Below are positions 1-64,000 of a stretch of DNA of 64,000 nt, piece by piece. Origin of the DNA: an uncultured Porphyromonadaceae bacterium (lineage in GTDB: Bacteria > Bacteroidota > Bacteroidia > Bacteroidales > Muribaculaceae); NCBI GenBank assembly GCA_946414395.1, contig CAMKOE010000004.1, forward strand, positions 1 through 64,000, written 5' to 3'. The position numbers and the translations under genes were made by a program. Position 1 is the stretch's first letter; each line of letters starts with the position of its first letter. Under the pieces are notes generated by a model, which searched no databases, had not been told where the DNA came from, and saw only the letters and a list, made by a program, of their open reading frames with translations.

Positions 1-68
1 AGAACAAAATGAAAATCGGAGTTTTTCATTTTTTATGTCGCGACGCCGCCTGATTTCTTTAAAATGAG

Positions 69-76
69 TAACTTTG
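69..76 (+). promoter_or_regulatory. -7 promoter element of ybaK-aroC operon
   Basis: TAACTTTG matches the Bacteroidetes -7 consensus TAnnTTTG. No good -33 TTTG is visible at the usual 19-21 base spacing, so this is a partial promoter. It would place transcription start near base 83, upstream of the ATG at 104 but downstream of an in-frame ATG at 74, which argues against the earlier start. Confidence 0.5.
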
Positions 77-103
77 CGGCACAAAGTCCCAAAAAAAGAA
101 AAA

Positions 104-595
104 ATGAAGAAGATAGCCAAGACCAACGCTGCCAGACTGCTTGACGCCGCCGGCATACAGTATGAACTCATCCCCTATGAGGTGGATGAGAACGACCTGG
201 GTGCCGGCCATGTCGCCGACCTGCTGGGCGAGAACGTTGATCAAGTGTTCAAGACGCTGGTGCTGCAGGGCGACAAGACGGGCCATCTAGTGTGTGTCAT
301 CCCTGGGGCCGAGGAGGTGGACCTCAAGAAGGCCGCCAAGGTGTCGGGCAACAAAAAGGTGGACTTGATTCCGATGAAGGAACTGCTGGCCACGACGGGT
401 TACATTCGTGGCGGTTGCTCTCCAGTGGGCATGAAGAAGCCGTTCCCGACCTACATCGATGAGACTTGCATCCTGTTTGACTACATCTTTGTGAGCGCTG
501 GGGTGAGAGGCATGCAGTTCAAAATCAATCCGCAGGCGTTGACCGAATTTGTCGAGGCCGAGGTCGTTGACTTAATTGCCGAAAAGACCGAATGA
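104..595 (+). CDS. ybaK: Cys-tRNA(Pro)/aminoacyl-tRNA deacylase, YbaK/EbsC family
   Basis: This is a 163-residue cytosolic editing enzyme. The YbaK family hydrolyses misacylated Cys-tRNA(Pro) after release from prolyl-tRNA synthetase. The family hallmark GGCSPVGMKK lies at residues 103-112, and the conserved Lys of VFKT is at residue 50. Length is normal for a stand-alone YbaK. An in-frame ATG exists at base 74, but the -7 box at 69-76 puts transcription start after it, so ATG 104 is chosen. The stop overlaps the aroC start (ATGA), so the two genes are translationally coupled. Confidence 0.93.
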   Translation: MKKIAKTNAARLLDAAGIQYELIPYEVDENDLGAGHVADLLGENVDQVFKTLVLQGDKTGHLVCVIPGAEEVDLKKAAKVSGNKKVDLIPMKELLATTGYIRGGCSPVGMKKPFPTYIDETCILFDYIFVSAGVRGMQFKINPQALTEFVEAEVVDLIAEKTE

Positions 596-1602
596 ACATG
601 ATAGGCAAGATATTAACACTCACTACCTTTGGTGAGTCGCACGGACCCGCGATGGGTGGCGTGATGGATGGTGTGCCCGCCGGTGTGGACATTGATCTGG
701 AGGCGTTGCAGCGCTTTGTGGACCGCCGCCGCACGGGACAGTCGGCATGCAGCAGCACCCGTGATGAGCGGGATAGGGTAGAGGTGCTCTCCGGAATCTG
801 GCAAGGAAAGACCTTGGGAACCCCCATCGGCTTCATCGTTCGCAATACTGACGCCCGTAGTGGTGACTATGAGGATATTGCCCGCTGTTACCGCCCCAAC
901 CATGCTGATTACACATGGCAGGCCAAGTATGGCATCCGCGACCCGCGAGGAGGCGGACGTGCCTCGGCCCGCGAGACCGTTGCCCGTGTCGTGGCTGGCG
1001 GCATTGCCATGCAGGTGCTGGATAAGTTGGGCATCATCATCGAGTCTGCGATCAAGCAGGTGGGCCCATGCGTTGTCGAGACTGCCGCCGACGTGGAGCC
1101 TTTGGCCGCCGAGGCCGCCCGCTGTGGTGATACTCTGGGGGGCGTCGTCGCTTGCACGGTCAAGGGAGTTCCCGCTGGGCTGGGAGAACCTGTCTATGGC
1201 AAGTTGCATGCCCAGTTGGCATCTGCCATGATGAGCATCCCGTCGGTGCATGGGTTTGACTACGGTGATGGATTTGACATGGCCGCTAAGCGTGGTAGCG
1301 AGGTGATGGACGTGTTTGAAAAAAGGGAGGACGGCACAATCGGCACACGGTCCAACCACAGCGGTGGCATCCAGGGTGGCATCAGCAACGGTGAGGATAT
1401 CACCATGCGCATCGCCTTCAAGCCCGTGCCCACACTCATGCGTCCTGTACCCACGGTTGACCGTGAGGGTAACCCCGTGACGCTGCAGCCCCGAGGCCGT
1501 CATGATGCGTGTGTATTGCCCCGGGTCCTGCCCATTGTCGAGTCGATGGCAGCCCTTGTGATTTTAGATAATTATTTGATTAAGAAAACCAATGTGCTCT
1601 GA
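592..1602 (+). CDS. aroC: Chorismate synthase
   Basis: Chorismate synthase performs the last shikimate-pathway step, converting 5-enolpyruvylshikimate-3-phosphate to chorismate with reduced FMN as cofactor. Family motifs are all present: GESHGPAMGGVMDG near the N-terminus, GGGRASARETVARV mid-protein, SGGIQGGISNGEDI, and RGRHDACVLPRV near the C-terminus. At 336 residues it is slightly shorter than the usual 350-390 but complete at both ends. The start overlaps the ybaK stop; an ATG two codons later (base 598) is equally possible. The 3' end overlaps the next gene by 11 bases, so the three genes form one operon. Confidence 0.97.
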   Translation: MNMIGKILTLTTFGESHGPAMGGVMDGVPAGVDIDLEALQRFVDRRRTGQSACSSTRDERDRVEVLSGIWQGKTLGTPIGFIVRNTDARSGDYEDIARCYRPNHADYTWQAKYGIRDPRGGGRASARETVARVVAGGIAMQVLDKLGIIIESAIKQVGPCVVETAADVEPLAAEAARCGDTLGGVVACTVKGVPAGLGEPVYGKLHAQLASAMMSIPSVHGFDYGDGFDMAAKRGSEVMDVFEKREDGTIGTRSNHSGGIQGGISNGEDITMRIAFKPVPTLMRPVPTVDREGNPVTLQPRGRHDACVLPRVLPIVESMAALVILDNYLIKKTNVL

Positions 1603-2341
1603 CAATAACAAAAAGGAATTTTTCAAGGATTACTACCTCGCTGCCGGCGAGTGCAACCCCCAGGGCGAAATGCCCTTAACGCTGTTGATGACCCGCATCA
1701 TCGAGGTGGCTACCCTGCATGCCAACTCTTGGGGAGTGGGTTATGCCCGCCTCATCCAGGACAACCACGTGTGGGTGCTATCGCGGGTTACCATCGAGGT
1801 TACACGTTTTCCCCGTGTCAACGAGTACTACCGCCTCACCACCTGGATCGAGGACTATAACCGCCACTTCTCGCAGCGCAACATGCGGCTGGACGATGCC
1901 GACGGCAATACGCTGGGATATATGCGCACCATCTGGATGGTCATTGACCTCAGTAGCCGTGCCAGCGTCGATATTTCCCAATTGAGTTACATCCGCGAGA
2001 ATATTTCCGACCTGCCGTGCCCCATCGAGCCGATGAGCCGTCTGCGCCCCATTGCCGAGGGGCATGCTGTGGATTATACCTTCGGCTACATGGATTGTGA
2101 CTTCAACCGCCACGTCAACACCGTGCGCTACCTGTCACACCTGATGAATCTCTTCGACATGGACTGCTATGACAATTACTTCATCCACCGCATGGAGATT
2201 TCCTTCATCAAGGAAACCCATTACGGCGAGACCTGCCAGTTCATCATCGACGATGGCGACCCGATGGATTCGCACATGAGTGTCACCGACATTGATGGCA
2301 ATGACCATGTGCGCGCCCGCTTCCGTTGGCAAGAACGCTAA
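1592..2341 (+). CDS. Acyl-ACP thioesterase (double hot-dog)
   Basis: This 249-residue protein resembles bacterial acyl-ACP thioesterases, which release free fatty acids from acyl carrier protein in the cytosol. The length fits two tandem hot-dog domains. The second domain begins with DCDFNRHVNTVRYL, matching the family DxNxHVNNxxY signature with the catalytic Asn and His. It overlaps aroC by 11 bases in a different frame and ends just before the convergent yigZ. Nothing ties it directly to the ACP system 35 kb away; it is more likely general lipid metabolism. The exact chain-length preference cannot be read from the sequence. Confidence 0.88.
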   Translation: MCSDNNKKEFFKDYYLAAGECNPQGEMPLTLLMTRIIEVATLHANSWGVGYARLIQDNHVWVLSRVTIEVTRFPRVNEYYRLTTWIEDYNRHFSQRNMRLDDADGNTLGYMRTIWMVIDLSSRASVDISQLSYIRENISDLPCPIEPMSRLRPIAEGHAVDYTFGYMDCDFNRHVNTVRYLSHLMNLFDMDCYDNYFIHRMEISFIKETHYGETCQFIIDDGDPMDSHMSVTDIDGNDHVRARFRWQER

Positions 2342-2403
2342 TGGGAGAAAACGGCTCTAAACTATGTGTCCTGAAGGAAGAAAGTCCTCTTGTGTGAAAA
2401 TGG

Positions 2404-3000
2404 TCAGTCGATAATGCTTGTGCCGTCGATGGAGGCAAACTGCTCGCGCAGTCCCGGCACCTTGTCGGCATCGGCCTCGATGGTCATCGAGCACACGTTG
2501 TCAAAGGCCTGCTCAATCACCCGCAGGTCGCTCTTTTTCACGACTTTCATCACGTCGTTCATGCTCAAGTAGGGGAAGGTGAACGACAGCCGTGCCTGCT
2601 CGTGGCACTCGAGTATCTCGCCAGCCTCGATGGCTAGTCGGGCCGCTTCGCGATAGGCCACAATGAGCCCCGATGTGCCCAACTTGATACCGCCAAAGTA
2701 GCGGATCACCACAATCACGATGTTGGTCAGTTCAAATGAGTTGATTTGGCCCAGGATGGGTTTGCCGGCAGTGCCGCTAGGCTCGCCGTTGTCGCTGCTC
2801 AGGTACTCGCTGCGCTCGGTGCCAATCATGTAGGCCCAGCAGCAGTGACGGGCGTCATGATACTCGTTGGCATAACGCTTGATGACGGCACGGGCCTCGT
2901 CGGCGCTTGACACGGGCTCGGCAAACGCAAGGAAGCGGGACATCTTCTCGCGATAGATGCCCTGCGACACGCCCTTCACTGTCTTGTAGAAATCACTCAT
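2404..3000 (-). CDS. yigZ: YigZ/IMPACT family protein
   Basis: This is a 199-residue member of the conserved IMPACT/YigZ family, whose eukaryotic relatives modulate translation control; the bacterial role is not settled. The hallmark IRYFGGIKLGTSGLIVAYR is present mid-protein, as is DGEPSGTAGKP-like sequence (here NGEPSGTAGKP), followed by the C-terminal ferredoxin-like domain. An in-frame ATG lies at base 3024, but the promoter at 3022-3053 overlaps it, so the start at base 3000 (MSDFYKTV) is preferred. It is a monocistronic unit converging on the thioesterase gene. Confidence 0.93.
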   Translation of the reverse strand: MSDFYKTVKGVSQGIYREKMSRFLAFAEPVSSADEARAVIKRYANEYHDARHCCWAYMIGTERSEYLSSDNGEPSGTAGKPILGQINSFELTNIVIVVIRYFGGIKLGTSGLIVAYREAARLAIEAGEILECHEQARLSFTFPYLSMNDVMKVVKKSDLRVIEQAFDNVCSMTIEADADKVPGLREQFASIDGTSIID

Positions 3001-3021
3001 ATTGTTGGTCGGCTGGTGCGG

Positions 3022-3053
3022 CAAAGGTACTCAAAATCCCCAATATGGCAAAA
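3022..3053 (-). promoter_or_regulatory. Promoter of yigZ
   Basis: On the minus strand a TTTTG -33 element (complement of 3049-3053) is followed after 19 bases by TACCTTTG (complement of 3022-3029), a full match to the Bacteroidetes -7 consensus. Transcription would start near base 3015, which rules out the longer yigZ start. Confidence 0.75.
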
Positions 3054-3090
3054 ATTGTCCCTATCAGGAGACTGTCGCGCGTCGCTACCG

Positions 3091-4275
3091 TTAGAATCCC
3101 AATTTCTTGCGCACGTCTTTCTTGACGGCATCCTTGTTGAGGAAGATGTAGGTGGTATTCAGTGCGATGTAGGCCTTGGACATGTACCAGATGCCCTGAT
3201 AATCGCCCGTCTTGCCCCATGAATTCTTCACCATGTAGTACTCGCGGCCGTTCTGATCACGGGCGATGCCGTAGATCACCATCACGTGGTCATAGGTCGA
3301 TTGCCAGTTGTCGAAGCGTTCCTGGCGCAACTGCTGGGTGGGCACCAGTTCGGGTGTCTGGGCGCCGAGCCGTTTCAGCGATTCGGCTTTCTCGGCCTTG
3401 GTGAGTTTCAGCCAGCGGGCGGCATCACTGCCCGTCAGGTCATCGGCATGCTCGATGTCGGCGGCGATGCCCAGTCCCGTGCGGGTGAATCCGTCCTCGC
3501 TCACGTCACCGCCCCAGCACACGGTGTAGCCCTGCTTGAGTGCCTCGTCGATGGTTGCCATCATCTCGTCGAGGGTGACGTTCCAACTGGGGCGTGGGCG
3601 CCACTTGTATGGGGCCTCGATGACAAATTGCTCATAAAACGGGTGATGGGTGAAACTCGTGATGCTCACGTAGTCGTTCTTGTTGATGCCCAGCGCCTTG
3701 GCAAAACTCTGCGGTGTGTATTGCTTGCCCTGATAGGTGAACGTCTCGGGACACTGACCCAGGTAGGCGTCGAGGATGCCCTGCAAGCCCACCTTCCACT
3801 GGGTGGTCAACTTGGTGCTGTTACCCTTGGCGATGGATTCCACATAGGGCTCCAGTGTGGCGAAAAACTCGGTGAAGTTGGCCAGCGTGTCGCCAATCAT
3901 CGAGCCGGGGCGCGCCATGGCCTCCTCGGGGCAGATGCCGTGACGGTTGATGACTTCCAGAACATCGTCGGCCGAACCTCCCTCCGAGAAACGGCTATAG
4001 CCGTGCATCCTCACGTGGTACTCAGCACAATCGACATAGTCCTTGCTGGCCACAAACATCTCACTCAGGTCATACACCTTGCCTGTCGTGCGTAGCAGTT
4101 CGGCCTCGATAAAGCCAATTGTGGCATAGGACCAGCACGTGCCGCTACGGTTCTGGTTCTTCACCGGCGTAATGGGGTTTTCCAGCACGGTCTTGAATAA
4201 GATATCCTCACTCGCTTGGCTCGTGAACGTATAGCCAAAGCACATCAGCATCAAGCAGATAATAGTCTTTCTCAT
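3091..4275 (-). CDS. Secreted C1B papain-like cysteine peptidase (bleomycin hydrolase/aminopeptidase C type)
   Basis: This 394-residue peptidase starts with a signal peptide (MRKTIICLMLMCFGYTFTSQA), so it acts in the periplasm or outside the cell, unlike cytosolic bleomycin hydrolases. The catalytic triad is visible: Cys47 in NRSGTCWSYA, His330 in YDHVMVIYG and Asn351 in VKNSWGKTGDY. Gln41, at the oxyanion position, is in VKNQN. Length is a little short of the 450 residues typical of PepC/bleomycin hydrolase. It is transcribed alone from a clear promoter at 4300-4331. Related secreted C1B proteases are common in Bacteroidales; the substrate is unknown. Confidence 0.9.
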   Translation of the reverse strand: MRKTIICLMLMCFGYTFTSQASEDILFKTVLENPITPVKNQNRSGTCWSYATIGFIEAELLRTTGKVYDLSEMFVASKDYVDCAEYHVRMHGYSRFSEGGSADDVLEVINRHGICPEEAMARPGSMIGDTLANFTEFFATLEPYVESIAKGNSTKLTTQWKVGLQGILDAYLGQCPETFTYQGKQYTPQSFAKALGINKNDYVSITSFTHHPFYEQFVIEAPYKWRPRPSWNVTLDEMMATIDEALKQGYTVCWGGDVSEDGFTRTGLGIAADIEHADDLTGSDAARWLKLTKAEKAESLKRLGAQTPELVPTQQLRQERFDNWQSTYDHVMVIYGIARDQNGREYYMVKNSWGKTGDYQGIWYMSKAYIALNTTYIFLNKDAVKKDVRKKLGF

Positions 4276-4299
4276 TATATATCACGTTTATGTTGTTCG

Positions 4300-4331
4300 C
4301 AAATATACAATAGATATCCCAGTCAACCAAA
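4300..4331 (-). promoter_or_regulatory. Promoter of C1B peptidase gene
   Basis: On the minus strand TTTG (complement of 4328-4331), a 20-base spacer and TATATTTG (complement of 4300-4307) match the -33/-7 Bacteroidetes promoter. The predicted 5' leader is about 20 bases. Confidence 0.75.
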
Positions 4332-4660
4332 TTTTCCAGAGCCTCCTGCCGTGATTTTCATCTTTGTTTTACTGATTGAGAAAGATTTACTCAAATCACC
4401 GAAATCTAAAAGAAAGTGATGTCTTGGGCGTAATGATCGCTATCCTTGCCCGCTGATTTTAATAGTTGACTACCTATAATGAAGAATGAACTCTAAGGTA
4501 TAAATCGACATGAAGCATCAAGCGATATCCATACAAAAAGTGTTGCTACACATATACTTATTGGACCATTCGAAAACCAATTTAAAAAGATGAGGCCCTT
4601 CGTGGTTCAGGTAATTTCTTCAAGGAAACACCGTCTCTATTTCGTCTATAAGTTTCCTTA
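4332..4660. other. Intergenic stretch without recognisable gene
   Basis: This stretch of about 330 bases between the peptidase promoter and the tRNA terminator has no convincing gene. One 27-codon frame (4510-4593, plus strand) begins with ATG but has no promoter-like box or recognisable product. I see no structured RNA by eye. Confidence 0.5.
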
Positions 4661-4697
4661 AAAAGAACGGTAACACGTTGCTCAACAACGTGTTACC
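4661..4697 (-). terminator. Rho-independent terminator of tRNA-Ser
   Basis: A perfect 12-bp stem (GGTAACACGTTG with its complement, 4669-4697) encloses a 5-base loop. On the minus strand it is followed by TTCTTTTT. It lies about 10 bases past the 3' end of the tRNA-Ser gene. Confidence 0.88.
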
Positions 4698-4707
4698 ATA
4701 CCAAAGG

Positions 4708-4794
4708 CGGAGAGGACAAGATTCGAACTTGCGGTAGAGTTACCCCTACGGCAGTTTAGCAAACTGCTGGTTTCAGCCACTCACCCACCTCTCC
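4708..4794 (-). tRNA. tRNA-Ser(GCU)
   Basis: An 87-base minus-strand tRNA. The acceptor stem GGAGAGG pairs with CCTCTCC; the anticodon stem-loop GCAGT-TTGCTAA-ACTGC presents anticodon GCT, which reads AGC/AGU serine codons. A long variable arm (CGTAGGGGTAACTCTACCG region) and the T-arm GTTCGAATC fit a class II serine tRNA. CCA is not encoded. It has its own promoter and terminator. Confidence 0.96.
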
Positions 4795-4827
4795 GGGAGC
4801 CAACTGAAGTATTTTCATTAGCGAGTG

Positions 4828-4858
4828 CAAAGGTACTGCTTTTTTTTATATCTGCAAG
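4828..4858 (-). promoter_or_regulatory. Promoter of tRNA-Ser
   Basis: On the minus strand TACCTTTG (complement of 4828-4835) is a full -7 match, preceded by CTTG (complement of 4855-4858) at a 19-base spacing as a one-mismatch -33. Transcription start would fall about 25-30 bases before the mature tRNA. Confidence 0.65.
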
Positions 4859-4949
4859 TGTTTTTGCGGTTTTTTTTCAAAAAAATATTGTGAGCATAAT
4901 GCAAATCCCTTTTTTCTTGACTTTTAGCAGTCTCTATTACAAATTTTTG

Positions 4950-4957
4950 TATCTTTG
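4950..4957 (+). promoter_or_regulatory. -7 element upstream of ATP-grasp gene
   Basis: TATCTTTG matches the -7 consensus 55 bases before the ATG at 5012. The -33 region (TTTTAG, about 22 bases upstream) is only a weak match. Confidence 0.5.
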
Positions 4958-5011
4958 CACCTCGTTAAGAACGGGCAAACATGCCTGTAATCATTTTTTA
5001 AAGTCAATTTT

Positions 5012-5881
5012 ATGGCAGATATCACAATAGCGGGCGTAATGCGCGCTGGGGCATACTCGCCCAACCATATTGGAAATGACACGGCTATCTTTAATCTGGT
5101 GGCCGAGCAACTGCGCAAGCGTGGTTGTCAAGTCAATGTTTATAGTGAGGAGCAATTCAACAAGCAGGAAATCGAGGAGCCTGTAGTGCTGGCCATGTGC
5201 CGCGAGCGCGAGAGCATCGCCAAGTTGCAGCGCCTCGAGGACGAGGGTAAACTGGTAATCAACTCGGGTTACGGTATCGAGAATTGCACGCGGGAGCGCA
5301 TGACGCGCATCCTGTTGGGAAACGGCATCCCTTATCCTGAGAGCCTGATTGTGAACACCAACGAGAACATCAAGTCGCAGTTGAAGAAGGCTGGTTTCAA
5401 GTCCTGCTGGATCAAGCGTGGTGACTTCCACGCGATGCACAAGGAGGACGTCAGTTACGTGCGCCATCCCGAGGAGGCTCAGGAAGTGTTGCAGGAGTAC
5501 TTCTACCGCGGCATCACGCGTGCCGTGATCAATGTGCACCTGGTGGGCGACTTGGTGAAGTTCTATGGTGTGAAGGGTTCCCAGTTCTTCTATTGGTTCT
5601 ACCCCTTTGACGAGGGCCACAGCAAGTATGGCTGGGAAGAGGTGAACGGCCATAGCCAGGGCATCGATATCGACCTCAAGGAGTTGAAGGACATCTGCTC
5701 GCGTGCTGCCGAGGAACTGAATGTGGTCATCTATGGTGGTGATTGCATCGTGGATCCCGATGGCACCATCCGCATCATCGACTTCAATGACTGGCCCAGT
5801 TTCGCTCCGTGCCGCAATGAGTCGGCTCCCCATATTGCTAAGGCTGTTCTGGCGATGGCCAAGGCTCATCTGGGTCTGTGA
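5012..5881 (+). CDS. ATP-grasp domain protein (RimK-like), function unknown
   Basis: This 289-residue cytosolic protein looks like an ATP-grasp ligase. The N-terminal third is a Rossmann-like preATP-grasp domain. WIKRGDFHAMHKED resembles the ATP-binding lysine segment, and the C-terminal GGDCIVDPDGTIRIIDFNDW fits the metal-binding Asp/Asn segment. ATP-grasp enzymes form amide or thioester bonds through acyl-phosphate intermediates. The acid and amine here are not identifiable. The next gene, 43 bases downstream, is a CDP-alcohol phosphatidyltransferase, so the pair may build or decorate a phospholipid head group; this is inference from neighbourhood only. Confidence 0.75.
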   Translation: MADITIAGVMRAGAYSPNHIGNDTAIFNLVAEQLRKRGCQVNVYSEEQFNKQEIEEPVVLAMCRERESIAKLQRLEDEGKLVINSGYGIENCTRERMTRILLGNGIPYPESLIVNTNENIKSQLKKAGFKSCWIKRGDFHAMHKEDVSYVRHPEEAQEVLQEYFYRGITRAVINVHLVGDLVKFYGVKGSQFFYWFYPFDEGHSKYGWEEVNGHSQGIDIDLKELKDICSRAAEELNVVIYGGDCIVDPDGTIRIIDFNDWPSFAPCRNESAPHIAKAVLAMAKAHLGL

Positions 5882-5924
5882 GTATCATATTTATATAGGA
5901 ATAATCATCATAAATGCACACGAC

Positions 5925-6878
5925 ATGACATTAAAAGAAGAATATCAGGCATCGCTCAAGTCGATGGATACCGAGGAGTGGTTTGACTTGCATTTTCATC
6001 GTCCACTGGGTTTCCTGTGGGCAAAGTTTTTTGCCAAATTGGGTGTGTCCCCCAATGCCATCACTATCGCCAGCATTTTTATGGGCGTTTTTGGTGGCAT
6101 CCTGCTCTATTTTGGACAGCCCGACTTGGCTTGGCTCAATTGGCTGGGCATGCTGCTCATCACGTGGGCCGACACCTTTGACAGTGCCGATGGCCAGTTG
6201 GCTCGCTTGACGCAGCAATATTCCCGCATGGGCCGCATCCTGGATGGCGTGAGCGGTGACTTCTGGTTTGCCGCGATTACATTTGCGCTGGTGTTCAGGG
6301 AACTGGACTTTGGCGACAGCCTGTTGGGAGAATACTTTTATAATAATGAGTGGCAGATATGGACCCTGGCTGTCCTGTCGGGTGTGAGCCATGCCCTGCA
6401 GGCCGCGATAGCCGACTATTATCGTCAGTTCCACCTCTTCTTCCTCAAGGGAGAGCAGGGTAGCGAACTGGATAGTGCGGCCAAACTCAGCGAGCAGTAT
6501 CACCAGTTGGAGTGGGGTGCTAATTTCTGGAGCAAGATGCCGCTGTTTTTCTACCGTGCCTACACGGCCAACCAGGAGCGCATGACTCCCCACATGCAAC
6601 GCCTGCGCTCTGCCTTGATCAAGCGATATGGCGAGAATGGAGTTCCCACTATGGAGTTCCGCAGTTACTTCCGCCAGTTGAGCCTGCCGCTGATGAAGTA
6701 CACCAATATTCTAACCTTCAACACGCGCATCATCGTCTGCTTCATCATGGTGCTCATCAACATGCCGTGGTTGTACTTTGCCTTTGAGGTGGTAATCCTC
6801 AATATCCTGTTGATCTACATGATATTGCGTCATGAGGGCATCTGCAAGAAGGCACTCAAGCACCTCGAGCAACAGTAA
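5925..6878 (+). CDS. CDP-alcohol phosphatidyltransferase family membrane protein
   Basis: This 317-residue multi-pass membrane protein belongs to the family that moves a phospho-alcohol or phosphatidyl group from a CDP carrier. The signature Dx2DGx2ARx8Gx3D is present: Asp86, Asp89-Gly90, Ala93-Arg94, Gly103 and Asp107. The fourth catalytic Asp, expected at residue 111, is Gly; an Asp follows at 112 (DGVSGD). Hydrophobic segments lie around residues 45-80, 115-150 and near the C-terminus. ATG 5925 is the natural start; longer readings run into the upstream gene. It probably forms an operon with the ATP-grasp gene. With ino1 and an NTP transferase nearby, an inositol-phosphate acceptor is possible but unproven. 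Confidence 0.85.
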   Translation: MTLKEEYQASLKSMDTEEWFDLHFHRPLGFLWAKFFAKLGVSPNAITIASIFMGVFGGILLYFGQPDLAWLNWLGMLLITWADTFDSADGQLARLTQQYSRMGRILDGVSGDFWFAAITFALVFRELDFGDSLLGEYFYNNEWQIWTLAVLSGVSHALQAAIADYYRQFHLFFLKGEQGSELDSAAKLSEQYHQLEWGANFWSKMPLFFYRAYTANQERMTPHMQRLRSALIKRYGENGVPTMEFRSYFRQLSLPLMKYTNILTFNTRIIVCFIMVLINMPWLYFAFEVVILNILLIYMILRHEGICKKALKHLEQQ

Positions 6879-6926
6879 CCGAATATAAATCAATACATTA
6901 ATATTTAACCCATAAACAGTAACAAG

Positions 6927-9245
6927 ATGAAAAAGTGCCTGACATCCTTCCTTGTCCTGCTCGCTGCGGTTGCGGCCTTGCAGGCAGATGCTGCTATCCC
7001 CAGCAATTACTATAATGGCGCGCTGGGCAAGAGCGACCGTGACTTGATGCTTTCTCTCCATCAGGCTATCAATGGCCATTACAGGGTTTATTACTCTAAT
7101 CTTTGGGCTAAGTTCCAGACCACTGACTGTAATGGCACGACTATCATCGACCGCTATGCCGACACTCATTTCACCTACGGGACGGACCAGTGTGGCAGTG
7201 GTGGCTATAACGCAGTGGGCGATTGCTATAACCGAGAGCACACTATCCCGCATAGTTGGTGGGGTGGCACTTCATATCAGAATGAAGAGACCGACACGAT
7301 GTATAGCGACCTTTACCACCTGTATCCCGTGGATGGACTGGTAAACAGCAGGCGTGGCAATTACCCCCTGGGCGATTGTGACAACGGCAGTACCATCGGA
7401 ACTGGAAAATTGGGCACCTGTACACATAGCGGCTATTCGGGCACTGTGTTTGAGGTCGCAGATGAGTACAAGGGCGATTTCGCAAGGTCATTTTTCTATA
7501 TGGTGGTCCGTTATATGCACCGCGTGGGCACTTGGACACAGGACTATGGCAGTGCCGTGTTCACCAGCAGTTCCTATAAGCATCTCACCCCGTGGGCCAT
7601 CAGCCAGTTGCTGGAATGGCATCGCAACGACCCCGTCAGCACGCTCGAGAGGAACCGCAACGAGGCGGTTTACGGCATCCAGCACAACCGCAACCCCTTT
7701 ATCGACCATCCCGAGTTGGCCGAGTTCCTGTGGGGCAACATGACGGGAACGGCATGGACCGGAAGCGCTACGGTCAGCCCCGTGATTTCTGCGCCCTCCA
7801 ATGGCTCGACCATCAATGTGGGTACCAATACGGGTAATGGTGTCAGCAAGACCATCACGGTCAAGGGAGTTAACCTGACCAAGACCATCACGGTATCCGT
7901 TACGGGCACGGGCTTCAGTGTGTCACCCTCGACGCTCACGGCAGCAGCCGTTAATGCCGGAACCGCTGTTACTGTTACCTATAGCGGCACGATCGCTAAC
8001 GCATCGGGCCGATTGACCATCTCCAGCAGCGAGGCGAGCAGTGTTGTTACCCTTACCGCCAACTATAATACAGGAGGCAACACCGGTGGCACCCAGATCG
8101 TTGAGACATGGGAAGGCTGCACGGGTTATGGGTCATATTCCAATACTTCGATTCAGGGCCACGCCTTCAAATGGAGCACCAGTGATGTGGGTATATATGC
8201 TGATGACAATCGCAATGATGCCCAGAGTTGCCGTTTTGGCAATACGGCTACATCCTTTATTGCCATGGATGAGGATATCAGCGACGGCGTCAGCAATGTG
8301 GCTTTCTATGCCGCCAAGTGGGGTAGTGATGCCCAGCCCACGTTGAAACTGCAGTATAGTACCAATGGTGGAACTACCTGGGTTGATGCCGGCACCTGCT
8401 CGCCAAATGCGACCTGGCAGCAGTATATCTTCAACTTGAATGTATCGGGCTCGGTCCGCATCCAGATTCTCCAGACCAGTGGCCGCCGTCTCAATATCGA
8501 CGATATCGCAATCACAACCAACCCCGCCGCGCCTGTCGAGGACCCCGTGTTGACCATCGGTGCGATACCGAATATCGAGGTCATGCAGGGCAATGCGTCA
8601 CCTGCGGTGGGCGTAAAGATTACCAGCGAGAACAATAGCCAGGCTATCACTTTGACCGTGAGCGGCAATTTCCAGATAAGCCTTGACAGGAGAAACTGGT
8701 CTGATGAGTTGACCTTGGATCCGTCTGGCGAAACCGTGTTCCTGCGTGTGAAGAATACTGATGTTCCCGGAGTCTATAGCGGCTGTATGGTAGCCAGAGT
8801 GGGCAGTATGGAAGTTACTGCCGACTTTGAGGCTATTGTCCGCTCGACCGTGACCCTGGGTGACGTGAACAAGGATGGCAATGTCAACATCAGTGATGTG
8901 ACGGCGCTTATCGACTACCTGCTCGGAAGCCTCGACGACCAGACGTTTGACACTAATGCGGCCGATGTCAATCAAGACTCATCGATTAACATCAGTGACG
9001 TGACCATGCTCATCGATATGCTGTTGAATGGTTCTGTAGCCATGGTGCTGCAGACCAGTGACTGGGATGCGGTTCCCGCTGCCGGTGGTATTGACCTGAC
9101 GACCAGTGGGGAAGAGGTGATTGAAATTTATGATTTTGAAGCCAATCTTGTGGCTACCGTCCATCAGTCAGGGCTTGTAGAGTTGCCCGCGGGCATCTAT
9201 GTGGTTACCAGCGAGACGGCGTCTCGCAAGGTGGTCGTCAAGTGA
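6927..9245 (+). CDS. Secreted endonuclease I family nuclease with dockerin-like and type IX-like C-terminal domains
   Basis: This is a 772-residue exported protein. A signal peptide spans about residues 1-23. An EndA/NucM endonuclease I domain covers roughly 24-275, with the catalytic segment REHTIPHSWW (103-112, His105) followed by DLYHLYPVDGLVNSRRGNYP. Ig-like beta domains and a jelly-roll-like region follow. Two dockerin-like calcium repeats (GDVNKDGNVNISDVT and DVNQDSSINISDVT) lie at about 645-702. The last ~50 residues (VELPAGIYVVTSETASRKVVVK region) resemble a type IX secretion sorting domain. It probably degrades extracellular DNA or RNA. It has two paralogues at 57508-59841 and 59984-61804. 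Confidence 0.9.
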   Translation: MKKCLTSFLVLLAAVAALQADAAIPSNYYNGALGKSDRDLMLSLHQAINGHYRVYYSNLWAKFQTTDCNGTTIIDRYADTHFTYGTDQCGSGGYNAVGDCYNREHTIPHSWWGGTSYQNEETDTMYSDLYHLYPVDGLVNSRRGNYPLGDCDNGSTIGTGKLGTCTHSGYSGTVFEVADEYKGDFARSFFYMVVRYMHRVGTWTQDYGSAVFTSSSYKHLTPWAISQLLEWHRNDPVSTLERNRNEAVYGIQHNRNPFIDHPELAEFLWGNMTGTAWTGSATVSPVISAPSNGSTINVGTNTGNGVSKTITVKGVNLTKTITVSVTGTGFSVSPSTLTAAAVNAGTAVTVTYSGTIANASGRLTISSSEASSVVTLTANYNTGGNTGGTQIVETWEGCTGYGSYSNTSIQGHAFKWSTSDVGIYADDNRNDAQSCRFGNTATSFIAMDEDISDGVSNVAFYAAKWGSDAQPTLKLQYSTNGGTTWVDAGTCSPNATWQQYIFNLNVSGSVRIQILQTSGRRLNIDDIAITTNPAAPVEDPVLTIGAIPNIEVMQGNASPAVGVKITSENNSQAITLTVSGNFQISLDRRNWSDELTLDPSGETVFLRVKNTDVPGVYSGCMVARVGSMEVTADFEAIVRSTVTLGDVNKDGNVNISDVTALIDYLLGSLDDQTFDTNAADVNQDSSINISDVTMLIDMLLNGSVAMVLQTSDWDAVPAAGGIDLTTSGEEVIEIYDFEANLVATVHQSGLVELPAGIYVVTSETASRKVVVK

Positions 9246-9270
9246 CGGTTACACTACAGATAGTGACATA

Positions 9271-9326
9271 ACTACAAACAGAGAAGAGCCCCATCTCGGC
9301 AAGAGGGGGCTCTTCTCTGTTAGTAG
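9271..9326. terminator. Bidirectional terminator between nuclease gene and ugd
   Basis: A long inverted repeat centred on 9293-9304: AGAGAAGAGCCCC (9280-9292) pairs with GGGGCTCTTCTCT (9306-9318), and the flanking ACTAC/GTAGT extends it with small bulges. It sits between two convergent genes and can serve both. Confidence 0.75.
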
Positions 9327-9348
9327 TTATGCCTTAGTTTATGCTGGA

Positions 9349-10668
9349 TTACCGGCCGATGCAGTGATATTCAAATCCGGCCTGGTGCAGTTCCTCGCCG
9401 TCCAGGATGTTGCGGCCATCCAGGATCAAGCGGCCTTTCATCTTGTGCTGCAGGGTATCGACATTGGGCATGCGAAACTCTTTCCACTCAGTCACGAGCA
9501 TCAGGGCGTCGCAGCCCTCGGCTGCATCATACATGTCGGCTGCATAGGTGACAGCGACTCCGATGCGACGGCGGCACTCGTCCATGGCAACGGGGTCATA
9601 TACCTTAACCGTTGCACCAGCCTTGAGCAGCAGGTCGATGAGTACCAGCGAGGGCGCTTCACGCATGTCGTCGGTCTCGGGCTTGAATGAGAGCCCCCAC
9701 ATGCCCACTGTCTTGCCTGCCAGTTGTGCCTCGTCGCCATAGTAGTTGACCAGTTTGCGGTACAATACCAGTTTCTGGTCGGCGTTGACTTCTTCAACAG
9801 CCTGCAAGACACGCATGTTGTAGCCGTTGTCGGCGGCTGTCTTGATGAGTGCCTTCACGTCCTTGGGGAAGCATGAGCCGCCATATCCGCAACCGGCATA
9901 GAGGAATTTCTTGCCGATGCGTGTGTCGCTGCCGATGCCCTTGCGCACCATGTTGACGTCAGCACCCACCAGTTCACACAGGTTGGCGATGTCGTTCATG
10001 AAACTGATGCGCGTGGCGAGCATTGAATTGGCGGCATACTTGATCATCTCGGCCGACGGAATATCGGTGAAGATGAGCCTGTCGCTCACGATCATGAAGG
10101 GCTTGTACAGGCGGGCCATGAGTTTGCGGGCACGCTCGCTCTCGACACCCACGACAACGCGGTCAGGGCTCATGAAATCCTTCACGGCATTGCCTTCCTT
10201 GAGGAACTCGGGATTGCTAGCCACGTCAAACTGGACGTTAGCCCCTCGCTGTTTCAGTTCCTCCTCGATGACCTTCTTGACCTTTTGGGCGGTGCCGACA
10301 GGTACAGTGCTCTTGGTGACAACAACGATATAGTGGTTGAGGTGCTTGCCGATCGTGTGGGCCACTTCCAGGACATATTTCAAGTCGGCGCTGCCGTCCT
10401 CATCGGGTGGCGTGCCCACGGCGCTGAAGACAATGTCCACATTATTGATCACGTCTTCAAGCCTGGTGGAGAAGTGAAGCCTGCCCGATTTCATATTCTT
10501 CAGCACAAGGGTTTCCAGTCCAGGCTCATAGATGGGAATTACCCCCTTGTTGAGCGCGTCAATCTTGTGCTGGTCCACGTCAATACATGTCACATGGACA
10601 CCCATTTCACTGAAACAGGTGCCCGTGACTAGTCCAACGTATCCGGTTCCTACAACCGCAATTCTCAT
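9349..10668 (-). CDS. ugd: UDP-glucose 6-dehydrogenase
   Basis: This 439-residue cytosolic enzyme oxidises UDP-glucose to UDP-glucuronate using two NAD+, giving a precursor for acidic surface polysaccharides. The N-terminal dinucleotide motif is GTGYVGLVTG, the catalytic cysteine is in GYGGSCFPKD, and FSAVGTPPDEDG and STVPVGT are typical. Length matches the family. It lies 50 bases downstream of wzc on the same strand, so the two are probably co-transcribed, which links precursor supply to export control. Family members acting on UDP-ManNAc or GDP-mannose exist, but the motif pattern favours UDP-glucose. Confidence 0.93.
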   Translation of the reverse strand: MRIAVVGTGYVGLVTGTCFSEMGVHVTCIDVDQHKIDALNKGVIPIYEPGLETLVLKNMKSGRLHFSTRLEDVINNVDIVFSAVGTPPDEDGSADLKYVLEVAHTIGKHLNHYIVVVTKSTVPVGTAQKVKKVIEEELKQRGANVQFDVASNPEFLKEGNAVKDFMSPDRVVVGVESERARKLMARLYKPFMIVSDRLIFTDIPSAEMIKYAANSMLATRISFMNDIANLCELVGADVNMVRKGIGSDTRIGKKFLYAGCGYGGSCFPKDVKALIKTAADNGYNMRVLQAVEEVNADQKLVLYRKLVNYYGDEAQLAGKTVGMWGLSFKPETDDMREAPSLVLIDLLLKAGATVKVYDPVAMDECRRRIGVAVTYAADMYDAAEGCDALMLVTEWKEFRMPNVDTLQHKMKGRLILDGRNILDGEELHQAGFEYHCIGR

Positions 10669-10718
10669 TGATAAGAAATATTTATAGTGACCAGATAATT
10701 AATGTGATTCAAGTTCAA

Positions 10719-13193
10719 TTATAGTTCCTGGTTGCCGGTAACGCCAAACTCGTTGGATACCGAACTGTCCTTGGGAGTGTCATCAACGTAATAGCCACCG
10801 CTATTGCCGCCGTAACCGTAACCATAGCCGTAACCGTAACCATATCCGTAGCCCTTGCCGTAGCCGTAGGCGTAGGAGTAGTTGTAGCGGGTCTTGCTCA
10901 CCTTGATGTCGTTGATGAGGATGGTCATGTTCTTGATCTTGTGCTCGTCATACAAGCGCTCAAGTTCGTACATGTATTGCTGTTCAACCCTGCCGTCGCG
11001 GATTACATAGATGGTCAAGTCGGCATAGCGGTTGACGATGGCGGCGTCGGCAATCAGGTTGTAGGGCACGGTATCGAGAATGACATAATCGTACTCCTTC
11101 TTGAGTTGCTCGATCATCTGAGACATGTACTTGCTCATCAGCAGACCGGTCGGGTTGGGAGGAATAGCGCCGACACTGATGATGTCGAATCCCTCATGAA
11201 GCGCTCCGCGATGGATGACCTGATTGAGGTCGGTGACCTTTCCTGACAGGTAGGCTGATGCGCCCATACCGTCTTGAACGCCTACATATTCCGAGAACTT
11301 ACCCTTGCGGAGGTCAAGGTCCACTACAATCACCTTCTTGTCCACATAGGTGTAAGCAAGAGCCAGGTTGACAGCAACAAAACTCTTTCCTTCACCAGAC
11401 ATGGTAGAAGTGAACTGGATGACGGTGCCCTCGTTATTAGGCTTCTTCTGGCCGGTGACAAAGTCCAAGTTGTTTCTCACTATTCGGAAGGCCTCATTCA
11501 TGCGGTCATTGGATGTCTCGTTGACCACAATCTCACCCGTGACATGGTTCTTCTTGGCCGGAAGTTCACCCAGGATGGGGATGTCACAGACTTCCTCAAC
11601 CTCTCGACGGGTATGAATGGTTTTATCCAGTGAGAAGTACCAGAATACACCATACAGAACCAGTGCGGGAAGAAGCAGACCAATTACCATACCGGTCAGC
11701 ACGATGCGCGACAACGGCGCGGTGATGGGCGTATTGTTGGGGATGGCGGGCTCGATGACCTTGGCATTGGGCTCGGTAATTGCCATCTGCAACGCGTTCT
11801 CTTCACGCTTGTTCAGCAGGTAAAGGTACAGTTCCTCTTTGATCTTCTGCTGGCGGGTAACCTCGGTGATCGCCTTCTCATGAGCGGGGTTGGCCGTCAT
11901 GCTGCTCTGGGCCATGTTCTGGAGGCGTTGTGCCTGGCCCTGCCTGGTGCGCAGTGTCGAGATGTAATTGTCAAGACTGGCGAGAATGGTCTTCCTCTGT
12001 GACGTCAATGAACTGTTAAGTTCCTTCATCACGGGGTTTTCCGAACTGGAGGTGGCAGAAATCTTCTGGTATTCCTGCATGGCCTCATTGTATTGTGAGA
12101 TTTGGCTGGAAATACCGGCATTGTTCATGCCTGTATTCACGGGAATCAGGTCATTGGGGCCCATGCTGGCAATGAAGTGGCGGATCTGGGATGCCAGGTT
12201 GACCTCGAGGCTGACGTCAGACGTGTTCTCGAGTTGCTTCATGGCATTGGACGACTCGCCGAGCATGCGTGAGTTCACCGTGCTGGCGGTCAGCACGGCA
12301 ACTTCATTGTCAACGCCGCTCAGGTCCTTTGACAGGTCGGCAACTCGCTCGGCGATAAAGGCTTCGGTGCTGCGGGCTACCTGATTCATGTCGTTGATGC
12401 CCTCCTGGTTGTAGGCGACTACCAGCGCATTCAGGATATCGGCACACAATTGGGGATTCTCGCCTCTGATGGCCAGGTCGAGCACGTCGCTATGCTCGTC
12501 GACCAGTTCCACAACCAGTGACTTGGACAATGCTCTGGCCGTCTGTGACGGGTTGTAAATGCGGACTATGACATTGTAATCGATGTAACGATCATCGAAG
12601 TTCTTGGTCTTTGTGATGGCGACAGGACCAAACTCGGTGTTGACCTTGTTGCCGAAGTGTGCTTTCTTCCATTGTCCATCGTTAACCTTGAATTCAAAGG
12701 TCTCTTCACTCTTGGGAACGATGGTGATCGAGAAACTGGTTGTCGTTTCTTTGAGAGGAGTTACCTGTACGGGGGTGTCCTTATAGATATTCACATCCCT
12801 GAGGAACATATGGCCAAAATACTGGACATTGAGTCCCAAGGAATTGACCACGACTTCCATGACCTTGGAAGATTTGATCTTGTGAGGCTCGTTAGGAATG
12901 TAGTTTACTGTGTTCAGTCCCAGGTCGCTGAAGGTCATCGACGGGGTGCCCTGTGCACTGTCTTTAGACCTGATAAGGATAGAAGTCTTTGCTACATAGA
13001 ATTGAGACTGGCTTTTGCCATACAGGTAAGCAAGGCAGGCGCAGACAATCATTGATAACACGAACCAGTACCAGTTATAGGCACATGCCAAGAACAGTCG
13101 GTCCCACTTGATGCCGTTTCTTGCGCGTTTCTTTTTTTTGTTCTCGGCCGCCACTTTAGCGACCAGATCCTCTTGAATTATATCTTGCTGCAT
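10719..13193 (-). CDS. wzc: Polysaccharide co-polymerase with tyrosine autokinase domain (Wzc-like)
   Basis: This 824-residue inner-membrane protein controls chain length and export of capsule or exopolysaccharide. A transmembrane segment near residues 38-58 begins the Wzz domain, followed by a long periplasmic coiled-coil region and a second membrane segment near 500-525. The cytosolic BY-kinase domain shows Walker A (STMSGEGKS), Walker A' (VIVVDLDLRKG) and Walker B (YDYVILDTVP). The C-terminal tail carries about 14 tyrosines, many in a Gly-Tyr repeat, as expected for the autophosphorylated cluster. The outer-membrane partner Wza is not adjacent. It has its own promoter and is followed by ugd. 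Confidence 0.93.
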   Translation of the reverse strand: MQQDIIQEDLVAKVAAENKKKKRARNGIKWDRLFLACAYNWYWFVLSMIVCACLAYLYGKSQSQFYVAKTSILIRSKDSAQGTPSMTFSDLGLNTVNYIPNEPHKIKSSKVMEVVVNSLGLNVQYFGHMFLRDVNIYKDTPVQVTPLKETTTSFSITIVPKSEETFEFKVNDGQWKKAHFGNKVNTEFGPVAITKTKNFDDRYIDYNVIVRIYNPSQTARALSKSLVVELVDEHSDVLDLAIRGENPQLCADILNALVVAYNQEGINDMNQVARSTEAFIAERVADLSKDLSGVDNEVAVLTASTVNSRMLGESSNAMKQLENTSDVSLEVNLASQIRHFIASMGPNDLIPVNTGMNNAGISSQISQYNEAMQEYQKISATSSSENPVMKELNSSLTSQRKTILASLDNYISTLRTRQGQAQRLQNMAQSSMTANPAHEKAITEVTRQQKIKEELYLYLLNKREENALQMAITEPNAKVIEPAIPNNTPITAPLSRIVLTGMVIGLLLPALVLYGVFWYFSLDKTIHTRREVEEVCDIPILGELPAKKNHVTGEIVVNETSNDRMNEAFRIVRNNLDFVTGQKKPNNEGTVIQFTSTMSGEGKSFVAVNLALAYTYVDKKVIVVDLDLRKGKFSEYVGVQDGMGASAYLSGKVTDLNQVIHRGALHEGFDIISVGAIPPNPTGLLMSKYMSQMIEQLKKEYDYVILDTVPYNLIADAAIVNRYADLTIYVIRDGRVEQQYMYELERLYDEHKIKNMTILINDIKVSKTRYNYSYAYGYGKGYGYGYGYGYGYGYGGNSGGYYVDDTPKDSSVSNEFGVTGNQEL
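10812..10886 (-). repeat. Gly-Tyr coding repeat in wzc tail
   Basis: The DNA encoding the tyrosine tail is repetitive. An 18-base unit occurs twice in tandem (10812-10829 and 10830-10847) with a single mismatch, followed by degenerate GTA-GCC triplets. It encodes seven consecutive Gly-Tyr pairs before the Lys. Such tracts can change length by slippage. Confidence 0.8.
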
Positions 13194-13275
13194 AATAAGT
13201 TAATTTTGTTCGAGTTTTATTTTATAACTATACTGTTGCGCTGTATGACACTTGATGTGACAGCATAATTCGCTG

Positions 13276-13306
13276 CAAATATAGTGTAATTGAGCCAAAC
13301 GGCAAA
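13276..13306 (-). promoter_or_regulatory. Promoter of wzc-ugd
   Basis: On the minus strand TTTG (complement of 13303-13306), a 19-base spacer and TATATTTG (complement of 13276-13283) match the -33/-7 consensus fully. The leader before the wzc start would be about 75 bases. Confidence 0.78.
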
Positions 13307-13351
13307 CTAAACTGAACTAAAAATCTCAAACACCAGCAATTTTTAGATAGC

Positions 13352-13382
13352 AAAAAAAGAGGCCATTTGTTGATGGCCTCTT
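13352..13382 (-). terminator. Rho-independent terminator of ino1
   Basis: AGAGGCCAT pairs with ATGGCCTCT (13358-13381) around a 6-base loop. On the minus strand a run of seven T follows (complement of 13352-13358). It lies 25 bases after the ino1 stop. Confidence 0.85.
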
Positions 13383-13407
13383 AATATCTGATTGAAGTGG
13401 TGTCCGA

Positions 13408-14715
13408 TTAGTCGATTTCCTCGTCTGCCTCGTAGCCGCCCATCTCGCGAATGGCGTTCTTCAGCATCACATACTGCTGGAACAGATGGTTAACGGGAAC
13501 CTCGTCACGGGTGTAGTCGTGCATCGGGCTCTTGAGGAAGAAACTCAGGAAACGCTGGGTGCCGTAGCGGCCGGCACGATGGGCGAGATCCATGAGCAAG
13601 CACAGGTCGAGGCACAAGGGAGCGGCCAGGATGGAGTCACGGCACAGGAAGTTGATCTTGATCTGCATGGGATAGCCCATCCAGCCGAAGATGTCGATGT
13701 TGTCCCATCCCTCCTTGTTGTCGTTGCGGGGCGGGTAGTAGTTGATGCGCACCTTGTGGTAATAGTTGCTGTACAGGTCGGGCTGATTGTCGGCAACGAG
13801 GATGGACTCGAGGGTCGAGAGTTTGCTGACCTCCTTGGTGCGGAAGTTGGCGGGCTCATCGAGAACGAGACCGTCGCGGTTACCCAGAATGTTGGTCGAG
13901 AACCAGCCGTTCAGACCGAGCATGCGGGTGCCGATGATGGGGGCAAAACCGCTCTTAACCAGCGTTTGGCCAGTCTTGAAGTCCTTGCCTGCGATGGGCA
14001 ACTGGGTCTTCTCTGAGAGTTCCCACATGGCGGGGATGTCAACCGTGGTGTTGGGGGCACCCATGATGAAGGGGCAATCCTCCATCAGCGCTGCATAGGC
14101 ATAGCACATCGAGGGGGCAACCTTGTCAACAACGTTGTCCTTCATTGCCTGCTCCAGGGCAGCGATTGTGCCGTGGTACTTCATGTCCGGCTCAACGTAA
14201 ATCTCGGTTGATGCGGCCCAGAGAACAACGACGCGGTCAACTCCGGTCTCCTTCTTGAAGTTGCGGATATCCTCGCGAATCTGCTCGGTCATGTCCCAGC
14301 GGTCCTTGCATTGCTTCACGTTGTCGCCATCGAGACGCTTGGCATAGTTCTTGTCAAATGCGGCCTTCAGGGGCTTGATCTTCAACAACTCGTCCTTGAC
14401 GGGCTCAATGTCTTTCTCCTTCAACACCTCAGCGTTGATGGCGCTCTCATATGCGTTGGCGGGGAATACGTCCCAAGCGGCGAACACGAGGTCGTCCAGG
14501 CTGGGCATCGAGACGATATCTTTATAATGTAAATATTTCTTGTTCTCGCCTTTTCCTACGCGAATCTTGTCATACTGAGTCATGCTGCCGACGGGCTTTG
14601 CAAGACCCTTGCGAGCCATCATCACACCAGTCATGAACGTGGTGCTCACGGCACCCAATCCTACTACCATAATACCTAACTTGCCGGTAGCGGGCTTAAC
14701 GATTTCTTTTGCCAT
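13408..14715 (-). CDS. ino1: myo-Inositol-3-phosphate synthase (L-myo-inositol-1-phosphate synthase)
   Basis: This 435-residue NAD-dependent enzyme converts glucose-6-phosphate to inositol-3-phosphate, the committed step of inositol lipid synthesis in Bacteroidales. The NAD motif is VGLGAVSTT near the N-terminus. VLWAASTEIY, GKDFKTGQT and SYNHLGNND-like sequence (here STNILGNRDG) belong to the catalytic region, and the conserved lysines are present. The length agrees with bacterial and archaeal forms. It appears monocistronic with its own terminator. The NTP transferase and HAD genes further upstream could act on its product. Bacteroides uses such a synthase for inositol phospholipids and sphingolipids; that role here is inference. 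Confidence 0.92.
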   Translation of the reverse strand: MAKEIVKPATGKLGIMVVGLGAVSTTFMTGVMMARKGLAKPVGSMTQYDKIRVGKGENKKYLHYKDIVSMPSLDDLVFAAWDVFPANAYESAINAEVLKEKDIEPVKDELLKIKPLKAAFDKNYAKRLDGDNVKQCKDRWDMTEQIREDIRNFKKETGVDRVVVLWAASTEIYVEPDMKYHGTIAALEQAMKDNVVDKVAPSMCYAYAALMEDCPFIMGAPNTTVDIPAMWELSEKTQLPIAGKDFKTGQTLVKSGFAPIIGTRMLGLNGWFSTNILGNRDGLVLDEPANFRTKEVSKLSTLESILVADNQPDLYSNYYHKVRINYYPPRNDNKEGWDNIDIFGWMGYPMQIKINFLCRDSILAAPLCLDLCLLMDLAHRAGRYGTQRFLSFFLKSPMHDYTRDEVPVNHLFQQYVMLKNAIREMGGYEADEEID

Positions 14716-15294
14716 AATCTTTTATTACAGTTAATGTTTAAATTGTTATCAAAATTTTTAAAACTGCCCCATAAAGAGACGTTTGTATTTTACAACAGAG
14801 TTCTGCTCTCGCAAAAAACGGCGCTAAATTACACCCTTTTTTTGAATTGAGAAACTAAATGTATTGTAAAAATGATTTAAAATATTTAAATTAAACCCAT
14901 AATATATAAAAAAGTAAAATTTTCCAGGCGGTTAAGTTGTTAAATGTGAATTAATGTTAATGCTACCTCGGACTCAATTGGCCTTTTTTTTGACTTTTTT
15001 AAGCGAAAAACGGATTATCCGACTGTGATAACATTTTTTAGTAATTGCCATGTGGTTCAGTAACCATTCAGCGAAAACGCATAATCACCGATTCATGCGA
15101 ACTCGCAGAGTTAATAATCCGCTAAGTGATTGATAGTAATTAACTTAACTGATTAATTCAATGGCTTTTATAACAATTACAAGTCCGCATGAATGCTATT
15201 GTAACAAGATTGGGGACTTATAAGCACCTCAGGACAAGGTCTTTAGCGATCTTGTGTCTTGGCGGGAATCGTTTCTCTCGACAGGTGGGGTAAA
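14716..15294. other. Long AT-rich intergenic region upstream of ino1
   Basis: About 580 bases without a recognisable gene. The half nearest ino1 (14716-15000) is strongly AT-rich and presumably carries its promoter, but I could not find a full -33/-7 pair. No hairpin followed by a T-run is obvious after the NTP transferase gene either. Confidence 0.5.
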
Positions 15295-15993
15295 TCAACC
15301 AGCGAGAAAAGCCTCGGCTGTGGAGATGTCATCAGCGTGATCAACGTCCACGATTTTGTCGATGCTGTAGGCTTTCAGGCTGAATCCTTCTTCGACCAGT
15401 GCGCGCTGGAAGTTGCGCATGCGGCTGATGCCTTGCTCGATGCAGTGGTCAAGCACGGTGAATGCCTTGTCGGTCATGGCATACACGCCACCAGAGACAT
15501 ATTTGGCTCCGTCCCATGGTTTGTCCTTGAATGCGGTGATTCCCATGTGCTCATTCACATCGACCCACAATGGCTTCTCATCGTCAACAAATGGTGTCAC
15601 GGCCCACATGCCGTCATAGGCCTCATCGGCTTCAAAGGCGTCGATATATCCCTTGAAATCCTCTTCGCGGAAAATAGTGTCAACCGTGGTCAAGCAGAAT
15701 TTCCCTTCGGGTATGACGCGGCTCAAGTGCCAGAAACTGTGCATAGAACTGGGTGTGGTTTTCACAACCAGGTTAAGGGGGACCGGTAATTCCAGGCTCT
15801 CGAGGTATTCACGCACCTCGGTCATGTGTTCGTTGACAATTATACTGATGCTCTCGGCATTGCACCTGAGCATGATGTTGATGAGCCTGCCGATCATGGG
15901 CTCTCCTTGCAGGTCGACAAGTGGCTTGGGCTTGGCAACACCTTCTTGGGCCAGTCTTGAGCCTTCGCCTGCTGCGATAATCGCATAATTCAT
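15295..15993 (-). CDS. NTP transferase family protein (sugar- or inositol-phosphate nucleotidyltransferase)
   Basis: This 232-residue cytosolic protein has a GT-A nucleotidyltransferase fold. The N-terminal AAGEGSRLAQEGVAKPKPLV gives the nucleotide-binding GxGxR motif and the KPK segment, and TTVDTIF holds the metal-binding Asp. The length is close to the MobA-like and inositol-1-phosphate cytidylyltransferase families. The gene is last in a pdxA-HAD-NTP transferase operon (23 bases after the HAD gene) and sits upstream of ino1. Activation of inositol phosphate to CDP-inositol is an attractive guess, but sugar-1-phosphate or MurNAc-phosphate activation cannot be excluded. Confidence 0.78.
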   Translation of the reverse strand: MNYAIIAAGEGSRLAQEGVAKPKPLVDLQGEPMIGRLINIMLRCNAESISIIVNEHMTEVREYLESLELPVPLNLVVKTTPSSMHSFWHLSRVIPEGKFCLTTVDTIFREEDFKGYIDAFEADEAYDGMWAVTPFVDDEKPLWVDVNEHMGITAFKDKPWDGAKYVSGGVYAMTDKAFTVLDHCIEQGISRMRNFQRALVEEGFSLKAYSIDKIVDVDHADDISTAEAFLAG

Positions 15994-16016
15994 TTTATTC
16001 CTATTATAATAATGTG

Positions 16017-16718
16017 TTAAAGTTTATCTATCCACTCGATAACTTGAGTGACGCTGGTGATGGTGTGAGGATGCGTTTGCTGGTCCTCATCGTCGGTCCA
16101 TCCTTTACCCTTTAGCCACAAGACGTGGCATCCTATTGCTTCCGAGGGCTCGATGTCTTTGCGCAGGCTGTCACCCACCACCAGGACCTCCGATGGCGAT
16201 AATTCAAGTGCGTCAACACCCAGGCGGAAGAGGGTAGGGTTGGGCTTGCGGATTCCCACAACGGCGCTCTCGATGATTCCTTTGAACAAGTGCCTGATGC
16301 CATATGCCCTCAACACCTCATCAATGTTGCCGTAGAAATTGCTCACCAGCATCATCGGGAAACGCTCGCTCAATTGCTCAAGCATGGGGCGGGCCTCCTC
16401 GATGCATGCACGGGCGGCCTGATCGCAATAGTCGGCAATCTGGTCGGTCCATCGATCCTTGCGGGCTTGGTCATAATCCTCTGGCAGATAACCCAGTTCG
16501 ATCGCGACCTTTTTGTGCAACAGGGTGTGGAAATCGTCCTGTGGCATGATGATGCGCTCACGGGCCAGTGCGCGCTCACCTTCCACATAGGCGGTGCGGA
16601 ATGTCGTCTTGTCGATGGGCACACCGGCGTTTTGATAACCCTGCCACAACACTTCGCTCCAGTGCACACCACGGCTGTCGAGTGTGCCGCCGTAATCAAA
16701 TATGATGCCTTTTATCAT
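16017..16718 (-). CDS. HAD superfamily hydrolase lacking the second motif-I Asp
   Basis: This 233-residue cytosolic HAD protein has an alpha-helical cap domain. Motif I reads FDYGGTLDS: the nucleophile Asp8 is present, but the general acid/base position (residue 10) is Gly rather than Asp. Motif II is MLVSNFYG, the motif III lysine is in IRKPNP, and motif IV is VLVVGDSLRKDI. Loss of the second Asp occurs in HAD groups that are not classical phosphatases, such as phosphonatases and dehalogenases, so the reaction is uncertain. It follows pdxA by 18 bases and precedes the NTP transferase by 23. Confidence 0.85.
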   Translation of the reverse strand: MIKGIIFDYGGTLDSRGVHWSEVLWQGYQNAGVPIDKTTFRTAYVEGERALARERIIMPQDDFHTLLHKKVAIELGYLPEDYDQARKDRWTDQIADYCDQAARACIEEARPMLEQLSERFPMMLVSNFYGNIDEVLRAYGIRHLFKGIIESAVVGIRKPNPTLFRLGVDALELSPSEVLVVGDSLRKDIEPSEAIGCHVLWLKGKGWTDDEDQQTHPHTITSVTQVIEWIDKL

Positions 16719-16736
16719 TGTCTGTTGGTTGTGGTT

Positions 16737-17837
16737 TTATTCCCCCTTTGTTAGGTCGAGTTTCACGTTGTCGCGGCCGCGGTCCTGAAAGAGTTTGGGC
16801 AATGGGTTCTGCCGCGATTCATCATAGCGGATGCGGTTGCGGTAAACGTCGATGGCGGTATAGATCGCATGGCGCATCGATGACTCGTTGGCTATTCCCT
16901 GGCCAGCAATGTCATAGCCTGTGCCGTGGTCCGGGCTGGTGCGCACGATGGGCAGGCCAGCGGTGAAGTTCACGCCCTCATCCATCGCGATGGTTTTAAA
17001 TGGTGCGAGGCCTTGGTCATGATACATGGCCAGCACGGCGTCAAAGCGGCGATACTGGCGCGCGCCAAAGAATCCATCGGCAGCAAACGGGCCGAAACTC
17101 TGGATGCCGTCTTCGTCAAGTGACTGCTGGATGGCAGGGGCAATCACATCCCGCTCCTCGCTGCCGAGCAGACCGTTTTCACCTGCGTGCGGGTTGAGCG
17201 ACAACACGGCGATTCGGGGACAACTGATGTTGAAATCCCGCTTGAGGGATGTGTTGAGCAGACTGAGTTTTTCCCTGATGAGTTCGGTCGTGAGGGCCGA
17301 GGGCACTTGTGATATGGGCAAGTGGGTTGTGGCGAGAGCGATGCGCAGGGTGTCGGTACACAGAATCATCAGCGCCTTGCTGCCATCACCGGCTGCGCTT
17401 TCAAGATACTCTGTGTGGCCGGGAAATTGAAACTGGTCGCTCTGGATATTGTCCTTGTTGATGGGGGCGGTGACTAGCACGTCAATAAGGCCCAACTTGA
17501 GGTCGCGCAGGGCCGCTTCAATCGACTGGAATGCGGCAACGCCTGCTTGCTTGCTGGGCTGGCCCAGTTCTATCTTGATTTCCTGATTGATGCAATCCAC
17601 CAGGTTTGGCATATTGTCTTTCAGGTTCTCGGCGCTCTTGGTGTGGTTGATCTGGAATCCCGGCAGGTTGCAGGCGTTGCGATGATAACTGACAATCTTG
17701 TTTGAGCCGTAAATGACGGGAATGCACAGGTCCATCATCTCGGGTACGCCTACCGCCTTCAGCGCTACTTCAACGCCGATGCCGTTGGTGTCGCCCACGG
17801 TGATGCCCACTTTGAGTCGTTTATTGTTTTCACTCAT
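16737..17837 (-). CDS. pdxA: 4-Hydroxythreonine-4-phosphate dehydrogenase
   Basis: PdxA oxidises 4-phospho-hydroxy-L-threonine in the DXP-dependent pyridoxal phosphate pathway and needs NAD and a divalent metal. The protein has 366 residues, slightly longer than E. coli PdxA (329). Conserved segments are ITVGDTNGIGVEV, VTAPINKD, FPGHTEYL, LSLNPHAGE, AMYHDQGLAPFK and VRTSPDHGTGYDIAG; these include the metal-binding histidines. It is first in an operon with the HAD and NTP transferase genes, which have no obvious link to vitamin B6. A strong promoter lies at 17884-17915. Confidence 0.96.
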   Translation of the reverse strand: MSENNKRLKVGITVGDTNGIGVEVALKAVGVPEMMDLCIPVIYGSNKIVSYHRNACNLPGFQINHTKSAENLKDNMPNLVDCINQEIKIELGQPSKQAGVAAFQSIEAALRDLKLGLIDVLVTAPINKDNIQSDQFQFPGHTEYLESAAGDGSKALMILCTDTLRIALATTHLPISQVPSALTTELIREKLSLLNTSLKRDFNISCPRIAVLSLNPHAGENGLLGSEERDVIAPAIQQSLDEDGIQSFGPFAADGFFGARQYRRFDAVLAMYHDQGLAPFKTIAMDEGVNFTAGLPIVRTSPDHGTGYDIAGQGIANESSMRHAIYTAIDVYRNRIRYDESRQNPLPKLFQDRGRDNVKLDLTKGE

Positions 17838-17883
17838 GATAGTTATGTTCTATATTGTTTGTTTAATCTTTGCTTTTGAACTG

Positions 17884-17915
17884 CAAAGATACAACTTTTA
17901 TTCAACCGCGCAAAA
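17884..17915 (-). promoter_or_regulatory. Promoter of pdxA operon
   Basis: On the minus strand TTTTG (complement of 17911-17915), a 19-base spacer and TATCTTTG (complement of 17884-17891) form a complete Bacteroidetes promoter, divergent from the polysaccharide promoter at 18041. Confidence 0.8.
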
Positions 17916-18040
17916 CTCAAGCCTGGGTACTTTTCCCATGGGTCGCCAACTACTATCTGTCTAGCGGTTGTGAATGCGTCATTCGTCTTTGAAAAAAACA
18001 TGAAAAAACGCCATCCGGGGCTTTTAAAATTAAGGATAAA

Positions 18041-18072
18041 TTTGCTCACTTAAGCGAAAAAACTTAATTTTG
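18041..18072 (+). promoter_or_regulatory. Promoter of the surface polysaccharide operon
   Basis: TTTG (18041-18044), a 20-base spacer and TAATTTTG (18065-18072) match the -33/-7 consensus. Transcription would start near 18079, leaving about 200 bases before the first glycosyltransferase. No other strong promoter was found until 35921, so it may drive the genes from 18278 to 35906. Confidence 0.78.
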
Positions 18073-18078
18073 CAAATT

Positions 18079-18277
18079 GAACGTATGGGCTGGTCCCTGC
18101 CCGCTCTGACGCAAATGGACAGCCATCTCAAGGACATAAAAAGGTAACTTGCTGATAATGACTACTGAGATAGTGTCCCAGCATTGCCCGCTCTCCATCG
18201 GTTCATCAAGCCATCCAGGGTTGATGACCCTTGTCGTGTGCTTCCATGTGTTGATTTGATAACGCGCTCTAGACGTC
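18079..18277 (+). promoter_or_regulatory. Long 5' leader of the polysaccharide operon
   Basis: Roughly 200 bases of untranslated leader precede the first gene. It contains a 20-codon frame (18085-18147, MGWSLPALTQMDSHLKDIKR) beginning almost at the predicted transcription start. Capsule operons of Bacteroides often have leaders used in processive antitermination by UpxY/NusG-like factors; no such factor gene is present in the window. Regulatory function is inference. Confidence 0.4.
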
Positions 18278-19249
18278 ATGATTTCGGTTATTGTCCCCAT
18301 CTACAATGTCGAGAATTATCTCCGTCCTTGTGTTGATAGCATCCTGAATTCGACCTATCGGGACATTGAGTTGATCTTGGTCGATGACGGCTCGACCGAC
18401 GCTTCGCCATCAATTTGCGACCAGTATGCCGGGATTGATAGCCGTGTCCGTGTGATCCACAAGGTTAATCAAGGCGTGTCAGAAGCGAGAAACACAGGAC
18501 TGGATGCTGCTGAGGGCGATTTTATCATGTTTGTCGATGGAGATGACGTGATTCATCCCAATATGATTCAAGTTCTCTATCAAGCAATCAATGACGGAGA
18601 TTACGATTTCTCGATGGTAAAGGGCAAGAAAGCACATGTTTCACAATTTGAGTCCGAGTTAAATGATGAAAGCATCGGCCTGTCTGCAGCCCATAAACAA
18701 CTCTCACAACGGGACCTGATGACTTATATCATGGGGCCAAGTTGGGTGGACTTCCAGTATATTGTTGTCTGGAATAAACTGTTCAGGAGGAATTTAATTA
18801 AGGGTCTCGAGTTCAAGAATACAGGAAGCGAAGATGCTGAATGGTCAACTCGCATGTGCTTGTTAATGAACAATGCGGTTATCGTTGATGCGGAAATGTA
18901 TTACTGGGTACAGCGTGAAGGCTCATTCACACATATGGGCATGAGACCAGTGGCAATTGATCGCATTAATTCATATCTTATCTGCTTGAACGATATACCC
19001 AAGGAAAATAAGTTCTATCGAGCATTGTCTTTGGAAAAACTTTACAAAGTAATCCTCCACACACGTTATAATGCAGATGGAACCAAATATGTCGATGATG
19101 TTAAATCGTTGGCGACTAGAGTTTACCGACAGACCGTCAATGAATACTTGATGTCAAGAATGAATTGGAAAAATAAATGGGGGCTACTATTTCTCTTTTA
19201 TTTCCCGTCAATTCACCGTCGGTTCATGAAAAGAAAACAGTCAAAGTGA
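18278..19249 (+). CDS. Family 2 glycosyltransferase
   Basis: This is a 323-residue GT-A glycosyltransferase, cytosolic or membrane-associated. The N-terminal MISVIVPIYNVENYLRPCVD, LILVDDGSTD and FVDGDDVI (the DxD-type metal site) define family GT2. The C-terminal half is variable with a basic, aromatic end that could touch the membrane. It is the first gene after the operon promoter and leader. It adds one sugar to the lipid-linked repeat unit; donor and acceptor cannot be deduced. Downstream genes follow within about 50 bases. Confidence 0.9.
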   Translation: MISVIVPIYNVENYLRPCVDSILNSTYRDIELILVDDGSTDASPSICDQYAGIDSRVRVIHKVNQGVSEARNTGLDAAEGDFIMFVDGDDVIHPNMIQVLYQAINDGDYDFSMVKGKKAHVSQFESELNDESIGLSAAHKQLSQRDLMTYIMGPSWVDFQYIVVWNKLFRRNLIKGLEFKNTGSEDAEWSTRMCLLMNNAVIVDAEMYYWVQREGSFTHMGMRPVAIDRINSYLICLNDIPKENKFYRALSLEKLYKVILHTRYNADGTKYVDDVKSLATRVYRQTVNEYLMSRMNWKNKWGLLFLFYFPSIHRRFMKRKQSK

Positions 19250-19301
19250 AATGGCTATTTTGACGTTTTCCTGAAATGAGGACGTTATTGTTAATGATCT
19301 A

Positions 19302-20426
19302 ATGAGCAAAAAGAAAAAAATACTTTTTTTTCACTTCAGCCTCCTGGGCGGCGGTGCCGAAAGGGTTCTCGTGAACTTGCTTAAGTTCCTGGACCGCGAC
19401 AAGTATGACATTTCCCTGAAGACCATTTTTGGGGTGGGCCCTTATGTCAAGGCCATTCCCGATGATGTCAAGTTCAGTTCGGTCTTTAAACGTGAATTCA
19501 GAGGGTTCAGTAAGTTCATGTCGTTTCTGCCGGGATGGTTCTGGCATCGCTTGTTCATTCATGATCGCTATGATATAGAGGTGGCTTATCTGGAGAACTC
19601 ACCAACGAGAATCATTGCGGCCAGCCCTGATAAGCATGCAAAAAAAGTTGCATGGGTACATACCGAAGTCACAGATAAAGGCTTGGTGGTACTAGGCTTT
19701 AAGAATGAAAATGAGATGATTAAAGCACATAATCGATTGAATCATCTGGTTTTTGTCTCGCGCCGGGCCAAAGATTGCTTCGCCTCAATTTTCCCGAATA
19801 TCGATAATCCTCAGTTGCATGTGATTCATAACGTCAATGATTTCGATAAGATTCATGAATTGGCTGAAGTTGACCCTCCTATAAACATTAACAAAGATAA
19901 ATTAAACTTGTTTCTTCTAGGACGATTAATTCATGTCAAGGGCGTTAATCGTCTGATAGATGCTTTTTCCCGACTTAGAGATGATGGATGTGCTAACGAC
20001 GTCAACGTTTATGTTCTAGGAGATGGGGAAGAGCGGGATGCGTTAAGGGTACAGATAGACAAAGAAGGTTTATCAGACACTATTCATCTTTTAGGTTTCG
20101 ATCCCAATCCTTATCGTTATCTGGCCAAGATGGATTTGTTCGTCTGCACGTCCTATCGCGAGGGGTACAGCACCGCCACAACCGAGGCCATAGCGCTAGG
20201 CATCCCTGTTTTCACGACCGATTGCTCGGGCATGGACGAGATTCTCGATAACGGGAAGTATGGAATGATAGTTCCTAATGATGACGAGGCCATCTACGAG
20301 GGATTAAAAGAACTGTTGACTCATCGCGAGAAAATCGATCAATATGCGGCTGCGATCAAGGCCGCACCTCCCATGACAACTCAAGCGTTGGTCAATAAAT
20401 ATGAAGAATTTTTTGATTCACTTTGA
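19302..20426 (+). CDS. Family 4 (GT-B) glycosyltransferase
   Basis: This is a 374-residue GT-B glycosyltransferase. The N-terminal LLGGGAERVLVNLLKFL is the acceptor-side signature of capsular GT4 enzymes. The C-terminal domain shows LGRLIHVKGVNRLIDAF and a donor-binding SYREGYSTATTEAIALGIPV, with the expected acidic residues. It is retaining by family assignment and acts at the cytosolic face during repeat-unit assembly. It lies 52 bases after the preceding GT2 gene and 18 bases before rfbF. Confidence 0.92.
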   Translation: MSKKKKILFFHFSLLGGGAERVLVNLLKFLDRDKYDISLKTIFGVGPYVKAIPDDVKFSSVFKREFRGFSKFMSFLPGWFWHRLFIHDRYDIEVAYLENSPTRIIAASPDKHAKKVAWVHTEVTDKGLVVLGFKNENEMIKAHNRLNHLVFVSRRAKDCFASIFPNIDNPQLHVIHNVNDFDKIHELAEVDPPININKDKLNLFLLGRLIHVKGVNRLIDAFSRLRDDGCANDVNVYVLGDGEERDALRVQIDKEGLSDTIHLLGFDPNPYRYLAKMDLFVCTSYREGYSTATTEAIALGIPVFTTDCSGMDEILDNGKYGMIVPNDDEAIYEGLKELLTHREKIDQYAAAIKAAPPMTTQALVNKYEEFFDSL

Positions 20427-20444
20427 ATTTAATAATATATCCGC

Positions 20445-21224
20445 ATGAAAGTCGTAATCCTGGCGGGTGGCTTTGGTACCCGCATCTCTGAAGAGTCCCA
20501 ATTCCGTCCTAAACCCATGGTTGAGATAGGTGGTATGCCCATCTTGTGGCACATCATGAAGGTTTACTCACATTACGGGTTCAATGAGTTCATCATTTGT
20601 GCCGGTTATCGTCAGCATGTGATCAAGGAGTGGTTTGCCGACTATTTCCTCCACACGTCTGATGTGACCTTCGACTTCACCCGTGACAATGAGATGATAG
20701 TTCACCGCAAGCATGTAGAACCCTGGAAGGTGACAATTATTGATACAGGCTTGAATACCCAGACCGGTGGCCGCGTGAAGCGCATCAAGGACTATGTGGG
20801 TGATGAAACCTTCATGCTGACCTATGGTGATGCTGTTGGCGATATCAATGTCAAGCAATTGCTGGAATTCCACAAGTCTCATCATAAGATCGGCACGGTC
20901 TCGGTGTATAATTTCAGTCAGAACAAGGGTGTGCTGGAACTCTCTGGTGACGGCAAGGTTGAGGCCTTCCGCGAGAAGAGTGACCAGGATGATGACATGA
21001 TCAATATCGGGTTTATGGTTTTTGAGCCCGCATTGTTTGATTACATTTCAGGTGATGACATCATTTTTGAGAAAGAACCGATGAACGGACTTGTGCGTGA
21101 CAATCAGTTAATGGGTTATGTGCACAAGGGATTCTGGCAGTGCATGGATACCTTGCGCGAAAAAGAAAAACTCGAGAGGCTTTGGGCCTCGGGTGATGCA
21201 CCCTGGAAATTGTGGGATAAATAA
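20445..21224 (+). CDS. rfbF: Glucose-1-phosphate cytidylyltransferase
   Basis: RfbF makes CDP-glucose from CTP and glucose-1-phosphate, the first step to CDP-6-deoxy- and 3,6-dideoxyhexoses. The protein has 259 residues, normal for the family. MKVVILAGGFGTRISEES and RPKPMVEIGGMPILWHIM form the nucleotide- and sugar-phosphate-binding region, and the C-terminal KGFWQCMDTLREKEKLE is diagnostic of RfbF. The gene directly precedes rfbG, as in classical dideoxysugar operons. Confidence 0.96.
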   Translation: MKVVILAGGFGTRISEESQFRPKPMVEIGGMPILWHIMKVYSHYGFNEFIICAGYRQHVIKEWFADYFLHTSDVTFDFTRDNEMIVHRKHVEPWKVTIIDTGLNTQTGGRVKRIKDYVGDETFMLTYGDAVGDINVKQLLEFHKSHHKIGTVSVYNFSQNKGVLELSGDGKVEAFREKSDQDDDMINIGFMVFEPALFDYISGDDIIFEKEPMNGLVRDNQLMGYVHKGFWQCMDTLREKEKLERLWASGDAPWKLWDK

Positions 21225-21263
21225 TAGTTCTGACTGTTCATCTTTCAACAGGATATTGAAATC

Positions 21264-22322
21264 ATGGAATTTGATCTGAATTTTTATAAGGGTAAACGTG
21301 TCCTGGTGACTGGGCATACGGGTTTCAAGGGCGCTTGGTTGTGCCGATTGCTGCACAACCTGGGCGCTGACGTCACTGGTTATTCTCTTCGCCCCAACAC
21401 ATCGCCTTCACTGTTTGAATTGATGGATGGCGAGCGCTTTTGCCATTCGGTTATTGGCGATGTACGTGACTATGATCACTTGATGCGGACTTTCATGGAG
21501 GTGAAGCCCGAAATCGTTTTGCATCTTGCCGCTCAGCCCATTGTGCGGGACAGTTACAAGGAGCCCCGCTACACCTATGAGACCAATGTCATGGGAACGG
21601 TTAACGTGATGGAGTGCTTGAGGCAGTGCATGTCGGTGCGCTCTTTCCTGAATGTCACGACCGATAAGGTTTACTTGAACCGTGAATGGGCGTGGGGCTA
21701 CCGTGAAGATGAGATGCTCGATGGTTTTGACCCCTATTCCAATTCAAAATCTTGTTCAGAACTTGTGACGCACAGTTACAAGAACAGTTTTTTTACTGAT
21801 GGCAAGGTGGCTATATCAACGGCACGTGCTGGAAATGTGATTGGCGGCGGCGATTTTGCCAATGACCGTATTATACCCGACTGCGTGCGTGCAGCGGTCA
21901 ACGGACAGGAAATCATTGTTCGCAACCCCAACTCGACGCGTCCCTATCAGCATGTGTTGGAGCCGCTGTTTGCCTATTTGATGATTTGCTGCAAGCAGTA
22001 TGAAGACGGCCATTATTCAGGCTGGTACAATGTCGGCCCTGACGATAAGGACTGTTTCAAGACAGGCGCGCTGGTTGATCTCTTTGTCAAGCATTGGGGA
22101 GAAGGACTGACCTGGAATACTCCTGTTTCTACCGAGGGACCACACGAGGCCAATTTCCTTAAACTGGATTGCTCCAAAATCAAGTCTGTCTATGGCTGGT
22201 CGCCACGCTGGAATCTCGATACGGCTATTGCTAAAGTCGTTGAATGGAGCAAATGCTGGTGGCAGCAAGGTGATCTGAATGCTTGTATGGATCGCCAGAT
22301 TGAAGAATTCTTAAGCATTTAA
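21264..22322 (+). CDS. rfbG: CDP-glucose 4,6-dehydratase
   Basis: RfbG converts CDP-glucose to CDP-4-keto-6-deoxyglucose in the cytosol. This extended SDR of 352 residues has the NAD motif GHTGFKGAW, the family-specific TTDKVYLNREWAWGYREDE (catalytic Thr-Asp-Lys replaces the usual Ser), and the YSNSK active-site Tyr/Lys pair. RAGNVIGGGDF and RPYQHVLEPL are also conserved. It follows rfbF by 39 bases and is followed by an SDR and a 3,5-epimerase-like gene, not by rfbH. Confidence 0.96.
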   Translation: MEFDLNFYKGKRVLVTGHTGFKGAWLCRLLHNLGADVTGYSLRPNTSPSLFELMDGERFCHSVIGDVRDYDHLMRTFMEVKPEIVLHLAAQPIVRDSYKEPRYTYETNVMGTVNVMECLRQCMSVRSFLNVTTDKVYLNREWAWGYREDEMLDGFDPYSNSKSCSELVTHSYKNSFFTDGKVAISTARAGNVIGGGDFANDRIIPDCVRAAVNGQEIIVRNPNSTRPYQHVLEPLFAYLMICCKQYEDGHYSGWYNVGPDDKDCFKTGALVDLFVKHWGEGLTWNTPVSTEGPHEANFLKLDCSKIKSVYGWSPRWNLDTAIAKVVEWSKCWWQQGDLNACMDRQIEEFLSI

Positions 22323-22339
22323 TTTTTAACTAGTCGATA

Positions 22340-23251
22340 ATGAAGAGGGTAATTATAACGGGCGCCGATGGCTTTGTGGGAAGCAATACTGTACAGTGTT
22401 TCCTGGACAATGGCATTGAGGTGCTTGCGATGGATATCGTTCAGACTCCCAATCGCTTGAAACCACAGCCAGGGCTTACCTATAAATGTGTTGACATCAG
22501 CGATGTTGATCAACTCAAGAAGGCAATCTCTGATTTTGAATACGATACTTTTATCCATTTTGCGTGGGCCGGATCGGCTGGACCTCAGCGGGCAGACTAC
22601 AACCTTCAGTTGCAGAATGCCCTCAATACGGTCGAATGCATGAAGGTGGCCAAGCAACAGGGATGCAGCCGCTTTGTGTGCGCTGGGAGCATCATGGAAC
22701 GGGAGGTTGAGGCTGCTGTTCATACTCAGGGCAGCCGTCCTGGTATGGGATATATTTACGGTATGGGCAAGCACATTGCCCATTGTCTGTGCAAATCAGT
22801 CGCTGCCGATATTGGTATAGACCTCCTATGGCCCATGATAACTAATGCCTATGGAGTGGGCGAACTTTCTCCAAGGTTTGTCAACACCACCCTTCGCAAG
22901 ATCATCAGCAAGGAGCCTCTACAATTCACGGCAGGCACACAGAACTATGATTTTGTATATGTCACCGATGTCGCTCGCGCTTTCTATGCTGTTGCTCGAG
23001 ATGGCATGCCCTTCAAGGAATATATTATCGGCAGCGGCAATGCCCGTCCCCTCAAGGGGTTTATAATCGAGATGCAGCAGGCATTGGCTCCAGATGTGGA
23101 ACCCCAGTTCGGTGATGTTCCATTCACGGGAACCAATTTGCCACTGGCTGCTTTTGATACGTCTGACATTGAGAAAGATTGCGGCTTCAAACCTTCAGTT
23201 GGTTTTGCCGAGGGGACACGCATGACAATGGAATGGCTGAAGACCCAGTAA
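22340..23251 (+). CDS. NAD-dependent epimerase/reductase (extended SDR)
   Basis: This is a 303-residue extended SDR enzyme. TGADGFVGSNT is the dinucleotide-binding motif, and YGMGK supplies the catalytic Tyr/Lys pair. TNAYGVGELSPRFVN and YDFVYVTDVARA are typical of nucleotide-sugar epimerases and reductases. It lies between the CDP-glucose dehydratase and a 3,5-epimerase-like gene. It is a good candidate for the 4-keto reductase that finishes the CDP-6-deoxyhexose, though a C2 or C4 epimerase is also possible. Relatives include CDP-abequose and CDP-tyvelose pathway enzymes. Confidence 0.85.
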   Translation: MKRVIITGADGFVGSNTVQCFLDNGIEVLAMDIVQTPNRLKPQPGLTYKCVDISDVDQLKKAISDFEYDTFIHFAWAGSAGPQRADYNLQLQNALNTVECMKVAKQQGCSRFVCAGSIMEREVEAAVHTQGSRPGMGYIYGMGKHIAHCLCKSVAADIGIDLLWPMITNAYGVGELSPRFVNTTLRKIISKEPLQFTAGTQNYDFVYVTDVARAFYAVARDGMPFKEYIIGSGNARPLKGFIIEMQQALAPDVEPQFGDVPFTGTNLPLAAFDTSDIEKDCGFKPSVGFAEGTRMTMEWLKTQ

Positions 23252-23266
23252 ATCACAAGATGAAAT

Positions 23267-23839
23267 ATGATTCAGAAATTTGAGTTTCAAGAATTAGACC
23301 TCAAGGGTGCTTATCTGATAAAGAGTTTTTATGCAACAGACCTCCGCGGTGGCTTCATCAAGGATTATAATATCGACACATTTCAAGCCAACGGCATCCA
23401 GCATGACTTGAAGGAAGTTTTCTATACTATCTCCAAGAGAGGTGTGATACGCGCTACACACTTCCAGTTGGAAAAACAGCAGGCCAAACTTGTCCGTTGC
23501 ATCAGCGGGCATGTCTATGATGTCATTGTTGACCTCAGGCCTGATTCACCCACTTATGGTCAGTGGAGGGGATTCCACTTGACAGGTGATAATACCTTGT
23601 GCTTGCTTGTCCCGCAGTACTTTGGTCACGGTTATCTGGTTCTGGAAGATTCCATCGTGAGTTACAAGTGTGCCGAGGTGTTCTATGGCGAGGGCGATTC
23701 CGGCATCATGTACAATGATCCCGATATAGACATCCAATGGCCCTTTGAGGAAATCGGCGGCAGGCAGAACCTGATTATCAGTGATAAGGACCTCAACCTG
23801 ATGAGTTTTAAGGATTATACACATCTCATGACCAAGTGA
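23267..23839 (+). CDS. RmlC-like 3,5-epimerase acting on a 4-keto-6-deoxy nucleotide sugar
   Basis: This 190-residue cupin-fold enzyme resembles dTDP-4-dehydrorhamnose 3,5-epimerase. RATHFQLEKQQAKLVRCISG contains the catalytic His of the family (usual form RGLHFQ), and YKCAEVFYGEGDSGIMYNDP carries the conserved C-terminal active-site region. No rmlA, rmlB or rmlD lies nearby, whereas rfbF and rfbG do, so the likely substrate is CDP-4-keto-6-deoxyglucose rather than the dTDP form. It may epimerise C3, C5 or both. Confidence 0.88.
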   Translation: MIQKFEFQELDLKGAYLIKSFYATDLRGGFIKDYNIDTFQANGIQHDLKEVFYTISKRGVIRATHFQLEKQQAKLVRCISGHVYDVIVDLRPDSPTYGQWRGFHLTGDNTLCLLVPQYFGHGYLVLEDSIVSYKCAEVFYGEGDSGIMYNDPDIDIQWPFEEIGGRQNLIISDKDLNLMSFKDYTHLMTK

Positions 23840-23840
23840 A

Positions 23841-24878
23841 ATGAAAGTCAGTATTATCACAACGATATATAAAGCCGAGAAGGATTTGCCCCGCTTGCTG
23901 GATTCAATGATGGCCTTGAAGAGTCCTGAACTGGAGTTCTTCCTCATCGACAACGGTTCGCCTGACCGCTGCGGCGAGATTTGCGCCGAGTATGCCAAGA
24001 AAGATAGCCGGTTCTTCCTTCGCACGTTGAAGGCCAACATCGGCTACATCCGTGCTAGGATGCTTGGCATCCAGGAGTGTGATGCCGATTATGTCGCTTT
24101 CTGTGATTCTGATGATTACTTGGAACCGGGTGGATATGATCATGCAATTCAGACAATCAAGGAGCAGAATTGTGATCTGTATATCACGTCTCATAATGTC
24201 CATTGGGAGAACGGAATGCAGATGATTTACCCTCCCTATGAAAAAGGGCTATATCAAGGTGATGGCATCAAGCGAACAATCATGCCACAGGCGTACGGTT
24301 TTATTAACGGTCGAGACCGCCTGCATGGTTTCATGTGGAAGCAGATTTATCGCCGAGGCATCATCATCAACGCCGGCATAACTTTGATTGAGGAACTCAA
24401 GCCGTGGGAAGATCAGGTCTTTAATATCGACGTGATTCAGCATAGTAACCGCATCTATATTGATGATCAGGTGATCTATAATTATTTCGCCAACTCAGGC
24501 TCTATTACATCCAAAATGATCAAGGACTTTGATTGTGAGGACTATTGGTCCAAAACGCGTCGCTTGTTCATTGAGAAATCCCAGCGTGCAACCGATGTGA
24601 TAGAACGTCGGGCAAGCGCTAATGCTGGAATATATAATGTTTACACATTGGTAGTCACATTGTGTAAATCATCCCTGTTGACCACGTCTTCTGTTGCTTC
24701 AATGCTTAAGTCATTGTTTAAGAAGGATGACATATTCAAGCAAATGGTTGAGTATTCCGCAGACGAAGATTTGGCGAAGCAGTTACGTCTGGTGAAATAC
24801 AGCCTGAGATACGGTCTTTATCATTTTTTGGCGATTTTTACTAGATATAAGTTGAAAAAGGCGAATAAGTTCAACTGA
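23841..24878 (+). CDS. Family 2 glycosyltransferase
   Basis: This is a 345-residue GT2 enzyme. MKVSIITTIYKAEKDLPRLL, FFLIDNGSPDRCGEI and CDSDDYLEPGG are the nucleotide- and metal-binding signatures. The C-terminal 80 residues contain hydrophobic and basic segments that may contact the membrane. The ATG follows the epimerase stop by one base, so translation is probably coupled. The donor could be the CDP-sugar made by the four preceding genes, judging from adjacency alone. Confidence 0.9.
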   Translation: MKVSIITTIYKAEKDLPRLLDSMMALKSPELEFFLIDNGSPDRCGEICAEYAKKDSRFFLRTLKANIGYIRARMLGIQECDADYVAFCDSDDYLEPGGYDHAIQTIKEQNCDLYITSHNVHWENGMQMIYPPYEKGLYQGDGIKRTIMPQAYGFINGRDRLHGFMWKQIYRRGIIINAGITLIEELKPWEDQVFNIDVIQHSNRIYIDDQVIYNYFANSGSITSKMIKDFDCEDYWSKTRRLFIEKSQRATDVIERRASANAGIYNVYTLVVTLCKSSLLTTSSVASMLKSLFKKDDIFKQMVEYSADEDLAKQLRLVKYSLRYGLYHFLAIFTRYKLKKANKFN

Positions 24879-24936
24879 TGCCCCACGAATTGCCAAATGC
24901 CGTAGCGGGCGTGATTTGGATATAACAGATAAGGAC

Positions 24937-25962
24937 ATGTCGGACAGCGCACGTATTAGTCGTATCTCATGGATCGATACTGCAAGAGGTTTAGGACTTC
25001 TTGCGGTATTTGTGGGTCACTTGAACGTGCCGATGGCTTCTGCTTGGTTATATACCTTCCACATGCCATTGTTTTTCCTGTTGAGTGGTTTGCTTTATCC
25101 GGGTTGCGAGAAATATACTTTCACCCAATTTGCCTGGAAGAGATTTAAGGGCATCATTATACCTTACTTCACTCTCGGATCAGTTATAGCATTGTTCTAT
25201 TGCTGCTTGTATGCATATTATCATGAGCCAGTGTCCACCTATCTAGAGATGGCAAAGGCATTCTTGATACAGGAGCATTATTGGACGGTTTGGTTTCTCA
25301 CGGCGTTATATTTTTCTCAGATTCTGTATTATTGTATCGACAAGTGGTTTCATCGGTGGGACTATGCGGTCACGATTGTCTCCTTGGTTGTGTGTGTCTT
25401 CGGCCTGATGCGTTATCGTCTAGGGTGGGGTGCGCTACCTTGGAATCTGGATATTGCCTTGATTGCCCAATTCTTTTTTCATTTGGGCTATCGGTTCATG
25501 CACAATGATCGCATACGGGAGTTCTTTATATCCCCAGGAGGCAATTTAAAACGGCTGGGAATAGTGATTGCCTGCTTGATGATTAATCTGATTGCAGCAA
25601 AGGCATGCATTATCACCTCTGGTCAATCCCTGGATATGTCCATTGGAATGTATGGCAATGAAGTCTTCACGTTTATCTCGGCAATGGCTGGGATTCTTAT
25701 GGTATTTACTGTAGCCCCTGTCGTACACTCGAGATTTATATCCTATCTGGGCCAGAACACGATGATATTGTTCTCGTGGCATTCGCGCATCGTGATAGTC
25801 TTCTGTGGCCTGGTATATGCACATTTCAATATGTTCCAGTCTCACGATGTAGAGACTGAATTGTTGCGAGCCACGCTAACGCTTCTTGTGATACTTGTGG
25901 TTCTCATTCCCGTGAATGAGTGTGTTAAACGCCTGCCATGTCACAAGGCTTTTGGCGTATAA
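24937..25962 (+). CDS. Membrane acyltransferase, family 3
   Basis: This roughly 341-residue polytopic membrane protein belongs to the acyltransferase 3 family, which moves acetyl or other acyl groups onto polysaccharides across the membrane. The N-terminal RISWIDTARGLGLLAVFVGH carries the family Arg and His, and FHMPLFFLLSGLLY is the second signature. About ten transmembrane segments follow. ATG 24937 is preferred over a TTG seven codons earlier. O-acetylation of the repeat unit is the likely job. Confidence 0.92.
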   Translation: MSDSARISRISWIDTARGLGLLAVFVGHLNVPMASAWLYTFHMPLFFLLSGLLYPGCEKYTFTQFAWKRFKGIIIPYFTLGSVIALFYCCLYAYYHEPVSTYLEMAKAFLIQEHYWTVWFLTALYFSQILYYCIDKWFHRWDYAVTIVSLVVCVFGLMRYRLGWGALPWNLDIALIAQFFFHLGYRFMHNDRIREFFISPGGNLKRLGIVIACLMINLIAAKACIITSGQSLDMSIGMYGNEVFTFISAMAGILMVFTVAPVVHSRFISYLGQNTMILFSWHSRIVIVFCGLVYAHFNMFQSHDVETELLRATLTLLVILVVLIPVNECVKRLPCHKAFGV

Positions 25963-26053
25963 TCTTTTTTTATTTTCATTTTTGTCTGTTCAATTGGTCT
26001 CGGTTGCCCCGCGTTGAACTGATGTTTGATAATCGATTTATATTTGGTTAGGA

Positions 26054-27235
26054 ATGAATGCGATATCCTTTATTGATGCTTTCTATTTCACCACCTATTG
26101 GAATGTTTTTCTGTTAATCCTCACATGGGCTGTGGTGTTGTATTATATAGGTTCTGGTGGTCAAAAGATTCTTCGCATGGACGAGGGCTCACCAAGTCAA
26201 GGATTTGCGGTGTTTTTTGCAATTGCGATAATCTTCTTCATTGGGTTGAGGCCAATGTATAAGGATTTCACCGACATGAAGATGTATGCTTGGACCTATG
26301 ATCACAATACTGGTGTATTCGAAATGCCAAGTTTGTCCGCAGAATGGCTATGGAATGATTCAATGACACTATTTAAGGTGCTTGGGTTCAATATCCATGA
26401 ATTCTTTTTGTTTGTAGCGTTTGTTTACATCATGGGAATGCTTGTGAGCGGTGTTCTCGTTACAAGAAGGAACCTCTTCATGTGCATGATGTTCATGATC
26501 ACTTCATTCAGTTTCTTCTCTTTTGGCTCTAACGGTATCCGAAGTGGAATGTCTTGCAGTATCGCTATGGTCGCTATATGTTTACTGGCTCGTGAACCCG
26601 AGAAGAAAGTGTTACCGATTTTCTTGATGGCCTTGGCTATGGGCGTTCATCGCAGTACCATGCTTCCGATTGCCTCATGCTTTGCGGCCATCTATTTTAT
26701 CAAGGACCCAAAGATCGCGTTGCGCTTTTGGCTCATCTCCATTGTCATCTCTCTAGTGGCAGGTCCGTTCGTCGAGCAGTTTTTCGCCGCATTAGGTTTT
26801 GATGACCGAATGACAAAGTACACCACGACTTCTGAGGACTTTAAGTCCGATGAGTTTTCTCAAACTGGTTTCCGCTGGGACTTCTTGCTATATAGTGCAT
26901 TCCCCGTGTTGATGATTTGGTATGTAACCGTCCGTCGTAAGTTCAATGACCGGACGTTTAACATCATTGCGATTACTTATCTTTTAAGTAATGCATTTTG
27001 GATCATGGTCATCCGTGCGGCATTCTCCAATCGATTTGCTTACTTGTCCTGGTTTATCTATCCTCTGGTAATCGGATATCCGTTGCTGCGCATGAACCTT
27101 TGGGAAGACCAAGACCGCAAAACGTCCTTGATTTTGTTTGCCTACTCGGGATTCTTGTTCTTCATGTTCTTTATCTACTATTTTGGTACGACCGGCTTCA
27201 AGGGATTTGACCTCTACTGGTGGCGCAAGGCATAA
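26054..27235 (+). CDS. EpsG-like polysaccharide polymerase
   Basis: This 393-residue integral membrane protein has about ten to eleven transmembrane segments and an FFIGLRPMYKDFTDMKMY segment characteristic of the EpsG family (a Wzy-type polymerase family). GSNGIRSGMSCSIAMVAI and MGVHRSTML are further family signatures. It should join lipid-linked repeat units into the polymer on the periplasmic side. It is the only polymerase candidate in the window. The sequence around it is visibly AT-richer than the flanking housekeeping genes. Confidence 0.88.
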   Translation: MNAISFIDAFYFTTYWNVFLLILTWAVVLYYIGSGGQKILRMDEGSPSQGFAVFFAIAIIFFIGLRPMYKDFTDMKMYAWTYDHNTGVFEMPSLSAEWLWNDSMTLFKVLGFNIHEFFLFVAFVYIMGMLVSGVLVTRRNLFMCMMFMITSFSFFSFGSNGIRSGMSCSIAMVAICLLAREPEKKVLPIFLMALAMGVHRSTMLPIASCFAAIYFIKDPKIALRFWLISIVISLVAGPFVEQFFAALGFDDRMTKYTTTSEDFKSDEFSQTGFRWDFLLYSAFPVLMIWYVTVRRKFNDRTFNIIAITYLLSNAFWIMVIRAAFSNRFAYLSWFIYPLVIGYPLLRMNLWEDQDRKTSLILFAYSGFLFFMFFIYYFGTTGFKGFDLYWWRKA

Positions 27236-27274
27236 CAACCGTTATTTGTAGTAGTTTTTTAAAACCTATTGAAT

Positions 27275-28336
27275 ATGACCAATTCGCCGCTAGTATCTGT
27301 CATTATACCAGTCTATAATGTGGAGCCGTATCTGCGTCAGTGTCTGGATTCTGTCGTGAACCAGACTTATAAAAATCTTGAGATCGTATGTGTTAACGAC
27401 GGGTCTCCCGACCGTTCGATTGATATCCTTGAGGAATATGCTCATCGCGACAATCGCTTGCATGTCATCAGCATAGAGAATCAAGGCCTCTCTGGCGCCC
27501 GCAATGTCGGCACCGCCGCTTGCAATGGCGAATATCTCATGTATCTTGACAGCGACGATTGGGTTGACCTGGACACCGTGGAGAAGGCTATCACGGCAAT
27601 GACCGATAATTCTGTCGATCTAGTGCTGTGGAATTATTCCAAGGAATATACTTCTTCATCCCAGCCCGTGAAGGTCTTTAACCATGAGGAGTTGTTCACG
27701 GCCGAAAAATACATCCGTTTGCATCAACGCCTTGTGGGCCTGACCGGTGACCAACTCAAGCATCCAGAGCAATGTGATTCCATATCAACCGCTTGGGGAA
27801 AATTGTACAAAACATCGATTATCCAATCAAACAACATACAGTTTGTTGACACCAGATTGATTGGAACAGAGGACCTGTTGTTTAATGCCGAAGTGTTTAA
27901 TTATTGTACCTCGGCGTTTGCACTGCCAGATTGTTTCAATCATTACCGCAAGTCAAATGCAAATTCCTTAACAAAGCAGTATCGTCCTCAGTTCTTTCAG
28001 CAATGGACAGAACTCCAACGGCGTCTCAAGATTTTGTGTGAGGAGCGGGATTATCTTCAGCAGTCTTTCTCCAATAGGGTCGCACTGAGCACGATAGGAA
28101 TAGGACTCCGCATAGCATCATCGTCATCGTCAATTCCTGCAAAAATTAAAGCATTAAAGGACGTCATCAATACTCCGCGGTATCAAGATGCTTATGCCAA
28201 CCTGGAAATGAGATATCTTCCTGCGCACTGGAAAGCATTCTTTTTGTGTGCAAAGTATAAGATGTCTCGTTCTTTGTTATGTCTCTTGTGGATAATGAGG
28301 AAAATTATCAATAGAAACTCCAAGCAATCTGTATGA
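27275..28336 (+). CDS. Family 2 glycosyltransferase
   Basis: This is a GT2 enzyme of about 353 residues. PLVSVIIPVYNVEPYLRQCL, IVCVNDGSPDRSIDIL and YLDSDDWVD are the family motifs, the last holding the DxD-type metal site. The C-terminal region, rich in basic residues, is poorly conserved. ATG 27275 is preferred to a TTG two codons earlier. It adds one residue of the repeat unit; the donor is unknown. Confidence 0.9.
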   Translation: MTNSPLVSVIIPVYNVEPYLRQCLDSVVNQTYKNLEIVCVNDGSPDRSIDILEEYAHRDNRLHVISIENQGLSGARNVGTAACNGEYLMYLDSDDWVDLDTVEKAITAMTDNSVDLVLWNYSKEYTSSSQPVKVFNHEELFTAEKYIRLHQRLVGLTGDQLKHPEQCDSISTAWGKLYKTSIIQSNNIQFVDTRLIGTEDLLFNAEVFNYCTSAFALPDCFNHYRKSNANSLTKQYRPQFFQQWTELQRRLKILCEERDYLQQSFSNRVALSTIGIGLRIASSSSSIPAKIKALKDVINTPRYQDAYANLEMRYLPAHWKAFFLCAKYKMSRSLLCLLWIMRKIINRNSKQSV

Positions 28337-28388
28337 TTGAACAGAAGAAAGTATCAAGCGGAAATGTATTTATAACAATTTAGAAACG

Positions 28389-29534
28389 ATGAAAATTGTC
28401 TATTGTTTGAATAGTATCAGGTACATTGGCGGCATTCAGATGGTTACTGTGGTGAAAGCGAATGCCCTTGCCGAAATCCCTGGAAATGAGGTGTACGTCG
28501 TGGTGACAGATAACAAGGACGGAGAGAATTTACATAAATTATCTCCAAAGGTTCATCTTGTTGATTTGGATATTAATTACTATTACCGTGATCGTGAGCG
28601 TCCTGTTTGGGTGATGATGTTTATCCGTTCTTATAAACGTCGTTTACACCGTAAGGCACTAAATCGTTTTTTAGACGAACTCAAGCCTGATGTGGTGATT
28701 TCAGTTGGCTTGTCTGAGAAATTTATGGTGCTATCCAATAAGCGAAGAACATGGAAAGTAATTCGTGAGTTTCATAGCGAGAAGAATTATCGAGTCAAGT
28801 ATGCTGAGTCATTATTTCAAAAGTGCACGGGGGCATTATCAGACTTCTACGAGTTTAATTTTGTCGACAGGAAGTACGATAAGATTGTGGTTTTGACCCA
28901 AGAGGATAAGGACATGAACTGGCAGGGTTGGTCTAACGTTGAGGTGATGCCCAATCCTGTTTCTTTCCAGTGCGGTATTCCTTCCCCGTTAACTGATAAG
29001 ACAATCGTCTCTATGGGGCGCCTTCATCATGTGAAGAATTTTTCGGCACTGATTAGGGCATTTGGCAAAGTAGTGGAACAACACCCAGACTGGAAACTTC
29101 AGATATATGGCAAGGGCGAACTTGAAAATGAATTAACTGATCAAATTCGTCAATCTGGTCTCGAGAATAATGTCTTCTTGATGGGTTTCACCAGCGATAT
29201 CAAAGGAGTCTTGTGCAAGTCCTCAATTGCTGCTTTTTCATCTTTGATTGAAGGATTCCCTCTAGTCCTAGTTGAAACGATGGAGTGTGGAGTGCCCCCG
29301 GTCACATACCAGTGTCCTACAGGGCCGAAAGACATTATTACAGATGGCAAGGATGGTTTCCTGGTGCCTGTGAATGATGAGCAGATGCTTGCTGAACGCA
29401 TTTGCCAGTTGATTGAGGACAAGGAATTGCGGAACCGTATGGGTGTCGCAGCAAAGGAACGTGCAAAATACTATCAAGTCGATCAAATTGCCCAAAGGTG
29501 GATGAAACTCTTCAATGAGGTGATTAATTCATGA
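28389..29534 (+). CDS. Family 4 (GT-B) glycosyltransferase, intact paralogue
   Basis: This 381-residue GT-B enzyme begins MKIVYCLNSIRYIGGIQMVT. The donor-binding half shows SMGRLHHVKNFSALIRAF, QIYGKGELENEL and SLIEGFPLVLVETMECGVPP. It is closely similar along its whole length to the next gene (29581-30717), so the two are a tandem duplication. This copy is open throughout and keeps the GKGE segment that is interrupted in its neighbour. Confidence 0.92.
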   Translation: MKIVYCLNSIRYIGGIQMVTVVKANALAEIPGNEVYVVVTDNKDGENLHKLSPKVHLVDLDINYYYRDRERPVWVMMFIRSYKRRLHRKALNRFLDELKPDVVISVGLSEKFMVLSNKRRTWKVIREFHSEKNYRVKYAESLFQKCTGALSDFYEFNFVDRKYDKIVVLTQEDKDMNWQGWSNVEVMPNPVSFQCGIPSPLTDKTIVSMGRLHHVKNFSALIRAFGKVVEQHPDWKLQIYGKGELENELTDQIRQSGLENNVFLMGFTSDIKGVLCKSSIAAFSSLIEGFPLVLVETMECGVPPVTYQCPTGPKDIITDGKDGFLVPVNDEQMLAERICQLIEDKELRNRMGVAAKERAKYYQVDQIAQRWMKLFNEVINS

Positions 29535-29580
29535 TGATCCAATGACAGTATATCGCAAAACAGAACTCAAATTCCTTTAA

Positions 29581-30717
29581 ATGAAGATTGTTTATTGTGT
29601 AAATAGTATCCGTTCCCTGGGAGGAATTCAGCGTGTGACCATTGTCAAGGCCAATGCGCTGGCCGAGGTCGAGGGTAATGAGGTTTACATTGCCGTTTCG
29701 GATCACAAGCATGGGACTGATGTTGACCAGTTGTCACCCAAGGTGCATGTGGTCGATTTGGATATCAATTACCACAATCACGATTCTGACAGGTCAAAGT
29801 TGGCCAACATCATTGTTGGCCTTTCTAAAAAGATACCGCATTACAAGGCACTCAAGCGGTTCCTGACTGATTTAAAGCCCGACATCGTTATCTCGGTGGG
29901 CACTTCCGAGAAGTATCTCCTTCCTGCCATGAAAGGGCGGACCTGGAAAATCATCCGTGAGTTCCATTCCGAGAAAGATTATCGCTTGAAGCATGCCAGG
30001 TCACGCTTTGACAGGTTGAAGTCACGACTTGTGAACTTCTATGACTTCAATTTTGTGGAGAAGAAATATGACAAGATCGTCGTTCTTACCCACGAGGACA
30101 GAGAAATGAACTGGAAGGGTTGGGAAAATGTTTCTGTAATCCCCAATCCTACTTCATTTAAATGTGACGAGCCTTCGCCACTGAGCGAGAAAGTGGTTGT
30201 CGCTATGGGGCGCCTCCATCCCGTTAAGAATTTTTCCTCATTGATCAGGGCATTCCAACTGGTCGCACAAAGGCATCCAGACTGGACACTGAGGATTTAT
30301 GGCTAGGGAGAGATGGAAGCAACGCTCCAGCGGCAAATTGATGAGAGCGGCCTGCAGAAGCAAGTCCTTCTCATGGGTTTCACCAGCAATGTGCAAGAAG
30401 CATTGAGGTGCGCATCTATCTGCGCTTTAACCTCATTATCCGAAGGCTTTGCCCTCGTGATAACCGAGGCCATGGAATGCGGAGTACCGGTCGTGTCCTA
30501 TCAATGTCCATATGGTCCCAAGGACATCATCACCGATGGCAAGGACGGCTTCCTGGTTCCCCTCAATGACGAGTCGACTCTAGCCAACCGCATTTGTACG
30601 CTTATCGAAGACGAGACCCTCCGCCAGAATATGGGAAGAGTTGCTAAAATGAATGCTAAGAGTTATCAGATAGAGCGAATAATTGAGCAATGGATGGACA
30701 CATTTAACAACCTTTAG
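29581..30717 (+). pseudogene. Family 4 glycosyltransferase with an in-frame TAG
   Basis: The reading frame runs 378 codons from MKIVYCVNSIRSLGGIQ to the TAA at 30715-30717, apart from one TAG at 30304-30306 (codon 242). The intact tandem paralogue has Lys at this position (IYGKGE versus IYG-stop-GE), so one AAG-to-TAG change explains the break. Both halves remain well conserved: MGRLHPVKNFSSLIRAF before and SLSEGFALVITEAMECGVPV after. The stop separates the acceptor domain and half the donor domain from the donor-binding C-terminus. It may be a recent pseudogene, a sequencing error or a read-through site. An ATG at 30313 could restart translation but would give only a partial domain. Confidence 0.85.
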
Positions 30718-30773
30718 GCACACCAATTGTTTTGTTACGAGTATAGAATTTAACCTTACATTTTTATAACTCC

Positions 30774-31847
30774 ATGCTTAATTTTACTGTTGGGCCGGTC
30801 ATGTCCAGTGACATGGTGCGAGCTATTGGGCAGGAACAGGTTCCCTATTTCAGGACCTCGGAGTTTTCCGAGTTAGTGCTGGAGTGTGAACGCATCCTTA
30901 CTGAGTTTGCGGGAGCCCCCGAAGGCTCTCGTTCGTTGTTCATCACGGGTTCAGGCACCGCTTCGATGGAGGCTACTGTGATGAATGTGTTCACGCCTCG
31001 CGACAAGGTCCTCGTTGTCAATGGCGGCAGTTTTGGCCACCGCTTTGTTGAGCTTTGCGCCTTGCACGATATCCCACACGCCTCAATAGATTTGCAGTTG
31101 GGTGAGCCCTTGACAGAGCAGCACCTTGCCGCATTTGAGGGCAAAGGGTTCACGGGCTTCCTGGTAAACATGCACGAGACATCAACCGGCGTGCTCTATG
31201 ACATGAAGATGATCAGCGACTTCTGTAGGCGCAATGGCTTGTTCCTCGTCGTGGACGCCATCAGTGCTTTCCTTGCCGATCCGTTCGACATGCGGGAATT
31301 GGGTGCCCAAGTGATGATTACGGGGTCGCAGAAGGCGCTCGCTTGCCCTCCAGGCATTTCCATTATTGTCCTTTCTCCCCAGGCGGTTGAGCGTGTCAAT
31401 AGCATCAAGTCACGTTGTATGTATTTTGATCTCAAGGACGCCCTCAAGAATGGTGAGCGTGGTCAGACGCCGTTCACTCCTGCCGTGGGAACCATTCGTC
31501 AGATACATGCACGGTTGAAAGAAATACAGGCTAATGGAGGCGTGGCCTCGGAGGTTACTCGCATGTCAAGCCTGGCCCAAGACTTCAGGTCTAAAATCGA
31601 AGGTCTTCCATTCGAGATATTCTCTCCGTCCATGTCCAATGCGGTGACTCCGTTGCATCCACTCCATGCATCCGCTCATCAAGTCTTCTTGACCCTCAAG
31701 GATGAGTATGGCATCTGGATCTGCCCCAATGGCGGCGAACTGAAGGACCGCGTTTTCCGTGTCGGTCACATCGGCTGTCTCACTCCTCAGGACAATACAA
31801 CACTGGTGAACGCATTCAAGGATATGATGAAACGCGGACTCCTGTAA
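30774..31847 (+). CDS. Class V PLP-dependent aminotransferase
   Basis: This 357-residue PLP enzyme of the alanine-glyoxylate/2-aminoethylphosphonate transaminase type has [19 protein letters not shown] for phosphate binding, [14 protein letters not shown] with the PLP Asp161, and [11 protein letters not shown] with Lys187. The gene is 17 bases upstream of a cytidylyltransferase/oxidoreductase fusion, so it probably aminates a small phosphorylated carbonyl compound that is then CDP-activated. No phosphonate core genes (PEP mutase, phosphonopyruvate decarboxylase) are in the window, so an aminoethylphosphonate assignment would be premature. Confidence 0.88.
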
Positions 31848-31863
31848 TAATCTTGAAGCATCC

Positions 31864-33198
31864 ATGAAAAAAGTAATCACTTACGGTACCTATGATCTTC
31901 TCCATTATGGACACATTCGCCTGTTGGAGAGGGCAAAGGCGCTAGGAGACTATCTCATAGTTGGCGTCACTGCCGATAACTTCGACCTCGCGCGAGGCAA
32001 GATTAATGTCCAGCAGTCTGTCATGGAACGCATCGACGCGGTGCGGGCAACAGGGCTGGCCGATGAGATTATCGTCGAGGAATATGAGGGCCAGAAGATT
32101 GATGACATCCGCCGCAAGGGGGTAGATGTCTTTGCCATCGGCAGTGACTGGCAAGGAAAGTTTGACTACCTCAAGGAGTTTTGCGAAGTCGTGTACTTGG
32201 AGCGCACTAAGGGTGTCTCAAGTTCTGAACTGCGCGCCGAGAAGCGTGAGGTGAAAATCGGTCTGGTGGGAGAATCCACCATCCTCAATAAATTTGAGCG
32301 AGAGAGCCACTTTGTCAATGGCGTGAAGATTTCGGCCGTTTGCGCCCGTGACACCGCCGATTTCTCTGAAGATATGAAGCGGGTTCCCCTGACTGGCAAC
32401 TATGACGAACTGCTGGACATGTGTGATGCGGTTTACATCATTTCTCAGCCCCATGAGCACTATAACCACATCAAGCATGCCCTCGAGGCTGGGAAACATG
32501 TCCTGTGTGAATCCCCTGTCACCTTGAGTGTCAATGACTACCAGGAATTGAATAAGTTGGCCAGCGACAAGGGCCTTATCCTGATGGATGGTATCAAGAC
32601 GGCCTATTCGACAGCCTATGACCGCCTGGTCGTGCTTGCTAAGAGTGGTCGTATTGGCGATATCATCTCGGTCGATGCCGTCTGCACCAGCATGTTCGAC
32701 TTTGAGCGGCATGAGGATAAGTCCAAGGTGTGGAATAGTATTACCGCATGGGGGCCTACCGCCATGCTGCCCATATTCCACCTGCTGGGCACCGATTACA
32801 CGCGTGCCGACATCACGACGCGCCTGTATCAGCCCAACAGTGACTTTGACATCTTTACTAAGGTCGCATTCACCTATCCCAATGCAGTGGCTTCCATCAA
32901 GGTTGGTGTGGGCGTTAAGTCCGAGGGCGAACTCATCATTTCCGGTACCAAGGGCTACCTCTACATACCCGCACCATGGTGGAAGACCGACTACTTTGAA
33001 CTCCGCTATGAGAATCCGGCAGACAACAAGCGCTATTTCTATAAACTTGATGGCGAGGGCATCCGCTATGAGATTGTCTCCTTTATAAAAGCCATCCAGA
33101 CAAGCCGCCCCAGCCCTTACCTGACCAATGGCGTCTCTAAGGCTATCGTCCGTACCATAGAGGATTTTTATAACAAAAAAGTGTCATTCATCTGGTAA
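31864..33198 (+). CDS. Fusion: TagD-like cytidylyltransferase + Gfo/Idh/MocA oxidoreductase
   Basis: This 444-residue protein joins two enzymes. Residues 1 to about 128 form a glycerol-3-phosphate/ethanolamine-phosphate-type cytidylyltransferase, with YGTYDLLHYGHIRLLERA (HxGH at 14-17) and RTKGVSSSEL (the RTxGxSST-like motif). From about 129, KIGLVGESTI opens a Gfo/Idh/MocA Rossmann domain. The usual catalytic EKP motif reads ESP (Ser217 in CESPVTL), so the oxidoreductase may be inactive or use other chemistry. With the adjacent aminotransferase it suggests a CDP-activated polyol or amino-alcohol attached to the capsule. The order is unambiguous because the frame is continuous. Confidence 0.9.
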   Translation: MKKVITYGTYDLLHYGHIRLLERAKALGDYLIVGVTADNFDLARGKINVQQSVMERIDAVRATGLADEIIVEEYEGQKIDDIRRKGVDVFAIGSDWQGKFDYLKEFCEVVYLERTKGVSSSELRAEKREVKIGLVGESTILNKFERESHFVNGVKISAVCARDTADFSEDMKRVPLTGNYDELLDMCDAVYIISQPHEHYNHIKHALEAGKHVLCESPVTLSVNDYQELNKLASDKGLILMDGIKTAYSTAYDRLVVLAKSGRIGDIISVDAVCTSMFDFERHEDKSKVWNSITAWGPTAMLPIFHLLGTDYTRADITTRLYQPNSDFDIFTKVAFTYPNAVASIKVGVGVKSEGELIISGTKGYLYIPAPWWKTDYFELRYENPADNKRYFYKLDGEGIRYEIVSFIKAIQTSRPSPYLTNGVSKAIVRTIEDFYNKKVSFIW

Positions 33199-33260
33199 TA
33201 TAGTGGTGACACATGATAAATTTGAAAAAATAGGCTTGTTCATTTAAGCCATTATAAACA

Positions 33261-33878
33261 ATGAACCGATTATATCGTGACTATATAAAGCGGGGACTTG
33301 GGTTCTGTATCTCCCTTGTCGTACTCGTGTGCTTGTCTCCGCTATTGCTGGTGGTGACCCTCTGGCTGCATTTTGCCAATAAGGGAGCCGGCGCTTTCTT
33401 CTTTCAAGAGCGTCCCGGCAAGGATGGCAAGATTTTCAAGATCATCAAGTACAAAACGATGACCGACGAGCGAGATGCCAACGGCAAACTCTTGCCCGAT
33501 GAAAAGCGATTGACCCGGGTAGGCCGCCTGGTGCGTTCGACAAGCATTGACGAACTACCTCAACTAGTAAATGTTCTCAAGGGCGATATGGCCATTATCG
33601 GCCCACGCCCCTTGCTGGTGGAATATCTCCCCTTGTATTCTCCCGAGCAAGCACGGCGCCATGAGGTGCGACCCGGCATTACAGGCTGGGCGCAGTGCCA
33701 TGGCCGCAATGCCTTGTCTTGGAGCGAGAAATTTAAACTCGATGTGTGGTATGTCGATCATTGCAGTTTCTTGACAGACTTGCAGGTGATTTTTACCACA
33801 ATTAAGAAAGTCCTCGTCAGGGATGGAATCTCTCAGGACGGTCAAGCAACAATGGAAGCATTTAAAGGAAATAAATAA
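33261..33878 (+). CDS. PglC-like initiating sugar-phosphate transferase
   Basis: This is a 205-residue polyprenyl-phosphate sugar-1-phosphate transferase with one N-terminal membrane segment (about residues 13-37). FFFQERPGKDGKIFKIIKYK, STSIDELPQLVNVLKGDMAI (catalytic Asp-Glu) and GPRPLLVEYLPLYS are the family signatures. It moves a sugar phosphate from UDP-sugar to undecaprenyl phosphate at the inner face of the membrane, starting the repeat unit. PglC enzymes often use UDP-bacillosamine or related amino sugars, consistent with the DegT and PglD-like genes present. Its stop overlaps the next ATG. Confidence 0.94.
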   Translation: MNRLYRDYIKRGLGFCISLVVLVCLSPLLLVVTLWLHFANKGAGAFFFQERPGKDGKIFKIIKYKTMTDERDANGKLLPDEKRLTRVGRLVRSTSIDELPQLVNVLKGDMAIIGPRPLLVEYLPLYSPEQARRHEVRPGITGWAQCHGRNALSWSEKFKLDVWYVDHCSFLTDLQVIFTTIKKVLVRDGISQDGQATMEAFKGNK

Positions 33879-35134
33879 TGTATCTTTACGGAGCAAGCGG
33901 GCACGCAAAAGTCGTCATCGACATCATAAATGCGTCTGGAATCAAGATAGACGGCATGTTTGATGATGATAATGCAATTAATGAATTGATGTCTATTCCT
34001 GTTGGGCATCACTGGAGCGGCGAGTCTCCCATTGTCGTTAGTATTGGAAACAACCTGGTTCGTAAACAAATAGTCCAGAAACTTCAATGCGACTTTGTTA
34101 AAGTTATTCATCCGTCTGCGGTAATCTCGCCTAACGCATCGATTGGCGATGGAACCGTTGTTATGCAAGGCGCTGTAGTCCAGAGTTGTGCGCAAGTTGG
34201 TGAGCACTGTATCCTCAATACAGGTGTGACTATTGACCACGAGTGTGTGATCAATGATTTCGTTCACATTTCGCCACAAGCAACTCTGTGTGGAAATGTC
34301 CATGTTGGAGAAGGAGCGTGGATCGGTGCTTCTGCAGTAATTATCCCCGGTGTGAAAATAGGAAGATGGTGCACTATCGGGGCAGGCAGTGTCGTTGTGA
34401 ATGACATGCCGGATGGCGCGGTCGCTTATGGTAATCCTTGCAGAATAAAATACTTTGACTACAGTCTCTGTTGTGAGAATACGGGATCTCCCATCGCTAT
34501 CTATGGTGCAGGTGGCCTTGGCCGTGAAGTCGCTGGTGGCATACAGCGCATTAATGGTGCAGGCAAGGGTAACTGGAATTTAGTTGGATTCTATGATGAT
34601 AGCAAGCCTGCTGGCAGTTCAATATCCCACTATGGCGATGTGCTGGGAGGAATGGATGCTTTGAACGCCGTTGATGAACCCATGGCGCTCGCAATTGCTG
34701 TCGGTGATGCAAGAATTCGTAGAGATATATATGAACGTATATCAAACGATAAGATATACTTCCCTAACTTGATCGCTCCGTCCTTTAGAATCCTGGATCC
34801 ATTGACATTTAAAATGGGCCAGGGCAATATCATTCAAGACAGTTGCAGCGTGACTTGTGATATAGAAATCGGCGACTTTAATGTCATGAACGGCTCTAAT
34901 GTTTTGGGGCATGATGTGAATATGGGCAACTTCAATGTGTTGATGCCAGGTGTCCGATTGTCTGGCTCTGTCAAGGTCGGCGACTGTAATATGTTTGGTG
35001 TCGATAGTGTCGTGTTGCAGCAGATCAAGGTGGGGGACAATGTCACCCTCGGGGCTGGTAGCGTGTTGATGACCAAGCCCAAGGATGGCCACACCTACAT
35101 TGGCGTGCCGGCCAAGAAGTTTGACTATAAATGA
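33878..35134 (+). CDS. Tandem fusion of two PglD-like acyltransferases
   Basis: This 418-residue protein contains two complete left-handed beta-helix acyltransferases in one frame. Residues 1 to about 203 start YLYGASGHAKVVIDII and include the catalytic-type His in TIDHEC, then the hexapeptide repeats. Residues about 208-418 restart with IAIYGAGGLGREVAGGIQ and include VLGHDVNMGNFNVLMPGV. The second half is a close relative of the separate gene at 41969-42610. PglD-like enzymes acylate 4-amino UDP-sugars, usually from acetyl-CoA. Two different active sites could modify two positions or use two donors. The start overlaps the PglC-like gene by one base. Confidence 0.92.
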   Translation: MYLYGASGHAKVVIDIINASGIKIDGMFDDDNAINELMSIPVGHHWSGESPIVVSIGNNLVRKQIVQKLQCDFVKVIHPSAVISPNASIGDGTVVMQGAVVQSCAQVGEHCILNTGVTIDHECVINDFVHISPQATLCGNVHVGEGAWIGASAVIIPGVKIGRWCTIGAGSVVVNDMPDGAVAYGNPCRIKYFDYSLCCENTGSPIAIYGAGGLGREVAGGIQRINGAGKGNWNLVGFYDDSKPAGSSISHYGDVLGGMDALNAVDEPMALAIAVGDARIRRDIYERISNDKIYFPNLIAPSFRILDPLTFKMGQGNIIQDSCSVTCDIEIGDFNVMNGSNVLGHDVNMGNFNVLMPGVRLSGSVKVGDCNMFGVDSVVLQQIKVGDNVTLGAGSVLMTKPKDGHTYIGVPAKKFDYK

Positions 35135-35153
35135 TTGATTTCTGTCATTGACT

Positions 35154-35906
35154 ATGAAAGAGAACCTTTTTTCACTGGATGGCAAAACCGTGCTGGTGAC
35201 GGGCGCTTCGTCGGGCATCGGCAAGGAAACGGCCATCATGTGTTCCCGCATGGGCGCGCGGGTGATTGTGACGGCACGCAATGCCGACCGCTTGTCCGAA
35301 ACCTTCGGCCAACTCAATGCCGATGTTGATGGTCATGCCATGATACTGGCCGACATGACCGTGAAAGATGATATTGACCGGCTTTTGTCCGAATTGCCTG
35401 CTCTCGATGGCCTGGTGCTGTGCGCCGGCAATTCGACGACGTTGCCGTTGCAGTTTGGTTCCCGGGACAAATTCGACAGCATGTTTGATGTCAATTTCTT
35501 TGCTCCCGTCGAGTTGTTGAGACTGCTCTACAAGAAGAAAATCCTTGCCAAGGGTGCATCTGTCGTGATGATAGCCTCTATCGGCGGCACACACAGTTTC
35601 ATGCCCGGCAATGGCGTGTACGGCGCTTCCAAGGCTGCCTTGAACTCAATCATGAAGTATGCGGCCCGCGAGTATTCCTCCCGCCGGGTGCGCGTCAACA
35701 GCATCTGCCCTGGCATGGTCGACACTCCGCTCATTCACCGCGGGACGATTACCGAGGAGCAACTCGCCGAGGATTGCAAGAAGTATCCCCTGGGCCGCTA
35801 TGGCCGGACCGAGGACATCGCCAGTGGTGTGGTTTACCTCTTGAGTGACGCTGCCTGCTGGGTCACGGGCCACGATTTGGTCATTGACGGTGGCTTCTCG
35901 ATATGA
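35154..35906 (+). CDS. SDR oxidoreductase (FabG-like)
   Basis: This 250-residue classical SDR has TGASSGIGKET for cofactor binding, NNAG-like LCAGNS, a catalytic Ser in IASIGGTHSF and YGASK with the catalytic Tyr and Lys. The sequence ends VTGHDLVIDGGFSI, typical of 3-oxoacyl-ACP reductases. It is the last gene before the ACP promoter at 35921. A beta-ketoacyl reductase would fit the ACP/KAS III system downstream, though sugar dehydrogenases share this fold. ATG 35154 is preferred to a TTG two codons earlier. Confidence 0.9.
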   Translation: MKENLFSLDGKTVLVTGASSGIGKETAIMCSRMGARVIVTARNADRLSETFGQLNADVDGHAMILADMTVKDDIDRLLSELPALDGLVLCAGNSTTLPLQFGSRDKFDSMFDVNFFAPVELLRLLYKKKILAKGASVVMIASIGGTHSFMPGNGVYGASKAALNSIMKYAAREYSSRRVRVNSICPGMVDTPLIHRGTITEEQLAEDCKKYPLGRYGRTEDIASGVVYLLSDAACWVTGHDLVIDGGFSI

Positions 35907-35920
35907 TTTTTGGCATGTTT

Positions 35921-35952
35921 TTTGCAAGGGGAGAAATAAAAATGTAATTTTG
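35921..35952 (+). promoter_or_regulatory. Promoter of the first ACP operon
   Basis: TTTG (35921-35924), a 20-base spacer and TAATTTTG (35945-35952) are a full promoter match. Transcription would start near 35959, giving a 55-base leader before the first ACP. The acyl module can therefore be expressed independently of the glycosyltransferase operon. Confidence 0.8.
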
Positions 35953-36013
35953 CAGACTGTTAATTGCTTTTTTGCGTTTGAGTAACTGACAGATAAGATT
36001 ATTGTTTTTAAAT

Positions 36014-36256
36014 ATGAATATTCAAGAATTTTTAGAGAATTTTGCAGAACAGTTCGACGATACCGATGCCGAGGCCTTTGCTCCCGAAACCAAGTTCAGG
36101 GAACTTGATGAGTGGTCATCGCTGACGGCGCTCTCGATCATTGCCATGGTCGATGATGAATATGATGTCATCATCAAGGGCAATGACATCCTCGGGTCTG
36201 AGACTATCCAGGACTTATACAATATTGTAGAGGAAAAAGTTCAATCCAAGAATTAA
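36014..36256 (+). CDS. Acyl carrier protein A (EWSSL type)
   Basis: This 80-residue acidic helical protein is an acyl carrier protein. The phosphopantetheine site reads LDEWSSLTAL, so Ser36 is the attachment residue and the usual Asp before it (DSL) is Ser35. It is closely related to ACP C (42796-43029), which shares the same change, and less so to ACPs B and D, which keep Asp. It is first in the promoter-led operon 36014-42610. Its last base is shared with the ATG of ACP B. It probably carries an intermediate of a short acyl group destined for the polysaccharide. Confidence 0.9.
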   Translation: MNIQEFLENFAEQFDDTDAEAFAPETKFRELDEWSSLTALSIIAMVDDEYDVIIKGNDILGSETIQDLYNIVEEKVQSKN

Positions 36257-36486
36257 TGGACGAGCAGGTCAAACAAATAATTGCCAACGTCCTGAATGTG
36301 GACCTCAACGTGATTACCGCCGAATTGTCCTCGGGTGACATTCCCGAGTGGGATTCGGTCGGCAATCTCGCAATCATCAGCACACTGGAGCAGGAACTCG
36401 GAATCGAGTTCCCGCTGGAGGACCTGTTCGATCTGAATTCGGTCCGAGCCCTCATTGACGAGGTTAATAAAATCAAGAATGATTGA
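36256..36486 (+). CDS. Acyl carrier protein B
   Basis: This 76-residue acyl carrier protein has a canonical site, PEWDSVGNLAII, with Asp33 and phosphopantetheine Ser34. Helix 2 and the acidic surface that docks partner enzymes are evident. It is translationally coupled to ACP A (one-base overlap) and overlaps the ligase gene by 8 bases. The tight link to the ligase suggests that ligase loads this ACP. Confidence 0.92.
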   Translation: MDEQVKQIIANVLNVDLNVITAELSSGDIPEWDSVGNLAIISTLEQELGIEFPLEDLFDLNSVRALIDEVNKIKND

Positions 36487-37942
36487 TGCGCCCCACAGTC
36501 GTCTCCTTCGGGCGGTGATAGGTCATGCTCAGGCCATGCCTGGCAAGATTGCCCTTGTCGAGGGAACACGACGTGTGACATACTCCCAACTGATCTCCAA
36601 TGTGGAGAAAGTTGCAGGCTACCTGTCTCTCCTTGGCCTCAAGCCGGGCGATACCATACTGCTTGCAGCGCAAAAGGAGGTAGAGTTCATATATCTCTAT
36701 CTTGCAGCCCATCTGCTTGGTATCGTCAACGTGGTGGTGGATTCGGCCTCACCTGCCGATCGCATCGATTACATCATCTCTACGGTCGGCCCTGCCGCCA
36801 AGTTTGGCACCATCTTGAAGGTGAACCGTCCTGATTTCACGCCGTTTAGCGAAGTGCTTCCCGACTTGGTCACTCCCTCGCTTGCCATGCGTGAAATCCA
36901 CTCCACCGATGTCGCCGATGTGATGTTCACGACTGGCACAACGGGTGCCCCCAAGGGCGTATGCCTTTCTCATGACAATATTGCCGGATCGGCATGCAAC
37001 ACCAATGGCTTCATCGGCACGAGGGCCGATGATGTCGAGGCCTTGGCACTGCCTTTGAGTCACTCCTTTGGTTTGGGGCGGATGCGTTGCGTGCTCATGG
37101 CTGGCGCCACATTGGTTCTGGTGGGCAGTTTCGCCAATCTCAAGGCTTTCTTCCAGGTTTTGGAGGCTGAGCACGTGACGGGATTTGGCATGGTACCTGC
37201 GGTTTGGCAGTATATCAAGCGGATAAGCGGTACGCGTATTTCCAAGTTCGCTAGCCAGATTCGATACATCGAGTTTGGCAGTGCTGCTTTGCCTGTGGCC
37301 GATAAACGATTGCTCATGGACATCTTCCCGCACACCCGCCTGTGCATGCACTACGGATTAACCGAGGCTTCCCGCGCTATCTTCAGCGAGTTCCATGCCT
37401 GCGCCGACAATCTCGAAACCATTGGGCAACCCGCTTCAAGTCTGGTTCAGGTCCGCATTCTCGATGAGGATGGACAACCGGTCGAGGACGGAACCGATGG
37501 CGAAATCTGTGTGCACGGCAATATGGTGACCCGCACCTATTATCTGCCGTCTGACAACCAGGGTGCTTTCTTCGGCGATTGGTTCAGGACCGGTGACTGG
37601 GGACATCGCAGTCCTCAAGGCGATTTCTATCTCACCGGCCGCAAGAAGGAACTGATCAACGTCGGTGGCGAGAAAGTGAGCCCCGCTGCGATCGAGCAGG
37701 CCATCATGGCCCTCGGAATCAAGGATTGCGCTTGTGTGCCAATTCCCGACCCGAAAGGCGTTTTGGGAGAAGTGCCCAAGGCATTTCTGGTCAAGTCCGA
37801 CCCCCTCATGACCATCGAGGAGGTGAAAAAACAGTTAATCCAGGTCCTCCCGGCCCACGAGGTTCCCGTGGAGTGGGAATGGGTTGACAGTATCCCACGG
37901 ACATCATCGGGTAAAATCCAACGCTTGAAACTTAAGAATTAA
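36479..37942 (+). CDS. Acyl-activating enzyme (AMP-dependent synthetase/ligase)
   Basis: This 487-residue ANL-superfamily enzyme adenylates a carboxylic acid and transfers it to CoA or an ACP thiol. The phosphate loop is FTTGTTGAPKG (residues 150-160), followed by YGLTEASRAIF, FRTGDWG and TGRKKELINVGGEKVSP. The C-terminal catalytic lysine is in TSSGKIQRLK (about Lys479). With two ACP genes directly before it, loading onto ACP is likely. V. cholerae O1 uses an analogous ligase and ACP (RfbL, RfbK) for its tetronate side chain. The acid substrate is unknown. Confidence 0.92.
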   Translation: MIDAPHSRLLRAVIGHAQAMPGKIALVEGTRRVTYSQLISNVEKVAGYLSLLGLKPGDTILLAAQKEVEFIYLYLAAHLLGIVNVVVDSASPADRIDYIISTVGPAAKFGTILKVNRPDFTPFSEVLPDLVTPSLAMREIHSTDVADVMFTTGTTGAPKGVCLSHDNIAGSACNTNGFIGTRADDVEALALPLSHSFGLGRMRCVLMAGATLVLVGSFANLKAFFQVLEAEHVTGFGMVPAVWQYIKRISGTRISKFASQIRYIEFGSAALPVADKRLLMDIFPHTRLCMHYGLTEASRAIFSEFHACADNLETIGQPASSLVQVRILDEDGQPVEDGTDGEICVHGNMVTRTYYLPSDNQGAFFGDWFRTGDWGHRSPQGDFYLTGRKKELINVGGEKVSPAAIEQAIMALGIKDCACVPIPDPKGVLGEVPKAFLVKSDPLMTIEEVKKQLIQVLPAHEVPVEWEWVDSIPRTSSGKIQRLKLKN

Positions 37943-37959
37943 CAATTACGTTACCACAT

Positions 37960-39021
37960 ATGTCACAATTAACCATTAATAATGTGCGCATCTCTGGCAT
38001 GAGTGCCTGTGTGCCTGCCACTGTCGAGGACAACCGCACCTTATCAATCTATAAGGATGAGAACGAGGCTCTCAAGGTGATCGCGTCAACCGGCATCGAA
38101 CGTCATCACAAGGTGGATCCCGGCACCACGGCATCCGACTTGACGGTCAAGGCAGTCGAGGGCTTGCTCAAGGATCTGGACTGGCAGCCGCAGGATATAG
38201 ACTGTTTTGCCTACGTCTGCACTTCCAGGGACTTCATCGCCCCACAGACGGCCTGCGTCCTGCAAGACCGCCTCAAGTTGCGCAGTGACTGTTGCGTGTT
38301 CGATCTTCCCTTTGGCTGCTCGGGATGGGTCTATGGCATGAGCATTGTGTCCTCACTGATGTCTCATGGCACCTTCAAGCGCGCTATCCTCGTCGCAGCC
38401 GAGACCAATACCCTCAACCGCAGCCAGCGCGACACGACGGTGCGCCCATTGTTCGGTGATGCCGCTACCGCAACTGCGCTCGAGTATGACCCCGAACACT
38501 CAAGGCCCATGAATTTCATGTATGGAGTTGACGGCAGTGGATACGAGGCCGTTTGGGCCCCTTATGGCGGCATGCGTCATCCTGTCACCCACGAGGCACT
38601 TGAGGAAAAAGAGGTTTCTCCCGGTGTCTTCCGTCGCGGTGTGGATATGATTGTCAATGGCATGGATGTGTTTGGCTTTGCCATCAAACAGCCCCCTCGT
38701 TCCCTCAAGGAGTTGATTGCGACTTTCAACATCGATGTCGATTCGGTTGACTTGCTGCTGCTGCACCAGGCCAACAAATTCATTGATGAGAAGATACGCA
38801 AGGCCGTCAAGATTCCGGCCGAGAAGACCCCCTACTGTCTGGAGGAATACGGCAATGTCACTAGTGCGTCAATTCCCTTGACCATGGTATCGAGGTGTGG
38901 CGAGCGACTGGCTGGCGAGGATCAGCACTGCATCGCCTGTGGCTTTGGCGTCGGCCTGGCATGGGCAAGCATGGAGTTCTATGCCGGCAATGTGAAGATA
39001 AGCCCAATAATAACCTACTGA
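37960..39021 (+). CDS. KAS III-like enzyme 1
   Basis: This is a 353-residue thiolase-fold protein of the beta-ketoacyl-ACP synthase III family. The catalytic triad is intact: Cys120 in PFGCSGW, His269 in LLLHQANK and Asn299 in EEYGNVTSASIP. The glycine-rich C-terminal GFGVGLAWASMEF is typical. FabH-like enzymes either start fatty acid synthesis by Claisen condensation or, in secondary metabolism, transfer acyl groups to sugars. Here the neighbours (ACPs, ligase, ATP-grasp, aminotransferase) suggest a dedicated short acyl chain. It is paralogous to the enzyme at 43135-44184. Confidence 0.92.
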   Translation: MSQLTINNVRISGMSACVPATVEDNRTLSIYKDENEALKVIASTGIERHHKVDPGTTASDLTVKAVEGLLKDLDWQPQDIDCFAYVCTSRDFIAPQTACVLQDRLKLRSDCCVFDLPFGCSGWVYGMSIVSSLMSHGTFKRAILVAAETNTLNRSQRDTTVRPLFGDAATATALEYDPEHSRPMNFMYGVDGSGYEAVWAPYGGMRHPVTHEALEEKEVSPGVFRRGVDMIVNGMDVFGFAIKQPPRSLKELIATFNIDVDSVDLLLLHQANKFIDEKIRKAVKIPAEKTPYCLEEYGNVTSASIPLTMVSRCGERLAGEDQHCIACGFGVGLAWASMEFYAGNVKISPIITY

Positions 39022-39041
39022 TTGTGAAATTACACCCTCTG

Positions 39042-40142
39042 ATGGTACAATATATCAACACAAACAAGGAATTTCACTGGGGCGACTGGTATTTCAAGTC
39101 CCACGTGATGCCGGCCGATTTTGATTACAAGGCCCACAAGAAGGAGTTGTCGCCCTACTACGAGCAGCGGGGTTTCAAGGTGTCAATGATGTTTGACGAT
39201 TACTTCTCGCGGCTCAATGGCATCCACAGCGACCGTTACCTCTCGATGGACTTGTACTACTTCTTTGTCATCCCGGCACTCAACCGTCATGATTTCAAGG
39301 ATGCCTATCTGGACAAGAACATCTACAGTGAGTTGTTCCCCAGTGTCAAGCAGCCCGTATCGATCGTCAAGAACATTCACGGTCATTTCTATCGTGATGG
39401 CGAGGAAATCTCTCTTGATGAGGCCGTCGCTGCCGTTGCTCATGCCCAGGGCGAGTTGATGATTAAGCCCACAGTGGAAACATGCAATGGTGAGGGGGTG
39501 GAGCAGGTCAAGGATTTTGACCCGATGGCAGTCAAGGCGCTTTTTGCCCAGTACGGCATCAATTTCATCGTTCAGGAGAAGGTGAAGCAGCATCCCGACT
39601 TGCAGCGTGTCAATCCCACGTCACTCAACTCGATGCGCCTCTACACCTATCGCAGGCTTGACGGTTCCTACCATTTCCTTTATCCCTATGCCCACATGCG
39701 CTTCGGTGGCAAGAATGCCATCAAGGACAACGTGTCGCAGGGTGGGGGAACCTGCCTGATTCATGCCGATGGCCGTGTGGATGACCGGGTCTATCGCTTC
39801 AAGAGCATGGAGGTCTCCTCGCTCAAGCGAGAGACCGGTGTCGAGAATCTGGTGATTCCCTGCTATCAGGCTGTTATTGATACCTTGATAGCCATGCACA
39901 AGCGTTTGCCCTACTTTGACTTCGTGGGTTGGGACGTGACGGTTTTGCCCAGTGGCGAGCCACTGCTCATCGAGTTTAACCTCGTTCCCAGCGTTGAGGG
40001 ACCCCAGATGATGGCTGGCCCCATGTTTGGCGAGTTCCTGGATGAGGTGATACAACGCGCCGCTCAGGTCGAGTGCGTGAAGATGCAGACTTTCAAGAAG
40101 ACTTTTGATAAGGACATGTCCTTCCTGCTGCACATGCAGTAA
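39042..40142 (+). CDS. Sugar-transfer associated ATP-grasp protein
   Basis: This 366-residue protein matches the ATP-grasp family found in capsule and O-antigen loci. GELMIKPTVETCNGEGV holds the ATP-binding lysine, FIVQEKVKQHP the hinge, and FVGWDVTVLPSGEPLLIEFN the metal-binding Asp/Glu/Asn. ATP-grasp enzymes join a carboxylate to an amine, hydroxyl or thiol. In this locus it could ligate an acyl or amino-acid group to a sugar or carrier. ATG 39042 is chosen; a GTG at 39024 is possible. Longer frames overlap the KAS III gene and look artefactual. Confidence 0.88.
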   Translation: MVQYINTNKEFHWGDWYFKSHVMPADFDYKAHKKELSPYYEQRGFKVSMMFDDYFSRLNGIHSDRYLSMDLYYFFVIPALNRHDFKDAYLDKNIYSELFPSVKQPVSIVKNIHGHFYRDGEEISLDEAVAAVAHAQGELMIKPTVETCNGEGVEQVKDFDPMAVKALFAQYGINFIVQEKVKQHPDLQRVNPTSLNSMRLYTYRRLDGSYHFLYPYAHMRFGGKNAIKDNVSQGGGTCLIHADGRVDDRVYRFKSMEVSSLKRETGVENLVIPCYQAVIDTLIAMHKRLPYFDFVGWDVTVLPSGEPLLIEFNLVPSVEGPQMMAGPMFGEFLDEVIQRAAQVECVKMQTFKKTFDKDMSFLLHMQ

Positions 40143-40179
40143 TACAGGGCATGCCACAGCAATATAAGTATTATAGCAA

Positions 40180-40755
40180 GTGATAATCAGTCAAGTGGTC
40201 AATACGGTTTTCAACTCATGCAGTTATGTCATTTCCAGGGGCGATGCCTCGTGGATGGTGGACTGTGGAGACGTTGACAGGATTGTGCCGCTGCTTCATG
40301 GCCGCCTGCAGGGTGTGCTGCTCACCCATGCCCATTTTGACCACATCTACGGGCTGAATCACTTGATGGCCATGTTCCCGGATGTTCCTGTTTTCACCAA
40401 CAGGGACGGGCGTGAGGGTCTCCTCAGCGATAAACTGAATTTCTCCAGATATCATGAGAAGCCCTTCATTCTCAACTCTCCAGGCAATATCCGTCTGGTG
40501 GAGGACGGCCAGAGTTTTGACCTGTTTGAAAACTACAGCGTTAAGGCGATATATACTCCTGGCCACAGTCCCGGTTGCGTGACCTGGGTGACCGGTGATG
40601 CGATTTTTACAGGCGACAGTTACATTCCCGGTGTCAAGACCGTGACCATTTTGCCTCATTCCGACAAGGAGATGGCAGCCAGCAGCGAGGACCTTATCCG
40701 GTCAATGGTCAATGGACGTCAGGTCTATCCGGGACATCCGTCTCAATTACAGTAA
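40180..40755 (+). CDS. Metallo-beta-lactamase-fold hydrolase (possible thioesterase)
   Basis: This 191-residue protein has the metal-binding motif THAHFDH (residues 49-55), His129 in YTPGHSPG, Asp146 in FTGDSY and His186 near the C-terminus. All five ligands of a two-metal glyoxalase II-like site are present. Glyoxalase II itself cleaves a thioester, and MBL-fold thioesterases release ACP-bound products in some polyketide systems, so ACP off-loading is a reasonable hypothesis here. The start is GTG, preceded by no good alternative ATG. Confidence 0.88.
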   Translation: MIISQVVNTVFNSCSYVISRGDASWMVDCGDVDRIVPLLHGRLQGVLLTHAHFDHIYGLNHLMAMFPDVPVFTNRDGREGLLSDKLNFSRYHEKPFILNSPGNIRLVEDGQSFDLFENYSVKAIYTPGHSPGCVTWVTGDAIFTGDSYIPGVKTVTILPHSDKEMAASSEDLIRSMVNGRQVYPGHPSQLQ

Positions 40756-40776
40756 TTTAACAAATAATCAGTATAT

Positions 40777-41916
40777 ATGGAAAACAAAAAGGTTTTACTC
40801 TGTTTGGCTCACATGAGCGGTCAAGAAATGAAGTATATCCAGGAAGCGTTTGACACCAACTGGGTAGTACCTCTCGGACCCAATGTGAACGCCTTTGAAG
40901 AGGATCTCGAGCAACTATGTGGCGAGGGTAAGCGTGTCGTGGCATTGAGTTCTGGCACAGCGGCCATTCATCTGGCCCTAGTGAAATTGGGCGTGGGTCG
41001 TGACGATGAGGTGATTTGCCAGTCGATGACATTCTCGGCTAGCGCCAACCCCGTGACCTATCAGGGCGGAGTGCCCGTGTTTGTCGATAGTGAGCGTGAC
41101 ACGTGGAATATTGACCCGAACCTGCTTGAGGACGCCATTAAGGACCGCATAGCCAAAACGGGCCGCAAACCCAAGGCAATCATACCGGTCTATCTGTATG
41201 GTATGCCTGCCCGCATCGATGATATTATGGAAATTGCTCGCCGCTACGAGATACCAGTCGTGGAGGATTCGGCCGAGGCCTTCGGTTCGCGTTATCGCGG
41301 GCAGTTGTGCGGCACCTTCGGTGATTTTGGCATTATGAGTTTCAATGGTAACAAGATGATCACCACCAGTGGCGGTGGCGCGCTCATTTGTCCTGATGAG
41401 GAGGCCAAGAAGAAGGTCATGTTCTATGCCACCCAGTCGCGTGAGCCCATGCCCTATTACCTGCACAAGGAGATCGGCTACAATTACCGCATGAGCAACA
41501 TCTGCGCCGGTATCGGCCGTGGACAGATGACAGTCCTTGATGAGCATCTGGCCCATCACAAGCACCTGTGTGACAGATATGTGGAACTCTTTGCCGATAT
41601 TGATGGCATTGACGTGCACGTCAACTGCGACGAGCGTTCCGACAGCAATTACTGGCTGAACACGATTTTGATCGACCCCGTGAAGACGGGTACCGACTAT
41701 GAGACCGTCCGTCAGCACTTGGACGCTTGTAACATCGAGTCCCGCCCGTTGTGGAAACCCATGCACACCCAGCCTGTATTTGCTGGCGCTCCTGCCTACG
41801 TCAACGGTGTGAGTGAGGAACTCTTCGGCAAGGGACTGTGCTTGCCCAGCGGACCATGGGTCAGCGACGAGGATGTTGAGCGGGTGGCTCGTGAGATCAT
41901 TTCTTGCTGCAAGTGA
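40777..41916 (+). CDS. DegT/DnrJ/EryC1 sugar aminotransferase
   Basis: This 379-residue PLP-dependent enzyme aminates 4-keto (or 3-keto) nucleotide sugars. LSSGTAAIHLAL binds phosphate, VVEDSAEAFGS carries Asp164, and SFNGNKMITTSGGGAL contains the Schiff-base Lys193. It resembles PglE-type transaminases that make UDP-4-amino-4,6-dideoxy-GlcNAc. A PglD-like acyltransferase follows within 53 bases and a PglC-like transferase lies upstream, so a bacillosamine-type sugar is likely. The matching UDP-sugar 4,6-dehydratase is not in the window. Confidence 0.94.
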   Translation: MENKKVLLCLAHMSGQEMKYIQEAFDTNWVVPLGPNVNAFEEDLEQLCGEGKRVVALSSGTAAIHLALVKLGVGRDDEVICQSMTFSASANPVTYQGGVPVFVDSERDTWNIDPNLLEDAIKDRIAKTGRKPKAIIPVYLYGMPARIDDIMEIARRYEIPVVEDSAEAFGSRYRGQLCGTFGDFGIMSFNGNKMITTSGGGALICPDEEAKKKVMFYATQSREPMPYYLHKEIGYNYRMSNICAGIGRGQMTVLDEHLAHHKHLCDRYVELFADIDGIDVHVNCDERSDSNYWLNTILIDPVKTGTDYETVRQHLDACNIESRPLWKPMHTQPVFAGAPAYVNGVSEELFGKGLCLPSGPWVSDEDVERVAREIISCCK

Positions 41917-41968
41917 TAATGTGGATATTTCTTGACTTTTTATTTATTGACTTTTAAACGATTGAATT

Positions 41969-42610
41969 ATGAATATCGCAATATATGGCGCAGGTGGCTT
42001 CGGTAAGGAGGTCGCTTGTCTGATCGAGAGGATTAACGCTCATGGTGGAAACTGGAACCTTATTGGCTTCTTTGATGACACCAAGCCCATGGGAACGCCT
42101 GTCTCGCGCTATGGCAATGTCTTGGGTGGTATGGACACGCTGCTGCAGGTCGATGAGCCGCTGGCCATCTCTATCGCCATCAACGACAACCGTGCTGTGC
42201 GCCGTATCCGCGAGAGCATCAACAATACTAAGATTTCCTTCCCCAACTTGATTGACCCCTCGTTGTTCCTTGTCGATCCCTCCACGGTGATTATGGGCGA
42301 GGGCAACATCATTCAGAATCATTGCATGATTTCGTGTGACGTGACGATAGGTAACTTCAATCTCATCAACGACCATGTTGTGGTGGGACACGATAACGTC
42401 ATCGGTGACTTCAACGGGCTCATGCCAGGTGCCCATCTGTCGGGAGGAATCACCATCGGCAATAACAACCTGTTGGGAGTCGCCAGTGTGGTATTGCAGG
42501 GCATGGTTATCGGCAATGGAGTGACCCTGGGTGCCAACAGCGTGCTCATGACACAACCCCGTGATAATTTCACTTATTTGGGCGTTCCGGCCAAGAAATT
42601 TGATTTTTGA
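41969..42610 (+). CDS. PglD-like sugar N-acyltransferase
   Basis: This 213-residue left-handed beta-helix acyltransferase starts with a Rossmann-like segment, MNIAIYGAGGFGKEVACLIE, then hexapeptide repeats with VVGHDNVIGDFNGLMPGAHL, where His is the probable base. The C-terminal LGVPAKKFDF is typical. It closely resembles the second half of the fusion at 33878-35134. It probably acylates the amino group installed by the preceding DegT enzyme. The donor may be acetyl-CoA or, given the surroundings, an acyl-ACP. It ends the first ACP operon. Confidence 0.93.
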   Translation: MNIAIYGAGGFGKEVACLIERINAHGGNWNLIGFFDDTKPMGTPVSRYGNVLGGMDTLLQVDEPLAISIAINDNRAVRRIRESINNTKISFPNLIDPSLFLVDPSTVIMGEGNIIQNHCMISCDVTIGNFNLINDHVVVGHDNVIGDFNGLMPGAHLSGGITIGNNNLLGVASVVLQGMVIGNGVTLGANSVLMTQPRDNFTYLGVPAKKFDF

Positions 42611-42722
42611 AAAAATCTATCTGAAATGATAGTATGACAAAAGTTTTTCCCGTGTGAATTAACATGTTGTGTGAAGCAGAAAGTTGAATCCTTCATTCCA
42701 TCGAAGAAGATAATTCCACCAA

Positions 42723-42757
42723 TTGTGAAAGTGTTTTAAAAAAAATAACTACTTTTG
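42723..42757 (+). promoter_or_regulatory. Promoter of the second ACP operon
   Basis: TACTTTTG (42750-42757) is a full -7 match. TTGTG at 42723-42727, about 22 bases upstream, serves as a somewhat loosely spaced -33. The leader before ACP C would be about 32 bases. Confidence 0.65.
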
Positions 42758-42795
42758 CAAAAATAACTGAAAGGATTCTGCGTTAGATTAATGAA

Positions 42796-43029
42796 ATGAA
42801 TCTAGATTTGTTCATAGAGAATTTTGCGGATCTGCTCGATGAAACAGACCCCGACACTATACATGCCAACACTCATTTCAAGAAATTGAACGAGTGGTCT
42901 TCACTTGTGGCCTTGTCGGTCATTGCCATGATTGACGAGGAATATGATGTTGAATTCCGTGGCGATGACATTCGCAACAGTACCACTATTGAAGATTTAT
43001 TTAATATCGTGAAGTCAAGGGTAGAGTGA
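42796..43029 (+). CDS. Acyl carrier protein C (EWSSL type)
   Basis: This 77-residue acyl carrier protein has the site LNEWSSLVAL; Ser36 should bear phosphopantetheine and Ser35 replaces the usual Asp. It aligns well over its full length with ACP A (for example ENFADLLDETD versus ENFAEQFDDTD), indicating a duplication. It starts the second promoter-led operon and precedes the second KAS III-like gene, mirroring the ACP A/KAS III arrangement. Confidence 0.9.
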   Translation: MNLDLFIENFADLLDETDPDTIHANTHFKKLNEWSSLVALSVIAMIDEEYDVEFRGDDIRNSTTIEDLFNIVKSRVE

Positions 43030-43134
43030 TGGATTGTCAATTGGTAATCGAGCCCAGTCATCATGTCAACTGATGGCTCTTTGCTTGATTGTCATAACTG
43101 AGTTCTTGTATAAACCTTCATTAGCCTTAATTTT

Positions 43135-44184
43135 ATGGCAAAAATCACATTCCAGGGTGTCGGCATCAAGGCCTTAAGTGCTTGTGTCCCATCTGATATC
43201 GTTAGCAATAAGGACCTGGGTTACCTCATCCCCGAAGAGGAAATCAGCAAGGTGATTGATAATATAGGCATCGTGGAGCGTCGCATCGCCCCCGATGATG
43301 TGACCGCGAGCGACTTGTGTTACAGTGCCGCCCAGCGATTGATGCAAGACAACGGCATCGCCCCCGACAGCATTGATGTCCTGATTTTCATGAGCCAGAC
43401 AGGGGACTACCGCATCCCGGCCACCTCCTGCATCATGCAGCACCGCCTGGGACTCCCCAAGTCAACGATGTGTTTTGATATCTCGCTGGGTTGTTCGGGT
43501 TACTTGTTTGCCTTGAGCACGGCCTTTGCCTATGCCTCGATGGAGGGCATCAACAGGGTGCTGCTGCTCGATGGTGAGACTTTTTCCAAAATTGTTAATC
43601 GACGTGACAAGGTGGATTGGCCCCTCTATGGTGATGCCGGAACGGCAACGCTCATCGAGAAAGGCGATTACGGAAGTTCGACATTCATACTGAATACCGA
43701 CGGCTGCGGTGAGGATGCGATTAAGATACACGCTGGGATGCGCAATCCCGTAACAGCCGACTCCTGTGTCGAGCGCGAACAGGAAGACGGCAACGTCCGC
43801 AACGACCTGGAAGTCTTCATGGATGGCATGGACGTTTTCAATTTCGCCATCAGCAAGGTTCCCAAGTGCGTGAAGCAGTTGCTCAGCGAGACCGACCACA
43901 CGATTGACGATGTGGATTATCTCGTTTTCCACCAGGCCAACCGCTTCATGATGGACTTCTTTGTCAAGAAACTCAAGATTGCTCCCGACCGTGTTCCCTA
44001 CTGCATCGGCAAGTATGGCAACACCAGCAGCACTTCCATCCCCTTGACGGTCGCTAGTGAACTGAATGGACGCCTGGATGGCGACCACACTGTTGTCATG
44101 AGTGGGTTTGGCGCGGGCTTGAGTTGGGGAGCGGCCCTCTTGCAGATGCGCGATTGCAAGGTTTCTCCTGTCTTTGATTATTAA
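43135..44184 (+). CDS. KAS III-like enzyme 2
   Basis: This 349-residue FabH-family protein has a complete triad: Cys120 in SLGCSGY, His266 in VFHQANR and Asn296 in GKYGNTSSTSIP. GFGAGLSWGAALL is the C-terminal glycine loop. It is clearly related to KAS III-like enzyme 1 (same spacing to Cys120, similar C-terminus ending VSPVFDY versus ISPIITY). Its stop overlaps the VOC start by one base, and FkbH and ACP D lie in the same operon. A condensing or acyl-transfer step using glyceryl-ACP is plausible. Confidence 0.92.
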   Translation: MAKITFQGVGIKALSACVPSDIVSNKDLGYLIPEEEISKVIDNIGIVERRIAPDDVTASDLCYSAAQRLMQDNGIAPDSIDVLIFMSQTGDYRIPATSCIMQHRLGLPKSTMCFDISLGCSGYLFALSTAFAYASMEGINRVLLLDGETFSKIVNRRDKVDWPLYGDAGTATLIEKGDYGSSTFILNTDGCGEDAIKIHAGMRNPVTADSCVEREQEDGNVRNDLEVFMDGMDVFNFAISKVPKCVKQLLSETDHTIDDVDYLVFHQANRFMMDFFVKKLKIAPDRVPYCIGKYGNTSSTSIPLTVASELNGRLDGDHTVVMSGFGAGLSWGAALLQMRDCKVSPVFDY

Positions 44185-44603
44185 TGGACAATTTTCTCTC
44201 GTTCCATCACATTGGCATTGCATGCCGACAGATTGCCAGGACCCAGGCATTCTATGAGGCGATGGGCTATGACGCTTCACCTGTCGTTGATGATCCCATC
44301 CAGCATGTGCGCGTGTGCTTCCTGACCAAGGCTGGTGAACCTTGTGTTGAACTGCTGGAGCCGCTCGACGGGGAAAGCCCCGTGGCGCGCATTCTGGCAA
44401 CGGTCGGCGTGTCGCCCTACCACATGTGCTACAAGGTTGACGACATTGCCGCTGCTGTAGCCCGCCTGCGTGAGCAGCGCTTTCTGCTGGTGAGCGGTCC
44501 CGTGCCTGCCTGTGCGATGGGCCAGCGTCGAGTGGCGTTCCTGTTTAACAAAAATGTGGGGCTCATCGAGTTGGTTGAGTCCAGTCCTGTTGCCATTGAG
44601 TGA
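44184..44603 (+). CDS. VOC (glyoxalase/methylmalonyl-CoA epimerase-like) protein
   Basis: This 139-residue protein has two beta-alpha-beta-beta-beta modules of the vicinal oxygen chelate fold. Candidate metal ligands are His8/His9 in FHHIGIA, Glu in CVELLEPL, His in PYHMCYKV and Glu in GLIELVES, the same order as in methylmalonyl-CoA epimerase. Such enzymes handle 2-substituted acyl thioesters, so epimerising or isomerising an ACP- or CoA-bound acyl group is a sensible guess. It overlaps KAS III 2 by one base and the next gene by about 8. Confidence 0.85.
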   Translation: MDNFLSFHHIGIACRQIARTQAFYEAMGYDASPVVDDPIQHVRVCFLTKAGEPCVELLEPLDGESPVARILATVGVSPYHMCYKVDDIAAAVARLREQRFLLVSGPVPACAMGQRRVAFLFNKNVGLIELVESSPVAIE

Positions 44604-45639
44604 AATTCTGTTGACATATATCGTCCCTGTGTACAACACCGAAGCCTATGTGCTGCGGTGTTTGCAATCTATTGCTGACCAAGGTCTTGACTCTGCTGAA
44701 TATGAGGTGATTGTCGTTGATGACGGTTCTACCGACGCCTCTAGAGCCGTCGTGGAAACCTTTGCGGCAGACCATCCCTCCATCCGCCTCTTGAGCCAGC
44801 CCAACCAGGGAGTGAGCGTTGCCCGCAATTTGGCCTTGGACAATGCCCGAGGCCGTTATATTCAGTTTGTTGACAGTGACGACTATCTCTTGCCTGGCAA
44901 GATGCAAGTGCTGCTGCGGCGAGCGCTGGACGAGCGCCTTGATGTGCTGCTGTTTAATTTCAGCAACATCGATTCCGATGGCAATCCTTTACCCCAGGCC
45001 CAGGACAACGTTTTTCCCTCGACACAGGTCTCCACGGGCCCAGAATTCCTTGACACCCACCCAATGACGCCCTACGTATGGCGCTTTCTCATCCGCCGCG
45101 GTTTTTTTGAGCAAGGCAATGACTACCTGGGACCTGAACGCGGTTGGCGACGCGGCTGGCGGTTCGACACTTCGCTCATCGTGTGTGAGGATGGCGCTCT
45201 GATTGCCCGTTTCATGTTGGATGCTGGGCGTATGGCCTATGACGACACTGTTGTCTATTGTTATGTGGACCGTGGCGATAGCGCGATGCACAGCATTGAC
45301 TTGAATCACATCGCCAGGCGTCTTCACAGTCAGGTGGATTCGGCCGCTTCGATTGATGGAACCATTAGTCGCTATGAGTCGCAATCGGGACGGCGTGCCC
45401 CTGCCAGTGTCGCTGGCATCAGAAATGTGTACCTGTACTTCTCGATGACCAAGGCCTTGACCTGCGGCCTCGTTGACGACGTGCTGCAGCACATCAGGCA
45501 AGTGGGCCTTTTCCCGTTCCCCTGCATTGGTCCAGAGGCCAATTACGGCGGAGCGCGGTGGAAGGTGATTCACTGGCTGATGATGCGTCCGGCCATCTGG
45601 AAGGCTTTAAGTAAAATATATCGATTGATCAGAAAGTAG
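44596..45639 (+). CDS. Family 2 glycosyltransferase
   Basis: This GT2 enzyme of about 347 residues has LTYIVPVYNTEAYVLRCLQS, VIVVDDGSTDASRAVVE and FVDSDDYLLPG. No ATG is suitably placed. TTG at 44596 (overlapping the VOC stop) or TTG at 44611 is the likely start, so the 5' limit is uncertain by 5 codons. Its position between the VOC and FkbH genes ties one glycosyl transfer to the acyl pathway. The C-terminal part is predicted cytosolic with a basic end. Confidence 0.87.
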   Translation: MSEILLTYIVPVYNTEAYVLRCLQSIADQGLDSAEYEVIVVDDGSTDASRAVVETFAADHPSIRLLSQPNQGVSVARNLALDNARGRYIQFVDSDDYLLPGKMQVLLRRALDERLDVLLFNFSNIDSDGNPLPQAQDNVFPSTQVSTGPEFLDTHPMTPYVWRFLIRRGFFEQGNDYLGPERGWRRGWRFDTSLIVCEDGALIARFMLDAGRMAYDDTVVYCYVDRGDSAMHSIDLNHIARRLHSQVDSAASIDGTISRYESQSGRRAPASVAGIRNVYLYFSMTKALTCGLVDDVLQHIRQVGLFPFPCIGPEANYGGARWKVIHWLMMRPAIWKALSKIYRLIRK

Positions 45640-45641
45640 TG

Positions 45642-47234
45642 ATGACGACTTTTGTCTTTCGCAATCAGACGGTTGAGCCCTTTCTCGGCTATGACGGCAT
45701 GACCTACTCGGGCTATGACGACATCAGCCAGACGCCCACAAGCGTTGACCGGTATATATGGTTCTATCAGGTCCCTGTCAATCCCGATGCGTGCCAGTTG
45801 GCCCGGGAAATTGATTCTTATAGCGATAAACTTGACCTTGTGCTGTCTGGAATCACCCAGGATAGGCCATTTGTCGTTTTCTCGTTGGTAAATCTTTTCC
45901 CATTGAAGTTCACTGGAAAAGACAATCAAGTCGCTGAAGCCATTACAGGCTTCAATCAGCACATCGCCCGCTTGGCGATGGAACGTCCCAATGTCAAGTG
46001 GGTGGATTTCTCCGGTTTTACGGGCCGTTATGCCGCCGATGCCTTGGTGGACTGGAAATACTATCTCATGTCACAGACGCTGCTCAATCCCAAGTTGGCC
46101 AAGCCCTTCCACGACTGGTGGTCCGGTATCGAGCGGGAATTGATGATGCAGCGCAAGAAGTGCCTCGTGCTCGACCTGGACAATACGTTGTGGGGTGGGG
46201 TGCTCGGCGAGGATGGCATCGATGGCATTCAACTGGGAGGCGACTATCCCGGCAAGGCCTTTACCTACTGGCAGCGCTCTCTGCTGCAGTTGGCTCACAA
46301 TGGTGTGATTCTGGCTGTGTGCAGCAAGAACAACGAGGCCGACGTCGATGAGGCATGGCGGGTGAATCCCCACATGGTGCTCAAGCGCGAACACTTCAGC
46401 GCCTTGCGCATCAACTGGCAAGACAAGGCCACCAACATCCGCCAACTGGCCGACGAACTCAACATCGGCCTTGACAGCATGGTCTTCCTGGATGACAATC
46501 CTGCCGAGCGTGAACTGGTCAGGCAGATGCTTCCACAGGTCGAAGTTCCGGATTTTCCCGAGAAACCTTACCTGCTCATTCCATTCTTCAAGCAACTGGT
46601 TGAAAAATACTTTATGGCCTATGACGTGACCGACGAGGACCGCAGCAAGACCGAGCAGTATCGTGCCAACGCCCTTCGCCGTGCCGAGCAGGCGCGCTTC
46701 ATCGACCTCGACAGTTATCTCTACAGTCTTGACATCTCACTCGATATCCTGCCGGCCGACGAGCACAACCTGCCGCGCATTGCCCAGATGACCCAGAAGA
46801 CCAACCAGTTTAACCTGACCACGCGCCGCTATACCGAGAGCGACGTGCGTCATCGGCTCGATCAGGGTTGGCGCGTTTATTGCATGCGGGTGAGTGACCG
46901 GTTCGGTGATAGTGGCATTACAGCAGCGATTTTCCTTCAACCCGTTGGAGACGATGCCGTGAACATCGACAACTTGCTGCTCAGTTGCCGCATCCTGGGC
47001 AAGGGCATCGAGGAGGCTTTTGTCAAGACGGTGCTCAACCTGATGCGCCTCGATGGGGTGAAAAAGGTCATGGCCGATTACCTGCCCACGGCCAAGAATG
47101 GCCAGACGGCCGACTTCTATGACCGAATGGGGCTGACGTGTGTCCGCGTCGGCGACGATGGAGCCAGACATTACGAGTTGGACTTGACTAGTGTTTATGA
47201 AATCAAGAATTGTTATAACATAAGGGTATTATGA
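45642..47234 (+). CDS. FkbH-like HAD protein (glyceryl-ACP synthase type)
   Basis: This 530-residue protein has the FkbH architecture: an N-terminal SGNH-like region, a HAD domain with LVLDLDNTLWGG (Asp178, Asp180), CSKNN and FLDDNPAE, and a C-terminal GNAT-like region from about residue 380. FkbH proteins dephosphorylate 1,3-bisphosphoglycerate and load the glyceryl group onto an ACP as a thioester. Length matches the longer FkbH forms. The stop overlaps the start of ACP D, the obvious partner. A GTG one codon upstream is also possible as start. Confidence 0.92.
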   Translation: MTTFVFRNQTVEPFLGYDGMTYSGYDDISQTPTSVDRYIWFYQVPVNPDACQLAREIDSYSDKLDLVLSGITQDRPFVVFSLVNLFPLKFTGKDNQVAEAITGFNQHIARLAMERPNVKWVDFSGFTGRYAADALVDWKYYLMSQTLLNPKLAKPFHDWWSGIERELMMQRKKCLVLDLDNTLWGGVLGEDGIDGIQLGGDYPGKAFTYWQRSLLQLAHNGVILAVCSKNNEADVDEAWRVNPHMVLKREHFSALRINWQDKATNIRQLADELNIGLDSMVFLDDNPAERELVRQMLPQVEVPDFPEKPYLLIPFFKQLVEKYFMAYDVTDEDRSKTEQYRANALRRAEQARFIDLDSYLYSLDISLDILPADEHNLPRIAQMTQKTNQFNLTTRRYTESDVRHRLDQGWRVYCMRVSDRFGDSGITAAIFLQPVGDDAVNIDNLLLSCRILGKGIEEAFVKTVLNLMRLDGVKKVMADYLPTAKNGQTADFYDRMGLTCVRVGDDGARHYELDLTSVYEIKNCYNIRVL

Positions 47235-47455
47235 ATTTGGAAGAGAAAATTTTGGGAATCATGCGTGAGGTGTTTGACACCACTGATGTCAACGAGCAGA
47301 CGTCTCAGCGCAATTGTGAGAACTGGGACTCGCTGCGCCATCTCTCGCTCGCATCCGAGTTAGAGGAAGCCTTTGACATCGAACTTGAACCAGAGGAAAT
47401 CGGCCAGATGACCGACTTCTCGCGTGTTGTGGAAACCGTCAGGGCCAAGCAATGA
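47231..47455 (+). CDS. Acyl carrier protein D
   Basis: This 74-residue acyl carrier protein has a canonical site, NCENWDSLRHLSL, with Asp33 and phosphopantetheine Ser34. It overlaps FkbH by four bases (ATGA), the same coupling seen for FkbH/ACP pairs in polyketide clusters, so it is the probable glyceryl acceptor. It closes the acyl region; the next gene is unrelated. Confidence 0.93.
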   Translation: MNLEEKILGIMREVFDTTDVNEQTSQRNCENWDSLRHLSLASELEEAFDIELEPEEIGQMTDFSRVVETVRAKQ

Positions 47456-47544
47456 CCTCTCTCGTCAATGTGATGTGATTACATGCGGCGCAAGGGCAAT
47501 GACATCCTTGTGCCGTTCATTTTTCTTGAATTGGTGCTTCTTTT

Positions 47545-48600
47545 ATGAAATATTTGTTCCGTTTGATATCCATTATAGCGGCCTTTGTCCTGCTCTTCGC
47601 GGCCTATGGCGGGCGTGTGGACCCCAATGTGTGGACCTTGCCCTCGCTGGCTACCCTGGCCCTGCCTGCTGTGGCCATCATGGTGGTTGCCCTGTTGCTG
47701 CTGCTGGCGTTGTTCAGGCAGTGGCGGTCGGCGGTTGTCCTTGCTGCGGCCTTGCTGCTGTCGTGGCCCACTTTGAAGTTGATCTGCCCGTTCAATCTCT
47801 CACATCAGTCAGCACACCAGGGGCGACCCCAACTCAAGGTCATTACCATGAACGTCACCCAGTTCAACTGGCAGGATGGCGCCACCAAACCCAGTGAGAA
47901 CATGCGCTACCTTCTCGATCAAGACGCCGATATCGTCGTGATTCAGGAAGGGCTGGTTTATTTCTCCTATGAGAAGACCAAGACAGTTGTTCCCATGCTC
48001 GATGAACTTTACAAGAAATATCCCTACCGCAAGAAGCATTTCTTTGACGTCGGCATCCTCTCCAAGTATCCTTTTACCGAGGTGCAATCCCCTGTGCTGG
48101 CTCAGGACAGCCTGGGCTATTTCATCAAGGCCTGGGACGTGGATGCGCCCGGTGGTAGCATCAGGGTGATGAGTATGCACTTGAGTTCCCTGCGTTTCAC
48201 GACCAACGACAGCCAACTCATCGAGTCGATGAATGTCCCGTCGGGGCGCAAGCAGCGCATTGAATCGGTCACCCGCAAACTCGATCATGGCTTTATCTCC
48301 CATGCGCGCCAGGCTGCGGCCATGAGGCAGGTGATCGATGAGTCGCCTGGCGACATCCTGGTCATGGGTGACATGAACGACACACCCGGCTCATTTGCCT
48401 ATCGCAAGATCTGCGGCGAAGACCTGCGTGATGCCTGGGCCGATGCGGGACTGGGACCCACCTATACCTTTCATGATCATCACATGTATGTGAAAATTGA
48501 TCACATCCTGTATCGTGGCGACTTGAGGTTGCTGCAATGCCGGCGCGACAAGGAAGGGGAGAGCGACCATTATCCGCTGGTCGCCGTCTTTGAAAGGTGA
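47545..48600 (+). CDS. Membrane-anchored endonuclease/exonuclease/phosphatase family protein
   Basis: This 351-residue protein has two or three N-terminal hydrophobic segments (about residues 5-22, 33-58 and 65-85) and then an EEP catalytic domain. VITMNVTQFNW, VVIQEG (metal Glu), MSMHLSS, MGDMNDTPGS and the C-terminal SDHYPLVAVF are the conserved motifs. The domain probably faces the periplasm. EEP members cleave phosphodiesters in nucleic acids or phospholipids; the substrate is not evident. It lies 89 bases after ACP D and may be read through from that operon. Confidence 0.9.
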   Translation: MKYLFRLISIIAAFVLLFAAYGGRVDPNVWTLPSLATLALPAVAIMVVALLLLLALFRQWRSAVVLAAALLLSWPTLKLICPFNLSHQSAHQGRPQLKVITMNVTQFNWQDGATKPSENMRYLLDQDADIVVIQEGLVYFSYEKTKTVVPMLDELYKKYPYRKKHFFDVGILSKYPFTEVQSPVLAQDSLGYFIKAWDVDAPGGSIRVMSMHLSSLRFTTNDSQLIESMNVPSGRKQRIESVTRKLDHGFISHARQAAAMRQVIDESPGDILVMGDMNDTPGSFAYRKICGEDLRDAWADAGLGPTYTFHDHHMYVKIDHILYRGDLRLLQCRRDKEGESDHYPLVAVFER

Positions 48601-48676
48601 GTCCGGCAACTCGCTTTTACACACTAAAAAGGCTCCTTTCCCGTTCTATACTATATAAACCGAATATAAAAGAACA

Positions 48677-50113
48677 ATGGCATTTAAGTCTATATTCTCA
48701 CTGCTGCTCGCCTCCGTCCTGATGCTGGTGGTCTGCTCGTCGTGTATCGAGGACGGTTTCACCACGTCATCCAGCGATGTGCTGGCGTTTAACAAGGACA
48801 CTGTGGCATTTGACACGGTGATAACCCTCCAAGGAACGGCCACCAAGCAGATGGTCATCTATAACCACAGCAAGAAGCAGATCAACATCTCCTCCATTAA
48901 GGTCGCCGGCCTGGCATCCAAGGGGCATTTCCATCTCAATGTGGATGGCGTGAGGGGCGATTCTTTCCAGAATGTCGAAATCCGTGGCAACGACTCAATC
49001 TATATCTTCATCGAGGCCTATCTCGACGAGATGGAACAGAACGAGCCCACGTTGCTTGAGGATCGCCTGGAGTTTGTCACCAATGGCGTGACCCAGAGTG
49101 TGCTGCTCAGCGCTTGGGGACAGGATGTGGTGCGCATCAATGGAGATACAATCAGGCGCAACACGCGCTTGACCGCTGTTAAGCCTTATCTCATCTATGA
49201 CACAATGTTTGTCTCGCCAGGTGCGACCTTGACCATCGACCCTGGCGCAACGCTACTCTTTCATGACAAGGCTGCCATCCGCTGCAAGGGGCGCATGCTG
49301 GCCAATGGCACTGTCGAGGAACCGATTACCTTCCGCGGCGACCGCCTGGATCATGTTGTGGGCACGACGAGTTTTGACGTGATGTCGGGACAGTGGGGTG
49401 GTGTCATTTTCTCGCCGACCAACAGAGTCACCAATGTGTTGAAGCATGTCGTCATGCGGGGTAGCAGCATCGGTATGCACTGCAGTCCAGACTATGTCGA
49501 TACGGTCAATTGTTCACTCAAACTCGTCAATTGTGTACTCACCAATTCGGCTTCGACCTGTCTGGCTACGGCTGCCTGCTATGTGCAACTCATTGGCACC
49601 GAAATCAGCGATGCGGCCGAGGAAGTCGCCTATTTTGCTGGCGGCAAGGTGATGGCCAGCCAGTGCACCTTCAGTAACAACTATTTGTTCGTGGCCCCCA
49701 CGTTGCCCCTCGTCAATATCTTTGACGTTGAGTTCACCGACGGCTCCATCGGGCGCATCAAGGCCTATTTTGACAATTGCATCCTCTACGGCCTCAGCCC
49801 CGAGATCAACGAGGGCACGCTCGATGATTTTGACGTCTATCTGCGCTATTGCCTGTTGAAGAGTTCGGGTAACGATGACGCCCACTTTATCAATTGCGTC
49901 TGGGAGGCCGACCCATGTTTCCTCACCTTGCGTGATGACCACTACTTTGATTACCGTCTGGGCAACGAGAGCGCTGCCATCGGCAAGGGAAATCCGGCAT
50001 TGTGTCCCGCCGAGGCCCGTTACGACCGCTACGGCAATGACCGCCTGGCTCGTGCGGCGATAGACCTGGGTGCCTATGTATGGAATTATATCGAAGAAGA
50101 AGAAAACCAGTAG
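48677..50113 (+). CDS. Lipoprotein with right-handed parallel beta-helix domain
   Basis: This 478-residue protein begins with a lipoprotein signal: LLASVLMLVVCSSC with lipidation probable at Cys23, followed by the acidic IED that resembles Bacteroidetes surface-export signals. An N-terminal beta domain (about 30-150) precedes a beta-helix region in which GATLTIDPGATLLFHDKAA and later turns repeat. The C-terminus includes an RYDRYGNDRLARAAIDLGAY segment typical of right-handed beta-helix proteins. It may bind or cleave polysaccharide, but no catalytic motif can be assigned. Confidence 0.8.
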   Translation: MAFKSIFSLLLASVLMLVVCSSCIEDGFTTSSSDVLAFNKDTVAFDTVITLQGTATKQMVIYNHSKKQINISSIKVAGLASKGHFHLNVDGVRGDSFQNVEIRGNDSIYIFIEAYLDEMEQNEPTLLEDRLEFVTNGVTQSVLLSAWGQDVVRINGDTIRRNTRLTAVKPYLIYDTMFVSPGATLTIDPGATLLFHDKAAIRCKGRMLANGTVEEPITFRGDRLDHVVGTTSFDVMSGQWGGVIFSPTNRVTNVLKHVVMRGSSIGMHCSPDYVDTVNCSLKLVNCVLTNSASTCLATAACYVQLIGTEISDAAEEVAYFAGGKVMASQCTFSNNYLFVAPTLPLVNIFDVEFTDGSIGRIKAYFDNCILYGLSPEINEGTLDDFDVYLRYCLLKSSGNDDAHFINCVWEADPCFLTLRDDHYFDYRLGNESAAIGKGNPALCPAEARYDRYGNDRLARAAIDLGAYVWNYIEEEENQ

Positions 50114-50126
50114 AACAATATTATTT

Positions 50127-51647
50127 ATGAAACGAATCCTCCTTTTCACATCGCTGCTAGTCCTCATGGCTGGTGGCATGATGGCCAACGGCTCCCAGTC
50201 GGCCCTCCCGTCACATTTGCCCAAGCATGAGTTTCGCGGCGCCTGGATGCACATCATCGGCCAGAAGCAGTATGCCCAGATGTCACCCGAGCAGACGCGC
50301 CAGTACCTCATCGAACAATTGGACCTCTTGCAGCGTGCCAACTGCAATGCCATTATCTGGCAAATTCGCCCGCAGGCCGATGCGGCCTATGTCAGCAATC
50401 TCGAGCCTTGGAGCCGCTGGCTCACGGGTGAACCGGGCAAGGCTCCTGATCCGGTGTGGGACCCCTTGCAGTTCATGATTGACCAGGCCCACAAGCGTGG
50501 CATGGAACTTCACGCCTGGATCAACCCATATCGCGTGACCAGCAGCGAGGACGACAAGCCGGCACAGGGACACATCTACTATGAGCATCCCGAGTGGTTC
50601 TTGAAATATGCCGACGGAAAAATCTATTTCGACCCGGGCCTGCCCGAGAGCCGTGACTTTATCGACAAGGTGGTGCGCGACATCCTCACCCGATATGACA
50701 TCGACGCCCTGCACATGGACGACTATTTCTATCCCTATCCCGTGACAGGCGTTGAGTTCCCCGACACAACGTCCTATAATGAATATGGCATCGGCTGGGA
50801 CAAGGACGACTGGCGCCGTCACAACGTGGACCTGCTCATCGAGCAGTTGCACAATACCATCCAGGAGGTCAAGCCCTGGGTGCGCTTCGGCATCAGCCCC
50901 TTCGGTATCTGGCGCAACAAGGCCAGCGACCCCGACGGTAGCGAGACCAACGGCCTGCAGTGCTATGATGCCCTGTATGCCGACTGCCCCAAGTGGACCG
51001 CACAGGGGTGGGTCGATTACATGGTGCCGCAACTCTACTGGGAACTGGAACACAAGGCCGCCAGCGACCTCGTGCTCATGCACTGGTGGAATGACCATGC
51101 CAATGGCCGACACATGTATTACGGACAGGCGCTCAACAATGTCATGTCCCACCAGGACATCGCCGACGAGGGCGGCAATCCCGCCAATCCCACCCAGTTG
51201 GACCACAAGATGCGCTTGCAGCGCTCAATGGAGAACGTGCATGGCGTGACCTGGTGGCCCGGTTATACCATCACCAGTAACTTCAAGGGCGCCCTCGACT
51301 CGCTGGCCAATTATCAGACCTGCCGCCCGGCACTCATTCCTGCCTACACCTGGCTCGATGACAAGGCTCCGCATACTGTTCACGACCTCAAGATCAAGAA
51401 GGTGGGCGGCAAGAAGTGCCTGGTGTGGCGTGCCCATGACACCGATGACCCCATGCAGCAGGCTGTCCGTTATGTCGTTTACCGCTTCCCCAAGGGCAAG
51501 AAAGCCTCTATCGATGATGCCGCCAGCATCCTGGCCATCACGGGCGAGACCGTCTTCCCGCTCCCCGACGGCGGTAAGGGCAACTGGCAATATGCCGTCA
51601 CGGCGCTCGACCGCTGCTGGAACGAGAGCGACCCAGTCAGGAAATAA
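50127..51647 (+). CDS. Secreted GHL10/DUF187 family glycoside hydrolase-like protein
   Basis: This roughly 506-residue exported protein has a signal peptide ending near ANGS (residues 1-22) and a TIM-barrel domain of the YngK-like GHL10 family. EFRGAWMHIIGQKQY opens the domain; AIIWQIRPQADAAY, HAWINPYRVT and DALHMDDYFYPYP are family signatures, the last containing likely catalytic Asp residues. A C-terminal fibronectin-like module follows residue ~420. The substrate is probably a peptidoglycan or surface glycan, by family analogy. ATG 50127 is chosen because the hydrophobic signal follows directly. Confidence 0.88.
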   Translation: MKRILLFTSLLVLMAGGMMANGSQSALPSHLPKHEFRGAWMHIIGQKQYAQMSPEQTRQYLIEQLDLLQRANCNAIIWQIRPQADAAYVSNLEPWSRWLTGEPGKAPDPVWDPLQFMIDQAHKRGMELHAWINPYRVTSSEDDKPAQGHIYYEHPEWFLKYADGKIYFDPGLPESRDFIDKVVRDILTRYDIDALHMDDYFYPYPVTGVEFPDTTSYNEYGIGWDKDDWRRHNVDLLIEQLHNTIQEVKPWVRFGISPFGIWRNKASDPDGSETNGLQCYDALYADCPKWTAQGWVDYMVPQLYWELEHKAASDLVLMHWWNDHANGRHMYYGQALNNVMSHQDIADEGGNPANPTQLDHKMRLQRSMENVHGVTWWPGYTITSNFKGALDSLANYQTCRPALIPAYTWLDDKAPHTVHDLKIKKVGGKKCLVWRAHDTDDPMQQAVRYVVYRFPKGKKASIDDAASILAITGETVFPLPDGGKGNWQYAVTALDRCWNESDPVRK

Positions 51648-51677
51648 CCTTCATCCCTTCCCGGACTGTGGGGTGAT

Positions 51678-51730
51678 ACTAAACGTATTGAGGGACGCGC
51701 ATTCACGGCGCGTCCCTCAATACGTTTAGT
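51678..51730. terminator. Perfect 23-bp palindrome, probable bidirectional terminator
   Basis: A 23-base arm (51678-51700) is repeated exactly in inverted orientation (51708-51730) around a 7-base loop. It lies between convergent genes, just after the GHL10 stop. There is no T-run on either side, so it could act as a terminator stem, an mRNA-stabilising hairpin or a dispersed repetitive palindrome. Confidence 0.7.
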
Positions 51731-51752
51731 GGTGGCAACTAGCGATGTGAGA

Positions 51753-53060
51753 TCAGTTCCATGTACCTGACAACAGGAAGTCGATGAGGGTGGTTACATC
51801 CGAGACGTTCACCTGACCATCCTGGCTACAGTCGAGCGCCTGGGGGTTAACGCTGGTTTCGTTTCCGTTCAGCAGATAGTCAATCAAGGTTGTCACGTCG
51901 CTGATGTTAACGATAGAGTCGTTGTTCACATCGCCGCGGATGAATGTGGGCTCAACATAATCCTCAAATGCAACGAGGTTGAACTTCAATGCGCCGTCCA
52001 CCTTGCAAATAATGCCATAGACATTGTACTTGCCGCTTGCGGGCTGATTGTAGGCCCACAAGCAGTCGGTTAATGAAATTGTCGTGCCGTCGGGCAGCGG
52101 TAATGAGCGGATGGGGAGGAAACTCTTGCTGACATTCTCGACGACAACATAGGCATTGAGCATGCTTTCATCGACGGCTCCAGTGAGTTTCTGGGCGGCA
52201 GCCAGTGTGGCATTGGTCTCACCGCTGGCGGCGAGGCCTGCAGCATCGGTGTGCTTAACCCAACCGTCAACGCTGGTTTTGGTGGCACTCCAGCCCGGGC
52301 TCAGCACCTGGCCGTTCTCGAATGAGCCCTCAAGGACGTTGCAGATCTGGCCATAGCCGCTCTCGTCGCGCACAAACAGATAGCCATTCTTATAAGCGGT
52401 AACAACAGCGTTGCCGTTGTATGTGAACTGGACGTTGTCCTCAAGCGCGTTGGCGTCATTGATCAGGGTCACACCTGCTTGATCACTTCCCTCATTATAA
52501 CTGAAGGTGGTCTTGGGATAGAAAAGTTCGCTATAGTATTTATTCCCTCCATAGACCGATCTTGGCACATTAGTATTCACTCCATAAAAATAGCCGGTAC
52601 CTGAAACTGTACCTTCTTGAGTAACAGAAACCATGAGTGCCAGGTTTCCGCCTTCATAGGCGAAGGGCGTATCAAAGTTGACAACAATCTCGCTCTCTCC
52701 GGGGGTCATCGGCATCACACCCACCAGTGTGAGCATGTCCTCGGGAATGCGAAATGGCGTGGTCATGGAGAATTCCGATACATCGACCACTCCCAGGCGG
52801 AATGAGAGTTCACCTCCGTTCATCACATTGCCACCCTCGTTAGCGATATAAAATGTCAGCGCGGTAATGTCCTTACCAACCAGTTCGGTGAGTTGGTCGG
52901 CTGGATAAATCACTTGACCGAAATAGGGCGGATAGTTAAAGTAAGCGGCTCGGAATGGAATGTTTTCATTCCTATCAGTGCCATCGGCAACCGTCAATTC
53001 TGAGGCATGCGCAACCAGTGTCATAGCGGCCACAGCGATCAAAACTAAGAATTTTTTCAT
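51753..53060 (-). CDS. Secreted protein with C-terminal dockerin-like repeats
   Basis: This is a 435-residue exported protein of unknown function. The signal peptide covers about residues 1-19. The central region is beta-rich, with no enzyme motif that I recognise. The C-terminus carries two dockerin-like calcium repeats, GDVNNDSIVNISDVTTLIDY and a second DCSQDGQVNVSDVTTLIDF copy, at about residues 377-432. The protein ends right after them, so it lacks the type IX-like tail seen in two of the nucleases. It is monocistronic and convergent with the GHL10 gene. Confidence 0.85.
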   Translation of the reverse strand: MKKFLVLIAVAAMTLVAHASELTVADGTDRNENIPFRAAYFNYPPYFGQVIYPADQLTELVGKDITALTFYIANEGGNVMNGGELSFRLGVVDVSEFSMTTPFRIPEDMLTLVGVMPMTPGESEIVVNFDTPFAYEGGNLALMVSVTQEGTVSGTGYFYGVNTNVPRSVYGGNKYYSELFYPKTTFSYNEGSDQAGVTLINDANALEDNVQFTYNGNAVVTAYKNGYLFVRDESGYGQICNVLEGSFENGQVLSPGWSATKTSVDGWVKHTDAAGLAASGETNATLAAAQKLTGAVDESMLNAYVVVENVSKSFLPIRSLPLPDGTTISLTDCLWAYNQPASGKYNVYGIICKVDGALKFNLVAFEDYVEPTFIRGDVNNDSIVNISDVTTLIDYLLNGNETSVNPQALDCSQDGQVNVSDVTTLIDFLLSGTWN

Positions 53061-53144
53061 AATTAAGGAAATGATTTGAGTTAATATAAATAATTTGGTA
53101 GCGATAAACTATAGCATTAACATCCTCTCAATCGATGGTGCGGG

Positions 53145-53723
53145 TCAGAACAGATGGGCGATATTCTCGGTCATCATCTTCACGCTCATCGCCAGCAGGA
53201 TGATGCCGAAGAACTTGCGTGAGAACATCATGCCGCCCTCGCCTAGCCATTTCTGGATTTTTCCAGTGCTCTTGATGACAAGGAACACCCATAGCATATT
53301 GATAGCCAGCCCGATGAAAATGTTCACGTCGTCATACATCGCCTTGAGCGAGATCAACGTTGTCAGCACGCCGGCGCCCGCGATCAGCGGAAACACCATC
53401 GGCACCATCGTTGCTCCCTTGTTGGGGGTGTTGTTCTTGAAGATTTCCACGTCAAGGATCATCTCCAGCGCCATGAGGAACATCAGGAAACCGCCTGCCG
53501 TGGCAAACGAGTGGATATCGCAGTTGAAGATGCGCAGCAGCCAGTGACCGCCATAGTAGAAGCCCACCATCAGCAGGGTAGAGTAGAGGGTGGCCTTCAA
53601 GGCATCGACATGACGCCCTTTTTCCCTCAACTGCAAGATAATGGGTATCGAACCCACAATATCTATAATACTCAGCAATACCAGCGTCGCACTCAGAATC
53701 TGTGTAAAATTAACCTTTCCCAT
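53145..53723 (-). CDS. MarC family integral membrane protein
   Basis: This 192-residue inner-membrane protein has six predicted transmembrane segments and typical MarC sequence such as IIDIVGSIPIILQLREKGRH and VFPLIAGAGVLTTLISL. The MarC family was once linked to multiple antibiotic resistance, but its real function is unresolved. The length matches the family. A TACCTTTG -7 box lies just upstream at 53747-53754. It is a single-gene unit. Confidence 0.92.
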   Translation of the reverse strand: MGKVNFTQILSATLVLLSIIDIVGSIPIILQLREKGRHVDALKATLYSTLLMVGFYYGGHWLLRIFNCDIHSFATAGGFLMFLMALEMILDVEIFKNNTPNKGATMVPMVFPLIAGAGVLTTLISLKAMYDDVNIFIGLAINMLWVFLVIKSTGKIQKWLGEGGMMFSRKFFGIILLAMSVKMMTENIAHLF

Positions 53724-53746
53724 ATTGCATCATTTCTATTCTGCTG

Positions 53747-53754
53747 CAAAGGTA
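53747..53754 (-). promoter_or_regulatory. -7 element of MarC-family gene
   Basis: On the minus strand TACCTTTG is a full -7 match 23 bases before the ATG. The -33 position carries only a weak TGTG. Confidence 0.5.
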
Positions 53755-54112
53755 GTCATTATCTCGCACACGATCACATTCTTTTTAAGAAAACAGGCCT
53801 GGAATCCTTCACTTGTTGCCTTTTTTTTCCCTCAATTTTACCTTTAATCAATTCGATGACCCCAAAAAGGCTTTTCCTTTTTAATTATCAGACAATGAGT
53901 CGATTGCGATGCTAAATGGCTATCGAATGCGCCTCGTTTTTCCCGGTTTTCCCGTTTCCCCCCCGTTGTGGGGTTAATACGTGTCGCGTCCTGTGATCCG
54001 GGCCTGTGGCTCGGAAAATAATCGTCAGCGCGACTTTATCAAGAGCATTTCTCGCTTTCTTCCTTGAAAACCGGCACTTCCCTGTAATAGTTGCCAAAAA
54101 GGTCGTCATGCG
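53755..54112. other. Divergent intergenic region
   Basis: About 360 bases between the MarC-family promoter and the valS promoter. No gene is recognisable. The only notable local feature is a pyrimidine-rich tract with a run of C at about 53940-53965; no structured RNA could be assigned by eye. Confidence 0.4.
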
Positions 54113-54144
54113 TTTTGATGGTTGGCACTTTTTTAGTACCTTTG
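54113..54144 (+). promoter_or_regulatory. Promoter of valS
   Basis: TTTTG (54113-54117), a 19-base spacer and TACCTTTG (54137-54144) form a complete -33/-7 pair. The leader before the ATG is about 47 bases. Confidence 0.8.
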
Positions 54145-54197
54145 TCGTTTGAATCATTTTTTTGAACAAAAATAAAACATTATTATAACCAAAACAA

Positions 54198-56912
54198 ATG
54201 AGCGAGAAAGAGAATACACTGGCAACCAAATACGACCCTAAAGAGGTCGAGGACAAGTGGTATAAGTATTGGGAATCGCACGACCTGTTCAAGAGCGTGC
54301 CCGATGAGCGTGAGCCATATTGCATCGTCATTCCGCCCCCCAATGTGACGGGCGTCCTGCACATGGGTCACATGCTCAACAATACCATCCAGGACATCCT
54401 CATCCGCCGCGCGCGCATGGAGGGCAAGAACGCCCTGTGGGTGCCTGGCACCGACCATGCGTCGATTGCCACCGAGGCCAAGGTCGTTAAGCGCCTGGCC
54501 GAGCAGGGCATACGCAAGCGTGACCTCACCCGTGACGAGTTCCTCAAGCATGCCTGGGACTGGACCCACGAGCACGGCGGCATCATCCTGCAGCAGTTGC
54601 GCAAGTTGGGCGCCTCATGTGACTGGAGCCGCACGGCCTTCACGATGGACGAGACCCGCAGCAAGAGCGTGATGAAGGTCTTTGTCGATCTCTATGACAA
54701 GGGCTATATCTACCGCGGATTGCGCATGGTCAACTGGGACCCCAAGGCCCAGACCGCATTGAGCAACGAGGAGGTCATCTATCGCGAGGAGAAGAGTCAC
54801 CTCTATCACTTGAAATACTACGTCGATGGTCTGCAGACCCTCGAGAACGAGGAGCAACTGCGCGCCCAGGGCAACATCATCCACAAGGACGAGAAGGGCT
54901 ACTATGCTGTCGTTGCCACCACGCGCCCCGAGACCATCATGGGCGATACCGCCATGTGTATCAACCCCAAGGATCCAAAGAACCAGTGGCTCAAGGGCCG
55001 CAAGGTGATTGTGCCCCTCGTTGGCCGCGTGATCAACGTCATTGAGGACCGCTATGTGGAAATCGAGTTCGGAACCGGTTGCTTGAAGGTAACCCCCGCC
55101 CATGACACCAACGACTATATGCTGGGCAAGACCCACAACCTGGAAACCATCGACATCTTCAATGCCGATGCCACCATCAGCGAGCAGTCGCCGCTTTACG
55201 TCGGCATGGACCGCATGGATTGCCGCAAGCAGATTGTCATCGACCTGCAGGCTGCCGGACTCGTCGAGAAGATTGAGGACTATGACAACAAGGTGGGTTA
55301 CAGCGAGCGCAACAGCGACACGGCCGTCGAGCCGCGCCTGTGCATGCAGTGGTTCTTGAAGATGCAGCACTTTGCCGACATCGCCTTGCCTCCCGTCATG
55401 GAGGACCGCCTCAAGTTCTATCCGCCCAAGTACAAGAATACCTACAAGGCTTGGCTTGAAGGCATCCAGGACTGGTGCATCTCGCGCCAGTTGTGGTGGG
55501 GACACCGCATTCCCGCCTACTTCCTGCCCACCGATGATCCCGAAAAGGAAGTCTATGTCGTTGCCCTTGACGAGGAAGAAGCCCTCGAGAAGGCCCGCAA
55601 GATTCCCGGATACGAGAACATCGAACCTAGCCAGTTGCGCCGCGACGAGGATGCACTCGACACGTGGTTCAGTTCATGGCTGTGGCCCATCTCACTGTTT
55701 GACGGCATCAACAATCCCGGCAATGAGGACATCAAGTACTACTATCCCACCAGCGACCTGGTGACTGGCCCGGATATCATTTTCTTCTGGGTAGCGCGAA
55801 TGATCATGGCAGGATATGAGTATGTGGGTGACATGCCTTTCAGGAACGTCTATTTCACGGGTATTGTGCGCGACAAGTTGGGCCGCAAGATGTCCAAGTC
55901 GCTCGGCAACTCCCCCGATCCTCTTGAGTTGATCGAGCGCTTCGGTGCCGATGGCGTGCGCATGGGTCTGATGCTCGCCGCGCCGGCAGGCAACGACATC
56001 CCTTATGATGACGCGCTGTGTGAGCAGGGCCGCAACTTCAATAACAAGATCTGGAACGCCTTCCGTCTTGTCAAGGGTTGGGAAGTGGCCGACGTCGAGC
56101 AGCCCGAGGCCAGCCGCCAGGCTGTCCTGTGGTTCCGCCATCAACTTGACGACGCCCTGGCGACAGTCAAGGATCACTTCGCCAAGTTCCGCCTGAGCGA
56201 TGCCATGATGGTGCTCTACCGTCTCTTCTGGGAAGAGTTCTCGGCATGGTATCTCGAGTCGGTGAAGCCCGCCTACGGCCAGCCCATGGACCGCGCCACG
56301 ATGCAGGCAACGCTCGAGTTCTTTGACACGTTGCTGCGCCTGTTGCATCCGTTCATGCCGTTCATCACCGAGGAGTTGTGGCAGCATCTCGACGAGCGCA
56401 AGGATGGTGAGAGCATCATGTATGCCCTTATCCCCGAGCCAGGACAGGCTGATGCAGCCTTGCTCAAGGCCATGGCCGATGTCAAGGAAATCGTCGGTGG
56501 CGTGCGCAACGTCCGCAAGCAGAAGAACCTGCCCAACAAGGAGCAGTTGACACTGCAGGCTGTCGGTGGCTTGAACAACCCGTTTGAGGCCATTATCATC
56601 AAACTGGCCGGACTCGAGAAGATTGAAACCGTGACCGAGAAGGATGCGACGGCTGCCGCCTTCATGGTGGGTACTGCCGAGTTTGCGGTTCCTCTGGCCG
56701 GAAGCATTGATGTCGAGGAAGAAATCAAGAAACTTGAGGCCGACCTTGAATACACCCGCGGCTTCCTGGCCAGCGTGGACAAGAAGTTGAGCAACGAGCG
56801 TTTTGTGGCCAATGCACCAGAGGCCGTCGTTGCCAACGAGCGCAAGAAGAAAGCCGACGCCGAGAGCAAGATCGCGACCATGGAGCAAGCCCTCCAGCAA
56901 TTGAAAAAGTAA
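54198..56912 (+). CDS. valS: Valyl-tRNA synthetase
   Basis: ValS charges tRNA-Val. This 904-residue class I synthetase shows the HIGH motif as HMGHM in [15 protein letters not shown], the editing domain with [15 protein letters not shown], the KMSKS loop in [15 protein letters not shown], and the C-terminal coiled-coil arm (about residues 840-904) typical of ValS. The length is normal for Bacteroidetes ValS. It has a strong promoter and a hairpin terminator before rpiB. Confidence 0.98.
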
Positions 56913-56929
56913 AAAAAACGTCAACCTGT

Positions 56930-56958
56930 GCCGTGGCTCATGCCACGGCCATTTTTTT
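56930..56958 (+). terminator. Rho-independent terminator of valS
   Basis: GCCGTGGC (56930-56937) pairs exactly with GCCACGGC (56942-56949) around a TCAT loop, followed by CATTTTTTT. It lies between valS and rpiB. Confidence 0.9.
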
Positions 56959-56969
56959 AAATTAAATAT

Positions 56970-57428
56970 ATGAAGAACTCCATCCTGAAACCCGGCTTGC
57001 CCGTCGCGCTGTGCAGCGACCATGCCGGTTATCCTGTCAAGGAAGCCGTTAAGCAATGGCTCGAGGGGCAGGGTATTGCCTGCAAGGACTTCGGCACCTA
57101 CAGTGAGGACAGTTGTGATTATCCCGATTTTGCCCATCCTTGTGCCGCGGCCGTCGAACAGGGCGAATGCTATCCCGGCATTGCCGTGTGTGGCAGTGGC
57201 GAGGGCATCAACATCACCCTCAACAAGCATCAAGGCATCCGTTCTGCCCTGTGCTGGCGCCTTGCCGTTGCCTGTCTGGCCCGTCAGCATAACGATGCCA
57301 ATGTCATCGCCATGCCTGGCCGCTTTGTCACCAACGAGGAAGCCATCGCCATGGTCGAGGCCTTCCTGACGACCCCCTACGAGGGTGGCCGCCACCAGCG
57401 ACGCATCGACAAGATTCCTGTCAGATAG
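56970..57428 (+). CDS. rpiB: Ribose-5-phosphate isomerase B
   Basis: RpiB interconverts ribose-5-phosphate and ribulose-5-phosphate in the pentose phosphate pathway. The protein has 152 residues, normal for the RpiB/LacA/LacB family. LCSDHAGYPVKEAV, GTYSEDSCDYPDFA, VCGSGEGINI (catalytic Cys) and ARQHNDANVIAMPGR are the conserved blocks. The Cys motif reads CGSGEG where CGTGIG is usual, a mild variation. It follows valS after a terminator, so it may have its own promoter or depend on read-through. Confidence 0.95.
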   Translation: MKNSILKPGLPVALCSDHAGYPVKEAVKQWLEGQGIACKDFGTYSEDSCDYPDFAHPCAAAVEQGECYPGIAVCGSGEGINITLNKHQGIRSALCWRLAVACLARQHNDANVIAMPGRFVTNEEAIAMVEAFLTTPYEGGRHQRRIDKIPVR

Positions 57429-57453
57429 TGAATTGACATATTTAAAGCAAAAC

Positions 57454-57487
57454 GGAGGGTGCATCGGGAATAATCGACGCACCCTCC
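57454..57487. terminator. Bidirectional terminator between rpiB and nuclease gene
   Basis: GGAGGGTGC and GCACCCTCC with an extended TCG/CGA (one mismatch) form a 13-bp stem around an 8-base loop. T-rich sequence follows on both strands. It separates two convergent genes. Confidence 0.82.
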
Positions 57488-57507
57488 ATTTGTGTTTGTG
57501 TTGCTGC

Positions 57508-59841
57508 TTACTTCACCACGACCTTGCGGGAGCGGGTGTCGCTGGTAACCATATAGGTGCCTGCAGGCAGTTCCACATCGACTGTGGCATTCACTGTTGC
57601 CACAACATTAGCATCCAGGTCATAGATCTCCAGCATCTCGCTGGCGGGATTCTCGATGAGGATGCCTCCCGTGGAGGGCAATGCGTTCCACATGGCAGCG
57701 CTGTTACCCAGCAGGTGGTCAATCAATGTCGTGACATCGCTGATGTTGATGATGCCATCACTGGCCATGTCTGCAGCCTGGAAATTGAACGGATACACTT
57801 CATTGCCCAGCAGATAGTCGATCAAGGTCGTCACATCGCTGATATTGACGATTCCGTCCATATTCACATCGCCAGCGAGTACGGTCGGAGCGGTTACCTC
57901 GCCTTCAACGTTGGCATAGGCGGTTACACTGCCTGCTGTGGCTGTGATCACCCCGTCACACTCGCCAATCGTCGCTGTGCTCTTCATGCGAACATAGAAA
58001 GTTTCACCGCTGGCGTCAAGCGTGAGGGAATTGCTCCAGGAACGCTGGTTGAGGCTCAACTCGAAGTTGCCGCTCACGCTCACGGTGACGGCATCTTCAT
58101 TATCCTCGGTCAGGACGGTGACTTCGCTGATGCTGGACGATTCGTCCTGCACGGCTGTCATGGCCTGGACCGAACCGCCAAAGTAGATCTTGGGATCCTT
58201 CACTTCCTGCAATGGGGCATAGATGGCGATATCGTCGATGTTGAGGCGCTGTCCGGCGGTCTGCTGGAACTTGAAGCGGATGTCGCCGCGCTCGTCGAGC
58301 CCGATGGTGTATTGCACCAGTTCATGGGTGAGGTTCAACTCCTCGAGGAGGGTCCAGGTGCTGCCGCTATTGGTGCTGTAGAGCACCTGCAGGGTGGCAT
58401 CGGCCTCTGTCGTGCCATAGGTCGCGGCATAGAATGAGAGCCCCGATGTGCCGGCCACGTCCTCGTTCATGGCGATGTAGGAGTTGTTGTTTTTGCCAAA
58501 TCGGCAACCGATCTCGTCGCGCCAGTGGTCATAGGTCTGCGCAAAAATGCCTGCATTGGAGAAATACCACTTGTAGGCGGCTCCTTGCACCTCGCGGGTC
58601 CAGTAGCCACCCGTTTCGGTGTTCTCCCACGTCTCGATGCTGTATTCGCCGGTCGGGGTGACGGGGTCTTCGGGAGTGTCGGGTTGGGTCTTGCTGGCAG
58701 TGAGGGCGACGGTGCGGGTCACGTCGCTGTTGGTCAGGGTCAGGGTGCCTGTGGCGCTCTCGGCCGTGCCGCTATAGGTCACGGTGACCGTTGTGCCGTC
58801 GTTGATTGCATTGGCACTCAGGGTGCTCGGCGTCACGGTGAAACCTTGTCCACTGACGCTAACGGCCAGCGGGCTAGTGAAATTAGTGCCCTTGACGGTC
58901 ACATTCTTGCTCACACTGGTGGCGTCAACGGCGATGGTGCCCACATTGATGCTTGTGTTGCTTGAGGGCTGGGAGAGGACAGGGGTAACCACTACGCTGC
59001 CGTCACCGGTCCACTTCTGGCCGGTCTTGTTGCCCCAGATGTGCTCGGCCAGTTCGGGGTGGTCGATGTAAGGGTTGCGGTTGCCTTGCCACGCGTGAGC
59101 ATAGTTGTTGCGCTTGGTCTCTTTCTCGCTCACGGGATCCAGTCGGTGCCACTCCAGCAGCAGGTTGATGGCATAGGTCGTGAACACGGGATAACTGTTG
59201 CCCGCAAAGAAGGCGCTGCCGCCCGCCTGCGTCCAGTTGCTGATGATGTTGTTATAGCATGTGGCCATGTAGAAGTAGGCGCGCGCAAAGTCGCCCTTGT
59301 ACTCATCGTCGGGCTCAAACACGCGGCCCGTGTAGCCCGAGCGTGTGCTGTAGCCCATGCGGCCCTTGGCGATATAGTTGCCGTTGGTCAGTCGCGTGCC
59401 GCCCTCGCACACGCCGTAGGGGTAGTTTGACCGCTGATTGTTGACGTAGCCGTCGGTGGGCACGATATTGAAGATGTCGCTGTACTGGTCCTGCTTGCCG
59501 CCGCCCCACCAACTCTTGGGCACCGAGTGCTCGCGGTTGATGCAGTCGCCGATGGCGCTATAGCTGCCGCACTTGTTACTGTAGGTGTACTTGTCATAGG
59601 TGCTGTACATGTCGATGTAGTAGCCCCGGGAGTCGGTGTCGGTGTCGGCATAGGCGCTCCACAGGTTATCATAGCCGATGTCGGTGTGGCTGGTGATGAT
59701 GTTGTACAGGGCCGTAAGCAAGGCCTGGTCGCTCTTGTTCAGGGCGATGGCATAGTAGTCGCTGGGACATGGTTTGGGATCTTTGGCCCCCATTGTCAAG
59801 GCCGCCGACAGGATGGTGAGAGTTAATAAGATTCTTTTCAT
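57508..59841 (-). CDS. Secreted endonuclease I family nuclease with dockerin-like and type IX-like C-terminal domains
   Basis: This 777-residue exported protein is a paralogue of the nuclease at 6927-9245. A signal peptide covers about residues 1-19. The endonuclease I domain has NREHSVPKSWWGG with the catalytic His, then DIFNIVPTDGYVNNQRSNYP. Ig-like and jelly-roll-like beta domains follow. Dockerin-like repeats (GDVNMDGIVNISDVT and DMASDGIINISDVT) occupy about residues 657-715. The final ELPAGTYMVTSDTRSRKVVVK is nearly the same as in the first nuclease and looks like a type IX sorting tail. It probably digests extracellular nucleic acid. Confidence 0.9.
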   Translation of the reverse strand: MKRILLTLTILSAALTMGAKDPKPCPSDYYAIALNKSDQALLTALYNIITSHTDIGYDNLWSAYADTDTDSRGYYIDMYSTYDKYTYSNKCGSYSAIGDCINREHSVPKSWWGGGKQDQYSDIFNIVPTDGYVNNQRSNYPYGVCEGGTRLTNGNYIAKGRMGYSTRSGYTGRVFEPDDEYKGDFARAYFYMATCYNNIISNWTQAGGSAFFAGNSYPVFTTYAINLLLEWHRLDPVSEKETKRNNYAHAWQGNRNPYIDHPELAEHIWGNKTGQKWTGDGSVVVTPVLSQPSSNTSINVGTIAVDATSVSKNVTVKGTNFTSPLAVSVSGQGFTVTPSTLSANAINDGTTVTVTYSGTAESATGTLTLTNSDVTRTVALTASKTQPDTPEDPVTPTGEYSIETWENTETGGYWTREVQGAAYKWYFSNAGIFAQTYDHWRDEIGCRFGKNNNSYIAMNEDVAGTSGLSFYAATYGTTEADATLQVLYSTNSGSTWTLLEELNLTHELVQYTIGLDERGDIRFKFQQTAGQRLNIDDIAIYAPLQEVKDPKIYFGGSVQAMTAVQDESSSISEVTVLTEDNEDAVTVSVSGNFELSLNQRSWSNSLTLDASGETFYVRMKSTATIGECDGVITATAGSVTAYANVEGEVTAPTVLAGDVNMDGIVNISDVTTLIDYLLGNEVYPFNFQAADMASDGIINISDVTTLIDHLLGNSAAMWNALPSTGGILIENPASEMLEIYDLDANVVATVNATVDVELPAGTYMVTSDTRSRKVVVK

Positions 59842-59894
59842 TTTGTTGATTGTTGATTAATATATGATTAAGTTTTTGCCTTCCATTAAAACCA

Positions 59895-59947
59895 TTAGCA
59901 GCCTTATCGGGCCACTGTGGTGTGCAGTGGCCCGGACGGGCTGCTAA
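59895..59947 (-). terminator. Large hairpin downstream of third nuclease gene
   Basis: An outer stem (TTAGCAGCC with GGGCTGCTAA) and an inner perfect 10-bp stem (CGGGCCACTG with its complement) form one long imperfect hairpin just past the stop at 59984. The minus strand is T-rich after it, as for a terminator. Confidence 0.75.
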
Positions 59948-59983
59948 AAAGTTCATATTATGGGCTTCTGTGGATACTTCGGC

Positions 59984-61804
59984 TCAGTGACCGAAGATAA
60001 TGCTGATGACGAGGCTGACATCGGTAATATTGATTTCACCGTTACCGTCAACATCAGCGCTGCTGGGCGCGGTATCGGTTTTGTCCTCCAGGATGAGGTT
60101 GACAATGTAGTTGATGTCAAGAATGTTGACCTCGCCGTCGTTGTTGGCGTCGCCCGGGACTTTCGTCTGGCGGGCATAGAGCGTGATGTCGTCGATGTTC
60201 ACGCGAGAGCCTGTCTTCTGAGCGATGCGGTAGCGCACGGGTTCACTGACGTCGGCTTTGAGAGAATAGCGCTGCAAGGAACCCTTGGTGGCCGTGATGG
60301 TGGCCAGTGTGGTCCAGGTGGCGCCATGGTCGGTACTGTAATCGATATTCAGGGTCGCATCGGCATCGCTGCCAAAGCATCCGGCCCAGAAACTGATGCC
60401 GCTCGTGCCGCGCTGATAGTCCTCACTCATGGCAATCTCGCTGCTGCTGGTCTTGCCCAGGCGGCACGAGTACTCGCCGATGCTCAGGTTGTCACCCGTG
60501 AAGATGCCGGCGTTGGTGAATCGCCAAGCGAAGGCATGACCCTGCACATCTTTGTCGGCATAACTGGCATAGGAGTCACAACCCTCCCAGTCCTCGGTGA
60601 TGCTGTCGCCCTGTATGGGGCCGGGACCGGGTTCGTCACCCGACTTGGTGGCGGTGGCATTGACCGTGAACAGTGTTGCCACCTCGCTGCTGCTCAGCGT
60701 GATGGCGTTTTCAAAGTCGCCGGCCTCGCTGGCAAGGAATGTGATGACAAGCGTGGTGCCGTCGTTGACCTCGCTGGCGCCGAAGGACTCGCGGCTAGCG
60801 TAGAAGTTCTCGTTGTCGCTCATCGTCAAGGTAAGGCCCTTAGTCAGGTTCTCTCCCTTGATGCGGATGCTGTAACTGATTTCTTCGCCTTGAGTGGTCG
60901 AGCCCATGTCGAAGGTTGAGCCGTTCTTGGGCGCGGTGATTGTGGCAGACACTTCATCACCCGGTCCGTTCCATGCCTTTCCTTGCTTGTCGCCCCAGAT
61001 GTATTCGGCCAGTTCGGGGTGGTCGATAAAGGGGTTGCGATTGCCCTGGATGCCATAGACGGCATCATTGCGCTTGATCTCCTTGTCGCTCACGGGATCC
61101 ATGCGGGTCCACTCCATCAGCATGTTGATGGTCCACGTCGAGAAGGCCTTGTACTTGTTATTCTTGTAATCCAGTTGGGCGGTCTTGCCTGTCGGCCAAG
61201 AAGGAATCTCGGATTTATAGCATGTCACCATGTAGAAATAGGTGCGTGCCAAGTCACCCTTGTACTCGTCGTCGGGCTCAAACACGTCTCCACTATAGCC
61301 CGGGTAGGTGCATTTGCCCGATTTACCCTTGGCGACGTAACTGCCATAGGTCAGACGGGTGCCGTCGGCGCACACGCCATAGGGGTCACTGCCGCGTTGG
61401 CTGTTGACATAGATGTCGGTTGGGTAGATGTGAAACACGTCGGTGTTCATGGGAGCCACCTCACCGCCGAACCAACTCCTGGGGAAACTGTGCTCTCGGT
61501 TATAGCCTTGACCCACGTGTGAGGCCGACGAGCCGTTATCGCTGGGCCTGTAGCGGCAATTGCTGTAGATGTCGATGATATAGCCATTATCATCAACGTC
61601 GGCAATGGCAAAGGCGTTAAGCAACCCAGAGGAGTAGGAAACCTCCCTGTGGTCGTGGATGATGTTCCTCAAGGCCGTCATCAGCGCCTCGTCGCTCTTG
61701 CCCAATGCTGCATTGTAGTAACTGGCTGGAGCGGCGGCTAGGGCTACCTGCACGGCGGCAACCAGCACAGCCAGTGTCAGGACAAATCGGTTGTACTTGT
61801 TCAT
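59984..61804 (-). CDS. Secreted endonuclease I family nuclease with dockerin-like C-terminus
   Basis: This 606-residue exported protein is the third endonuclease I paralogue. The signal peptide is MNKYNRFVLTLAVLVAAVQV and onward to about residue 24. The nuclease motif is YNREHSFPRSWFGGE, followed by DVFHIYPTDIYVNSQRG. An Ig-like and a jelly-roll-like domain follow, then dockerin-like repeats (GDANNDGEVNILDIN and DVDGNGEINITDVS). It ends there, without the type IX-like tail of its two relatives. An ATG two codons earlier (61810) is possible; longer frames overlap rlmN. It lies 28 bases after rlmN and may be co-transcribed. Confidence 0.9.
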   Translation of the reverse strand: MNKYNRFVLTLAVLVAAVQVALAAAPASYYNAALGKSDEALMTALRNIIHDHREVSYSSGLLNAFAIADVDDNGYIIDIYSNCRYRPSDNGSSASHVGQGYNREHSFPRSWFGGEVAPMNTDVFHIYPTDIYVNSQRGSDPYGVCADGTRLTYGSYVAKGKSGKCTYPGYSGDVFEPDDEYKGDLARTYFYMVTCYKSEIPSWPTGKTAQLDYKNNKYKAFSTWTINMLMEWTRMDPVSDKEIKRNDAVYGIQGNRNPFIDHPELAEYIWGDKQGKAWNGPGDEVSATITAPKNGSTFDMGSTTQGEEISYSIRIKGENLTKGLTLTMSDNENFYASRESFGASEVNDGTTLVITFLASEAGDFENAITLSSSEVATLFTVNATATKSGDEPGPGPIQGDSITEDWEGCDSYASYADKDVQGHAFAWRFTNAGIFTGDNLSIGEYSCRLGKTSSSEIAMSEDYQRGTSGISFWAGCFGSDADATLNIDYSTDHGATWTTLATITATKGSLQRYSLKADVSEPVRYRIAQKTGSRVNIDDITLYARQTKVPGDANNDGEVNILDINYIVNLILEDKTDTAPSSADVDGNGEINITDVSLVISIIFGH

Positions 61805-61832
61805 AGTCATTTGTTTGCTTTGAAATGATGAG

Positions 61833-62912
61833 TTATTTCTTGACCTTCTTGGTGTTTTTAGCGTCCTTGCCGGCTTGGGTGCCGCGCACCTGGCCTGCCA
61901 GTTGACCGCATGCGGCGGCAATGTCCTCACCGCGGCTGCGGCGGATGGTGCAGGTCACGCCCTTGCTGTTCAGGTAGTCGCGGAAGTAGGTCATCCGCTC
62001 GTCACTGCTGGTGCGCAGTTTCTCGATACCCGGAATCATGTGGTAGCGGATGAGGTTCACGCGCACGTGCTCGTTGGGCAGCAGTTCGCGCAGTTTCTCG
62101 GCATGCTGGATGTCGTCGTTGAACCATTGCCAGCAGATGTATTCCACCGACAAGCGGCGCTGGTGGGCAAAGTCGTAGTTGCCCAGCATCTCTATCACGT
62201 CGGCGATGGGATAGAGTCGCTCGATAGGCATCATCGAGGAGCGTTCCTCCTGCACGGCATTGTGCACGCTCACGGCAATGTGTACGCTGGTCTGCTCACA
62301 CAGGATCTTCAGTTCGGGCTTCTTGCCCACGGTCGATACCGTGACGCGCTTTGGACTCCAGGCCAGGCCCCACGGCTCGGTCAGGATGGCAATGACGCGC
62401 AGCACCTCGTCCAGGTTGTCCAGCGGCTCGCCCATGCCCATGAACACGACATTGGTCAGCCGCTCGCTCTCGGGGATGCTGAGCACCTGATTGATGATCT
62501 GGTTGGACGTCAGGTTGCCGTGGAAGCCCTGCTTGCCCGTCATGCAGAAGTAGCAGTTCATCCTGCACCCCTTCTGCGACGAGATGCACAGCGTGGCACG
62601 GTCATCCTCGGGGATATAAACCGACTCGACTGCCTGCTTGTCGCCCACGTCAAACAGGTACTTCACCGTGCCGTCCTCGCTGGCGGCGGCATGGCTGGGC
62701 GGGTACAGGCCCACGCAGTAGCGGCTGGCCAGCAGTTCGCGGTTGGCCTTGGAGATGTTCAGCATCTGCTCAAAGTCATTAACCCGTTTCTGGTAGATCC
62801 ACTGTGCCAATTGTTTAGCCACAAAGCGCGGCATGCCCAGGGCAGTTACCGCATCCTGAATTTCCTCGAGAGTCATGCCGGCCATCGGCTGCAATGTCTT
62901 GTCGTTGCTCAT
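61833..62912 (-). CDS. rlmN: 23S rRNA (adenine-2503-C2)-methyltransferase RlmN
   Basis: RlmN is a radical-SAM enzyme that methylates A2503 of 23S rRNA and A37 of some tRNAs. The protein has 359 residues, normal for the family. The cluster motif CxxxCxxC is in GCRMNCYFCMTGKQGF; GMGEPLDNL, SPKRVTVSTVG and the C-terminal RGEDIAAACGQLAG (with the mechanistic Cys) are also present. It may be co-transcribed with the nuclease gene 28 bases downstream, an odd pairing. A TACCTTTG box lies upstream at 62945-62952. Confidence 0.97.
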   Translation of the reverse strand: MSNDKTLQPMAGMTLEEIQDAVTALGMPRFVAKQLAQWIYQKRVNDFEQMLNISKANRELLASRYCVGLYPPSHAAASEDGTVKYLFDVGDKQAVESVYIPEDDRATLCISSQKGCRMNCYFCMTGKQGFHGNLTSNQIINQVLSIPESERLTNVVFMGMGEPLDNLDEVLRVIAILTEPWGLAWSPKRVTVSTVGKKPELKILCEQTSVHIAVSVHNAVQEERSSMMPIERLYPIADVIEMLGNYDFAHQRRLSVEYICWQWFNDDIQHAEKLRELLPNEHVRVNLIRYHMIPGIEKLRTSSDERMTYFRDYLNSKGVTCTIRRSRGEDIAAACGQLAGQVRGTQAGKDAKNTKKVKK

Positions 62913-62944
62913 GTCTTGAAAGATTTGATTCCTTATTTAAACTG

Positions 62945-62952
62945 CAAAGGTA
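62945..62952 (-). promoter_or_regulatory. -7 element of rlmN
   Basis: On the minus strand TACCTTTG is a full -7 match 33 bases before the ATG. No clear -33 TTTG is visible at the expected distance. Confidence 0.5.
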
Positions 62953-63021
62953 CTACAAAGTTTTCACTTACTGACCGCTGACTTGCCGATTTTTAGCCAA
63001 TTACGTCAAAAAAGTGTAGGA

Positions 63022-63052
63022 AAAAGCGGAGACGCCGCTCTGCGGCGCCTCC
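63022..63052 (-). terminator. Rho-independent terminator of P5C dehydrogenase gene
   Basis: GGAG-A-CGCCG pairs with CGGCG-C-CTCC (63028-63052, one mismatch) around a 5-base loop. The minus strand continues with CTTTTTCC. It lies about 50 bases after the stop at 63101. Confidence 0.82.
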
Positions 63053-63100
63053 ACTGATATTGGCCGTGGCTGGATTGATTACCAGTTAATGGCTATTGAC

Positions 63101-64000
63101 TTATTTCATGTAGGTGTAGCGGTAGTCGGTGGGTGACACGAGGGTTTCCTTGATCACGCGCGGGATAATCCAGCGGATGAGGTTGAACTCGCCACCAGCC
63201 TTGTCGTTGGTACCACTGGCACGCGCGCCGCCAAAGGGCTGCATGCCCACAACGGCTCCCGTCGGCTTGTCGTTGATGTAGAAGTTGCCGGCAGCATAGC
63301 AGAGCCTGTCGGTCAATTTCTCAACAGCCATGCGGTCGCGGCCCCAAACGGCACCGGTCAAGCCATAGGGCGATGTCTCGTCACACAGTGTGGCGGTCTC
63401 GTCCACCTTGTCGTCGTCATAGGGGTAAACCGTCAGCACGGGGCCAAAGATCTCCTCTTCCATCGACTTGAAGCGCGGGTTGCTGGTCTCGATCACCGTG
63501 GGCTCAACAAACCAGCCCTTGCTCTTGTCGCACTTGCCGCCAATGACGATCTTGGCGTCGTCGGCCTTCTCGGCATACTCAATATAGGACTGGCACTTGT
63601 CGAACGATGCCTCGTCGATAACGGCGTTGATGAAGTTGCCGGGATCCTTGACGTCGCCCATCTTCACCTCATCGCACATGGCCTTGATGTCGGCCAGGAC
63701 ATCGGCCCACATGCTCTTGGGAATATACATGCGCGAGGCTGCCGAGCACTTCTGGCCCTGGAACTCAAACGCGCCGCAGAAGGCTGCCGTAGCCACGGCC
63801 TTCTTGTCGGCACTGGGGTGAACAAAGATGAAGTCCTTGCCGCCGGTCTCGCCCACGAGGCGGGGGTAGGAGATATACTGGTCCACATTCATGCTGGCCT
63901 GCTTCCACAGCGACTTGAAGGTGGCTGTGCTGCCAGTGAAGTGGATGCCGCTGAAGTACTTGCTCTGGGTGGCAACCTCGCCGATGAGGGCACCGCTGCC
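63101..64000 (-). CDS. pruA: 1-Pyrroline-5-carboxylate dehydrogenase (partial, cut by window edge)
   Basis: This is the C-terminal 300 residues of an NAD-dependent aldehyde dehydrogenase; the frame is open to the right edge of the window, so the start lies outside. It oxidises glutamate semialdehyde to glutamate in proline and arginine catabolism. GETGGKDF provides the active-site Glu, and FEFQGQKCSAASR the catalytic Cys. VGMQPFGGARASGTNDKAGG and the ending typical of P5C dehydrogenases support the assignment over general aldehyde dehydrogenases. An apparent ATG at 63892 is internal. Confidence 0.93.
   Translation of the reverse strand, partial: GSGALIGEVATQSKYFSGIHFTGSTATFKSLWKQASMNVDQYISYPRLVGETGGKDFIFVHPSADKKAVATAAFCGAFEFQGQKCSAASRMYIPKSMWADVLADIKAMCDEVKMGDVKDPGNFINAVIDEASFDKCQSYIEYAEKADDAKIVIGGKCDKSKGWFVEPTVIETSNPRFKSMEEEIFGPVLTVYPYDDDKVDETATLCDETSPYGLTGAVWGRDRMAVEKLTDRLCYAAGNFYINDKPTGAVVGMQPFGGARASGTNDKAGGEFNLIRWIIPRVIKETLVSPTDYRYTYMK

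Follow-up and report, generated by a model that had tools for sequence, protein, structure and literature searches.

In Flavobacterium psychrophilum, the wfpC–wfpG genes together with pglE and pglF are predicted to build an N-hydroxyacyl 4-amino sugar, with 3,5-dihydroxyhexanoyl placed on Qui2NAc4N, in the sections of the report drawn on here (PMC6519341). Similarly, in the available account of Pseudomonas syringae the vioA, vioB, vioS, vioR and acp genes underlie an N-(3-hydroxybutyryl) amino sugar, an assignment backed by a mutant and by mass spectrometry (PMC3927599). Glycerate itself also occurs as the acyl group: Campylobacter jejuni flagellin is described with di-O-methylglyceric acid on pseudaminic acid and the locus contains the fkbH-domain gene cj1302 (PMC3068675, PMC7099621), while Neisseria PglB2 makes GATDH, a 4-glyceramido sugar, an activity attributed to a distinct C-terminal domain (PMC6959607). 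In strain 11168 of C. jejuni the pseudaminic acid bears dimethylglyceric acid; of two strains described without it, one has cj1302 as a pseudogene and the other lacks cj1301, annotated as an epimerase (PMC7099621); this correlation is drawn here and the strains differ in other genes too.

Layout of the locus

Within the window, the 64,000-nt stretch of DNA that was analysed, the six genes recognised by the initial annotation were confirmed at 42796–47455, all on the + strand and with families and coordinates in agreement. These are ACP_C (42796..43029; EWSSL type, PP-binding), the putative carrier paired with KAS2; KAS2, a KAS III (43135..44184; ACP_syn_III/_C) with Cys120-His266-Asn296; a methylmalonyl-CoA epimerase-like VOC protein (44184..44603; Glyoxalase_4); a GT2 glycosyltransferase (about 44596..45639 with a proposed TTG start; Glycos_transf_2, PF00535, 117 bits); a 531-aa FkbH-like glyceryl-ACP synthase (45639..47234; TIGR01686, 283 bits, cut-off 147); and its putative partner ACP_D (47231..47455), whose ACP matches in NCBIfam are all below cut-off. 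FkbH and ACP_D gave no Pfam match at E 0.001. The tight junctions claimed earlier hold for KAS III/VOC, VOC/GT2, GT2/FkbH and FkbH/ACP, which overlap by 1–8 bases (the GT2 start being a proposed one), but not for ACP_C and KAS2, which are separated by a 105-base gap. A terminator-like hairpin 3' of the operon (47485..47516, + strand; 12 pairs and a T-rich tail, by consensus match only) is weak as a terminator because 15 such sites were found in 33000–48700 against 14.5 expected in shuffles.

The same-strand gene run begins at about 33.3 kb, well 5' of the six genes, and the limits first given to the operon leave out functional neighbours at 33261–42610. All of these lie on the + strand. The run opens with SugTr (33261..33878; Bac_transf, PF02397, 199 bits), a polyprenyl-phosphate sugar-1-phosphate transferase similar to the initiating enzymes PglC/WcfS, whose gene also stands first in the block elsewhere, for example at the distant loci L050, L051, L059 and L064. 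It is followed by a tandem double PglD/NeuD-type left-handed β-helix acyltransferase (33878..35134) with two PglD_N and two hexapeptide stretches (NeuD_NnaD, 367 bits, cut-off 161), and by an SDR (35151..35906; adh_short_C2) that probably acts on a KAS III product as a 3-oxoacyl-ACP reductase. An upstream sub-cassette includes the EWSSL-type ACP_A (36014..36256, alternative start 36002; PP-binding), ACP_B (36256..36486; PP-binding), an AMP-forming acyl/amino-acid ligase (36482..37942, start uncertain; AMP-binding, 232 bits), the second KAS III, KAS1 (37960..39021), and a sugar-transfer associated ATP-grasp ligase (39012..40142, start uncertain; PF14397, 88 bits) for which no solved relative was found at E 0.1. 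The nearest solved structures of the AMP ligase are an NRPS adenylation domain and oxalate-CoA ligases, and the enzyme perhaps loads ACP_B. KAS1 falls outside the KAS2 clade and its Cys120-His269-Asn299 is invariant in 40/40 rows. The AMP ligase, KAS1 and the ATP-grasp ligase would supply another acyl group or lengthen the chain. A metallo-β-lactamase-fold hydrolase (40180..40755; PF00753) is, at a guess, a possible editing thioesterase.

Two further genes precede ACP_C. The DegT-family, PglE-like sugar aminotransferase (40777..41916; PF01041, 311 bits) has as its best NCBIfam model the LegC family (363 bits, below its cut-off of 420), and its nearest solved structures are 1o61 (309 bits) and 4ztc (304.5 bits), both of which we take to be C. 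jejuni PglE. The PglD/NeuD/VioB-type sugar N-acyltransferase (41969..42610; PglD_N and Hexapep) reaches 157 bits with NeuD_NnaD, just short of the cut-off of 161, and its nearest solved relatives are the Neisseria pilin glycosylation protein 4m98, a perosamine N-acetyltransferase and VioB. In the alignment its His141 falls on the VDHD histidine of 4m98, and the enzyme is a candidate for acyl transfer to the sugar. In total the window contains three PglD-type units and two KAS III. As in wfp- and vio-type gene sets, a Cys-His-Asn KAS III with its own ACP and a ketoreductase-type SDR are present, together with a PglD/VioB-type N-acyltransferase and a 4-aminotransferase assigned at family level only. 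The assembly, 81% complete, gave only weak PF02719 matches and no strong PglF-type dehydratase; a PglF-like protein, a member of a common family, was found in 21/21 other genomes with such loci.

Conserved residues and distribution among relatives

FkbH Asp179, Asp181 and Cys450 are invariant in 82/82 rows, and 16 of the 19 residues checked, including the HAD aspartates D179 and D181 (DxDxT) and C450 of the SCR stretch, are identical in 53/53 rows, which cover the FkbH of five tetronate-type operons. An ACP_D homologue is present in 80/80 loci and lies no more than 29 bases downstream of FkbH in 79/80, the exception being L080, which lies at a contig end and has 0.5 kb between the two; Ser34 is conserved in 81/81. 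From the active-site residues shared with the tetronate-type enzymes we infer, as the initial annotation had proposed, that FkbH and its own ACP make glyceryl-ACP. The VOC protein scores 68 bits with TIGR03081, below the methylmalonyl-CoA epimerase cut-off of 115. Its putative metal-site residues His9, Glu56, His80 and Glu129 are invariant (67/67), while the Glu of the human MMCE PEHG stretch aligns with Ile39. VOC is missing from 14/80 loci, its presence does not follow KAS2, and an action on C2 of the glyceryl unit is a guess. GT2 sits between VOC and FkbH in 35/80 loci.

The catalytic triad of KAS2, already read as intact, is invariant in 70/70 rows, as are Ser36 of ACP_C (46/46) and Ser143/Tyr157/Lys161 of the SDR (40/40). 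The EWSSL ACP is present in 67 of the 69 loci with KAS2 and in 0/11 without it. Among the 44 distant loci, two of them (L063 and L081) truncated where their contigs end, it occurs in 31/33 with KAS2 and 0/11 without, and the ketoreductase-type SDR in 32/33 and 0/11, respectively. KAS2, the EWSSL ACP and the SDR form one block, and the co-travelling SDR fits a reduced 3-hydroxyacyl product. KAS2 proteins of FkbH loci form a single clade (100/99), sister to the KAS III of 11 FkbH-free loci that belong to Bacteroidota sugar loci resembling that of F. psychrophilum. KAS2 is 26% identical to E. coli FabH and lacks its Trp32 and Arg151, presumably CoA contacts. This loss hints at an ACP-bound primer, although the tetronate-type KAS III retains the Trp.

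A KAS III this close (E ≤1e-110) is held by 18 of 247 genomes of the family, and 18/18 also carry FkbH no more than about 1.5 kb from it on one contig, which is more than chance; since the cut-off was set after the best FkbH-free KAS III had been seen at 7.8e-109, the result is limited to KAS III of at least 52% identity, none of which occurs without FkbH. The dependence is one-way, with KAS2 lacking FkbH in 0/18 genomes and window-type FkbH lacking KAS2 in 1/19 genomes and 11/80 loci. The carriers include a locus of Bacteroides fragilis strain Q1F2 (L064). The minimal loci L043 and L049 read sugar transferase-PglD-FkbH-ACP-aminotransferase with no genes in between. An N-acyltransferase-family gene lies immediately upstream of FkbH or VOC-FkbH in 8/11 KAS2-lacking loci: PglD/NeuD in L042, L043, L049, L068 and L074 (by BLAST only in L042, L049 and L074), PseH in L073, inside a pseudaminic acid operon, and Antibiotic_NAT in L054 and L080. 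Within 6.5 kb of the 33 distant KAS2 loci there is one PglD gene in 21, none in 12 and two in 0, and 6 of the 12 have a full flank (L039, L046, L058, L070, L076, L079); this count is not applicable to the window, because of its additional PglD-type units and its second KAS III. Across the 36 rows of the FkbH tree the KAS2 block is gained or lost 10 times, supported branches force at least 6 of these changes, and its presence is no more clustered than shuffled labels. KAS genes stand without FkbH in 20/20 fetched loci of a phylum search, only 8 of which have a DegT/PseC-family match. FkbH with its ACP has the look of a starter module for glyceryl that was added on.

Proposed pathway and known systems

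Gene content, conserved active sites, module structure and relationships are read directly from the sequence, and the substrates and products named below are deduced from them. On these grounds we give roughly an even chance that a 4-amino sugar of the surface polysaccharide receives a glycerate-derived N-acyl group made by this locus; the gene neighbourhoods of relatives support such a decoration, as suggested initially. FkbH would transfer glyceryl from 1,3-bisphosphoglycerate to ACP_D, and VOC, where present, may invert C2 of the thioester. KAS2 would then use this glyceryl unit in a condensation with malonyl carried by ACP_C, and reduction of the keto group by the SDR would lead in the simplest case to 3,4,5-trihydroxypentanoyl-ACP. 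The PglE-like aminotransferase would place an amine on the nucleotide sugar, the PglD-type enzyme would acylate it and the initiating transferase would pass the acylated sugar to the lipid carrier. Loci without KAS2, ACP_C and SDR would attach plain glyceroyl instead.

A more far-reaching reading, at somewhat below even chances, is a glycerate-primed mini-polyketide for capsule sugars: Bacteroidales would have joined the glyceryl-ACP module of antibiotic pathways to a KAS III/ketoreductase/PglD pathway and would thereby place a polyhydroxy acyl, for example 3,4,5-trihydroxypentanoyl, on the 4-amine of an initiating-type amino sugar; where the KAS block is missing, that amine would receive plain glyceroyl. 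The pathway proposed above is favoured because of the FkbH residues common to the tetronate-type enzymes and the adjoining ACP, the block of KAS2, EWSSL ACP and SDR, the pairing of FkbH with an N-acyltransferase family in the minimal and most KAS2-free loci, the one-way dependence of KAS2 on FkbH and its single clade, and the presence of at most one PglD gene in distant KAS2 loci. The precedents of wfpC–G (PMC6519341), vio (PMC3927599) and cj1302 (PMC7099621), as far as described there, point the same way. Against it count the 6 fully flanked distant KAS2 loci in which no PglD gene was seen, the low share of FkbH-free KAS loci with a DegT/PseC-family match (8/20), the missing strong PglF-type match in the assembly, and FkbH evidently working without KAS2.

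Two separate acyl groups are possible but rather unlikely: one amine or hydroxyl would receive plain glyceroyl from FkbH/ACP_D, and another an acetyl-primed, vio- or wfp-like 3-hydroxyacyl from KAS2/ACP_C/SDR. Because FkbH-ACP stands without KAS2 in the 11 loci and the KAS2 block is scattered over the FkbH tree, the two products could be separate, and the FkbH-free KAS genes of the phylum search and the several PglD-type units of the window are in keeping with this; the close KAS III never found without FkbH in the family sample and the single PglD gene, at most, of distant loci speak against it. We consider improbable a plain or methylated glyceroyl on the amino sugar, with KAS III only moving acyl from ACP to sugar. 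CerJ-like KAS III are acyl shuttles or acyltransferases of this sort, but they have a Cys-His-Asp triad whereas KAS2 has Asn296; moreover an SDR and a dedicated ACP co-travel with KAS2, and KAS2-free loci mostly have an acyltransferase-family gene beside FkbH already. L080, which joins VOC-FkbH-ACP with DUF2172/DUF4910 and Antibiotic_NAT families, favours plain glyceroyl. Cj1295 is presumably a DUF4910 member. The methylated glycerate of C. jejuni flagellin with cj1302 also favours it (PMC3068675, PMC7099621).

That FkbH provides KAS2 with an extender of the hydroxy- or methoxymalonyl type is very unlikely. FkbH and ACP do form the first steps of that route as outlined in PMC7489565, but the Pfam matches of the cassette genes include neither an acyl-CoA dehydrogenase/3-hydroxyacyl-CoA dehydrogenase pair nor an O-methyltransferase. 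Equally hard to credit is the tetronate chemistry of the initial annotation, in which KAS2 would couple glyceryl-ACP to a β-ketoacyl chain in the RK-682 manner, as the adjoining FkbH, ACP and KAS III had suggested. The KAS III of five operons that are tetronate-type by gene content only (L192, L187–L189, L193) form their own clade and are 23–24% identical to KAS2. They contain an ESSKW stretch that KAS2 lacks and replace its catalytic His by Pro in 5/5, and thus the intact Cys-His-Asn argues against a tetronate. The SDR tied to KAS2 does so too, and the cassette genes gave no Pfam match to a PKS, an Agg4-like E2 or an Agg5-like hydrolase.

If the glycerate-primed pathway is correct, glycolysis would be tied through 1,3-bisphosphoglycerate and an acyl carrier protein to capsule chemistry, explaining a route by which glycerate acyl groups reach surface sugars, and various Bacteroidales, including B. 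fragilis Q1F2, would mask a surface-sugar amino group with a glycerate-derived acyl. A switchable, sugar-like acyl would then sit on the kind of residue that bears a free amine in B. fragilis PSA. Since free amines of these sugars are considered important for the immune effect of zwitterionic capsules, the cassette would be a testable genetic marker, and loci with and without the KAS block would be natural experiments separating glyceroyl from elongated acyl.

Glycerate arises in sugar breakdown, and glyceryl-ACP, better known from antibiotic pathways, would here serve a surface polysaccharide. The tetronate glycerate-utilisation operons (mad7/8/16/17/18, in the part of PMC7489565 concerned) share FkbH, its active-site residues and a stand-alone ACP, but their KAS III is of another clade without the catalytic His, Agg4/Agg5-type genes (L192) and PKS adjoin, and the product is a secondary metabolite, not a polysaccharide. 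Neisseria PglB2 similarly acylates a bacillosamine-type sugar with glyceroyl at its 4-amine, although the relevant section of PMC6959607 does not mention FkbH or ACP for GATDH. B. fragilis PSA resembles the locus in its aminotransferase and initiating transferase (WcfR/WcfS), with its dehydratase gene (UngD2) outside the operon, but its sugar retains the 4-amino group and no acyl set is mentioned in the part of PMC13063421 used. The C. jejuni flagellin locus, compared by description, shares a glycerate acyl on a surface amino sugar and an fkbH-domain gene, but the sugar is a nonulosonate and the acyl is methylated. The P. syringae viosamine island has aminotransferase, acyltransferase, KAS III, ketoreductase and ACP in common, but a single ACP, with FkbH and VOC absent from its seven genes as described. 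The most wfp-like locus here, L172, has a KAS III outside the KAS2 clade. In F. psychrophilum, also compared by description, the PMC6519341 text consulted does not contain FkbH and names neither a second ACP nor a VOC protein, yet the likeness extends to a Bacteroidota surface-sugar locus with two KAS, an ACP, a ketoreductase, a PglD homologue and PglE.

The FkbH gene run in the polysaccharide locus

Gene calls and family matches confirm the six genes that the initial annotation had placed at 42796–47455 on the + strand, with the families it had named: an ACP with an EWSSL motif (ACP_C), a KAS III enzyme (KAS2, 43135–44184), a VOC protein, a glycosyltransferase, FkbH and a further ACP (ACP_D). 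These six genes form the end of a longer + strand run. The upstream portion, all on the + strand, comprises an initiating sugar-phosphate transferase (SugTr, 33261), a double acyltransferase gene that fuses two PglD/NeuD units in tandem (33878–35134), an SDR (35151–35906), a sub-cassette at 36014–40142, a metallo-β-lactamase-fold hydrolase (MBL), a DegT aminotransferase (40777) and a PglD/NeuD acyltransferase (41969). The sub-cassette holds two ACPs, an AMP-forming ligase, a second KAS III (KAS1, 37960–39021) and an ATP-grasp ligase of the sugar-transfer type, and the hydrolase lies between this ligase and DegT. Because a gap of 185 bases separates the 41969 gene from ACP_C, the run may consist of two transcription units. 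The sub-cassette probably makes another acyl group; it is separable, occurring in most loci close to that of the window and missing from L002–L004 (best 80 of 177 loci). Around the cassette are a glycosyltransferase, an EpsG-like protein, a glucose-1-phosphate cytidylyltransferase, a CDP-glucose 4,6-dehydratase, a UDP-sugar dehydrogenase and a chain-length/AAA protein, and these surroundings are a polysaccharide locus. At 31864–33198 a glycerol-3-phosphate cytidylyltransferase-like domain is fused to a GFO_IDH_MocA oxidoreductase, adjoining a class V aminotransferase (30774) whose nearest relatives, under the cut-off, are 2-aminoethylphosphonate transaminases; ORFs with starts resembling this pair occur in locus L043.

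Among relatives from the best 80 of 177 loci, the residues Cys120-His266-Asn296 of KAS2 (70/70 rows), Cys120-His269-Asn299 of KAS1 (40/40), Ser143-Tyr157-Lys161 of the SDR (40/40), Asp179, Asp181 and Cys450 of FkbH (82/82) and His9, Glu56, His80 and Glu129 of the VOC protein (67/67) are all kept, with roles that we assign from their families. Housekeeping functions for KAS1 and KAS2 were discarded, as the genome carries a separate FabH above the curated cut-off on contig C37. KAS2 displays Lys39 and Lys159 at the positions of an E. coli FabH Trp and Arg that we take to be CoA contacts. KAS2 could thus use an ACP-bound primer, although KAS III of tetronate-type operons retains the FabH-like Trp. 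The nearest PDB entries to the DegT aminotransferase are 1o61 and 4ztc, presumably C. jejuni PglE, while the 41969 acyltransferase is closest to a Neisseria pilin glycosylation protein, perosamine N-acetyltransferase and VioB. The VOC protein was rejected as a plain methylmalonyl-CoA epimerase, scoring below the cut-off and aligning Ile39 with the Glu of the human enzyme's PEHG stretch, which is presumably catalytic. Nor does it track KAS2 (58/69 against 8/11 in the best 80 of 177 loci; Fisher P 0.40, kinship ignored). Roles for the VOC protein, the hydrolase and the upstream sub-cassette are putative. The cassette lacks a 4,6-dehydratase that would serve the amino sugar, and the source assembly (2.63 Mb, 78 contigs, 81% complete, one FkbH) revealed no strong PglF-like protein. 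PglF-like proteins were found in 21/21 other genomes tested, a weak indication given how common the family is. The placement of the dehydratase gene elsewhere resembles B. fragilis PSA, whose dehydratase gene likewise lies outside the operon according to excerpts of PMC13063421.

Distribution of FkbH and KAS2

Window genes were compared by BLAST with the ORFs of the best 80 of 177 confirmed FkbH stretches, so that gene labels are best hits to window genes and not domain calls; some labellings also used ten reference genes from L042, L073, L074, L077 and L080. An ACP_D homologue accompanies FkbH in 80/80 loci, directly downstream in 79, and KAS2 is present in 69, VOC in 66, PglD-type genes in 61 and DegT in 57. 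The SDR count (38/80) is too low, as most loci close to the window's have their SDR outside the flank that was taken. In the 44 distant loci of this sample (FkbH identity under 66%), the EWSSL ACP occurs in 31 of the 33 with KAS2 against none of the 11 without (Fisher P 1e-8) and the SDR in 32/33 against 0/11 (P 1.6e-9), both tests ignoring kinship of the loci. The exceptions are L063 and L081, which have no such ACP, and again L081, which has no SDR, and their upstream sequence extends for just 3.0 and 1.5 kb, respectively. The usual order in distant loci is SugTr-NeuD-ACP-SDR-KAS2-VOC-FkbH-ACP_D-DegT (L050, L051), and Bacteroides fragilis Q1F2 displays SugTr-NeuD-ACP-SDR-KAS2-FkbH-ACP_D-MBL-DegT (L064). 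The carriers include the cultured strain Odoribacter lunatus DSM 112344 (L072).

To escape sampling by FkbH, 247 genomes of the window's family were searched with KAS2 alone. KAS2 was detected at E 1e-110 in 18, and in 18/18 a window-type FkbH lies on the same contig within ~1.5 kb. This threshold was chosen after a phylum search in which the best FkbH-free KAS III scored 7.8e-109, and the 18/18 therefore means that, in this sample, every KAS III with 52% identity or more is accompanied by FkbH. Window-type FkbH is present in 19 family genomes, one of which (G767) has no KAS2 at E 1e-110. In the window's genus KAS2 occurs in 15 of the 26 members listed, its own genome included, and FkbH of any type is above the cut-off in 24/295 genomes of the order. 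The FkbH tree was built from 45 of 60 aligned rows plus eight plasmid rows; over 36 rows, L125 also being omitted, the KAS block was gained or lost 10 times, with six changes forced by supported branches. Given the 18/18 co-occurrence and the repeated gain or loss of the KAS block along the FkbH tree, FkbH is independent of KAS2, while KAS2 of this kind seems dependent on FkbH. In the simplest reading the glyceryl unit would be elongated by KAS2. The main rival, in which FkbH and KAS2 make two separate acyl groups, is disfavoured by the PglD-type genes near distant KAS2 loci, as 21 of 33 have one, 12 have none and none has more (best 80 of 177 loci), which favours a single chain. This argument is weakened by the full flank of 6 of the 12 PglD-less loci and by the three PglD-type units of the window itself.

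KAS2 is absent from 11 of the best 80 of 177 FkbH loci. L043 and L049 display an uninterrupted SugTr-NeuD-FkbH-ACP_D-DegT. In L073, a Bacteroides MAG, VOC-FkbH-ACP is flanked by PseH on one side and PseG-PseI on the other, within a pseudaminic acid operon that possibly makes glyceroyl-pseudaminic acid; PseH and PseI score above cut-offs, PseC and PseG slightly below. An Antibiotic_NAT protein stands immediately upstream of VOC-FkbH in L054, while in L080 (Treponema) the upstream genes encode a DUF2172/DUF4910 protein, split between two frames, and an AAC(3)-like protein of the Antibiotic_NAT family. Overall, an N-acyltransferase-family gene lies directly upstream of (VOC-)FkbH in 8 of the 11 loci; none was seen at this position in L055, L060 and L077. 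That three unrelated acyltransferase families adjoin one FkbH-ACP pair suggests that glyceryl-ACP is their acyl donor. The glyceryl-ACP and glycan acyl group proposed in the initial annotation are right as far as sequence can tell. The C. jejuni flagellar locus, with a glycerate acyl on pseudaminic acid, fits this reading: excerpts of PMC3068675 describe di-O-methylglyceric acid on the flagellar pseudaminic acid of strain 11168. In excerpts of PMC7099621 the acid was not detected in strains 12664, whose fkbH-domain gene cj1302 is a pseudogene, and 12661, without the annotated epimerase cj1301; both defects may underlie the missing acid, although the strains differ in further genes too.

Other FkbH types were also encountered. 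Of 17 FkbH loci taken with flanks from across the order, 15 encode a different, mostly longer type of the protein, 31–39% identical by BLAST. It usually lies beside an ACP, often with an MBOAT-like membrane O-acyltransferase and in some cases with SDR/MaoC or VOC. Pfam matches verify the MBOAT assignment in L111, L112, L119 and L122, the four loci so checked, similar-looking ORFs occur in L114, L115, L120 and L123, and Sinorhizobium L194 is also annotated with the FkbH-MBOAT pairing. By analogy with Dlt, such loci are perhaps a glyceryl-ACP-fed O-acylation system. The Niveispirillum plasmid locus L190 (FkbH-ACP-WcbI acetyltransferase-SDR) pairs FkbH with another polysaccharide acyltransferase family. 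As the FkbH of L075, from an archaeal Methanofastidiosia MAG, is very similar to that of L081, from a Sedimentibacter (Bacillota) MAG, with short branches, L075 is perhaps a misbinned contig. FkbH homologues also occur in MT835480.1 and MT839313.1, two faecal records without annotation that are catalogued as phages; they may be carried by phages or stem from wrongly classified bacterial DNA.

Comparison with tetronate-type operons

A tblastn search of plasmids with FkbH returned 118 records; eight regions were opened and five operons were tetronate-type, by gene content only. Four Streptomyces plasmids carry FAAL-acyl-CoA dehydrogenase-ACP-PKS-KAS III-FkbH-ACP-PPTase, an order that we take to be like RK-682. 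Methylosinus pOB3b3 carries KAS III-FkbH-ACP-E2-monooxygenase-hydrolase-PKS, in agreement with the glycerate-utilisation genes given in PMC7489565. Between the window and these operons, 16 of 19 checked FkbH residues, picked as near-invariant in earlier alignments, are identical in 53/53 rows, including the HAD aspartates, SKN and SCR. KAS2 shares 23–24% identity with tetronate-type KAS III, 26% with E. coli FabH and 44–47% with three KAS III of FkbH-free sugar loci. Two KAS trees were computed, one with 85 of 141 rows, keeping six window-type loci, and one with 86 rows after dropping four long rows and adding five tetronate-type. The tetronate-type KAS III form their own clade (support 100/100) and read PPQL or TPQL at the FHQAN position of KAS2 in 5/5 cases. 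The shared FkbH residues and the separate KAS III clade argue that FkbH chemistry is likely common to the window and the tetronate-type operons and that KAS chemistry is not. Thus, the tetronate-type chemistry put forward in the initial annotation was abandoned on KAS III identity, clade and motif. A methoxymalonyl reading was also rejected, as the cassette genes include neither a dehydrogenase pair nor a methyltransferase.

Relation to known acyl-sugar systems

KAS2 of FkbH loci forms one clade of 40 rows (support 100/99), whose neighbours in the tree are 11 KAS III from loci without FkbH (100/98 for the two groups together). When 395 phylum genomes were queried with KAS2 (E ≤1e-65), 25 matched, the window's own included; of the remaining 24, 20 were extracted with flanks (all except G511, G518, G634 and G670). 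Neither FkbH nor VOC was found in these 20 stretches, which carry, close to the KAS genes and again labelled by BLAST best hits, ACP (19), SDR (18), PglD-type (15), SugTr (10), DegT/PseC-family (8) and PglF/CapD (2) genes. No description of a cassette of this kind, C. jejuni aside, was found in literature on FkbH with polysaccharide, ACP or flagellin glycosylation, subscription papers being mostly outside this scope, nor any such system in literature on glyceroyl, O-antigen, ACP and Qui4N; no mention of FkbH was found in PMC3765264. One FkbH-free locus, L172, has the order SugTr-KAS-NeuD-ACP-KAS-SDR-DegT-PglF, a set like F. psychrophilum wfpC–wfpG. Excerpts of PMC6519341 predict that wfpC/wfpE (KAS), wfpD (ACP), wfpF (reductase) and wfpG (PglD homologue) make and transfer a 3,5-dihydroxyhexanoyl group. 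L172 also resembles the P. syringae viosamine island, as portrayed in part of PMC3927599. By its gene content, the cassette belongs to this wfp/vio kind, as a variant with an added, predicted glycerate starter module.
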